36,052 nucleotides of DNA from positions 1 through 36,052 of the IMG/VR virus record IMGVR_UViG_3300034375_002046. One strand, written 5' to 3'. Source of the stretch: a virus. Below, piece by piece: positions 1 through 36,052 of this stretch (position 1 is the first letter of the stretch; every line of letters starts with the position of its first letter). The notes beneath the pieces were generated by a model. That model worked only from the letters and a program-made list of their open reading frames with translations, searched no databases and had not been told where the DNA came from. The translations under genes and the position numbers were made by a program.

Positions 1-154
1 CCAGTTCCCTTGTGGCTAACTGCCACGTCCCCCCAGATACAGAAACCAGTTCCCTTGTGGCGCATTGCCACCACGCCAAAAAATCTGACAGATTGTCAGA
101 ATCTTACAACTTGTCAGAAAAACAGAAACCAGTTCTCCTTCAGGCTAACTGCCA
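1..154. repeat. Three direct repeats carrying a small hairpin
   Basis: Three copies of a roughly 25-base unit lie at 1-25, 46-70 and 129-154. Each begins CCAGTTC and ends in TGCCA. The first two carry the inverted repeat GTGGC-N5-GCCAC (12-26 and 57-71); in the third the stem is reduced to GGC-N5-GCC. The second and third copies are preceded by ACAGAAA. The first copy starts at the window edge, so the array may continue to the left. No gene overlaps it. The function is unknown; a regulatory or replication-related array is a guess. Confidence 0.6.
84..118. promoter_or_regulatory. Operator-like palindrome plus extra half-site (copy 1)
   Basis: A perfect inverted repeat TCTGACA-N3-TGTCAGA occupies 84-100. 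A third half-site TGTCAGA lies at 112-118 after an 11-base spacer. The same three-part arrangement, with nearly the same spacer sequence, recurs at 674-708, and the palindrome alone recurs at 1956-1972. The form suits a dimeric repressor or activator site. The cognate protein is not identified in the window. Confidence 0.6.
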
Positions 155-181
155 TTAGATAAACATGTTCGATATAAAAAA

Positions 182-565
182 GGTTGCAAAGGTTGCATTG
201 GTAGCATTAGGTAGAGGGGTATTGCAACCATTGCAACCTTTGGAAAAACGGCAAGGTTGCAATAGGGGGTAGTAAATTGGGTGGGGGGATTTGGTACTAA
301 GTTACTATTATTATTATATTTATTTAATTTTTTATTTTTTCTTATTTTGTATTGCAACCATTGCAACCATTGCAACCTCCAAAACGTCACTCCTGTGAAT
401 TCTGGGAGATTTCTCCCCTTCCTCCCCCCTCCGGCCTATTTTCACAGATCGTAGTCAAACCAAGGTTGCAATGGTTGCAAAGTTGCAAAGCAACCCACAG
501 CCCGCGTAGTTACTGGATTTCATTCTGCAACCTCCTCAAAAACGCTAAAGTTGCAATGGTTGCAA
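182..565. repeat. Iteron-like TTGCAACC array, candidate replication origin
   Basis: Ten exact copies of TTGCAACC or its complement GGTTGCAA lie at 182-189, 222-229, 231-238, 255-262, 352-359, 361-368, 370-377, 464-471, 473-480 and 558-565. Single-mismatch copies occur at 191-198, 481-488, 525-532 and 549-556. Adjacent copies are spaced 9 bases apart and both orientations occur. An A/T block (about 296-350) lies in the middle. Iterons beside an AT-rich unwinding element are the classic layout of a replication origin. The alternative is a cooperative repressor-binding array. No protein-coding gene is supported here. Confidence 0.55.
296..350. other. A/T-rich block inside the octamer array
   Basis: Only a handful of G or C bases occur in this stretch, which is mostly T runs broken by ATTATTATTA. 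It contrasts with the G-rich tract just before it (about 267-292) and the C-rich tract after it (about 416-434). Its position between iteron-like octamers fits a DNA unwinding element. That role is an inference. Confidence 0.45.
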
Positions 566-596
566 TATAAGAGTTAGAGAAACGAGTTTCTATAAT

Positions 597-625
597 TTGA
601 CCCAAATCTGGGGAAATGGGATAAT
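597..625 (+). promoter_or_regulatory. Sigma70-type promoter for the early operon
   Basis: TTGACC at 597-602 matches five of six bases of the -35 consensus. GATAAT at 620-625 matches five of six of the -10 consensus. The spacer is exactly 17 bases. Transcription would start near 632, about 90 bases before the first gene at 725. The operator-like element at 674-708 lies within the predicted leader, so a bound protein could block elongation. Confidence 0.6.
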
Positions 626-673
626 AATGATGCTGGGAGAGGGACTGTGAGCAACGCCCAGCACTGAGCGATT

Positions 674-708
674 TCTGACACTTTGTCAGAATCTTACACT
701 TTGTCAGA
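674..708. promoter_or_regulatory. Operator-like palindrome plus extra half-site (copy 2)
   Basis: TCTGACA-N3-TGTCAGA at 674-690 is followed by TGTCAGA at 702-708, the same three-part design as at 84-118. The spacer ATCTTACA is shared by the two copies. The element ends six bases before the ribosome binding site GGAGA (714-718) of the first gene. It could therefore act on DNA or, as an RNA hairpin, on translation. Confidence 0.6.
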
Positions 709-724
709 AAAACGGAGACTACTT

Positions 725-943
725 ATGCACGAACAACTAGACAAAATCGACGACCTGTTAGACAAGATTGACGACCTCATTCTTGATATGGATTTGCCAC
801 TGTACGTCACCCGTCCGATATGCAGTCAACTGTACGCGTTCTACGATGACCTAGAAGGGGCAGTCGTTGAGCAGGAGAAGCGAGCCGAGCAGGCTGCCAT
901 TGAGCAGGAAAAGAGGAGCCGTGATGAGCAAGACCAAAGCTAA
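725..943 (+). CDS. Small acidic coiled-coil-like protein, unknown function
   Basis: This 72-residue protein is the first gene of the early operon. Its start is set by GGAGA at 714-718, six bases before the ATG at 725; an in-frame TTG further upstream lies inside the operator and is unlikely. The N-terminal third has a heptad-like repeat of LDKIDDL (twice in succession), and the C-terminus is a charged Glu/Lys/Arg/Gln run, VVEQEKRAEQAAIEQEKR. Both ends look helical and suited to oligomer formation. No family is recognised. It overlaps the next gene by 20 bases, suggesting coupled translation. Its place directly after the promoter and operator suggests a very early or regulatory role, but this is inference. 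Confidence 0.6.
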   Translation: MHEQLDKIDDLLDKIDDLILDMDLPLYVTRPICSQLYAFYDDLEGAVVEQEKRAEQAAIEQEKRSRDEQDQS

Positions 944-1160
944 CTTATCAGAACATGGTTGCGTACGTTGCGGCTTACTGTACCCGGCGGATCGCGCTAA
1001 ATATTTCGAGTATTGCAAGCCGTGTGCCGAATCCCAAGGGTGGGGGGCGCCCAAGCAATTCCCGATAATCGAGCAACACAAACAAGCTGCTGCGGTCTGC
1101 TCTCACGAGAGTGCGTTCGAGACAGCTAAACAATTCAATCCAAAGCGATGGGAGAAATGA
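924..1160 (+). CDS. Small zinc-ribbon-like protein
   Basis: This 78-residue protein has two CxxC pairs, at Cys13/Cys16 (CVRCG) and Cys31/Cys34 (CKPC), a spacing that suits a single zinc ribbon of the kind found in many small phage DNA- or protein-binding factors. The start at 924 follows the ribosome binding site AGAGGAG (912-918) by five bases; a GTG at 921 is in frame but too close. The gene overlaps the end of the previous one. Its own stop overlaps an ATG just before the following phosphatase gene. The C-terminal half (HKQAAAVCSHESAFETAKQF) has no recognisable motif. Zinc binding is inferred from the cysteines and the function is unknown. Confidence 0.6.
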   Translation: MSKTKANLSEHGCVRCGLLYPADRAKYFEYCKPCAESQGWGAPKQFPIIEQHKQAAAVCSHESAFETAKQFNPKRWEK

Positions 1161-1162
1161 GA

Positions 1163-1672
1163 ATGAAAGAAGTAATTTTGTGCGACCTAGACGGAACACT
1201 GGCCGATGTGAACCACCGGCTCCCCTACATCAAGAATCCTGACGGGACGCTGAAGCCCTACGCCGAGCGCGATTGGGATAGCTTCAATGCGGCATGCGTC
1301 GATGACGCGCCGAACAGGGACGTTATCCAGATACTGGAGTCGTTGATACTCGGACACAACTCAGGCTGCATGGTCTGCGGAGCGGTGGAGCGGGAGGTTT
1401 ATTTCCTGTCTGGGCGTAATGACGTGGTGCGGGCCGAAACTGTTGAGTGGTTACAAAAACACGTTCACGAGGATTGGGATTACGACGAGCGGTTAGTCAT
1501 GCGTAAGGCTAACGACCGCCGACCCGATACCGAGGTCAAACTCGAAATGGTACAGGAACTTGGTCTGACACCCGATGACGTGCTGTGCGTGTTGGATGAC
1601 CGGCAGTGCGTGGTGGATATGTGGCGGGCGAATGGCTTCCGCTGTTTACAAGTCGAAGCATGGGAGGAGTAA
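1163..1672 (+). CDS. HAD-superfamily phosphatase, PNKP 3'-phosphatase type
   Basis: This 169-residue protein matches the HAD phosphatase fold. Motif I is CDLDGTLAD (Asp8 nucleophile, Asp10 acid-base), motif II is FLSGRND with Ser83, and motif III/IV includes Lys126 and the LDDRQ acidic pair (Asp145/Asp146). The pattern and size fit the phosphatase half of T4-type polynucleotide kinase-phosphatase, which removes 3' phosphates from nucleic acid ends. No P-loop kinase domain is present, so this is a stand-alone phosphatase. A short insertion around Cys69-Cys72 (CMVC) is unusual. The start at 1163 follows GGGAGA (1150-1155) by seven bases; ATGs at 1148 and 1157 are in frame. A 5'(3')-deoxyribonucleotidase is an alternative reading. 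Confidence 0.8.
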   Translation: MKEVILCDLDGTLADVNHRLPYIKNPDGTLKPYAERDWDSFNAACVDDAPNRDVIQILESLILGHNSGCMVCGAVEREVYFLSGRNDVVRAETVEWLQKHVHEDWDYDERLVMRKANDRRPDTEVKLEMVQELGLTPDDVLCVLDDRQCVVDMWRANGFRCLQVEAWEE

Positions 1673-1674
1673 CA

Positions 1675-1845
1675 ATGAACGAGCAGGATAACTTCAGAAA
1701 GAGTCACAACATACATGACCCGCACAATAAGTACGTGTGGGCAGAGGAAGAGAGTCTGGCATGGACGCTGTGCAAGATAGTAGTGGGGGGAACGATTGCG
1801 TTCCTGTTTATGGTAATGATCACAATAGGAGGACTGTTACTGTGA
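1675..1845 (+). CDS. Small single-pass membrane protein
   Basis: This 56-residue protein has a polar, charged N-terminal half (MNEQDNFRKSHNIHDPHNKY) and one hydrophobic segment at about residues 31-56 (CKIVVGGTIAFLFMVMITIG within it). It is predicted to be anchored in the inner membrane by a C-terminal helix. GGAGGAG (1663-1669) lies five bases before the ATG at 1675, and only two bases separate it from the phosphatase stop. It is probably co-translated with its neighbours. The family is unknown. A holin role is possible in principle, but the position in the early operon, away from the hydrolase genes, argues against it. Confidence 0.6.
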   Translation: MNEQDNFRKSHNIHDPHNKYVWAEEESLAWTLCKIVVGGTIAFLFMVMITIGGLLL

Positions 1846-1955
1846 TAGATAAACACGATCAGCAAACATTTGACTGGGTTCAGGATATGTCCGATAATAG
1901 TCAAACGCTGAACGAAACAGCGTCAAATCAAACGAAACTTAACCAAACTGAAAAA

Positions 1956-1972
1956 TCTGACAACCTGTCAGA
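1956..1972. promoter_or_regulatory. Operator-like palindrome (copy 3)
   Basis: TCTGACA-ACC-TGTCAGA is the third copy of the operator palindrome, here without the additional half-site. It is followed at once by AAAAGGAGA, the ribosome binding site of the gene starting at 1986. Sequence of this type just before a ribosome binding site is also seen at 674-718, so the two early gene groups share one leader design. Confidence 0.55.
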
Positions 1973-1985
1973 AAAGGAGAACGTA

Positions 1986-2885
1986 ATGAGCTACGAAACA
2001 CAAACTCAACTCGACGAAGTAGTTGTACCATCGATTGCCACTAGCGCAATGGTTGTCAGCCTGTCACGCAGCGTGCCTGATCTGGTGAAGAACGACCCCG
2101 AGGCTGCGAGGGCACTGGCACGTATCAAGCATGCCGACCCTAAGCGTGTTACCTCACGCAAGAAACTTATCGAGAGTCCGCAGCATGCTGCACTACAGAA
2201 ACTCAGTCGGACTATCTATCGGTGGCACATGGACAACACTCTGCCTTGGGGTAACTTGGGTGCGCGTCTGGTGTCGAACGCTAAACTGCTCGACTATCAG
2301 GCACAGATGGAGGATTTCACAAACGAGTTTTACCAACTCAAAGCCGAGTTTCTCGATGACTACCCGCGAGCAGCGAGTGCTGCGCAAATGGAGCTTGGGG
2401 ACTTGTTTGACCAATCTCTGTTCCCAAGTGTGTACGCACTTGATTGCCGGATTGCTATCCACATTGATTACGAGCCGTTGGTTGATCCCGACAACTGGAT
2501 CGTACAGGTGGGCAACCAAGCTGCGCACGCCATGAAGTCCCAGTACGAGGATATGCTCAAGCGCAGGGTGGAATCTGCGTACAGCGATGTGTTCAAGCGA
2601 CTGCGTGAGCCACTGGAGAACATGTCCAAGATGCTGAACTACTCCGGTGACGATAAGCCAACAGGGTTCCATGACACTCTGGTAAGTAATGTGGCTAAGT
2701 TTGTGGAACTTATGCGCAACTGCAACGTCACCAATGACGCAACGATGACCGGTATCACCAACAATCTGCGCATGGCATTGGACGGGATAACGCCGGATGC
2801 GTTGCGGAACAGTGAGACTCAGCGTTTGCAGACCAAACAGGATATCGACAAGATCATCCAACAGATGCCTACACTGGACTTCTAA
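1986..2885 (+). CDS. DUF3150-like partner of the MoxR/VWA cassette
   Basis: This 299-residue, mostly helical protein has no catalytic motif visible. Its position directly before a MoxR-type ATPase and a VWA metallopeptidase-like protein, and its size, fit the DUF3150 family, which keeps that neighbourhood in many phages. The call therefore rests largely on gene order. AAGGAGA at 1974-1980 sets the ATG at 1986. A competing in-frame start is GTG at 1842, preceded by AGGAGGA (1828-1833) and overlapping the previous stop. It would add 48 low-complexity, Asn/Thr/Gln-rich residues read through the operator. I prefer 1986 because the extra stretch resembles the intergenic leader before 2933. Confidence 0.65.
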   Translation: MSYETQTQLDEVVVPSIATSAMVVSLSRSVPDLVKNDPEAARALARIKHADPKRVTSRKKLIESPQHAALQKLSRTIYRWHMDNTLPWGNLGARLVSNAKLLDYQAQMEDFTNEFYQLKAEFLDDYPRAASAAQMELGDLFDQSLFPSVYALDCRIAIHIDYEPLVDPDNWIVQVGNQAAHAMKSQYEDMLKRRVESAYSDVFKRLREPLENMSKMLNYSGDDKPTGFHDTLVSNVAKFVELMRNCNVTNDATMTGITNNLRMALDGITPDALRNSETQRLQTKQDIDKIIQQMPTLDF

Positions 2886-2890
2886 CCTTA

Positions 2891-2922
2891 ACTTAACTAA
2901 ACTCAACTAAACTTAACTAAAC
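2891..2922 (+). repeat. Tandem 10-base leader repeat
   Basis: Three 10-base units, ACTTAACTAA, ACTCAACTAA and ACTTAACTAA, run head to tail in the gap between the DUF3150-like gene and the AAA ATPase gene, and end beside the ribosome binding site GGAGA (2923-2927). Related CTAAACT and CTTAACCAAACT sequence is seen at 1938-1949, 15284-15290 and 15314-15320, also in gene leaders. The role is unknown. A protein-binding site or an unstructured translational enhancer are possible. Confidence 0.55.
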
Positions 2923-2932
2923 GGAGACTCTT

Positions 2933-4072
2933 ATGTCTGCTATTCAATTGAACGCTACAGTAGAACTTAACGCCCTTGCTTATGCCATCGCAGCAGTGGG
3001 GGACAAACAGACCATACTTGTCGAAGGTGACATGGGTTCGGGTAAGACTTCCATACTCAAGTTGCTTGCCCGACTGTTACCGAAACACGTACCGGTATAC
3101 TTTGACAGCACCACCAAGGACATTGCCGATATGTTCGTGCCGATGTTCGACAAGATCGACGATGACGGTGTGGTGCGGTACGCAGTCAACGAGGAGTTGG
3201 GATTTCACAGTAAGAAGCCGATCATCCTGATGATTGACGAACTGGGCAAGGCTAACCCGTCTGTGAAGAATGGTCTGCTGCGCATCATGCAGGAACACGA
3301 GACTGCCGGTGGTAAGAAGCTACCGGATGGGTCAATCGTGTTTGCCACAACTAATCTGGGTGCCGAGCAGGTGGGGGACTTGTTACCACCACACGCACGT
3401 AATCGCATAACCGTAGTGCGCATGCGCAAGCCCGACCATAAAGAGTGGGTAGAATGGGGTCAGTCAAACGGTATTCACCACTCTGTCTTGGGTTGGGTAA
3501 ACGAGAACCCACAAGTCTTGCAGTCGTTCACCGAACTGTCCGAACCATCTGGCAATCCGTCTACGGAGGAATACCAACGGCATCTGGACGATGCGAATCC
3601 GTACATCTACCACCCCAAAGCCAAGTGGCGTACGGCGTTCGTGACGCCTAGATCGTTGGAGGCTGCTAGCGATATCTTGTGGCAGGCAGACAAGTTTGAC
3701 AAAGCTACCGTGCGGTTGCTCCTGACCGGCACTATCGGTGATCGGGCTGCGCGTGACATGCAGTCGTTTCTCGAACTGGCTAGTGACTTGCCTACCAATC
3801 AGGATATCAAGGACAACCCGATGACCGCCAAGGTTCCTGAATCTCCCGCAGCATATTGCATGGTTGTTCAGCGTACGCTGGCGACTATCGAGTATCAGTG
3901 GGTGAGCCAATGGATGAAGTACCTGAGCCGACTGCCCAAGGAAGCGCAGGGTTTGTTTGTCAATGCCGCCCGTAAGGATGACTACCACAAGCAAGATGTG
4001 GTGGTTAACACCAAGGAGTTTCAAGAGTGGTGCATGGCTAACGGTTACATGTACTTCAACGACAAGAAGTAA
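2933..4072 (+). CDS. MoxR/CobS-type AAA+ ATPase
   Basis: This 379-residue protein is a single-domain AAA+ ATPase. Walker A is GDMGSGKT (residues 32-39), Walker B is ILMIDE (98-103), sensor 1 is ATTN (Asn141), and an arginine-finger region follows at PHARNR (about 153-158). The fold is of the MoxR/CobS class, which uses ATP hydrolysis to remodel or load cofactors into a client complex, usually with a VWA-domain partner. That partner is the next gene. The C-terminal half (about 200-379) is helical and probably specific to the client. The start at 2933 has GGAGA five bases upstream. Phage members are often labelled cobS, but nothing here suggests cobalamin synthesis. Confidence 0.85.
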   Translation: MSAIQLNATVELNALAYAIAAVGDKQTILVEGDMGSGKTSILKLLARLLPKHVPVYFDSTTKDIADMFVPMFDKIDDDGVVRYAVNEELGFHSKKPIILMIDELGKANPSVKNGLLRIMQEHETAGGKKLPDGSIVFATTNLGAEQVGDLLPPHARNRITVVRMRKPDHKEWVEWGQSNGIHHSVLGWVNENPQVLQSFTELSEPSGNPSTEEYQRHLDDANPYIYHPKAKWRTAFVTPRSLEAASDILWQADKFDKATVRLLLTGTIGDRAARDMQSFLELASDLPTNQDIKDNPMTAKVPESPAAYCMVVQRTLATIEYQWVSQWMKYLSRLPKEAQGLFVNAARKDDYHKQDVVVNTKEFQEWCMANGYMYFNDKK

Positions 4073-4083
4073 GGGGGTGACTT

Positions 4084-5310
4084 ATGACGTTCTCAACACG
4101 AACACAACTAACCGCCGAGCAGCGGGTATCCAAAGCTCTGGTTAATATCATTGACCACAGGAACTACATCGCATTAGCCGGTGTGCTGATGATGGGTAGT
4201 AAGGAGGTACGAGATGATGTTCCTACAGCTTGCACCAACGGGCGGGACGAGTGGTACGGACGGGAGTTTGTCGATAGTTTGACTGACCCTGAACTACGTT
4301 TCCTTATCTTGCACGAGTGTTATCACAAGCTGTATCGCCATCTGACTACGTGGAAACATCTGCACGACAAGGATCATCGGCTGGCTAACATAGCATGCGA
4401 TCACGTTATCAACTTGCAGATACTCAGTGACAAGTCTGTCAACGATGACGGTACCTTGTTTGTTGAGATGCCTAGATGCAAGGAGACTGGTCAGCTAATG
4501 GGACTTGCAGATACACGTTTCTCTGAGATGAACAGTGAGCAGGTGTTCAACATCTTATACGCTGAACAGGAGGAGCAACAGCAATCTGGTGAATCCGAAC
4601 AGGGTGATGGTGAGGGGTTTGACGATCACGATTGGGAGGGTGCCGAAAGCATGTCGGACGAGGAGCAACAGCAACTTGCCGAGCAGATCGACACCGCGAT
4701 TCGTCAGGGTGCATTGACTGCCGGTAAGGTTGGTAGTGGTGGCAACCGTGCGATTGATTCGCTGCTGCAACCGGAGATCAATTGGGTCGATGTGTTGAGT
4801 GAGTTTGTTACCGAGACATGCCGAGGTACAGATTACTCAACGTATGCCAGACCCAATCGCCGGTACATGTCAGCCGGTATGTACATGCCGAGTGGTGTGT
4901 CCGAGCAGGTAGACGAACTTGTTATCGCTATCGACACGTCAGGCAGCATTGGTCAGGCAGAGCTAACTAAGTTTCTGTCCGAGGTGCAGGGTGTGGTATC
5001 CAACGTCAATGTGAACAAGATTCGCGTGTTGTACTGGGACACCAAAATCTGTGCGGATGAGACGTACGAAGCCGAAGACATTGACAGGCTGGTTGAGTCA
5101 ACTAAGCCAGCCGGTGGTGGTGGCACTGACATAAGCTGTGTAAACGAGTACATGGCAGAGCATAACATCAATCCCCAAGCGGTGATCGTATGCACGGATG
5201 GATATCTGGGTGGGGATTGGGGCACATGGAACTCGCCCGTACTGTGGTGCATTCTTGGGCACGACACTGCAAGACCTAATGTGGGCACTGCTGTCCACGT
5301 AAACCTTTAA
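4084..5310 (+). CDS. VWA-domain protein with metallopeptidase-like N-terminus (DUF2201 type)
   Basis: This 408-residue protein has two parts. The N-terminal part carries HECYH at residues 77-81, an HExxH zinc motif, followed by helical sequence with further His residues as in DUF2201-type metallopeptidase-like domains. A Gln/Glu/Asp-rich linker spans about 160-205. The C-terminal part is a von Willebrand A domain with a MIDAS site: DTSGS (284-288), Thr348 with Asp349 in GGTD, and TDG (371-373). It starts 11 bases after the MoxR-type ATPase gene with AAGGGGGTGA upstream. ATPase plus VWA pairs act as chaperone-like machines that insert metals or remodel complexes. Whether the HExxH site cleaves protein is untested. 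Confidence 0.8.
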   Translation: MTFSTRTQLTAEQRVSKALVNIIDHRNYIALAGVLMMGSKEVRDDVPTACTNGRDEWYGREFVDSLTDPELRFLILHECYHKLYRHLTTWKHLHDKDHRLANIACDHVINLQILSDKSVNDDGTLFVEMPRCKETGQLMGLADTRFSEMNSEQVFNILYAEQEEQQQSGESEQGDGEGFDDHDWEGAESMSDEEQQQLAEQIDTAIRQGALTAGKVGSGGNRAIDSLLQPEINWVDVLSEFVTETCRGTDYSTYARPNRRYMSAGMYMPSGVSEQVDELVIAIDTSGSIGQAELTKFLSEVQGVVSNVNVNKIRVLYWDTKICADETYEAEDIDRLVESTKPAGGGGTDISCVNEYMAEHNINPQAVIVCTDGYLGGDWGTWNSPVLWCILGHDTARPNVGTAVHVNL

Positions 5311-5323
5311 TTGGAGAACTCTT

Positions 5324-6415
5324 ATGGCTAGATACAATGATCGGGGTGTGAACGACACCCCTTTACAATTTCGTGAACGCTTTTACGGTGAAGAGAAACA
5401 GACCGTCAACGGCTCTTACATTCCGAAAATCGATGAGGAGCTAAAGGAATTTGAACGTGAAGAGTGGGGAGAAGACGACGCACGTTACAAGTTTGGTAAG
5501 TACAAGACGACTGAGAGGACAATAATCCTGCTGAAACTTATTCAGGAGAAGTTTAGCTATGCAGTAGACATTCATCCTATGGCAACCCACAAGGATGAAT
5601 ACATGGGTGAACACATAAGGAAGTGGTCTATCCGTCCCAGACGTAGCAACTTATATACTGCACACGTTTGGTATAACTCAGACGAGTGTCGGTACGAGAT
5701 AGAGTCTTTGCGTATCAAGCGGCAACGTAGACTTAGCACTTCCTGTGTCAGCACTTACGATCAAGAGAGGACTATCAATGCAGTCAACGATGCCAAACGA
5801 GCAGCAAGTTTTGTTGCTGGCCTACGTCCTTACGGTGACGATGAGTTAGCGGAACACGTTGCGGATATCTTGTCGCCCTTGGTGTGGGAGATGGTTGAAT
5901 CGTACGATGACGAACTCAAGGGTTTGTTCTCAAACTTTAGAACCGATGCAGTCAGCAGAAGTTGTGCGCGTGAAATACTGAACATGTTGTACGAGATGGA
6001 GGAAGGTAAGTCCCCCACTCTGTCGGAAGATAGCGCACTACGTGAAACTTTTATCAAGTACCGCGACGCACGTAACGCTGTGTTAGCTAAACAAGAACAC
6101 GCAGGAGATCGCAGTGTCATGTGCATGATGCGTTCGGCTATAACCGGAAAGATTGTTTGCATACACAAAGCGCAGCGATCCCCATACGATGAGGTACAGG
6201 TACAAACTTTCGATTACTTTGAGGATTTGCCTGTCGAAATACAGCGTGCAGTGATGACACTGGAAACTGTCGAGCGGGATGACGATGGGTGTGCCAAGAA
6301 CATCGGCGTGATCAGGCCAGACTACGAAGTGTTCTGTAAGGAAGCCTGTGCGTTTATGGTACCCACTGATTTTGTATACAAGTTTGTCTACGGAGTAGCA
6401 CCGGATGAGAATTGA
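5324..6415 (+). CDS. Conserved-looking early protein, unknown function
   Basis: This 363-residue protein shows no recognisable catalytic motif, signal peptide or membrane segment. It is rich in charged residues, with an acidic N-terminal stretch (about 37-53, ELKEFEREEWGEDD) and a basic patch around 126-137 (RIKRQRR). Scattered cysteines do not form a clear zinc site. It starts 13 bases after the VWA gene, with GGAGAACTCTT just before the ATG at 5324, the same kind of initiator as at 725 and 2933. It overlaps the next gene by 11 bases. Its place after the AAA/VWA pair suggests that it belongs to the same operon, possibly as a client or accessory subunit, but no function can be assigned. Confidence 0.6.
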   Translation: MARYNDRGVNDTPLQFRERFYGEEKQTVNGSYIPKIDEELKEFEREEWGEDDARYKFGKYKTTERTIILLKLIQEKFSYAVDIHPMATHKDEYMGEHIRKWSIRPRRSNLYTAHVWYNSDECRYEIESLRIKRQRRLSTSCVSTYDQERTINAVNDAKRAASFVAGLRPYGDDELAEHVADILSPLVWEMVESYDDELKGLFSNFRTDAVSRSCAREILNMLYEMEEGKSPTLSEDSALRETFIKYRDARNAVLAKQEHAGDRSVMCMMRSAITGKIVCIHKAQRSPYDEVQVQTFDYFEDLPVEIQRAVMTLETVERDDDGCAKNIGVIRPDYEVFCKEACAFMVPTDFVYKFVYGVAPDEN

Positions 6416-6737
6416 TAAAGCCGTACTACGTGTGGAACTTAAGGGCGACTTTGTTGTCTTGCAGTCATTCGGTCTTATGGAGATGACCATACGAGGTGTC
6501 AACATAAGTCGCCCTTATACAATTCCCGCAGACAAGGTACCTTTGTGGGTACAACGTAAGGTAGCAGTATTGAGAGTAATGCCGCACAAGTCACCGAGCA
6601 AGTACATAGATAACATCGGTAGACGGATGCAAGAGAACGTGTTTTGGATTCATTTGAACGGAGATGAAACTGATGGCGATGACGCCGGAGAAACGAGTAA
6701 AGAATCAGATAGTGAAACAACTGAAGACGTTGGGTGA
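6405..6737 (+). CDS. Small protein with acidic tail, unknown function
   Basis: This 110-residue protein has a beta-rich N-terminal two-thirds, including a basic region KVAVLRVMPHKSPSKYIDN, and a strongly acidic, Ser/Thr/Glu/Asp-rich C-terminal tail (about 87-110). Acidic tails of this form are common in phage DNA mimics and in single-strand-binding partners, but no family is recognised. The ATG at 6405 overlaps the previous stop, which suggests coupled translation since no strong ribosome binding site precedes it. The tail-coding part is overlapped by the start of the VRR-NUC gene in another frame, so the acidic composition may partly reflect that overlap. Confidence 0.5.
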   Translation: MRIDKAVLRVELKGDFVVLQSFGLMEMTIRGVNISRPYTIPADKVPLWVQRKVAVLRVMPHKSPSKYIDNIGRRMQENVFWIHLNGDETDGDDAGETSKESDSETTEDVG

Positions 6738-6969
6738 AGATGTTTATTACTTCTTTCCAGCCACAGGTGGCTACGGACGTTCGGGTGTGCCGGATATAGT
6801 CGGGTGCTACAAAGGAAAGTTTTTCGCTATTGAGTGTAAAGCAGGCAAGAACACTACGACTGCTTTACAGAAACGTGAACTGGAAAATATAGCTAAGGCT
6901 GCCGGGGTGGGGTGGGTAGTAAATGAAGACAATATAGATAGCGTGCGGGAGGTACTGCTGTCGTTTTAG
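6673..6969 (+). CDS. VRR-NUC domain nuclease
   Basis: This 98-residue protein is a minimal VRR-NUC nuclease of the PD-(D/E)XK superfamily. GRSGVPDIVG gives the catalytic Asp41 and AIECKAG gives Glu54 and Lys56; a conserved Gln (ALQKREL) follows at about 66. Such stand-alone VRR-NUC proteins in phages are structure-specific endonucleases thought to cut branched DNA during replication or recombination. The likely start is 6673, eight bases after GGAGA (6660-6664); in-frame ATGs at 6664 and 6679 are alternatives. The gene overlaps the previous one by about 65 bases and ends the first early gene block. Confidence 0.85.
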   Translation: MAMTPEKRVKNQIVKQLKTLGEDVYYFFPATGGYGRSGVPDIVGCYKGKFFAIECKAGKNTTTALQKRELENIAKAAGVGWVVNEDNIDSVREVLLSF

Positions 6970-6979
6970 GTTCTTAGTA

Positions 6980-7014
6980 GGGGGAGGTTTTTTAGTTGAT
7001 TTGTTTACTCCCCC
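6980..7014 (+). terminator. Weak candidate terminator after the first early block
   Basis: GGGGGAG (6980-6986) and CTCCCCC (7008-7014) form a 7-base-pair G/C-rich stem around a 21-base T-rich loop, ten bases after the VRR-NUC stop. No T run follows the stem, so it is not a canonical intrinsic terminator. It may slow polymerase or stabilise the 3' end of the early transcript. Confidence 0.3.
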
Positions 7015-7022
7015 ATACCCCA

Positions 7023-7208
7023 GCGGACGGTGGGTAGGTGTGTTTGTATCATTCCGGCCGAAAACATCCGCAGTGCATGACAGGGCTTAAATGCCTCATG
7101 AGAGCACTCCAACCCTGTGCATGCACCGAGTAAGCCACGCTACGGTTAGTCGTGAGCAAGTACAGCATGAACCCTGAATGGGTGGGGGGATTTCTGTACG
7201 AACTCACG
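7023..7208 (+). ncRNA. Highly structured leader or small RNA candidate
   Basis: The gap between 6970 and 7240 is packed with inverted repeats. GCGGA (7023-7027) pairs with TCCGC (7067-7071). A 13-base-pair stem with one bulge joins 7073-7085 to 7113-7126. CACGCTA (7136-7142) pairs with TAG-T-CGTG (7147-7154). CGTGAG and GTACAG (7151-7156, 7160-7165) pair with CTGTAC and CTCACG (7194-7199, 7203-7208) around a symmetric 3-base internal loop. The last two helices share CGTG (7151-7154), so they exclude each other, as in a switching leader. It fits no tRNA cloverleaf. No known RNA family is recognised. Confidence 0.45.
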
Positions 7209-7226
7209 CAAACTTATTTCTTTTAA
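7167..7226 (+). CDS. Possible 19-codon leader peptide
   Basis: An ATG at 7167 opens a short frame encoding MNPEWVGGFLYELTQTYFF, stopping at TAA 7224-7226, just before the ribosome binding site AGGAGA (7229-7234) of the 7241 gene. It lies inside the last helix of the folded leader, where translation would disrupt the pairing. No good ribosome binding site precedes it and the length is small, so it may be chance. Confidence 0.2.
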   Translation: MNPEWVGGFLYELTQTYFF

Positions 7227-7240
7227 CTAGGAGAACGAGA

Positions 7241-8230
7241 ATGAAGAAACAACAGACAGTTAGAGGTATCCCGCACTGGGGTAAGTTTAAGGATGCGGTA
7301 CGTGATATGCGTAATGCGGTTGGGGTGCTTCTCGAAAACGAAATGCCGCAACACGCCCACTCAATGAACTACTTAGCTGAAACTATTGAGAGGGGCATGA
7401 AGTTTTATGTACCAGATGTAAGAAACATAATTGGTGATAAAGATTTACATCCTCCTTTTGATGGTAAAGAGTACATGCCATTTCGATTGCCGTACCCAAT
7501 TACGATTCTGCTAAGTACTACTCATATAAATAATCAGGCAGATGGTATCGACACGAAAGGCGCAACAAGAATAAAAGTACCAGATGCACCCGAAAAAATA
7601 GACACCCATAAAATTTCTATTCTTGTCCAGAAACAAGAAGAGGGGGAAGATTTAGACATAAGATGTGCGTCAGTATTGTATGCCCCCCATCTTAAAGTAT
7701 GGGCGTGCCAACCAGCGTTCTGCAAATTTAGTTTTAAGCCTGAAGATATTGGCGCTTATAGAGCTATGGGATATGGACTTGATTGGAACCCCGACCCCCA
7801 TACAGTCAATTTTATTGAATATCTTGTGGATCATGGGAATAGCCAAGAAGAAATAGGGGAAATTCTGTCAGACTACCAAGATGACTTTATGTCAATGGCT
7901 ACGCTTTGCAATCTGCTAGAGATAAACGACTGTAAACAAGTACCTGTAAATGTCCCTCCTAAACTTGCTAAGAAACATGCCAAGAGAGGTGAGACAGCTA
8001 ATTATGACTACAAGGTTCTGTCTATCGGCGGTGAGGTATGGGATAGCCCGTACTTGGGTGGAGGCAACGGCGGTGGAGGCGGTGCGAAACGTAGCCACAT
8101 GAGACGAGGACATATCCGTACGTACCAGAACGGGAAGAAAGTGTGGATTAATTCAACGTATGTTAATGGGAACAAAGAGGGATTTGTGGAGAAAGACTAT
8201 AGACTAAAAGGTGGGAGTGATGCAGAATGA
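7241..8230 (+). CDS. Unknown protein with Gly-rich linker and RRGH-type tail
   Basis: This 329-residue protein starts at 7241 with AGGAGA six bases upstream. Its main body has no motif I can place in a family. Residues at about 270-280 form a run of glycines broken by Asn, followed by a basic tail with RSHMRRGHIRTYQNGKKVWI. An RGHxR-GK-W tail of this sort occurs at the C-terminus of assorted phage and plasmid proteins of unknown function and looks nucleic-acid-binding. By eye the gene is richer in A/T and in ATA/AAA codons than the early genes before it. It also has its own structured leader, so it may have been acquired separately as a moron-like unit. Confidence 0.6.
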   Translation: MKKQQTVRGIPHWGKFKDAVRDMRNAVGVLLENEMPQHAHSMNYLAETIERGMKFYVPDVRNIIGDKDLHPPFDGKEYMPFRLPYPITILLSTTHINNQADGIDTKGATRIKVPDAPEKIDTHKISILVQKQEEGEDLDIRCASVLYAPHLKVWACQPAFCKFSFKPEDIGAYRAMGYGLDWNPDPHTVNFIEYLVDHGNSQEEIGEILSDYQDDFMSMATLCNLLEINDCKQVPVNVPPKLAKKHAKRGETANYDYKVLSIGGEVWDSPYLGGGNGGGGGAKRSHMRRGHIRTYQNGKKVWINSTYVNGNKEGFVEKDYRLKGGSDAE

Positions 8231-8451
8231 TTGGTGAATCTTTTTATATAGATATAGATGGTGAGACATGGCAGTACATGTTGGTCACTGAGCCGGAAGC
8301 TGCACTGTACTGGCAGCCGTCGAGTTACAAACTAAGACTGAGTGATATCAAGATCGTGAGTAAATGTTCGCCCGAAGATCGCAAGCGACTACGGCGGGAG
8401 ATACTGAAAGATATTCAGGAGAATGATAATGACGCTACAAGAAGTAATTAA
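8227..8451 (+). CDS. Small unknown protein
   Basis: This 74-residue protein begins with an ATGA overlap with the preceding stop (8227-8230), so it is probably translated by coupling. It has a beta-strand-like N-terminus (FYIDIDGETWQYMLV) and a basic helical C-terminus (SPEDRKRLRREILKDIQEN). No family is recognised. Its last codons overlap the start of the 38-residue gene at 8429. It is probably the first of a chain of tiny accessory early genes. Confidence 0.5.
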   Translation: MIGESFYIDIDGETWQYMLVTEPEAALYWQPSSYKLRLSDIKIVSKCSPEDRKRLRREILKDIQENDNDATRSN

Positions 8452-8545
8452 CCTGATTCAGTGCGAAGAAGACAAAGCGGCGCTGCACGAACTTGCGTGG
8501 CAGTTAGTTAATTTAACCAGACCGGAGGAGAATGATAATGGGTAG
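8429..8545 (+). CDS. 38-residue small protein, overlapping neighbours
   Basis: The frame from ATG 8429 to TAG 8543-8545 encodes a 38-residue, Leu/Glu-rich helical peptide (MTLQEVINLIQCEEDKAALH at the N-terminus). AGGAGA (8417-8422) lies six bases before the ATG. The stop lies inside the next start region, giving an 8-base overlap with the gene at 8538. The family and function are unknown. The clear ribosome binding site and head-to-tail overlaps are the evidence that it is real. Confidence 0.45.
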   Translation: MTLQEVINLIQCEEDKAALHELAWQLVNLTRPEENDNG

Positions 8546-8690
8546 AGTCTATAACGATTGGCGCACAATACCAGATGATCCGAATCGCGTTGGTGATGAG
8601 GACGAGGATTACAAGTGGCGGTCATACGAAGTTGATCCAGACGAAGAGCGCGAACGGGAGTGGGATCGCCATGTTAGAGATAACAATTAA
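8538..8690 (+). CDS. 50-residue acidic small protein
   Basis: The frame from ATG 8538 to TAA 8688-8690 encodes a 50-residue protein rich in Asp, Glu, Arg and Trp (for example VGDEDEDYKWRSYEVDPDEE). GGAGGAG (8524-8530) is an excellent ribosome binding site seven bases upstream. The leader GGAGAATGATAATG is identical to that of the previous small gene, which suggests a local duplication of the translation-start segment. The strongly charged make-up suggests a protein- or nucleic-acid-interacting peptide. No family is recognised. Confidence 0.5.
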   Translation: MGRVYNDWRTIPDDPNRVGDEDEDYKWRSYEVDPDEEREREWDRHVRDNN

Positions 8691-8793
8691 AATAGACGAG
8701 GAGCATGCTGAAGAGTTGGTACAGCTAGGCAAACGTCTTGTTGAAGCGGTAGATAAACTCGAACAGATACTAGAGGAAGACGATGCTGATTGA
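8671..8793 (+). CDS. 40-residue amphipathic helical protein
   Basis: The ATG at 8671 overlaps the previous gene by 20 bases and is preceded by GGGAG at 8656-8660, ten bases away. The 40-residue product (MLEITIKIDEEHAEELVQLG at the N-terminus) has a short beta strand and then an acidic amphipathic helix with Leu/Val at heptad-like positions and an EEDDAD end. It may dimerise. Its stop lies within the start of the 8783 gene. Confidence 0.45.
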   Translation: MLEITIKIDEEHAEELVQLGKRLVEAVDKLEQILEEDDAD

Positions 8794-9313
8794 ATGTAGC
8801 ATGGAAGACTTCATCGACTACATAGCCGATGACCCTGTTCGTCCACACTTGTTTGAAGATAACGTAACACGTTTCGAGGGAAAGTTTCGTGTGTTTGCTG
8901 ATGTGGACAAACAGGGTTTCGACATGAAGGTAAACGCTATTGTCTGTACGGTGATGTGTCCGTTCATTCCGAGAACAGAAGATCAGTTACGAATGTACGC
9001 GACCGGAGAGATAGACGAACTTATTGAAGAAGTCGAAGCTAAGTTTGATGAAGACGATACAAGCATAGCTACGGTCTTTTGTCTTTATTCTTTGTGGTCG
9101 TACTCTAAGGGGGCCGGGCGTCGGTTGGTAAATGAGCTACTAGAATCTGTTCCTATAATGTATCCGAATGTCTCACACGTTATTACTATGTCGCCCCCTA
9201 CAAAGATGGCTATGCAGTTTCATACCAGCAATGGCGCGTTCTTGATGTCACCCAACGATGAGACGATAAATTATGAATACGAAATCCCTGACTACGGGGT
9301 CGTTGTTCACTGA
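8783..9313 (+). CDS. GNAT-like acyltransferase, divergent
   Basis: This 176-residue protein has features of the GNAT acetyltransferase fold. A strand-loop-helix at about 102-120 (SLWSYSKGAGRRLVNELL) resembles the acetyl-CoA pyrophosphate-binding loop (R/Q-xx-G-x-G/A), and a later segment MQFHTSNGAF (144-153) sits where the FYxxxGF motif is expected. The N-terminal 90 residues are acidic and would form the substrate-binding part. Phage GNATs can modify host proteins, tRNA or phage products, and no substrate can be inferred here. The start overlaps the previous gene by 11 bases. The assignment rests on short motifs and could be wrong. Confidence 0.5.
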   Translation: MLIECSMEDFIDYIADDPVRPHLFEDNVTRFEGKFRVFADVDKQGFDMKVNAIVCTVMCPFIPRTEDQLRMYATGEIDELIEEVEAKFDEDDTSIATVFCLYSLWSYSKGAGRRLVNELLESVPIMYPNVSHVITMSPPTKMAMQFHTSNGAFLMSPNDETINYEYEIPDYGVVVH

Positions 9314-9343
9314 TTGAAACCAGTTACCAGCAAAGAGATAGTT

Positions 9344-9562
9344 ATGGAATTGATAATAGAGAAAGATATACCTGTGCCTCGACGTAGAGGAGGCCGGTCG
9401 TCTAGGTTTGATCCACTGCTAGATATGGAAGTTGGTGATAGTGTTGCACTTGATAACTACAGAGAAGCGGCTAGCGCACAAATGTTTTTGACTAGGCATG
9501 AAAGGGTAATGACGATGCGTAAACAAGAAGATAGCACTTACAGGTTGTGGAGAATTGTATGA
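9344..9562 (+). CDS. Small phage protein of the IPxPRR...VGDSV type
   Basis: This 72-residue protein has the layout of a small family common in phages: a short strand, then IPVPRRRGGR, then LLDMEVGDSVALD, a helix with Ala/Arg residues, and a C-terminal YRLWRIV strand. The function of the family is unknown. The basic loop suggests nucleic-acid binding. I chose ATG 9344 because the product then begins at the family's usual point; a TTG at 9314, directly after the previous stop, is the longer option with no better ribosome binding site. The last codons overlap the next ATG (ATGA at 9559-9562). Confidence 0.55.
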   Translation: MELIIEKDIPVPRRRGGRSSRFDPLLDMEVGDSVALDNYREAASAQMFLTRHERVMTMRKQEDSTYRLWRIV

Positions 9563-9963
9563 TCACCCCGCTTATGTGCGTAGCCCTAGCTATCTACTTT
9601 GAGGCTAGAGGTGAACCAGATGCAGGGCAGATTGCAGTCGCTCATGTAATACGAAATAGAATCGAAGACCCACGCTACCCAGACAATGCGTGTGATGTAG
9701 TCAAACAAGGTTACTACTGGAACGGTAATCCCATCCGCAACATGTGTCAGTTCAGCTTCTACTGCGATGGCAAACCAGAAGACCCGCACGATGAACGGGC
9801 TTGGCGGGATGCGGTATACATAGTGCATTTGAGTGGTTTGATCCCCGATATCACAGGGGGCGCGACTCATTACCACAGTACAAAGGTATTCCCCGAGTGG
9901 GCATACACAGGACAAGTTACAGCTAACATACACAAACATGTGTTTTATACAGGTGTTAGATAA
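9559..9963 (+). CDS. SleB-like cell wall hydrolase
   Basis: This 134-residue protein matches the SleB/CwlJ catalytic domain (Hydrolase_2). It has YFEARGEP with the catalytic Glu near residue 14, then GQIAVAHVIRNRI, a CQFSFYCDG segment, and a C-terminal GGATHYHS...P.WA region. Such enzymes cleave the glycan strands of peptidoglycan. No signal peptide or membrane anchor is seen, so it would need a holin or lysis partner, or would act elsewhere. GGAGA (9549-9553) precedes the ATG by five bases, and ATGA overlaps the previous gene. It is unusual that this hydrolase is in the early plus-strand block while a GH24-like lysozyme lies in the late minus-strand block. Confidence 0.8.
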   Translation: MITPLMCVALAIYFEARGEPDAGQIAVAHVIRNRIEDPRYPDNACDVVKQGYYWNGNPIRNMCQFSFYCDGKPEDPHDERAWRDAVYIVHLSGLIPDITGGATHYHSTKVFPEWAYTGQVTANIHKHVFYTGVR

Positions 9964-9965
9964 AG

Positions 9966-10145
9966 ATGTACAAAAAACTGGGGCAGACGTGTAAATGCGG
10001 CCAGAAGATGCTTGAGGTGCTTGGCTACATCGAAAAACGAGACGGCGATGAACACCCACGAGCATACCGCAAAGGTTGGTTCTGTCCGTGGTGCAAGAAT
10101 TGGCAAGACGCAATACTGCGAGAGAGAATTGTAGAGGAACAATAG
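9966..10145 (+). CDS. 59-residue zinc-ribbon protein
   Basis: The frame from ATG 9966 to TAG 10143-10145 encodes a 59-residue protein with a CKC pair near the N-terminus (Cys9, Cys11) and a CPWC pair at about residue 43. The four cysteines suggest one zinc ribbon with a charged loop between. The gene starts two bases after the hydrolase stop and ends directly against the nuclease start (TAGATG), so it is part of the same transcript. The ribosome binding site is weak. The function is unknown; a small transcription or nucleic-acid-binding factor is possible. Confidence 0.5.
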   Translation: MYKKLGQTCKCGQKMLEVLGYIEKRDGDEHPRAYRKGWFCPWCKNWQDAILRERIVEEQ

Positions 10146-10595
10146 ATGTACGAATACAAAGCAACTATTAGACGCATAGTAGATGGGGATACAGTAGATG
10201 TTGACATTGATCTTGGTTTTGATTGTTGGGTTCGTAATCAGCGTATCCGTCTTTTCGGCATCGATACTCCAGAGTGTCGCACTAGAAATAAGCAGGAGAA
10301 AGCACATGGACTACTCGCGAAAGCCTACGCCCAAAAGGCTCTCAAGTTGGGAGGAGTTTATGCGCTCCGAACAAGGGAGAAGGGAAAGTTTGGAAGGTAC
10401 TTGGGTGAAATCAAAGTGGGGCGAACAACAATCAATAAGCTACTCATCAAAGAAAAACTGGCTGTCGAATACACCGGCCAAAATAAAAAAGAAATAGCGG
10501 CTGCACAGGAAGCTAACCGTCAAGCACTAATAAAAGAAGGTAAACTAACAGCTACGGGCATACCGCCTGTTAGCGAATACGAGGATAGATTGTAG
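10146..10595 (+). CDS. Thermonuclease (SNase)-like nuclease
   Basis: This 149-residue protein keeps the catalytic set of the staphylococcal nuclease family. VDGDTV gives the calcium-binding Asp15, RLFGIDTPE gives Arg35, Asp40, Thr41 and Glu43, and GRYLGEI gives Arg84. It cleaves DNA or RNA to 3'-phosphate ends in a calcium-dependent way in known members. No signal peptide is present, so it should act in the cytoplasm, for example in host DNA breakdown or nucleotide salvage. That would fit the PNKP-type 3'-phosphatase encoded at 1163. It starts directly after the previous stop and ends at TAG overlapping the GTG start of polA (TAGTG). Confidence 0.85.
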   Translation: MYEYKATIRRIVDGDTVDVDIDLGFDCWVRNQRIRLFGIDTPECRTRNKQEKAHGLLAKAYAQKALKLGGVYALRTREKGKFGRYLGEIKVGRTTINKLLIKEKLAVEYTGQNKKEIAAAQEANRQALIKEGKLTATGIPPVSEYEDRL

Positions 10596-12466
10596 TGGAT
10601 GTCATAACCGTAGACTTTGAGACCTATTACTCAAAAACGTTCTCGCTAACTAAACTAACTACAGAACAGTACATTCGTAGTCCTGAGTTTGAAATCATTG
10701 GTGTGAGTGTAAAAGTAAATGATGGCGAGACAGTATGGTTGAGTGGAGCATTCAGCGACCTGAAGAGGTACTTACATGACAACTATAACTGGGAAGAGTG
10801 TGCTGTACTTGCTCATAACACTTTGTTTGACGGCGCTATTCTTAGTTGGTTGCTTGATATTCACCCTCGTTTATACCTTGATACTCTTTGCATGGCGCGT
10901 GCAATACACGGTGTTGATGCCGGTGCGTCACTTAAAAAACTTTCAGAGATGTACGATGTCGGAGAGAAAGGAGACGAAGTAATTCATGCGTTGGACAAAC
11001 GCCGCGAAGATTTCAGCGATGTCGAATTAGAACGGTATGGGGATTACTGTATCCAAGATGTAGAGCTAACCTACAAACTGTTTAATATCTTTATGACTAC
11101 GCGCAAGTTTCCGAGGTCAGAACTTAAAGTTATAGATATGACCTTGCGTATGTTTATAGACCCTGTGCTTGAGTTAGACATAGATAAACTACAAGACCAC
11201 CTGTCGAATCTAAAAATTCAAAAAGATCGCTTGCTCGAAGAATGCGGGATTGAGAAGGACGAGCTTATGTCCAACCCTAAGTTTGCTAAGGCGTTGGAAT
11301 CACTAGGTGTTATCCCTCCAACCAAAACAAGTTTGCGTACAGGTAAAGAGACGTTTGCTTTTGCTAAAAGCGATGAAGCATTCAAAGCTCTCCAAGAACA
11401 CGAAGACCCAAAGGTGCAAGCGTTAGTAGCAGCTCGCATAGGACTTAAGAGTACGCTAGAGGAAACACGTACAGAAAGGTTTATTGATATCGCACTGCGC
11501 GGCGCATTACCTGTACCGATTAAATACTACGCAGCACACACCGGCAGATGGGGCGGTCAAGACAAGATTAACCTACAGAACCTACCAAGTCGGGGTCAGA
11601 ACGCTAAAGTTTTGAAGTCATGTATCGTAGCACCGGAAGGATACACGCTGGTTGAAGCCGACTCTGCCCAGATAGAGGCGCGTGTACTCGCATGGTTAGC
11701 CGGTCAGGATGATTTGGTCGAGGCTTTTGAGAAGGGAGAAGACGTATACAAGAAGATGGCAGCGGCTATTTATGGTGTGCCTGAATCCGAAGTTACTGCC
11801 CACCAACGCTTCATCGGTAAGACTACAATCCTCGGAGCCGGATATGGAATGGGGGCAGTAAGATTCCGTGACCAACTTAAGACGTTCGGGGTTGACGTAG
11901 AAGCGGCGGAAGCAGAACGTATTGTACGTATCTACAGGGACACGAACGACTCAATTACTAACTTATGGCGGCAGGCCCAAACTGCACTGATGCGCATCTA
12001 CCAAGACTACTCCGCAGAACTTGGACGTAAGGGAGTGCTCGAAGTGGTGCCTAATCTCAACGCTATTCAACTCCCATCAGGGTTGATGATGTATTACAAC
12101 CAGCTAAAAGCTGACGAGACAGAGAAAGGTGTTCAGTTTACGTACAAGACTAGACGGGGCTGGACTAAGATTTACGGCGGTAAAGTTATAGAAAACGTGT
12201 GTCAGGGAATAGCACGTTGTGTGATGTCCGAACAGATGTTAATGATATCTAAGCGGTACCCTATTTTGTTAACGGTACACGATTCTGTGGTATGCTGTGT
12301 CAGAGACACGGAGGTAGAGGAAGCTGCTATCTACGTGGACTCCTGCATGCGTTACACACCGGAGTGGGCGAACGGCCTTCCCGTGCGTGGTGACGTGGAG
12401 ATCGGCAAAAACTACGGAGAGTGTACCGAGTGGATACCAAACCAGCGTGGTCGTTCAGTAGCATAA
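10595..12466 (+). CDS. polA: Family A DNA polymerase with 3'-5' exonuclease
   Basis: This 623-residue replicative polymerase starts at GTG 10595, overlapping the previous stop. The proofreading exonuclease has ExoI DFE (Asp7, Glu9), ExoII with Asn75 and Asp79 (AHNTLFDG), and ExoIII YCIQD (Tyr151, Asp155). Polymerase motif A is EADSAQIEAR (Asp356), motif B is R405-x3-K409-x7-Y417-G, and motif C is TVHDS (Asp563). The residue matching E. coli Pol I position 762 is Leu413, a variant reported in marine viral metagenomes and linked there with temperate or slower-replicating phages. Motif C has Ser where Glu is usual. No 5' nuclease domain is present. It would copy the phage genome with the primase-helicase at 16942. 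Confidence 0.92.
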   Translation: MDVITVDFETYYSKTFSLTKLTTEQYIRSPEFEIIGVSVKVNDGETVWLSGAFSDLKRYLHDNYNWEECAVLAHNTLFDGAILSWLLDIHPRLYLDTLCMARAIHGVDAGASLKKLSEMYDVGEKGDEVIHALDKRREDFSDVELERYGDYCIQDVELTYKLFNIFMTTRKFPRSELKVIDMTLRMFIDPVLELDIDKLQDHLSNLKIQKDRLLEECGIEKDELMSNPKFAKALESLGVIPPTKTSLRTGKETFAFAKSDEAFKALQEHEDPKVQALVAARIGLKSTLEETRTERFIDIALRGALPVPIKYYAAHTGRWGGQDKINLQNLPSRGQNAKVLKSCIVAPEGYTLVEADSAQIEARVLAWLAGQDDLVEAFEKGEDVYKKMAAAIYGVPESEVTAHQRFIGKTTILGAGYGMGAVRFRDQLKTFGVDVEAAEAERIVRIYRDTNDSITNLWRQAQTALMRIYQDYSAELGRKGVLEVVPNLNAIQLPSGLMMYYNQLKADETEKGVQFTYKTRRGWTKIYGGKVIENVCQGIARCVMSEQMLMISKRYPILLTVHDSVVCCVRDTEVEEAAIYVDSCMRYTPEWANGLPVRGDVEIGKNYGECTEWIPNQRGRSVA

Positions 12467-13110
12467 AGACGTTTGATCAGTGCCCGAAGAAGTATTACCA
12501 CACGAAGGTAGTAAAAGATTACGAGGAGAACTTTGAAACCGAAGCTATCTTTTACGGAAACGAATTTCACAAGGCCGCAGAAGATTACGTCGGCGGTGTA
12601 GTTAAAGAGCTAGACCCCCGATTTGACTATGCTTTGAGTGCGTTAGACAAACTCAAAGGTATGAAAGGCGAAAAGCTCTGCGAATACAAAATGGGGCTGA
12701 CTGAAAAGCTAGAACCGTGTGGATTCTTTGATAACGGTGTTTGGTTTAGGGGTGTAGCCGATCTATTAATAGTTGACGAAAAAACCGGCGTTGCTACAGT
12801 AATAGATTACAAAACCGGTAAGTCTGCTAAATATGCAGACAAGGGACAACTAGAGCTAATGGCTCTTGCTGTCTTCAGACATTTCCCTGACATAAAGAAG
12901 GTGAAATGTGGGTTGTTGTTTGTGGTATGTAAGGCTTTCATTAAAGAGACATATACCATAGAAAACCAAACAGAACTGTGGCGCAAGTGGTTAACTGCCT
13001 ACGCTACACTGGAAAAATCATACGACAATGACGTATGGAATCCTAAACCCACAGGGCTTTGTAGAGCACACTGTGTCGTAACTGAGTGCCCACATAATGG
13101 GAGGCGATGA
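12430..13110 (+). CDS. Cas4/AddB-like iron-sulphur PD-(D/E)XK nuclease
   Basis: This 226-residue protein has RecB-family nuclease motifs: a His at 47 (NEFHKAAEDY), Asp111 (RGVADLL), Asp126 and Lys128 (IDYKTG), and Gln140. An N-terminal Cys18 (FDQCPKKYY) and three C-terminal cysteines (Cys211, Cys215, Cys220) are placed as in the 4Fe-4S Cas4 and AddB enzymes. It is likely an exonuclease for end processing or recombination with the SNF2-type helicase. It overlaps polA by 37 bases in another frame. I chose GTG 12430, nine bases after GGAGA (12416-12420), over GTG 12421, which abuts that site. Confidence 0.85.
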   Translation: MDTKPAWSFSSIKTFDQCPKKYYHTKVVKDYEENFETEAIFYGNEFHKAAEDYVGGVVKELDPRFDYALSALDKLKGMKGEKLCEYKMGLTEKLEPCGFFDNGVWFRGVADLLIVDEKTGVATVIDYKTGKSAKYADKGQLELMALAVFRHFPDIKKVKCGLLFVVCKAFIKETYTIENQTELWRKWLTAYATLEKSYDNDVWNPKPTGLCRAHCVVTECPHNGRR

Positions 13111-13424
13111 TGCCATATACAAAAAAGAAACGTCCTTATAAGAAAGAGTACGAGCAACAGAAGAAGCGTGGTGAACATGCTGACCGTATGGAAAGGCAGC
13201 GTGCGCGGCGTAAGATAGACAAGGAAGGCGTAGACAAAAACAAGAACGGCAAAGCCGACAAACGAGAGGGCAAGGACGTTAGCCACAAGAAAGCACTGAG
13301 CAAAGGTGGCAAGAACTCTCACGGTACCAAGATAGAAAGTAAGTCCAAGAACAGATCGTTCAAACGAGATTCCAAAGGGCGTTTAGTTTCTGAAACTAGT
13401 AAGCGTGAGAAGAAAAAGAAATAA
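13110..13424 (+). CDS. Highly basic protein with HNH-like remnant
   Basis: This 104-residue protein is extremely rich in Lys and Arg. Its N-terminus (KKKRPYKKEYEQQKKRGEHA) and C-terminus (KREKKKK) are basic, and the centre has GKDVSHKKALSKGG followed by SKSKNRSFKR. The D-x-x-H ... N pattern resembles a shrunken HNH/ENDO VII-type metal site without the zinc cysteines, so it may be a degenerate nuclease or only a DNA-binding protein. The ATG at 13110 is five bases after GGGAGG (13099-13104); an ATG at 13107 is too close to it. The gene overlaps the previous stop (TGATG). The function is uncertain. Confidence 0.55.
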   Translation: MPYTKKKRPYKKEYEQQKKRGEHADRMERQRARRKIDKEGVDKNKNGKADKREGKDVSHKKALSKGGKNSHGTKIESKSKNRSFKRDSKGRLVSETSKREKKKK

Positions 13425-13437
13425 GGAGAATGATGTC

Positions 13438-13725
13438 ATGCAAGATGAAATACCTACAGTCGATTGTTACATACGTGGCAGGCAATATGTCTTTGTGTGT
13501 AAAGAATGCGGGGACAGACACTATCACGGATTAGGCGGGGGAGAAGGGCATAGGTCTTCTCATTGTACCGTAGAAGGTGCGTACCCTAGAGGGTACAACT
13601 TAAAGTACAGCCCAGAAGAAGATTTAAGAAGCCGCTGCGTTACCGGTGATCATCCGGAAGCCATTGAAAATAAAAACGAACTTCTAGCAATGGCTGCTAA
13701 ATACCCAGATAAGCTAGTAGGGTAA
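13438..13725 (+). CDS. Small Cys/His-rich putative zinc-binding protein
   Basis: This 95-residue protein has VCKECGDRHYHGLGGGEGHR followed by SSHC, a Cys-x2-Cys ... His ... Cys cluster that could bind one zinc ion. Similar short Cys/His proteins with a GHRxxHC segment are frequent in phage replication blocks, and their role is unknown. The ATG at 13438 follows GGAGA (13425-13429) by eight bases. An upstream ATG at 13405 lies inside the basic gene and is unlikely. It lies between the basic protein and the SNF2-type helicase and is presumably co-transcribed with them. Confidence 0.6.
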   Translation: MQDEIPTVDCYIRGRQYVFVCKECGDRHYHGLGGGEGHRSSHCTVEGAYPRGYNLKYSPEEDLRSRCVTGDHPEAIENKNELLAMAAKYPDKLVG

Positions 13726-13730
13726 CTTAA

Positions 13731-15272
13731 ATGCAAATTGTCGATAACAGAGGCTTGCTTCTGCGGGTTCGTAATCCCGAAAAAATTACTGCGGCGATAC
13801 CAAAGAGCAGACAACTCAACGCAAATGACGTTATTGTTAACTGGGGTGTAGATGAGTCCCGTGTTTTACGGAACTTAAACGTCAGAGATGTGCCATCCCC
13901 CATACTGGGCAAGTATAAATGGACAGGCAAGTACCAGCCTTTCGAGCATCAGAAAACAACTTCCTCTTTCTTAACCTTAAATAGCCGGGGGTTTTGCTTT
14001 AATGAGCAGGGCACCGGAAAGACCGGCTCTGCAATCTGGGCGTCAGACTTTCTGCTGGACGAGGGGATAATCAACCGTGTCCTAATCATCTGCCCCATAT
14101 CTATTATGGATTCGGCATGGCGGGCTGACCTGTTCAAGTTTGCTATGCACCGCACAGTAGACATAGCACATGGTTCTAAAAAGAAACGGCAGGAGATAAT
14201 CAACGGAGAAGCCGAGTACGTCATTATCAACTACGATGGCGTGGAGATAGTTAAAGACGATATCGAAGCAGGTGGGTTTGACCTGATCATTGTGGACGAG
14301 GCTACCCACTACAAGAACTCGCAATCTAAACGCTGGAAAGTACTGAACTCTCTACTCAAACCCGATACTTGGTTGTGGATGATGACCGGTACTCCAGCCG
14401 CGCAGTCTCCCGTAGATGCGTATGGGATAGCTAAACTTGTTAATCCTGCTGGCGTGCCCAGATTTTTTGGGGCGTTCAGGGACAAGGTTATGTTCAAGGC
14501 TACACAGTTTAAGTGGCTACCCAAACCAGATGCTACAGATACAGTATTCAACGCACTACAACCGGCTATTCGGTTTACGAAAGATGAGTGCCTAGACTTA
14601 CCTGACATGACCTACGTAAAACGTGAGGTCGAACTAACCCCACAGCAAAAGAAATATTACAAGACCCTTAAAGACCAGATGGTTGCGGTAGCGGCAGGGG
14701 AACAAATTTCTGCTGCTAATGCTGCGGTTAACATGAACAAGCTCTTACAAATATCCTGCGGTGCGGTGTATACCGACACTGGAGAGACGGTGGAGTTTGA
14801 TATTAAGAATCGGTACAAGGTTCTACGTGAGGTGATCGACGAGTCCAGCCAGAAGGTTCTTATCTTTGTACCGTTCAAGCACGTCATTGACGTACTGGCT
14901 GAGAAGCTAAAAGCTGACGGTATCACAAACGAGATTATCAGAGGTGATGTGAGTGCGTCCAAACGCACTGAGATATTTAGTAGATTCCAAGATGACCCAG
15001 ACCCTAGAGTCCTGATAATCCAACCGCAAGCGGCTGCACATGGTGTAACGCTAACTGCGGCAAACACGATTGTATGGTGGGGGCCAACATCTTCTTTGGA
15101 AACCTACGCACAGGCCAACGCTCGTGTACACCGTACTGGGCAGAAACATCCATGTACCGTAATCCAACTAGAAGGTTCTAGGGTGGAAAGGCACATATAC
15201 AAGATGTTGGACGATCGAATAAACGTCCATTCCAAGATGATCGATTTATACACTAATGTGCTTGAACTATAA
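13731..15272 (+). CDS. SNF2-type superfamily 2 helicase
   Basis: This 513-residue protein carries two RecA-like lobes. Motif I is QGTGKT (93-98), motif II is DEAT (189-192), motif III is TGTP (219-222), and the C-terminal lobe has QANARVHRTGQ as motif VI. The DEAx box and RxHRxGQ ending are typical of SNF2-type translocases, which move along double-stranded DNA rather than unwinding it. Short phage versions lie in replication blocks and are thought to help replication restart or branch migration. The gene lies after the Cas4-like nuclease. It starts five bases after the previous gene, with only a weak GGG-containing ribosome binding site. Confidence 0.9.
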   Translation: MQIVDNRGLLLRVRNPEKITAAIPKSRQLNANDVIVNWGVDESRVLRNLNVRDVPSPILGKYKWTGKYQPFEHQKTTSSFLTLNSRGFCFNEQGTGKTGSAIWASDFLLDEGIINRVLIICPISIMDSAWRADLFKFAMHRTVDIAHGSKKKRQEIINGEAEYVIINYDGVEIVKDDIEAGGFDLIIVDEATHYKNSQSKRWKVLNSLLKPDTWLWMMTGTPAAQSPVDAYGIAKLVNPAGVPRFFGAFRDKVMFKATQFKWLPKPDATDTVFNALQPAIRFTKDECLDLPDMTYVKREVELTPQQKKYYKTLKDQMVAVAAGEQISAANAAVNMNKLLQISCGAVYTDTGETVEFDIKNRYKVLREVIDESSQKVLIFVPFKHVIDVLAEKLKADGITNEIIRGDVSASKRTEIFSRFQDDPDPRVLIIQPQAAAHGVTLTAANTIVWWGPTSSLETYAQANARVHRTGQKHPCTVIQLEGSRVERHIYKMLDDRINVHSKMIDLYTNVLEL

Positions 15273-15273
15273 T
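15245..15273 (+). promoter_or_regulatory. Candidate sigma70 promoter before the 15345 gene block
   Basis: TATAAT at 15268-15273 is a perfect -10 box, and TTTATA at 15245-15250 matches four of six -35 bases with a 17-base spacer. The -10 box overlaps the helicase stop codon. Transcription would start near 15280 and produce a leader of about 65 bases holding two CTAAACT motifs before the ATG at 15345. This would allow separate expression of the SSB-like and primase block. Confidence 0.4.
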
Positions 15274-15344
15274 AAAAACTAGACTAAACTGCGCCAAACC
15301 AAGGAGAACTTAGCTAAACTATTGTAATTTGTGGAGATGTCGTG

Positions 15345-15749
15345 ATGAGTAATGAGGTGAAACCCGACTTAGATCGGTTGGTCTCGGTCTATATAAAGAT
15401 AAGAGACAAGAAGTTAGAGCTACAAGCCGCTCTAAAAGAACAAGAAGAAGAGCTTGTACTGAAGATGAAAGCCATAGAAATCAAACTCTTGGAGCACTGT
15501 AAAGATAACGGTGTCGAATCTGTCCGTACAGAGAACGGTACGTTCTATCGGTCTACCAAATCTAAATACTGGACTTCTGATTGGGAAGCGATGGGTAAAT
15601 TTATCCTTGAAAATGAAGTGCCAGAACTGCTTGAGAAAAGAATCCATCAGGGGAATATGAAGCAATTCCTTGAGGACAACCCCGAAAAGCTCCCACAGGG
15701 GTTAAATTGTGATAGCGAATACACTGTGACAGTACGGAGAAAGAAATGA
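15345..15749 (+). CDS. Coiled-coil phage protein of Gp157/Gam-like appearance
   Basis: This 134-residue protein starts with a long charged helix (about 10-50, including LQAALKEQEEELVLKMKAIE) that should form a coiled coil. A compact domain follows with TENGTFYRSTKSKYWTSDW and a conserved-looking C-terminal part, IHQGNMKQFLEDNPEKLPQG then SEYTVTVRRKK. This pattern is common among phage replication-block proteins of unknown role. The layout recalls Gp157 or Gam-like nuclease inhibitors, which is a weak analogy. GGAGA (15333-15337) lies seven bases before ATG 15345. It overlaps the HTH gene by ATGA. Confidence 0.65.
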   Translation: MSNEVKPDLDRLVSVYIKIRDKKLELQAALKEQEEELVLKMKAIEIKLLEHCKDNGVESVRTENGTFYRSTKSKYWTSDWEAMGKFILENEVPELLEKRIHQGNMKQFLEDNPEKLPQGLNCDSEYTVTVRRKK

Positions 15750-15994
15750 CGGACAGTTATGTCTCGTTTGAGGAACTAGCTAAGTACTTGAATGTCAAAG
15801 TCCCTACCGTCCGCGAATGGGTAGCTAAAGGGTATGTGCCTAAAGACACTTATATAAAGGTGGCAAACACATACCGATTTAACATTCCGCAAGTGGTAGC
15901 AGCTTTGAAACAGGAAGTACCAGAACCGGTCGATACAGACCAAAACGAACCCGTTCAACTTGAACTGGATTTCAGCGATGAGGATGATGTATGA
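15746..15994 (+). CDS. Excisionase-like helix-turn-helix protein
   Basis: This 82-residue protein has an N-terminal winged helix-turn-helix of the MerR/excisionase (HTH_17) type: SFEELAKYLNVKVPTVREWV, a short wing, then YRFNIPQVVAAL. The C-terminal 25 residues are acidic and probably disordered. Proteins of this fold bind DNA at attachment sites or act as small regulators. No integrase is seen, so a regulatory or replication-related role is as likely as excision. It is a candidate to bind one of the repeat arrays at 84-565. The start overlaps the previous stop (ATGA), and its own end overlaps the next start. Confidence 0.7.
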   Translation: MTDSYVSFEELAKYLNVKVPTVREWVAKGYVPKDTYIKVANTYRFNIPQVVAALKQEVPEPVDTDQNEPVQLELDFSDEDDV

Positions 15995-16893
15995 GTAATA
16001 TAACTATGTTTGAAAACATGCCTGACGAGTATAAAAGTTTACTCGGACAGCTACAGCCAGATACAAATGCGGCTGGTAGGGGAGGGTCTGTTGGAGGTGT
16101 TAACAGACTGAGTATTCGTGGCGGCGTATTCCGTAAGGTAGTTAGCGGTCAAGAAGTTGGGGAGTTAGAGCAACGTGCTATAAACGTAGTTCTGGTAAAG
16201 ACAGCTCCAATCTCACGTATGTATTTTGCTGGTGAGTATACTGCTGGCGCTACTAATCCTCCTACGTGTTGGTCTGCTGATACACAGACAGGCCGTCCTT
16301 CTAAAGAAGTAGCTGATGGAGACCGTCAGTCAGAGACATGTTTTGATTGTCCTCAAAACATTAAAGGTTCTGGTATGGGTGAAGGCCGTGCGTGCCGGTA
16401 CTCACAACGTGTTGCGGTACTGCTTGCGGATGCCGATGGCAACATAAAGTCGAACGAGGTTTACCAGCTACAGTTACCAGCTACTAGTGTGTTTGGTGAC
16501 AACAAGCAGAAGATGGGGCTACAAACGTATGCACGTTTCCTAGATTCCCAGAAAGCTCCGTTGGCTTCCTTACTTACAGAAATTCGTTTTGATACAGACT
16601 CATCTACACCTAAGCTGTGTTTCAAACCAGTACGTGTGTTGGAGCAAGACGAACTTAAAATTGCAATAGATGTGCAGCAGTCGGAAGACACTGAGAAACT
16701 TATTGCACTTACTGTTAAACCGAAAGAAGATAGCACTCCCGCACTACCCAAGATAGAAATGCCAAAAGTAGAAGCGGTAGAGGCAGTAGCAGAAGAAGTT
16801 GAGGAACCCAAGGTCAAGGTATCTAAAAAGAAAAAGGTTGAAGCACCAGCCGATGTCGATCTTGCAAGTTTGCTTGATGAATTTGATGACTAA
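15991..16893 (+). CDS. Probable single-stranded DNA-binding protein with zinc site
   Basis: This 300-residue protein has a globular part (about 30-230) with four cysteines at 93, 117, 120 and 135 (CW, CFDC, CRYS) suited to one zinc ion. A low-complexity linker rich in Pro, Val, Glu and Lys follows (about 243-285), and the end is acidic, SLLDEFDD. The linker plus acidic tip mirrors SSB and T7 gp2.5, whose tails recruit polymerase and helicase partners. Its place between the HTH gene and the primase-helicase fits a replication SSB. The fold itself is not recognised, so the assignment is an inference from architecture and context. A terminator-like hairpin follows. Confidence 0.6.
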   Translation: MSNITMFENMPDEYKSLLGQLQPDTNAAGRGGSVGGVNRLSIRGGVFRKVVSGQEVGELEQRAINVVLVKTAPISRMYFAGEYTAGATNPPTCWSADTQTGRPSKEVADGDRQSETCFDCPQNIKGSGMGEGRACRYSQRVAVLLADADGNIKSNEVYQLQLPATSVFGDNKQKMGLQTYARFLDSQKAPLASLLTEIRFDTDSSTPKLCFKPVRVLEQDELKIAIDVQQSEDTEKLIALTVKPKEDSTPALPKIEMPKVEAVEAVAEEVEEPKVKVSKKKKVEAPADVDLASLLDEFDD

Positions 16894-16900
16894 AAACAAT

Positions 16901-16925
16901 GGGGCACTACGGTGCCCCTATTTCT
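16901..16925 (+). terminator. Hairpin with TACG loop, probable (partial) terminator
   Basis: GGGGCAC (16901-16907) and GTGCCCC (16912-16918) form a perfect 7-base-pair stem closed by a TACG tetraloop, a stable UNCG-type loop in RNA. The tail TATTTCT is T-rich but interrupted, so termination may be partial. The primase-helicase gene begins 23 bases after the stem, so the hairpin could set the ratio of SSB-like protein to primase. Confidence 0.6.
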
Positions 16926-16941
16926 CTGATGTGGGAATCTT

Positions 16942-19806
16942 ATGGAAACTAAGGAGTTTCTTAGTACCATTGCCGGAAACGAAGGGTACTATTGCATAGT
17001 AGGGATAAAAGACGGCAAAACAATACAGAAATTTTATAGTTCAGTAGATGCGGCTGCTAATGCTGCGCATGAATTTGATGCTGAAGGGTACGATGCTTAT
17101 TACACTCCGGCCACGTATGTGGAGGATGTAAATCGTAAGGCCGAAAACGTCTTACAAATGAAAGCTCTGTTCCTAGATGTTGATTGTGGAGTCGGCAAAC
17201 CCTACGAAACACAGCGCGATGCACTAATTGCGTTACATAATTTTATACATGAGTACGGCCTACCTGCCTGTACTACTATCGTAAACTCAGGACGTGGGCT
17301 TCACGTTTACTGGGTTTTGTCACGCCCGTATTCCAGACAGGAATGGTTACCTGTAGCGGAAAGATTGAAGACGGCGTGCGCCGAATTCGGTTTAGATGCT
17401 GATCCTGTAGTGACTGCGGATGCAGCACGTATACTGCGCGTACCAAACACACACAACTTTAAGGATGACCCAGCGCGTGACGTTAAGGTTGTGGGTAAGG
17501 TCAAGGATTACATTGACCTAGACGAGTTTGCAGAAAAGCTCCCCGCAAAAGTGACACCAGTTACTAGCGCGAGAGAGTACACAGACCAAGATGCCAAAGA
17601 CATGGCACGCGCAGTTGGTCAGAGCAAATACACAACACGTTTTTCTAAACTACTGATAGCTACGGCGTCAGGGAAAGGTTGCGCACAAGTCAATCGTGCA
17701 ATTATGCAACCTAATGATCTGTCGTATTCCGATTGGCTACACGTACTGTCAATTGCTAAACACTGTGAGGAAGACGGAGCGCAATCAATCCATCTAATCT
17801 CCAGTAAGTACGAAGGCTACAGTGCGGAGGAAACCGACAAAGTAGCTGCACCGATTGAATACCCACACCTGTGCTCTACGTTTGAATCCGACAATCCGTC
17901 AGGATGTGAAGGCTGTCCGCACAAGGGCAAGATCAAGTCTCCTATAAGTCTGTGCATGGAAGTGCGCATGGCCGAAACCCAAGAGGTGGAAGTTACGGTC
18001 TATGACGAGCCGGAGGTTATGATGGAGGGAGAGGAAGAAGTTCCTGTCGAAGCTCTCCCTCCTACTAAAGTTACTATACCGGCGTATCCGTACCCATACA
18101 AACGTGGGGCAAACGGTGGTGTTTACTTGGAAAAGGAAGACGAACACGGAAACATAGACCAGCAGGAAATATACAAGAGAGACTTGTACGTCACCAAGAG
18201 ATTACGTGACCCGATCGAAGGGCCATCCTTTGAATTCAAACATCATACGGAAAGAGAGGGCATACAGACATTTGTTTTACCCATGACCAAAATAACTTCT
18301 AAAGAGGAGTTTCGTAAGGCTATGGGATTAAACGATATATTTGTGCTTACAAGACAGGCAGACGCACTTATGACATACATCGGTAGGTGGATTGAGCAAC
18401 TAAAACAGACTCAAGACATGATCGACGTGCATACACAGTTCGGTTGGACAGAGGGTATGGAGTCGTTTGTGGTAGGTGAGCGAGAGATATTTGCAGACAA
18501 AGTTGAGGTAGCCCCACCAAGTGCTCGTACGGCACAGTACCTACCTATGTTTCAGAAGAAGGGTACACTAGATGGCTGGAAGAAAGTAACAGAGTTCTAC
18601 AACCGACCCGACTTTGAAGAGCATCAGTTTATGTTTGGCATATCTTTTGGTGCTCCTCTTATGGCGTTCATACCTAACATATCGGGTGCTATCTACCATC
18701 TAATGAGTAAAGAGTCAGGCTACGGAAAAACCACAGGCATGTATGGAGGGGCATCAGTATGGGGCTACCATAAGAAGTTAGTACTACGCGGTAAGGATAC
18801 AGGAAACTCTGCGTGGAATCGTGCAGAGATATGGAAGAACTTACCGTTCTACATAGACGAGATTACTAACTACGACGGTAAAGCCGCCAGTGAGTTTTGT
18901 TACGCCGCAACTGACGGTGAGCAGAAAAACAGGATGAACAATCAAGGCCAAAACTCCGAACGATATAGAGGTATGGATTGGGCGTTTATCATAGGTACGA
19001 CAGGCAACCTTAGTTTGCACGATATTCTAGCTACGCACAGAGAGCACTCTGAGGGTGAAGTGGGTAGAAGTATGGAAGCTACGGCCACTAAGAAGTTGTT
19101 TTCAGAGGAAGATACCGCGTTAGCTAACACATTGCAGGAAGACTTAGCTAGTAATTACGGGCATGCAGGCGAACCATACATACAACATGTTCTTAAAAAC
19201 CTAAAGGCGACAGAAAAACTTGTTTTAGCTACAAGAGACGCAATGATAAAAGCGGCAAATTTAGATTCTCAGCATAGATTTTGGGTTGCAGAGTGTGCTT
19301 GTACGTATGCTGGGGTTATGGTCGCCAAGAGCATTGGCTTACTAGATTGGGATTTGGATGCGTTCTACGCTTGGATTGTTAAGAAACTAAAGTTGGCTAG
19401 AGAAAATATGCAGAGCATGACTATTGATATACATAGTTTGATTGCCGATTACATTGCCGATAACCCACGGGGCATATTACGAGTAAAGAGCACGCAGGAC
19501 GCGCGGGTAAATGATCCTGAGATGGAAAACCTTATCATGCCGGATGCTGTGCCCTCATACCGTTGGGTTGGGAGGCATGAGTACGACATTAATAAACTAT
19601 ACCTACGACCCGCTCCGTTCAAAGAGTGGTGTTTGCAGAAAGGCCACCACTACGAAGCGGTACGGGAATTGATAAAACTACAGCTTAAAGGTAAGTCTAC
19701 TAAGATGCGTCTAGGTAAAGGTACTAAATTGAACTTACCTTATCAGGCAGTGATCGAGTTGTCTTGGAGTGACGAGGAGCCAGATGACAAGAGTAATGTT
19801 AAATGA
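16942..19806 (+). CDS. Primase-helicase: AEP primase plus DUF927-like ATPase
   Basis: This 954-residue protein joins two activities. Residues about 70-175 resemble an archaeo-eukaryotic (RepB/D5-N-like) primase: FLDVD (Asp79, Asp81), SGRGLHVYW (His121) and DAARILRVPNT (Asp160). A helical PriCT-like region follows (about 255-305), then cysteines 311, 322, 325 and 338 that may bind zinc. The C-terminal half is a DUF927-type ATPase with Walker A SKESGYGKTT (589-598) and Walker B FYIDE (636-640). It would prime and unwind DNA for the PolA. ATG 16942 has GGGAA about ten bases upstream. Confidence 0.85.
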   Translation: METKEFLSTIAGNEGYYCIVGIKDGKTIQKFYSSVDAAANAAHEFDAEGYDAYYTPATYVEDVNRKAENVLQMKALFLDVDCGVGKPYETQRDALIALHNFIHEYGLPACTTIVNSGRGLHVYWVLSRPYSRQEWLPVAERLKTACAEFGLDADPVVTADAARILRVPNTHNFKDDPARDVKVVGKVKDYIDLDEFAEKLPAKVTPVTSAREYTDQDAKDMARAVGQSKYTTRFSKLLIATASGKGCAQVNRAIMQPNDLSYSDWLHVLSIAKHCEEDGAQSIHLISSKYEGYSAEETDKVAAPIEYPHLCSTFESDNPSGCEGCPHKGKIKSPISLCMEVRMAETQEVEVTVYDEPEVMMEGEEEVPVEALPPTKVTIPAYPYPYKRGANGGVYLEKEDEHGNIDQQEIYKRDLYVTKRLRDPIEGPSFEFKHHTEREGIQTFVLPMTKITSKEEFRKAMGLNDIFVLTRQADALMTYIGRWIEQLKQTQDMIDVHTQFGWTEGMESFVVGEREIFADKVEVAPPSARTAQYLPMFQKKGTLDGWKKVTEFYNRPDFEEHQFMFGISFGAPLMAFIPNISGAIYHLMSKESGYGKTTGMYGGASVWGYHKKLVLRGKDTGNSAWNRAEIWKNLPFYIDEITNYDGKAASEFCYAATDGEQKNRMNNQGQNSERYRGMDWAFIIGTTGNLSLHDILATHREHSEGEVGRSMEATATKKLFSEEDTALANTLQEDLASNYGHAGEPYIQHVLKNLKATEKLVLATRDAMIKAANLDSQHRFWVAECACTYAGVMVAKSIGLLDWDLDAFYAWIVKKLKLARENMQSMTIDIHSLIADYIADNPRGILRVKSTQDARVNDPEMENLIMPDAVPSYRWVGRHEYDINKLYLRPAPFKEWCLQKGHHYEAVRELIKLQLKGKSTKMRLGKGTKLNLPYQAVIELSWSDEEPDDKSNVK

Positions 19807-20005
19807 TATATCCCCTGACGGCGTACGTATCGTTGTCGATTGGGATAAGTTTAAACCCGGAGCTTCAGTATTTATACCCTGCATAAACACTGCAAAAGCT
19901 ATCGAACATTTAACCAGAGCTGCCCGGATAACTAGAAAAGATATAGAGCAACGTGTTCGTGTAGAGGATGGTAAGTATGGCGTTCGGGTTTGGCGGCTAA
20001 AGTAA
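19784..20005 (+). CDS. Small basic protein ending the early operon
   Basis: This 73-residue protein has an N-terminal strand pair (GVRIVVDWDKFKPGASVFIP), a helical centre with basic residues (HLTRAARITRKDIEQRVRV) and a GVRVWRL end. It looks like a small DNA- or RNA-binding fold. The family is familiar from phage genomes but has no assigned function. The ATG at 19784 follows GAGGAG (19774-19779) by four bases; an upstream GTG at 19769 and an internal ATG at 19796 are other options. It overlaps the primase gene by 23 bases. It is the last plus-strand gene before the terminator. Confidence 0.6.
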   Translation: MTRVMLNDISPDGVRIVVDWDKFKPGASVFIPCINTAKAIEHLTRAARITRKDIEQRVRVEDGKYGVRVWRLK

Positions 20006-20049
20006 CTGTGGTACCATAGCCGCGCATCATTTCCTTATCAGAGGATTTA

Positions 20050-20073
20050 GCCCCCCTCTGGGGGGCACTTTTT
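20050..20073 (+). terminator. Intrinsic terminator between converging operons
   Basis: GCCCCCC (20050-20056) and GGGGGGC (20060-20066) form a 7-base-pair pure G/C stem with a TCT loop, followed by ACTTTTTATT. This is a strong rho-independent terminator for the plus-strand early operon. The T tract touches the stop codon of the minus-strand giant gene at 20072-20074. On the minus strand the stem is not followed by a T run, so termination there would be weaker. Confidence 0.8.
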
Positions 20074-23000
20074 ATTCCTCACCGTAAAGCAATCTATAGT
20101 TCTCTTCAGCTTGCTCTATAAACCTTCGATCTACAATCGCCCCTCTAGTGAGTTCTGCAATTGCCGTACCTCTAGCTCTGGCAGCTAATGATTGTCTTAA
20201 ATTTTTACCGCTTATAGGTCTTTCTGGATGGTCATCATTAAATTCTTGGATATCTTCCTCTACTTCATCTCTCAGAGAATAGTCCCCAGTTTCCATCGCT
20301 ATTTTATGGGCATAAGCAAAATCGTTTAAAAGATTAGACCTACGAGTTTGTATTCCCCTATTTAGTCTGTTGTTAAGCGCGGCTGCGTCTCTTGCTCGAC
20401 GCGTACTGAATGGTGCAAACCCAAGCCCCTGCGCTATTACATCGCCCATAGGTATTTCACCACTAATCATCGGGTCTCCACGGGTAGTGTCATAACCTTC
20501 AGTACGGAACCTGTAGGCTTTTAGTCCGTTGGATATGGCGGTGGGCAGTACTTTTTCAAAAGCACGATTCATGTTCTGAGGGTTACCATCAAACAAGTCT
20601 GTGGCACCGTCTATGTACCGCATGCCCACACCAAGTGTTGGGCCGCCGATTGCTTCTAGCCAGTACTCCAACTCACTTGAAGGAACGTAATTGCCACGAT
20701 CTCGTATAAGTAAGTTGGTCAAGTTAATACGATCAGTCAGGTCTACACCACCCATATTTGCGATGGCACCGTAGTACCATTCAGGCCCAAGCGTTTTAGC
20801 AACGATAGTATTTGCATCATCTTCGTCGTCATCTAAGAACATGTTCCATATAGCCATTGCTACACCGTACAGTGGGACACCTTTAACACCTATCAGTGTA
20901 GCGCCCGTACCAGTGAGCCACATAAATGTATTTCTTAGAATCCGTGCTTCTTCAATTTCAGCTTCAGTTCTGGCAGCTCCGGTCATATCTTTAAATATAG
21001 CATCCAGCATACGTATCTGGGTGTATAAGAACTGGCCGGGAACACGCTTAAATTGCATAACCAAGCTACCCAGATTCGTTTGACCAAACCTAGAGCCAGT
21101 AGTTAGCAATGCCGAAGCGTTAACCCACAAGGCAACATCAGTAGCTTTTCTGGAGGCTTGTTCTCCGTACTGGTCAACATCTGCTGCATCAATATCTTTA
21201 AACTTTTTACCCGTCAGTTTTTCCATCTCAAGTATGTAGGTACTCATCGCACTGACTTGACGAATACCACGTTCACTGTGATGGAACATAAAGCTGGATA
21301 CGTAGGCTAGCTTATTCACAAACGGACTACTGGGACTATCAGGATCAGATGTTTCTGCTGCGATACTGCGAGTATCAAAACCCATTTCTTTAATACGGGT
21401 TATCAAAGGAGCGAAGTTTTTGTACCTCTCTGCCTTCTCACCTTCAAATTCATTAGTTATCGCAAACCCACCGTGGTCATACCGATCTTGTTCGGTAGTT
21501 ACGAAGTCTCCGTTTGCATCTACAGTTACCTCACCCAGACCCTCTCGTTTTACTTTGCCCCATGTCCCTGCGTAAAAGTTCATAGCTTCAAGCGTAGCTT
21601 TAGTAGCTTTGAAACCACCATACTCACCCGCAAGCCGAGACTGAAGCACCACAGGAATAATTGATACGTTGACAGCTACAGAACTGACACTCAAACCGAT
21701 AGTAGACATAAAGGTCAGTGATCGGGCTAGTCGTACATGTTCGTTCAAGTAAGGATTCTTACTGAACTCTGCATAGCTTGGTAGCTTGCCAAACTGTTGG
21801 TCTGTATCTGCTTTACTTCCAGCTACAGCTACTGCGACTTCTTTCATAAATGTGTCGCCAGCAAGTTCAGCCTGTCGGCCTTCTTCCATAACACGATTAG
21901 CTGCACTCTGTAGTTTGACCTTGTGCTTTATGTTTGCGTAACTATTAATGAACGCAGGCATAGACTTTTCAAACGTATAAATTGGGTCTGCTTCAAATCC
22001 GGCAAAGCCTCTACGTTCTTGGCGAGCCTGTACAATTGATTGCTCTGGAAGCGATTTAAGTACTATGTCAGCAAGGAAGTCCTGTATCTCGCCTTTCTTA
22101 CGGTCAATAGCTGCCTTATCTTCTTTACTAGAAAGCTCTAGGTCTTTGAATATACCTTCTAAGTCGGCTTTTAACGTGGTGACCAAAGATATTGGCAGTT
22201 GACCGTTAATTATCCTAGACCGCATTTGATCCGCAGTAAGTGTTGGGTTGATATTTATGACAGTAGGGTCATTACTCAACCGATCCGCAAACACTTGCCT
22301 ATCGCCGGGGTTATCAAATGAAGCATAACCAAATTCAGTACCTTCGACTCCCGCCTTTTGAAACTCATACTGTATCCAGTACTCGCCTTCACGGTAGAGT
22401 CTGAAGTATGGGTCTACGACGCCGACATCTAACCGCTTACGGAACAGAACTTCACGTACAGTTTTCTGTACGTTGGGGTCTAACTCCAATTGATTTATGT
22501 TGGCATCTTCGGCTTCAAGAATCTTGTCGTTAATGTTTTTGTACATGTCGCGCATCTTGGTGTACGCAGCACGTTGAGACGAATTAAGTTCCAGCATTAA
22601 CGCTTTGAGTTCGTCATACTTATCGGTACGCTCTTGTGTAGCTTCAGTAAGTCGGATGGTACCGATAGTAGTAGTCTTTCCGGCTTTCTTAGCTTCACGG
22701 CGTTCATCTTCCAGCTTCTTCTTGAACTCTTCCGCTTTTTCTTTGGTATCGAATAGCTGTTCTTTCTTCTGAAGGTCTTGAGTACCGTACTCGACACGGT
22801 GCTTGGCGTAGTAGCTTCTGGGACGGGTAACATCAATACCGTCTATAGTGCTTTCACTTACCAGCCTACTGAACTTCTCTAACGCAGCACTGTCTACACC
22901 CACACCCGCTTTGGTACTAAAAGCTCCTAAAATGTCTTTTAGTATCATAGTGAAGGTTTTCATTTCTTCATTACGAGTGCCGTCTATGTCGTACAGAATA

Positions 23001-26000
23001 TCCTGCATTTCTTCGACGGTAGGGAGTTTACCTTTAGACATATCTACAATGGCTTCTAAACCGAGACCATTGATAGCATTCATCATAAACTTGGCGCTCT
23101 TGTTATTTATGTTTGTCAAGAACGACTCGTAGGCTTCCTCTTTAGTTTTCTTGTCCAGACCGGTGCGACCTACGCGGGTAAGTTCTACCATCGCCTCGTC
23201 TACATCGCCGTTAGTCAGGTTGTCAACTACGGAGGTAGCATCTCGGGTGTTAGGCTCAGTTGCCATAATCACGTTTATGTATTCTAAGGCTTTAGTTGTG
23301 GCGTTAGTTGCGTCTATGTTAAACCCTAAGAATCTAGCAACTGCGTCTAAGAAATCACGCCACGCACTTCGCTTTTTACCACTGGGCTTGTAAGCAGCCA
23401 GTTGAGCTTTGAATTCTGTATTACTGTACACCTCTGCCGCAAACTCTCGTAAACCTGCCATCGCGTAAGCGTTGGGTAGTTTGTCTTTCAGATTGCTGTA
23501 CAGTTTCTGTAGCTTAATTGTGACCGGATGGTTGGGGTTAGACAGTACTGAATGCGTAGCTGCGTGTGCGGATTCGTGCAGTACAGCGTGTGTACTGACC
23601 GGCATATCCAGATTAATCTGAATAACATCGTTCTGGAAATCGTACGCAGAGGGCGCTGGTTTACCATCTCTGTCCACAACACCTTCGGCAAACTCAACTG
23701 CGGTGCTCGTACCGCGCAACCTTTCCGCAAGTGTACGGGCAGTGCGTGCGATATCAGTGTTGGGGTTATCTCTGGCTATCTGATCTAGTGCGCCACCTAT
23801 ATTGTTGTCCAACAACAAATCGTTTACTGTCTCGGACACTTCCGGCATAGAAGCAGCAACAGCGTTCTTAACTAGAAGGTCTTTAGTATTTTGAAGTCCC
23901 TCTAAACCTTCAGGGTTTTCAACTGTGCCGTTTTCTACTTCTGACTCAGCTACTATTTCTTGGACGTTACCATCAACAATACCGTCCTTGATGGCTTGAT
24001 CTACATCAACTTGAATAACTTCTCTCGGAGCCTTTGCTTCTGCACTGTTCCACCAGCCTGTTCGGTTCCACGCTTTTGTTTGGGACTCTTGTTCTCCTGT
24101 ATACAAAGTGCCAGCTATGGTGCCCCTTAGACTTTCAAGTGATTTGTTCCTACTATCTCTTCTGTTTACAGCGTCTTCTAAAAAGGTTTGGTACCGTAGA
24201 TGCTGATTCAGGTTTTCTAATAGTTCTGGGCTACCCTTATCCCTAATCGCTCGTATTGCCTTACGAGCTACTTTACGTGTATCAGCTTCTGCTTTAGCCA
24301 CTTCAGGGTGTCTGGCAACTGTAGAGTCGTAAGCAATCGTAGCCAAAAGATTATTTGCATTTCTAGCAACCTTTGCGTACCGTGCCAGAGCTTCATCTGT
24401 AGCGAACAAGTCTCTGTCGGTAGGGGACAATGGGCCTAACAGTTGAGGTTGCTGGGCAAATGCTTCGGGGGCAGGCGCTCTACCTATACGTTTTTGTCTT
24501 TCTTGCTGCTTCTCTACTTTTTTAGTTTTTGTTGTCTTTTTCCTTTTCCTTTTCCTAGCTGTAGGTGGTGCCGCTTTTGCCGCTTCTTTCTCTGCTTGAA
24601 TCCTAGCTTGCTCTTGTTGTAACGCAGTCGGACGAGGACGGGTAGGGGCAAATAAGTCTTGCTGGGGAACAGCCTCTGGGGTTTCTTGTAGGAAGTTGTT
24701 TATATTGATCTTGGTCTGTTCACTGACGTTGCGATTACGGCCTAAGTTGGTCAAAGCAGTACGAACCTCTTCGCTGGTAACGTCCATACCTCGAACTTGT
24801 TTACGTACAGGAGCTTGAGGGGCAACGCCAAGACGATCAAAAAATCGCTTGTCTGCTTTACGTACTTTAGGTGCTTCTTCTACAACTTCCTCAGTCTGAG
24901 GGGCACGGGCGGCGGCACGTTCAGCACGCTCTATAGCTGGGAATTCAAGCTGACCTTCAGTACCCCGACCCGTGCGATCCATTCGCTCTCTATTAAGTCG
25001 AGCAGCTTCGGCACGCTGTGCATCTTGTTCAGTGGTCTCTACAGGAATAGGCCGCTGTCTACGCTCTGGTATGAGTGCTTCTAACTCTGCGGTTCCTTCT
25101 GCCTGCGCGGCATCTCGTGCGGCTTCTACGGCTTCTTGTTCGGCTTCTTGGGTGGCAAAAGCCCCCCGCACATCGGCAGCACGGTTAATTAATGTTAGTT
25201 CTTCTTCGGTAGGCTCAGTATTTGTAAAACCTTGTCTGCCCAACTCCGCACTAAATGCACGCTTTAAGTTTTCTACGCCGTCAATATCTTGACGCTCTAT
25301 AATAGGTAGGAGTACTTGTCTACGTTTCTCGACGGACTCTCGCTGGCGACGCTCGGCTACGCGACCTTCAGCTAACGCTCGCTCATCTTCTCTGGCAGCT
25401 CGCTCTTCAGCTTGTACAGCTTGCTCTTCGGCGCGTTCCGCAGCCTCACTAGCCGCTATCTGTTCTTCTATATCTATTTGGTCAGGCGATACTTCCGTAG
25501 CTCTTCGTACTTCATCTTCCGGTTCTTCCGGTTTTACAAGAGGGGTGGTATCTAAAACAGCTCTTATGCGCGAAACAAGTTGAGGTTTATAAGCTCTTAC
25601 TAAACCACGATCAATGTAATCTTCTAATATTTGTTCTGCTTCCGCTCTTTCTTCTGGATCAGCCCAATTTAACCCAAACAATTTTTCAGCAGTATTTGTT
25701 TCAAGATCGATACCTATTTCTTCTAAAGTATCTGTATCTAAAATATCGGATACTGTTGTTGGCCCCAGTAGGTCACCTTCTGGTGGAATAGGTTCTGGTG
25801 CTGCGGGTTCTTCTGGTGCTGGTTCTTCTGGTGCGGCTGGTTCTTGCGGGGTTGGGCCACGCTGCCTACCCGGAACAATCATTTCGGTAAACAACGCAAG
25901 GATAGCACCTACACCACCACCGATCTTGGCAGACTCGCCTACACCCTCAAAGGTTCCGGTGTCGGGATCGTAGACACCCTGTGAAATAAGATTCTGTAAT

Positions 26001-26707
26001 ACTTCAGCCGAGGCTTCTTGCGCTGCCTCATCCATAGCCGCTTTAGTTATACGACCAAGTTTGCCTTCGCTTACCCTACCAAGCCGGGCTTTGAAACTGT
26101 TATTTAACGCATCGGCAACATTGCTAGTATTAGGGCCAAGTGCTCTCTGCGCACGCCTGATAATCCGCGTAGGGCCTATCATCTCAAACGCGCCCGGAAT
26201 CATACCGTAGCCAGCAGCAGTGCTGATCTCTTCCTCAGTAGCCCCAGCAGCCTCTGCACGTTGCGCAGCTTCACCTGCACCAGCACCCACACCTACGGCG
26301 GCACCAGCAATAATACCGGGGGCACCGAACGGAGCAGCAGCTAAGAACGGTAGTGTCGAACCGACACCACGCATCAGGTCAAGATAGGTACCTTCGTAGG
26401 CTTCATCAGGGGCAAGGAACTCCTGTACCCCGCCGCCAACTTCGGCAATCTTACGGCGAGCAGCCTGTTCGGCTTCTTCGGGTAGTATAAATGACGCACC
26501 GGTCAGGGCAGACTCAATCATCCCAGCACCACCGGCAGCAATAGCTTTGGCAGTTTCAGGTATGTAGCCGAACAGAGAAGTGTCTTCAGTTGGCTCTGGC
26601 TGTGGGCTGTATGTTTGTATGGCGTTAGCTAGTTTTCTAGCTGCCTCTACATCCCCAGCGGCGTGCGCATTTTTTAACGCACTACCGAGTTCCTCAAGAG
26701 TCGCCAT
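20072..26707 (-). CDS. Giant polyvalent ejection-type virion protein with zincin domain
   Basis: This 2211-residue protein has Ala/Gly-rich hydrophobic stretches at about 50-175 and 255-275 that could cross a membrane. A long charged, Gln/Glu/Arg-rich disordered part (about 290-780) contains a Lys/Arg cluster. A zincin metallopeptidase motif HESAH (1044-1048) is followed by a downstream EFAAEVY segment that may give the third ligand. A PYFRLYREG segment near 1429 resembles the PLxRFG domain, and a helical C-terminal region (about 1650-1960) resembles an LPD38-type domain. Such large polyvalent proteins are packed in virions and injected into the host. ATG 26707 has AAGGG nine bases upstream. 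It is the last gene of the late operon. Confidence 0.75.
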   Translation of the reverse strand: MATLEELGSALKNAHAAGDVEAARKLANAIQTYSPQPEPTEDTSLFGYIPETAKAIAAGGAGMIESALTGASFILPEEAEQAARRKIAEVGGGVQEFLAPDEAYEGTYLDLMRGVGSTLPFLAAAPFGAPGIIAGAAVGVGAGAGEAAQRAEAAGATEEEISTAAGYGMIPGAFEMIGPTRIIRRAQRALGPNTSNVADALNNSFKARLGRVSEGKLGRITKAAMDEAAQEASAEVLQNLISQGVYDPDTGTFEGVGESAKIGGGVGAILALFTEMIVPGRQRGPTPQEPAAPEEPAPEEPAAPEPIPPEGDLLGPTTVSDILDTDTLEEIGIDLETNTAEKLFGLNWADPEERAEAEQILEDYIDRGLVRAYKPQLVSRIRAVLDTTPLVKPEEPEDEVRRATEVSPDQIDIEEQIAASEAAERAEEQAVQAEERAAREDERALAEGRVAERRQRESVEKRRQVLLPIIERQDIDGVENLKRAFSAELGRQGFTNTEPTEEELTLINRAADVRGAFATQEAEQEAVEAARDAAQAEGTAELEALIPERRQRPIPVETTEQDAQRAEAARLNRERMDRTGRGTEGQLEFPAIERAERAAARAPQTEEVVEEAPKVRKADKRFFDRLGVAPQAPVRKQVRGMDVTSEEVRTALTNLGRNRNVSEQTKININNFLQETPEAVPQQDLFAPTRPRPTALQQEQARIQAEKEAAKAAPPTARKRKRKKTTKTKKVEKQQERQKRIGRAPAPEAFAQQPQLLGPLSPTDRDLFATDEALARYAKVARNANNLLATIAYDSTVARHPEVAKAEADTRKVARKAIRAIRDKGSPELLENLNQHLRYQTFLEDAVNRRDSRNKSLESLRGTIAGTLYTGEQESQTKAWNRTGWWNSAEAKAPREVIQVDVDQAIKDGIVDGNVQEIVAESEVENGTVENPEGLEGLQNTKDLLVKNAVAASMPEVSETVNDLLLDNNIGGALDQIARDNPNTDIARTARTLAERLRGTSTAVEFAEGVVDRDGKPAPSAYDFQNDVIQINLDMPVSTHAVLHESAHAATHSVLSNPNHPVTIKLQKLYSNLKDKLPNAYAMAGLREFAAEVYSNTEFKAQLAAYKPSGKKRSAWRDFLDAVARFLGFNIDATNATTKALEYINVIMATEPNTRDATSVVDNLTNGDVDEAMVELTRVGRTGLDKKTKEEAYESFLTNINNKSAKFMMNAINGLGLEAIVDMSKGKLPTVEEMQDILYDIDGTRNEEMKTFTMILKDILGAFSTKAGVGVDSAALEKFSRLVSESTIDGIDVTRPRSYYAKHRVEYGTQDLQKKEQLFDTKEKAEEFKKKLEDERREAKKAGKTTTIGTIRLTEATQERTDKYDELKALMLELNSSQRAAYTKMRDMYKNINDKILEAEDANINQLELDPNVQKTVREVLFRKRLDVGVVDPYFRLYREGEYWIQYEFQKAGVEGTEFGYASFDNPGDRQVFADRLSNDPTVININPTLTADQMRSRIINGQLPISLVTTLKADLEGIFKDLELSSKEDKAAIDRKKGEIQDFLADIVLKSLPEQSIVQARQERRGFAGFEADPIYTFEKSMPAFINSYANIKHKVKLQSAANRVMEEGRQAELAGDTFMKEVAVAVAGSKADTDQQFGKLPSYAEFSKNPYLNEHVRLARSLTFMSTIGLSVSSVAVNVSIIPVVLQSRLAGEYGGFKATKATLEAMNFYAGTWGKVKREGLGEVTVDANGDFVTTEQDRYDHGGFAITNEFEGEKAERYKNFAPLITRIKEMGFDTRSIAAETSDPDSPSSPFVNKLAYVSSFMFHHSERGIRQVSAMSTYILEMEKLTGKKFKDIDAADVDQYGEQASRKATDVALWVNASALLTTGSRFGQTNLGSLVMQFKRVPGQFLYTQIRMLDAIFKDMTGAARTEAEIEEARILRNTFMWLTGTGATLIGVKGVPLYGVAMAIWNMFLDDDEDDANTIVAKTLGPEWYYGAIANMGGVDLTDRINLTNLLIRDRGNYVPSSELEYWLEAIGGPTLGVGMRYIDGATDLFDGNPQNMNRAFEKVLPTAISNGLKAYRFRTEGYDTTRGDPMISGEIPMGDVIAQGLGFAPFSTRRARDAAALNNRLNRGIQTRRSNLLNDFAYAHKIAMETGDYSLRDEVEEDIQEFNDDHPERPISGKNLRQSLAARARGTAIAELTRGAIVDRRFIEQAEENYRLLYGEE

Positions 26708-26718
26708 ACTTGCAGCCC

Positions 26719-29409
26719 TTATCTATTTGTATATTGCTCTACCAGAGCATCTATTTCAGGATCGCCCGTACTGCCTTCTCCTGCACCTGCGCCTAGTATC
26801 CTACCTACTCGCTGTGCTGGAAGACCTATTTGTCGGGCTATATCGTTCATTGTGGTCTGTTTTATACCTCTTAACTCTGTGATGTAGTTACGAACTCTAG
26901 TTTTATCGTCAGCTTTAGCAAGCGGGTCAGATTCCATATCGGCAAGTACATTGTCTAACGTCATAATATTTCTATCTAAGTTAGCGTATAGAGTCATTAA
27001 GCGACCTTCAGCAGCATCATCAAGCTGTCTAGCTGTAAGCACTGAGTCTATTTCAGCTTTCAATACATCTAAATTGGCGCGAGACTGTTGAATAGCCATC
27101 TCTGCATCACGGTTAGCTATGGTGTTTACGTAGTTACCCGCAGACTGTATAGCCTGATTCAGAGTAGTGCGTGCGGTTTGCTCTGCCCCTCTTCCAGCTT
27201 CATATACTTGTCCGCGTATATTACGTTGTGCTTTTTCAAGTTCAACAGTAGTTTGTGGTCTTACTTTAGCGGCTTCGCGTTCTTGCTGTTGCTGCTGTCT
27301 ACGTAGTTGAGACTGAGAACCAACACTTCTTCTGGCTTGATCTACAAGACTATTACCACTTAGATACGCTTGCATAATTAGTTCATTTTTACGTCTGGCG
27401 CGTTCGGCAGGACTAAGAATCTTACCGTAGTAGTCTTCATCAGCTTTAATAAGGTCTTCTACAGCTTGTTTCTCGACATCAGACATACCAAGTGCTGCAC
27501 GCGCTGCGGTTTCTTCTGCGGCTCTAGCACCTTCCATAGCACCAAGTTGTTCACCCAGTACTCCTTCTAGCTGGGTTTCTAAAGCACTTGGTGTGCGTTG
27601 GTAGTTACCAATATTAGCGGCTTCGGTGCGCATTCTACCTATTATTTCCTGCGCTGGGTCTGTAGGTGTAGTAGGAGCGGGTTGTCCTGCACCTTGTTGT
27701 GGTGTAAACAAGTTTGCCACTATCCCAGTATTTTCCAAGTCAGTACCACGAGTAGCTGTACGGCTAGGAGGTTTTGACAAGTCTAACGGTACGCCACGAG
27801 GAGTTTCTGGTTGTGCAGCTTGTTCTCTTCTGCGCTCCACGTTACCCATAGCTTGCCCAATTTCGTTTCTTGTAAGTCCTCGGTTAGCCAGCGCAATTTT
27901 TGTATTAAACTCGTCACGACGGCGTTCTCGTTCTTCTGCTTTTTCTTCTTGAGACGCCATAAAGTCTCTAAACATCTGCATAGGCGTCCTATCACCTCTT
28001 TGCTCTCGCCTTTCTGCGCTACTCATATAAGTAGGACGAGGAGGTAAATCTCTCTCGGGTCGAGCCGCAAGAATAGCTTGTATTTCTGCTTCTAACTCAT
28101 CATCTATGTAATCGTTTGAAGGGCTACTATCTTGTGCTGCCACGGTTTCTCTATCTGGATTTCGTCCTTCTAACATAGCCAACATTTGATTTGGGCTAAT
28201 ATCAGTGCCTGATTCCATTTTGGCTATAGCAGATAAAATTCTTCGTCTAACACTAGGATCAGTTAAATCAATAGGCGCATCCGTAGGAATACCTGTTTGT
28301 TCAGAAACAAACTTTAGGTAGTTATCAGTGTCGTTTTCGTTAGGGGGCGCGTACCTAGAAACGGTTTCACGTAAAGTTGCTACATCTCCAAGCTCTGGAT
28401 AATTACTAAGTAGTCTATCCGCTGCTCTTACACTTGAAGTCACGTCTTCAAAATCGACAAAACCTCTAGTAGCGCCTGTTTGTCCTTGCCAATTTTGATT
28501 GTAGTCGCGTATGTTGAATGGATTATTGGCCCCTACAAAACTTCCATCAGGCCCTGCGTACTTTTTTACTTCGCCACCATAGGCTAATTCGGCATCAGGA
28601 TTACCACCGGCCATAATAGTTTTGAGTCGTTGGACTTTAAAAAAGGTATCAGGCGGAAAGGTCTTTAAGTTTTCGCTTTCCATTCTTGCGCTTTCCATAT
28701 CCCCAGCAGCTTTATAACGCTCAACTTGCTGTTCTATCGACATGTAATTTTGTACATTTAGATCACTAGATAGCTCGTTATACTCCTCGCTCATCATTTT
28801 ATTGAACGGGTTAAGCTGTTGTATTTGAGCTGTTTCGCCCTCTGTAGGGCCGCCTTCGGCATAGCCAATAATTCCACCACGAGCGGCCATTTGTGGCATA
28901 CGAGCCATATTTGGCGCAGAAAGTTGTGATATACCTGCTGCCATCGGACGTTGTTGTGGTTGAGCTTGAGGCATAGCTTGTGGTTGTGGGCGACGCTGCA
29001 TACCACCTAGTCCGGCTAACATGTTTGGCGCAGCACGACGTTGTGGTTGTGGGCGACGCTGCATACCAGCTACTTGAGCACCGGGCATTAGCCGTTGCAT
29101 AAGTCCAATGATACCTTCAGCAGCTTGTTGTTTACGCTGATCGAGTACTGGCATTTGAGGAACTTGTTGGCCTTGCGCTTTTGCCAAATCTTGGTCAGCC
29201 GATTTCAGTAAATCAACGGCTTCCTGCGCTTTCATAGCAGCACGAGTTTTAGGGTCTATCCCTAAATCTTGTAAATCGTTATCTACGACATCAACCGCCG
29301 CTTGCATACGTTGTGGATTTACATTCGGCATAGCTGGTCTAGGCTGCTGTACGGGACGCTGTTGGGGCATCAAAGCCTGTAAACCTTGTGGTGTTTGCTG
29401 CATAGCCAT
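26719..29409 (-). CDS. Virion protein with lysozyme-like muralytic domain
   Basis: This 896-residue protein has a Pro/Gln/Met-rich N-terminus (about 1-175) with two copies of GMQRRPQPQ, and the motif ARGGIIGYAEGG. Residues about 285-415 form a domain with NNPFNIRDYNQNW, GFVDFEDVTSSVRAADRLL and a YAPPNENDT segment. This matches a virion-associated peptidoglycan-degrading domain found in many phage structural proteins (NNPGNIR type). The C-terminal half is long and helical, rich in Gln, Ala and Arg. It probably belongs to the internal ejection apparatus and helps open the cell wall. It ends 12 bases before the giant protein starts. The enzymatic activity is inferred from motif likeness only. 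Confidence 0.65.
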   Translation of the reverse strand: MAMQQTPQGLQALMPQQRPVQQPRPAMPNVNPQRMQAAVDVVDNDLQDLGIDPKTRAAMKAQEAVDLLKSADQDLAKAQGQQVPQMPVLDQRKQQAAEGIIGLMQRLMPGAQVAGMQRRPQPQRRAAPNMLAGLGGMQRRPQPQAMPQAQPQQRPMAAGISQLSAPNMARMPQMAARGGIIGYAEGGPTEGETAQIQQLNPFNKMMSEEYNELSSDLNVQNYMSIEQQVERYKAAGDMESARMESENLKTFPPDTFFKVQRLKTIMAGGNPDAELAYGGEVKKYAGPDGSFVGANNPFNIRDYNQNWQGQTGATRGFVDFEDVTSSVRAADRLLSNYPELGDVATLRETVSRYAPPNENDTDNYLKFVSEQTGIPTDAPIDLTDPSVRRRILSAIAKMESGTDISPNQMLAMLEGRNPDRETVAAQDSSPSNDYIDDELEAEIQAILAARPERDLPPRPTYMSSAERREQRGDRTPMQMFRDFMASQEEKAEERERRRDEFNTKIALANRGLTRNEIGQAMGNVERRREQAAQPETPRGVPLDLSKPPSRTATRGTDLENTGIVANLFTPQQGAGQPAPTTPTDPAQEIIGRMRTEAANIGNYQRTPSALETQLEGVLGEQLGAMEGARAAEETAARAALGMSDVEKQAVEDLIKADEDYYGKILSPAERARRKNELIMQAYLSGNSLVDQARRSVGSQSQLRRQQQQQEREAAKVRPQTTVELEKAQRNIRGQVYEAGRGAEQTARTTLNQAIQSAGNYVNTIANRDAEMAIQQSRANLDVLKAEIDSVLTARQLDDAAEGRLMTLYANLDRNIMTLDNVLADMESDPLAKADDKTRVRNYITELRGIKQTTMNDIARQIGLPAQRVGRILGAGAGEGSTGDPEIDALVEQYTNR

Positions 29410-29420
29410 TACTTATATTC

Positions 29421-30284
29421 CTATGCTGGAGGATTTAATATGTTATTTAACAACGTATAGATATCAGAGCCGCCTTGAGCACCAGCTAGTAAAGAACTTA
29501 AGCCGGAAGGCTCCGTGTACTCGTAGCTGGCAACGCCAACTGGCATACCTTGCAGCAATGACTGCATGTACTGTACTTGTTTGTAAGGGAAGTCACGTTC
29601 TTCTTCAAACTGAGCGATATCTGCGGCAATGCCCTCACCTTCGATACCCCGTTGTTCAGCACCCGCACGACGTTGGGCTTCAAATACGTCAAACCCAAAC
29701 TGATTCATCATTTCTTGAGCTTGTCTACGTGCTTGTTCTTCAGTATTAAACTGACCCTGCGCTTCTGTGAAGGCTTGTTGGTATCCAGTACCGGTAATGT
29801 CCGCTATGTTACGCAATGTGTTACGGATTAACTCAGAATCCATAATAGCTTGACGGCCACCACCATAAGCTCCGGCTTTACTTAGCCGACTAGCTTGTTT
29901 AGTTCGGGCGATTTCAGCTTGACGTTGCGCCTCTGCGATCTGCGGCTCAAGGGACATTTGCAGATAAGGAGACATGTACTGCTGCGCTACACCAGCCTCA
30001 GTAAATGAAGTAGGTGTATAGCCCCCCATCTGTGTAATCGGAGCAGTTAAAGCACCCAGACCTTGGTAGGCTTGCGTTTGTAGACCAGATTCTCCAGCAG
30101 TTAGGGGGCCTTGGTATGCGGTATACGGCATACCAGCAAGAGCCTGCCCACGACCAAGCATTTCCGTGACATACGGGCCAGCCCACGAAGAAAGCGAAGA
30201 TTCCTCCGCTCTTGTGGTATTTGAAAATAAATCGTCCGACGTATCGGTCGCTATTGCGTTTGGATCGAGATCATCATCGCCCAT
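29421..30284 (-). CDS. Gln/Ala-rich virion structural protein
   Basis: This 287-residue protein has short N-terminal repeats of Gly, Tyr and Gln (AYQGPLTAGE, AYQGLGALTAP), a central helical part rich in Ala, Gln and Arg (QIAEAQRQAEIARTKQASRL, GAYGGGRQAIMDSEL), and a Gly/Leu/Asn-rich end. This composition is typical of podovirus internal or tail-associated proteins encoded between tail genes and ejection proteins. No catalytic motif is seen. GAGGTG precedes the ATG at 30284. It lies 8 bases after the upstream 300-residue gene, in an operon read right to left. Confidence 0.6.
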   Translation of the reverse strand: MGDDDLDPNAIATDTSDDLFSNTTRAEESSLSSWAGPYVTEMLGRGQALAGMPYTAYQGPLTAGESGLQTQAYQGLGALTAPITQMGGYTPTSFTEAGVAQQYMSPYLQMSLEPQIAEAQRQAEIARTKQASRLSKAGAYGGGRQAIMDSELIRNTLRNIADITGTGYQQAFTEAQGQFNTEEQARRQAQEMMNQFGFDVFEAQRRAGAEQRGIEGEGIAADIAQFEEERDFPYKQVQYMQSLLQGMPVGVASYEYTEPSGLSSLLAGAQGGSDIYTLLNNILNPPA

Positions 30285-30292
30285 GATTCACC

Positions 30293-31195
30293 TCAACTTG
30301 GCATAAATTTGTTTGGGTTTATTTGGGTGCCCTGTGTCTGACGGCCAGTTCTGGCCTGTCTCACTCTATCCATCATAGAGTAAAGTTGCTCGGCACCTGC
30401 ATTGGAATTGCCATTACCAAGATGGCTGACTACATCGGCAGGGATAACGAACTCGCCATCACTGAGGGCAGCGGGTTGCGTGGCGTCTATAGTAGCAGGA
30501 ATCCTATCTGCCATGCCATCTGTTGGGCCGCCTAAGTAGTAGCCTTGTCCCATGCCGTCTAAAGAAGCTAGTCCACCTTCCATCATACCAATAGCGCCGG
30601 GTTTGGAGGCTTCTATTAACTCGTCTAATCTAGTTTGTACAACGTCTGCACCAGAAGCAGGAGCCATATAACTACGTTGCGCAGGAATTATTCCTGTAGA
30701 AGCTACCGTGGGAGCGTATTTGGTTGAAACAGGACGTGTTTGCCTACTGAGATTAGTAAGATTCTGTGTGGCTAAATTCCATTTTTCTGCGTCTGTAGCG
30801 GCTTGTGCAGCGTCTATAGCGGCTTGGTTAGCAGCAGCATCGCCCCCCGTACCTACATACTGGGTCTGCGTAAAATACCGACGGCCACCTCCGCCCGGAC
30901 GGCGGTCTGGGTCATATGCTGCGGCATCTTCTTGAGTATACATAGGTACTTGCTGACGGTAGGCTGTGTAATCAGGAATACCACCCATGTACCCAAGAGG
31001 GCCTTGGCTATCTCCACCAAGCCCTAAAAAATCAGAAATAGTACTAGAGTCTTTGGCACGAGAAGCCAGAAATAACCCCAGTACAGGGGCTACTTTGGAC
31101 ATGTCTATAGTCCCATCGTCGGTAGTAAAAAAGTCAGTAACTACGTCAACCGCAGCACCTACTGTGTTACCTACCCAATCAAAGAATTCGCCCAT
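30293..31195 (-). CDS. Virion protein with conserved GEFVIPADVVSHLG tail
   Basis: This 300-residue protein has an N-terminal amphipathic or hydrophobic region (GNTVGAAVDVVTDFFTTDD, then VAPVLGLFLAS), a low-complexity middle, and a C-terminal part with MMEGGLASLDGMGQGYYLGG, GPTDGMADRIPATID and LSDGEFVIPADVVSHLGNGN. The last segment is a frequent signature among marine phage structural proteins, of unknown role. GAGAGGC sits just before the ATG at 31195, inside the end of the upstream gene, whose TAA lies one base before this start (TAAGATG). It is probably a head-tail or internal virion component. Confidence 0.6.
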   Translation of the reverse strand: MGEFFDWVGNTVGAAVDVVTDFFTTDDGTIDMSKVAPVLGLFLASRAKDSSTISDFLGLGGDSQGPLGYMGGIPDYTAYRQQVPMYTQEDAAAYDPDRRPGGGGRRYFTQTQYVGTGGDAAANQAAIDAAQAATDAEKWNLATQNLTNLSRQTRPVSTKYAPTVASTGIIPAQRSYMAPASGADVVQTRLDELIEASKPGAIGMMEGGLASLDGMGQGYYLGGPTDGMADRIPATIDATQPAALSDGEFVIPADVVSHLGNGNSNAGAEQLYSMMDRVRQARTGRQTQGTQINPNKFMPS

Positions 31196-31196
31196 C

Positions 31197-33182
31197 TTAG
31201 CCTCTCAATAAATCTATAAGTTCATCAAACTCATTATAAGTATCTATTATACCGCCACTTTTTGCTGCATAAGGGCGGCTTGCCATATTAGGGTTAAAAA
31301 TACTTTCGCCACCTATATCGTATAAATAGTCAATTTGCGCTAGCTCTGGCCCTGTTACTCTAACGCCACGAGAACTACTAGGCAAACTCGTACTGGGGGT
31401 TTGTACGACACCACAAATTTCTGGATTAAAGTACGCATATACTGGGTTATCACAAAGATCAGTATCTACCCCGCACTTCTCTGGGTTTGCTGCTGCATAG
31501 TCTGCATCCAAGCACGGGTCAGTTTTTGTACCGCACTCTATCGGATTCTCTGCTGCATATGCTGGATTTAAACAGGGGTCTTCGGGAGGTGGCGGTGCGC
31601 CTTCATAACAGAAACTCTGTACAGTCTGCCCCGTAGGCACTGCTCTGCCGGGCTTATCACTATTCGGCGGACACTCGATAATACGGACTGTCCCGCATAT
31701 TTCTGGGTTTTCAGCAGCATACGCTGGATTTAGGCAAGGATCAGTTGTTGTCCCGCATATTTCTGGGTTTTCAGCAGCATACGCTGGATTTAGGCAAGGA
31801 TCAGTTGTTGTCCCACATATTTCTGGGTTTTCAGCAGCATACGCTGGATTTAGGCAAGGATCAGTTTTTGTACCGCATATTTCTGGGTTTTCAGCAGCAT
31901 ACGCTGGGTCTAGGCAAGGATCAGTTTTTGTACCGCATATTTCTGGGTTTTCAGCAGCATACGCTGGGTCTAGGCAAGGATCAGTTTTTGTACCGCACTC
32001 TACCGGATTTTCAGCAGCATACGCTGGGTCTAGGCAAGGATCAGTGGGTGGAGTACCGCACTCTACCGGATTTTCAGCAGCATACGCTGGGTCTAGGCAA
32101 GGATCAAGTTTTGGCCCCATATCGCCACACTGTATGGGGTTTGCAGCCTTATACTCGGGGTCTAGGCATGGGTCATCAACAGTGATTTCACCAGTGCCTG
32201 TTGTGTCCCCACATATATCGGGGTTTGCAGCGGCGTATATCGCGTTATCACAAAGGTCATCTGTAGTAACGGTGCTCTTCTTGTCGCCACATTCCTCAAG
32301 ACTGTCTACTTCCGCACCAGCATTTTCGTACTCTGCTGGGCAAATTACTTTCTCAGCCTTTTTGGTGCCAGTACCAGACTTAGGTATACAACTGAAAGTA
32401 GCGCGGTCGTAGGTTTCGTCATCTCCACAAGTTTGTGAGAGCACAAAATGTATTGCTTCAATACCTGTTACACCAGCTTCCGCTTCTACAACGTCAGCAC
32501 CCGTACCACCACTAAGTATTATGTCTCCTCTTTCACTGCCTGTTGTAACTGTCGCTGTGCTTCCCCCCGGACGCGTAGATGTACCTTGTGGTGTAGTCGT
32601 TCCTCTTTGCTGACTTCTTGTTCCTACAGGCTCAAAATCAATACTTATGCCTCCGGGGCCAATAACAGCATCACCCCTTACATCGTTCATCCCTATGTAT
32701 TCAAGCCCTTTGTCGACATATTCAGCGGCTTTGTTCATTGCCCCTTCAAGGACATCTCCTAGTATCGGGACATCTGTTACACCGGGTATGCGTTGATTCA
32801 GCACTGGGGCTACTATTTCGGTAGGAGATATACCTAGCAGCATTCCCTCGGCCATAGCGTCTTCCAGCGCCTCCGTAGCGCCTTCAGTGCCGCCTTCCGC
32901 GCTCGTCGCTATGTCATTAACTGCACGCTCTATACGGCTTTTTGCTTGAAACTCTGCCGCTTCCTCGGGCGTCATTGGAGTTTCTTGCAAGGTGCTATCA
33001 AAGAAGCCCAGTAGGTCTAAAACACCGTAAGCGGCAGCCAGTGGCCCAAGACCCTTCGCTAAAGCCCCTAATCCTAAGCTAGCTGCTCCTTCAGCCGCTA
33101 TATTTGCAGCACCATACTTCGCTGCTGCCTGCGTACCCATTGCGTCAAAAACTGCTGGGTCTATGTAGGGGCCGTTACTCAT
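31197..33182 (-). CDS. Virion protein with 12 Cys-bearing tandem repeats
   Basis: This 661-residue protein has a Gly/Ala-rich hydrophobic N-terminus (about 22-62). A Thr/Gly-rich stretch follows, then twelve copies of a unit of about 20 residues, DPCLDPAYAAENPEICG and variants, between about residues 306 and 593. The seven central copies are contiguous and nearly identical; the outer ones have diverged. Each unit has two cysteines 13 residues apart, suggesting small disulphide-linked or metal-binding hairpins that form a rod or fibre. The C-terminus carries SGGIIDTYNEFDELIDLLRG, a motif related to those in neighbouring virion proteins. The gene is probably a tail or fibre-associated component. 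No enzymatic domain is seen. Confidence 0.65.
   Translation of the reverse strand: MSNGPYIDPAVFDAMGTQAAAKYGAANIAAEGAASLGLGALAKGLGPLAAAYGVLDLLGFFDSTLQETPMTPEEAAEFQAKSRIERAVNDIATSAEGGTEGATEALEDAMAEGMLLGISPTEIVAPVLNQRIPGVTDVPILGDVLEGAMNKAAEYVDKGLEYIGMNDVRGDAVIGPGGISIDFEPVGTRSQQRGTTTPQGTSTRPGGSTATVTTGSERGDIILSGGTGADVVEAEAGVTGIEAIHFVLSQTCGDDETYDRATFSCIPKSGTGTKKAEKVICPAEYENAGAEVDSLEECGDKKSTVTTDDLCDNAIYAAANPDICGDTTGTGEITVDDPCLDPEYKAANPIQCGDMGPKLDPCLDPAYAAENPVECGTPPTDPCLDPAYAAENPVECGTKTDPCLDPAYAAENPEICGTKTDPCLDPAYAAENPEICGTKTDPCLNPAYAAENPEICGTTTDPCLNPAYAAENPEICGTTTDPCLNPAYAAENPEICGTVRIIECPPNSDKPGRAVPTGQTVQSFCYEGAPPPPEDPCLNPAYAAENPIECGTKTDPCLDADYAAANPEKCGVDTDLCDNPVYAYFNPEICGVVQTPSTSLPSSSRGVRVTGPELAQIDYLYDIGGESIFNPNMASRPYAAKSGGIIDTYNEFDELIDLLRG
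31690..32105 (-). repeat. 60-base tandem repeats inside the Cys-repeat gene
   Basis: About seven head-to-tail units of 60 bases (one of 63) lie here. Neighbouring units differ at very few positions: those at 31741-31800 and 31801-31860 differ by one base, and those at 31861-31920 and 31921-31980 are identical. They encode the central copies of the DPCLxPAYAAENPxxCG protein unit. The high identity points to recent expansion by slippage or unequal recombination, and copy number may vary between relatives. Confidence 0.9.
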
Positions 33183-33189
33183 CTCTCAC

Positions 33190-33843
33190 CTACGGAGGTG
33201 TCGGTAGTGTCTCAGGCAATACTGAGACGAAAGTTACAGTGATTACAGCAGAGGGTTCGCCGGGGTGAGGTGCTACCGCAGTCTCAGTATCCAGCCTTGT
33301 ATCTATGTCGTCTGATGACCACATCATCTCTATGTACGACCCTGCCTGTAAATCAATACTAAAACTCCACGCAATGTCGGTACTGTCGTTGGAGCCTTGT
33401 AAAACCAAATGTCTGGCCGAATAGCCTATATCCGTACCATCTCGCCTGATCCACACATACACGTTCTTGGACGAGGCTGACCCAGTAGCTGCTTGGGCTA
33501 CAAACTGGAAGTTATAAATACCAGAATATGTTACTGTAATCTGGCTGTTAGAACCGCCGTTTATCGTTATTGCTTCGCTCAAATAAGTGTTTTCAAAACT
33601 AACTACCTGAGCTGTGTTTACTACTGCTATGGGTTGATCTGTAGTGGAGAAGAACAAACCATTAGGCTTTTCTATAAACTGACCACCAAATTCACCGGTT
33701 ACCAAGTTTACACTGTTTGCTAACCTGTTGAAAAACAAACGCAAAATATTATTTAGGTCATCTAAATATCTTCGCAGTGTAGTTCCCGTTGGCGGTATGG
33801 GTAGGGCAGGATTCTCTACCTTACTTACGAGGCGCTTAGCCAC
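33190..33843 (-). CDS. Jelly-roll-like fibre or appendage protein
   Basis: This 217-residue protein has a helical N-terminal segment (TTLRRYLDDLNNILRLFFNR) suited to trimerisation or anchoring. A beta-rich domain follows with ITVTYSGIYNFQFVAQA, VYVWIRRDGTDIGYSARHLV and LQAGSYIEMMWSSDD, a pattern resembling the C1q/TNF jelly-roll used in phage fibres and head decorations. It probably forms part of a tail or head fibre that contacts the cell surface. It starts at GTG 33843, overlapping the upstream stop (TAGTG), so translation is coupled to the tail protein gene. The sequence alone does not say which structure it decorates. Confidence 0.6.
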   Translation of the reverse strand: MAKRLVSKVENPALPIPPTGTTLRRYLDDLNNILRLFFNRLANSVNLVTGEFGGQFIEKPNGLFFSTTDQPIAVVNTAQVVSFENTYLSEAITINGGSNSQITVTYSGIYNFQFVAQAATGSASSKNVYVWIRRDGTDIGYSARHLVLQGSNDSTDIAWSFSIDLQAGSYIEMMWSSDDIDTRLDTETAVAPHPGEPSAVITVTFVSVLPETLPTPP

Positions 33844-35732
33844 TAGCCTCTCCTACCGTCAGGCCGCATATCCATCCTAGGTGCGCCCAGTTTCCAAGTT
33901 ACTCCTAGCTCTGTAGACTCAATCTTGATCGACATCTGCCGACCCCGTACCCGTGTAAATACCTGCCCTGTAAATTCTTCTACAGGAAATACGGCTGTTC
34001 TGGTGACCGTTGCACTGCTGTTGCCCCCGACCGACGCTGGGTTATACCGTCCAGAACCTGAGTTTTCCAAGGGGTTCAGAGTCATGGTAGCCGCAGGAGA
34101 ATCTGCTGTAGAGCCGTCAAACGTCATATCAGGCAGCATACGGTTAATCAGCATAAACCGGTCGCCATCGTCCAGATCGAACTGTGCTGAGGTAATATTT
34201 GCTGTAAATGCTGTAGGCGTGCCGGTCTCGTTATCATCCACACCTTTCTCGTGGTTAACCAGTTTGTTACCAAAAGTAGCAGCTATAGGAAAATCACGTA
34301 AATCAGCATCAAGCCACGCTGAGCGAGACAAATTACCGTAGTACCAGACGTTTTCGACGTAGTTATACACCACATACCGATCATTCTGTGTAGCCCCAGC
34401 AGAGCAGTAGAACCACCATATCTCATCAAACTGCTCGTTAGAACCACAGACTACCTGATCTGCTTGGCCTTGGTTAAAGTCATCAAATATATAGCTACGC
34501 ACGTCACAAGGTAGTGTTTTAACCGTACCATCATAGTAGTAGAACGTGTTCAGACCCATCCAATAAGCAATATTGTTTGAGTACACAGCCGCATTCGGGC
34601 TGGCTATGGTGATGTTTGAGCCTAGAAGCTGCGCTCCCCATACCTCTGGAGCACCCAGATATTGTAGGCCGTACAGGGCCGCATCTGACCAGACTAATAT
34701 TTCCTGTCGTGCTTGGATAGCATCAACGATTTCTGTACCGTCTGATAGCCGTAAACTACCCGCTTGGTTAGTCGCGGCAGGTGTCCAATTAGCCACGTCC
34801 TCTTGGTCAGACCAACGAATTAACATAGGATCAAGTGTAGAGGTGCCTATGTCATTAGCCCCAAAACAGAACGCAAAGCGGAATATATCTGATACAAACG
34901 CTAAATTTACTGTAGTAGGTACATCAGACGCTCCACCTAAAGAACTGACGTATACGCCCCGTGTACCGACCCCAGAGCTTGCATCCCAGTACAGTGGTGC
35001 CCCACCACGGTGGGCAAAGAACAAGTCCTCACCGAAGTTAGATTGACTCCAGATACGCATAGGAGCCAGTGTTGTACCGCCTGTACCCCACGTTCCAAAC
35101 CCCCAACGCCCCGCACCCCAACCGGAAAACGGCACTTCAATCTCATTACCTGTATTGATCTGGTAGGCACCTACGACAGAAGCCCCGCCGTTGCCTGTAT
35201 CTGATGCGTTAGCCAGAACCTCGTTGCCGCTAGTGTCCTTAGCCTCAATTGTGTAGGAATCTTCGTTAATTATGGTGGCTATCTGATACTCCTGATTGAG
35301 CACGTCCGCCGTAATATTGCCGCCTAATGAGACAGCTCCAGAAAAGGTAACAAAGTCATTCTGGATGGCACCGTGGGCTGTATCAGATACGGTAAGTGTG
35401 GCATCGCCGTTTACGGCTGCAAACGTAACATCGCCCGCTGCTGTGGTTGCTCTAATAGGGGTAACATCGAAGTAAGCCCCACCTCGTTCTATGTAGTATT
35501 TGAGGTTGGTACCAACAGCTACGAGGTTTTGTCCGGACAGCGTGGCCCAGTTGAATAGTGAGCGTGCTACACCTAGATAAGTATTGGAAGAAACCTGCTC
35601 CCAACCGCCTATTTTCTGGGGTAGGCCACGTCTGAAACGCACCTTGTCGGTCTCGTACCACTGACCTTCGGCGGCGTAACGGGTGGTTTCTCTGTTTACA
35701 CCCGCTTTGAATTGTAGTTTTTTAATCGCCAT
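33843..35732 (-). CDS. P22 gp10-like tail stabilisation protein
   Basis: This 629-residue, strongly beta-rich protein opens with LQFKAGVNRETTRYAAEGQW and DKVRFRRGLPQKIGGW, the N-terminal pattern of the phage stabilisation family (P22 gp10, Phage_stabilise). It goes on with repeated short strands such as ILVWSDAALYGLQYLG and WWFYCSAG that fit a beta-propeller-like fold. P22 gp10 sits below the portal adaptor, closes the DNA channel and builds the short tail tube. Its presence is the best evidence for a podovirus. An Ig-like insertion may lie at about 95-170. GAGG (followed by TTTAA) precedes ATG 35732. It lies 7 bases after the lysozyme stop. Confidence 0.75.
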   Translation of the reverse strand: MAIKKLQFKAGVNRETTRYAAEGQWYETDKVRFRRGLPQKIGGWEQVSSNTYLGVARSLFNWATLSGQNLVAVGTNLKYYIERGGAYFDVTPIRATTAAGDVTFAAVNGDATLTVSDTAHGAIQNDFVTFSGAVSLGGNITADVLNQEYQIATIINEDSYTIEAKDTSGNEVLANASDTGNGGASVVGAYQINTGNEIEVPFSGWGAGRWGFGTWGTGGTTLAPMRIWSQSNFGEDLFFAHRGGAPLYWDASSGVGTRGVYVSSLGGASDVPTTVNLAFVSDIFRFAFCFGANDIGTSTLDPMLIRWSDQEDVANWTPAATNQAGSLRLSDGTEIVDAIQARQEILVWSDAALYGLQYLGAPEVWGAQLLGSNITIASPNAAVYSNNIAYWMGLNTFYYYDGTVKTLPCDVRSYIFDDFNQGQADQVVCGSNEQFDEIWWFYCSAGATQNDRYVVYNYVENVWYYGNLSRSAWLDADLRDFPIAATFGNKLVNHEKGVDDNETGTPTAFTANITSAQFDLDDGDRFMLINRMLPDMTFDGSTADSPAATMTLNPLENSGSGRYNPASVGGNSSATVTRTAVFPVEEFTGQVFTRVRGRQMSIKIESTELGVTWKLGAPRMDMRPDGRRG

Positions 35733-35739
35733 TTAAACC

Positions 35740-36052
35740 TCATTCCGCATATTCACCGCTAGCGATCATGTCGGTAAGCTCTAAAGCACGCCCACCAACT
35801 TGTCTTGCCCATCGAGAGTCCAAAAACTCTACAGCAGCTTCTTTATAGTTAGCCGCTTCCATAGCAGCTAATGCGCGTCGAAAGCCCCGCAAACGCGTAG
35901 CTCCGAGGTTAAATGCAATGTCAATCATAGCATCTTTTCGGACATCATCAAGATCGTTAAACCATGCGTACTCTGCGGCTAACTCCTTGATTACTCTGGC
36001 AATATCATTTTCTAGGAGGAAATCTACCTCTTCGTCAGACAGCCCAATGCCG
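35740..36052 (-). CDS. GH24-like lysozyme, 5' end cut by window edge
   Basis: Only the last 103 residues are inside the window. The frame stays open to the right edge and stops at 35740. Visible sequence includes LSDEEVDFLLENDIARVIKE, then VRKDAMIDIAFNLGATRLRG and RRALAAMEAANYKEAAVEFL followed by DSRWARQVGGRALELTDMI. This is the C-terminal lobe of the T4-lysozyme-like GH24 muramidase fold. The catalytic Glu would lie upstream, outside the window. It is either the phage endolysin or a virion lysozyme, and its place before the tail genes leaves both open. An internal ATG at 35928 is not the true start, because coding sequence clearly continues upstream of it. Confidence 0.8.
   Translation of the reverse strand, partial: GIGLSDEEVDFLLENDIARVIKELAAEYAWFNDLDDVRKDAMIDIAFNLGATRLRGFRRALAAMEAANYKEAAVEFLDSRWARQVGGRALELTDMIASGEYAE

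Follow-up and report, generated by a model that had tools for sequence, protein, structure and literature searches.

In phage P22, a block encoding gp10, gp26 (the tail needle), gp14, gp7, gp20, and gp16 leads from head closure through small genes to the ejection genes. Cysteine is absent from P22 gp7, gp20, gp16, and gp26, with four residues in gp14, and it is likewise absent from T7 gp15 and gp16, with three residues in gp13 and one in gp14. Disulfides are not expected to be the main stabilizer of proteins that are made and assembled in the bacterial cytoplasm. A second point of comparison is DSL-LC04, whose 759-aa protein (WJZ48115.1, annotated as tail tape measure; L178:16132-18411) carries an 18-aa tandem repeat and is encoded a few genes after the stabilization protein and before ejection-like genes. 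Disulfide-rich proteins of thermophilic archaea and their viruses have been described as well, and Jorda and Yeates (2011, PMC3177088) read an excess of even cysteine counts as disulfide pairing.

Here, we describe a viral locus that, like the P22 block, passes from head closure through small genes to ejection genes, with cysteine-free ejection proteins in both. It differs from the P22 block in one protein, called X below, which has no family match, a repeat-filled middle, and 30 cysteines.

Results

X lies between head-closure-like and ejection-like genes

The window, that is, the whole stretch of DNA analyzed, is a virus record of 36052 bases (IMG/VR virus record IMGVR_UViG_3300034375_002046, positions 1-36,052). 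A minus-strand block running from 35732 to 20072 encodes, in order:

33843..35732, minus strand: virion structural protein with 4 Cys (PHROG match, phrog_3287)
33190..33843, minus strand: p217, 217 aa, 0 Cys, upstream neighbor of X (weak BclA C-terminal-like match)
31197..33182, minus strand: ORF X, repeat-bearing, 661 aa, 30 Cys (ORF list and relatives)
30293..31195, minus strand: Y, 300 aa, 0 Cys, with the motif DGEFVIPADVVSHLGNG, fused to X in several relatives (ORF list and relatives)
29421..30284, minus strand: DNA-ejection-like protein, 287 aa, 0 Cys (weak match to phrog_4287, E 0.0015)
26719..29409, minus strand: 896-aa protein of the endolysin/transglycosylase type, 0 Cys (phrog_873, phrog_7182)
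20072..26707, minus strand: 2211-aa protein at the end of the block, 0 Cys, without a confident family match (PHROGs and Pfam)

Relatives of the phrog_3287 protein carry the annotation stabilization protein, and we take it to be gp10-like, of the phage stabilization type. The match of p217 to the BclA C-terminal family of Pfam (E 7.6e-7, 29.5 bits) lies below the Pfam cut-off of 38; p217 may be a candidate needle-knob protein. X sits between head-closure-like genes and DNA-ejection-like genes, and it is followed by the ejection-like and transglycosylase genes, both in the window and in those relatives that have the two anchors. Because of this gene order we place X in the virion, and its product is probably part of the virus particle. 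The sequence-only reading of this DNA had recognized no named domain in X, in agreement with profile searches in which X matched no family of PHROGs or Pfam at E values up to 1 and none of the tail tape measure profiles of PHROGs. The DSL-LC04 protein can be likened to X by place and repeat, homology aside; it has a DGEFV-type motif like that of Y but, unlike X, contains no cysteine and shows tape-measure matches confined to its C-terminal part.

Short GG[IL]-type motifs are common to X, Y, and the 896-aa protein (e.g., SGGII, EGGLAS, and RGGIIGYAEGG) and are possibly an assembly or processing signal. Elsewhere in the window, the plus-strand half contains adjacent genes for an AAA ATPase and a DUF2201 metallopeptidase/VWA protein (2933-5310, a MoxR-VWA-like pair), and the left end carries two short arrays of 18-bp units (82-119 and 674-709) with operator-like inverted sequences of the CTGACA/TGTCAG type.

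The cysteine units of X have expanded in tandem

The middle of X contains 12 copies of a 14-residue unit, C-x-[DN]-x-x-Y-x3-N-P-x2-C, all in the minus-strand interval 31413-32252. The pattern TGYNNNRAYNNNNNNTAYNNNNNNNNNAAYCCNNNNNNNTGY was matched by all 12 units in this interval and had 0 matches in 100 shuffles. From the N to the C terminus, the features of X are as follows (units from the motif scan; other Cys pairs derived from residue numbers):

32388..32429, minus strand: upstream Cys pair C252-C265, x12 spacing
32289..32342, minus strand: upstream Cys pair C281-C298
32211..32252, minus strand: Cys-pair unit 1 (N-terminal)
32127..32168, minus strand: Cys-pair unit 2
31689..32106, minus strand: central tandem block, units 3-9, period 60 bp, 6.9 copies (Tandem Repeats Finder)
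32058..32099, minus strand: Cys-pair unit 3
31995..32036, minus strand: Cys-pair unit 4
31935..31976, minus strand: Cys-pair unit 5
31875..31916, minus strand: Cys-pair unit 6
31815..31856, minus strand: Cys-pair unit 7
31755..31796, minus strand: Cys-pair unit 8
31695..31736, minus strand: Cys-pair unit 9
31608..31673, minus strand: Cys pair C504-C525, interrupting the array between units 9 and 10
31533..31574, minus strand: Cys-pair unit 10
31473..31514, minus strand: Cys-pair unit 11
31413..31454, minus strand: Cys-pair unit 12 (C-terminal)
31200..31367, minus strand: conserved C-terminal module of the X family (DIDYLYD ... GG[MI]I ... LLRG type), common to Cys-free homologues (alignment)

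A plus-strand ORF over the array (31745-32185) was set aside as antisense to the repeat. The array is discontinuous, as the stretch with its own Cys pair (C504 and C525) splits units 9 and 10, and the C252-C265 and C281-C298 pairs precede unit 1. All 30 cysteines of X fall into 15 consecutive pairs, 13 of which have x12 spacing.

Tandem Repeats Finder reported a single array in the unit region (31689-32106, period 60, 6.9 copies, 94% matches). Units 3-9 form a near-identical set, with 79-100% identity across a 42-base core; six are spaced exactly 60 bases and the seventh 63. The motif scan and Tandem Repeats Finder together confirm the earlier description of twelve units, seven of them near-identical in a 60-base register. 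Units 1, 2, 10, 11, and 12 are diverged, and pairwise pS is 0.23 among units 3-9 versus 0.73 for units 1-3 and 0.80 for units 10-12. This central peak of identity, together with a more distant phage contig (L148) in which X occupies the same slot and carries seven identical 69-bp repeats among its 13 units, bears out the recent tandem expansion that the sequence-only reading had proposed. That reading had also called for a comparison of copy number among relatives, which gave 12 units in the window, 12 in L002 (99.99% identical to the window over 12.8 kb, with the same 12 units), 10 in L003, 13 in L148, and 7 in L149; since the number differs, it is not fixed in all relatives. The flanking units of L003 and the window align one to one, and the number differs in the center. 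Some arrays, e.g., those of L004, L005, L092, and L158, end with the contig, so their unit counts are lower bounds. The array probably changes length by gain and loss of units through unequal recombination.

Cysteines are strictly paired in unit-bearing proteins

Using the even-count logic of Jorda and Yeates (PMC3177088), we found an even number of cysteines in 51 of 51 complete unit-bearing ORFs and in all 31 that remained when the set was dereplicated at 60% identity (binomial p 9e-10, to be read with the fact that these ORFs share modules by descent, so that 31 are not 31 independent trials). To be counted, an ORF had to contain a unit, 4 or more Cys, and 200 aa or more starting at its first ATG, and the Cys counts range from 10 to 100. 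The window is among the 51, as are its copies L001 and L002; without the window record the count is 50 of 50. Control ORFs from the same loci had even counts in 16 of 30 cases with six or more Cys and in 52 of 83 with two or more. Three closed unit-bearing ORFs fall outside the filter: L106 (3, odd), L129 (odd, 19 or 23 Cys, with the unit before the first ATG), and L130 (2, even). The unit-bearing ORFs thus show the all-paired (even) cysteines of disulfide-rich repeat proteins, and they share the even-Cys excess of the thermophiles; the excess is proteome-wide there, whereas it belongs here to one repeat-bearing class on phage contigs. On these counts, strict cysteine pairing in unit-bearing proteins is well supported.

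With a loose motif, within-unit spacing was x12 in 154 of 159 units and x10 in 5, a count that is biased and partly built in because the loci were fetched with x12 patterns. Linkers between units without further Cys span 5-60 residues. The L130 homologue of X has one lone unit and only 2 Cys, so the unit can stand alone. A four-ligand metal geometry would require fixed spacing between pairs, and neither these linkers nor the single-unit L130 show it. Pair parity, the near-fixed spacing within units beside free linkers, and the lone unit of L130 lead us to favor disulfides over metal, as far as sequence can tell; even parity is also compatible with paired metal ligands.

The same unit occurs outside the X family. 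Its pattern matched 90 stretches of viral contigs, among them Cys-rich proteins of other phage contigs. In the one locus beyond the X family whose neighbors were scanned with PHROGs (L101), the Cys-rich gene comes after a tail-fiber gene, a tail-fiber-assembly gene, and two small genes. It is followed by a tail-protein gene (phrog_10775), by a gene with an amidase profile as best and a head-closure profile as second match, and then by genes for three Cys-free proteins. Some unit-bearing loci, such as L106, L129, and L134, apparently encode other proteins with a single unit. Four Cys-rich unit-bearing proteins (L146, L160, L142, and L171) have 84-100 Cys per chain, all four even.

Profile matches of eight other unit-bearing proteins were weak, scattered, or of low complexity; L110 matched tape-measure profiles at E 0.007-0.06, L148 matched NUC153 at 2.5e-6 over a 9-residue stretch, and the Trypan_PARP match of L108 is its Pro/Glu repeats. 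In tblastn searches of 50,697 annotated phage records with the low-complexity filter on, there was no match for X at E up to 1, for the L148 array at E up to 10, for the L146 protein at E up to 0.01, or for the L171 neighbor gene at 1e-10. Weak matches in seven plasmid records (Levilactobacillus collagen-binding-type proteins and Streptomyces; best E 7e-4) were taken as composition matches. None of the literature matches listed deals with this repeat or slot, judged by its title and the opening of its abstract.

The middle of X is an exchangeable slot

Relatives of the slot were sampled with the phrog_3287 protein as query, taking the best 80 of 301 matching stretches plus the unit-bearing loci; an X homologue was an ORF of at least 150 aa directly after p217, which gave 70 loci, 42 of them closed. 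Lengths of the 35 distinct closed X proteins span 462-1479 aa; 29 of these proteins have 0 Cys, two have 2, and four have 20 to 32. Tandem arrays (score at least 80, period at least 9) occur in 25 of 30 dereplicated closed X genes versus 7 of the 91 other complete ORFs found at these loci. Unlike unit types fill the slot (GTGTT, VVDDGT, EPPYVP, NESDPNKTPGG, and the Cys unit), with Cys units in only some lineages. The C-terminal module DIDYLYD ... GG[MI]I ... LLRG is present in most X proteins (21 sequences aligned; L006 is cut before the module, and L073 and L040 retain part only).

X differs strongly even among relatives with near-identical neighboring genes. X is identical at 29 of 115 and 13 of 61 aligned positions in L009 and L010, whose upstream gp10 is 95-97% identical, and at 98 of 363 in L006, which has its own Cys units and a 99% identical upstream gene. 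L091, 92-94% identical to the window downstream, carries a different Cys repeat opposite the last part of the window array, its contig starting within that repeat region. The identity of p217 falls to 62-64% in L006 and L009, whose phrog_3287 protein is 97-99% identical, and this drop marks a recombination boundary. Several relatives (L024, L025, L052, and L058) have the Y motif at the end of the X ORF, and X and Y therefore probably act together. By the array counts and the unlike unit types, the whole middle of X is a hypervariable slot for exchangeable repeats, the Cys unit being one of its many fillers.

Compared with L003, X residues 241-360 show 13 synonymous and 1 nonsynonymous changes over 120 codons (pN/pS 0.021, pS 0.17), and residues 96-160 are also close (pS 0.10). 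Residues 1-95, 161-240, and 591-661 have pS values of 0.62, 0.43, and 0.56, with pN/pS values of 0.66, 0.64, and 0.58; the central units have pS 0.49 and pN/pS 0.22, their unit-to-unit matching in the alignment being uncertain. By these substitution counts, part of the Cys modules of X (residues 241-360) is under purifying selection. Such differences in pS along one gene point to block recombination between X backbones, and the Cys block can pass from phage to phage.

The neighbors of X avoid cysteine

Apart from X and the phrog_3287 protein, the block encodes five proteins, which together contain 0 Cys in 3911 aa, versus 88 Cys in 5138 aa for 14 plus-strand proteins, a contrast that covers the window; three plus-strand queries had no homologues among the relatives' loci. 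Homologues are Cys-free in 14 of 14 cases for p217, 34 of 35 for Y (including X-Y fusions), 33 of 33 for the ejection-like protein, 9 of 9 for the transglycosylase, 1 of 1 for the 2211-aa protein, and 0 of 67 for the gp10-like phrog_3287 protein. Cysteine is therefore exceptional at this block, and the earlier remark that cysteine-rich repeats are unusual in such phage proteins holds locally. X, with 30 Cys, departs from the absence of cysteine seen in T7 gp15/gp16 and P22 gp7/gp20/gp16, an absence that is no formal criterion for ejection proteins. A class without free thiols, some of whose members have 10 to 16 complete pairs, suggests an oxidizing stage in the life of these X-class or ejection-block proteins.

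Predicted structure of the array

The full-length model of X (21 homologues) was poor as a whole, with a pLDDT of 57.7 and a pTM of 0.28, and the array was its best part (block pLDDT 69-89 for residues 361-500). Units 3-9 and 12 are modeled as three short helices (HHH-HHHHHH-HHHH), and the last helix is missing in units 2, 10, and 11. A four-unit model of moderate pLDDT (67) agrees in secondary structure with the full model. Across the models (pTM 0.28-0.29), units are locally defined and their relative arrangement is undefined. Of the disulfide- or metal-linked rod envisaged from the sequence, the disulfide part gains from parity, spacing, and L130, and the rod gains nothing: the multi-repeat prediction that had been suggested returned local units arranged rather as beads on a string. 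As modeled, the unit would resemble short single-disulfide helical loops in its architecture (a short helix and one disulfide). Fold searches with the X models against PDB and BFVD gave no match with an E value of 0.001 or below. The unit profile had one match among PDB sequences, Alpha-conotoxin Vc1A (2n07), at E 0.75, which is chance level and gives no evidence of homology or toxin function for the unit.

Discussion

We propose that each unit is a short helical loop with its own disulfide and that the array serves a virion protein as a spacer of varying length and exchangeable content, a reading to which we give a probability of about 0.55. X would be associated with the virion and would belong to the head-closure/ejection block of a podovirus-like phage known only from uncultured material. 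Its N-terminal part is apparently variable, its middle is filled with exchangeable repeats, and a conserved motif marks its C-terminal end. Each 14-residue unit would be a short helical turn shut by a disulfide between its own two cysteines (C, x12, C). With each unit so closed, the array would be a string of separately stapled beads, an extended and compact spacer or tether between the ends of X. A spacer role is what the exchangeability of unlike repeats would suggest, and this exchangeability is the whole of the argument for it. The bacterial cytoplasm, where phage proteins are made, is reducing, which counts against the disulfide reading, and no oxidase was found among the window ORFs scanned, which are part of all its ORFs. 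The thiols of X would be reduced in the host cytoplasm, and the disulfides may close in oxidizing surroundings, after lysis or in the periplasm of the next host.

A more specific form of this proposal, and not fully exclusive of it, is that X is ejected with its neighbors and that the beads, forming in the periplasm of the next host, contribute to a trans-envelope conduit. Ejection-type genes follow X directly, and 29 of the 35 distinct closed X proteins are Cys-free, like T7 gp15/gp16 and P22 gp7/gp20/gp16. However, the position of X fits the places of P22 gp26/gp14 equally well, T7 gp14 and gp13 do contain cysteine (1 and 3), and a protein that had formed fifteen disulfides while still in the particle might pass the tail with difficulty; we consider this version doubtful.

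We also regard it as unlikely that X is an external adhesin or tail-fiber-like protein whose loops are displayed binding surfaces varying under host selection. The strong differences in the slot beside 95-97% identical gp10 (L009 and L010) are what such selection could produce, and the Cys-rich gene of L101 follows tail-fiber and tail-fiber-assembly genes with two small genes between. Yet the window units are much alike in amino acid sequence (pN 0.07 for units 3-9), the flanking Cys block is under strong purifying selection, and many alternative fillers are simple Gly/Thr/Pro/Asp repeats, unlike receptor binders.

Binding of zinc or an iron-sulfur center by the Cys pairs, which would make the array a metal-linked rod that folds in the reducing cytoplasm, agrees with the even counts and makes an intracellular oxidation step unnecessary. 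It is nevertheless improbable, as there are two Cys per unit and no conserved His, so that four ligands would require neighboring units, whereas linkers vary over 5-60 residues against a nearly fixed distance within units, and X of L130 has one unit and only 2 Cys. That the array is a neutral product of DNA slippage in a tolerant disordered linker, with functionless cysteines, would fit the many unlike tandem arrays in the slot but is most unlikely given the pN/pS of 0.021 in the Cys-module block, Cys counts that are all even, conservation of the unit across distant phage contigs despite different linkers, and neighbors without cysteine.

Several uncultured phage lineages may contain an unnamed class of heavily disulfide-bonded tail or ejection proteins, assembled from exchangeable cassettes and stapled only on exit from the cell as a maturation switch. 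With up to 50 bridges per chain, such proteins would be reduced during cytoplasmic assembly, and the switch would act on the particle or on an injected conduit. We offer this wider reading as a tentative possibility, with the odds against it. The all-even cysteine counts in a probable virion gene slot, beside Cys-free proteins, open the way to a direct test of when and where phage particles are oxidized. The X slot amounts to a set of natural experiments, with repeats of unlike kinds taking one another's place, and its fillers should tell what the middle of X must do.
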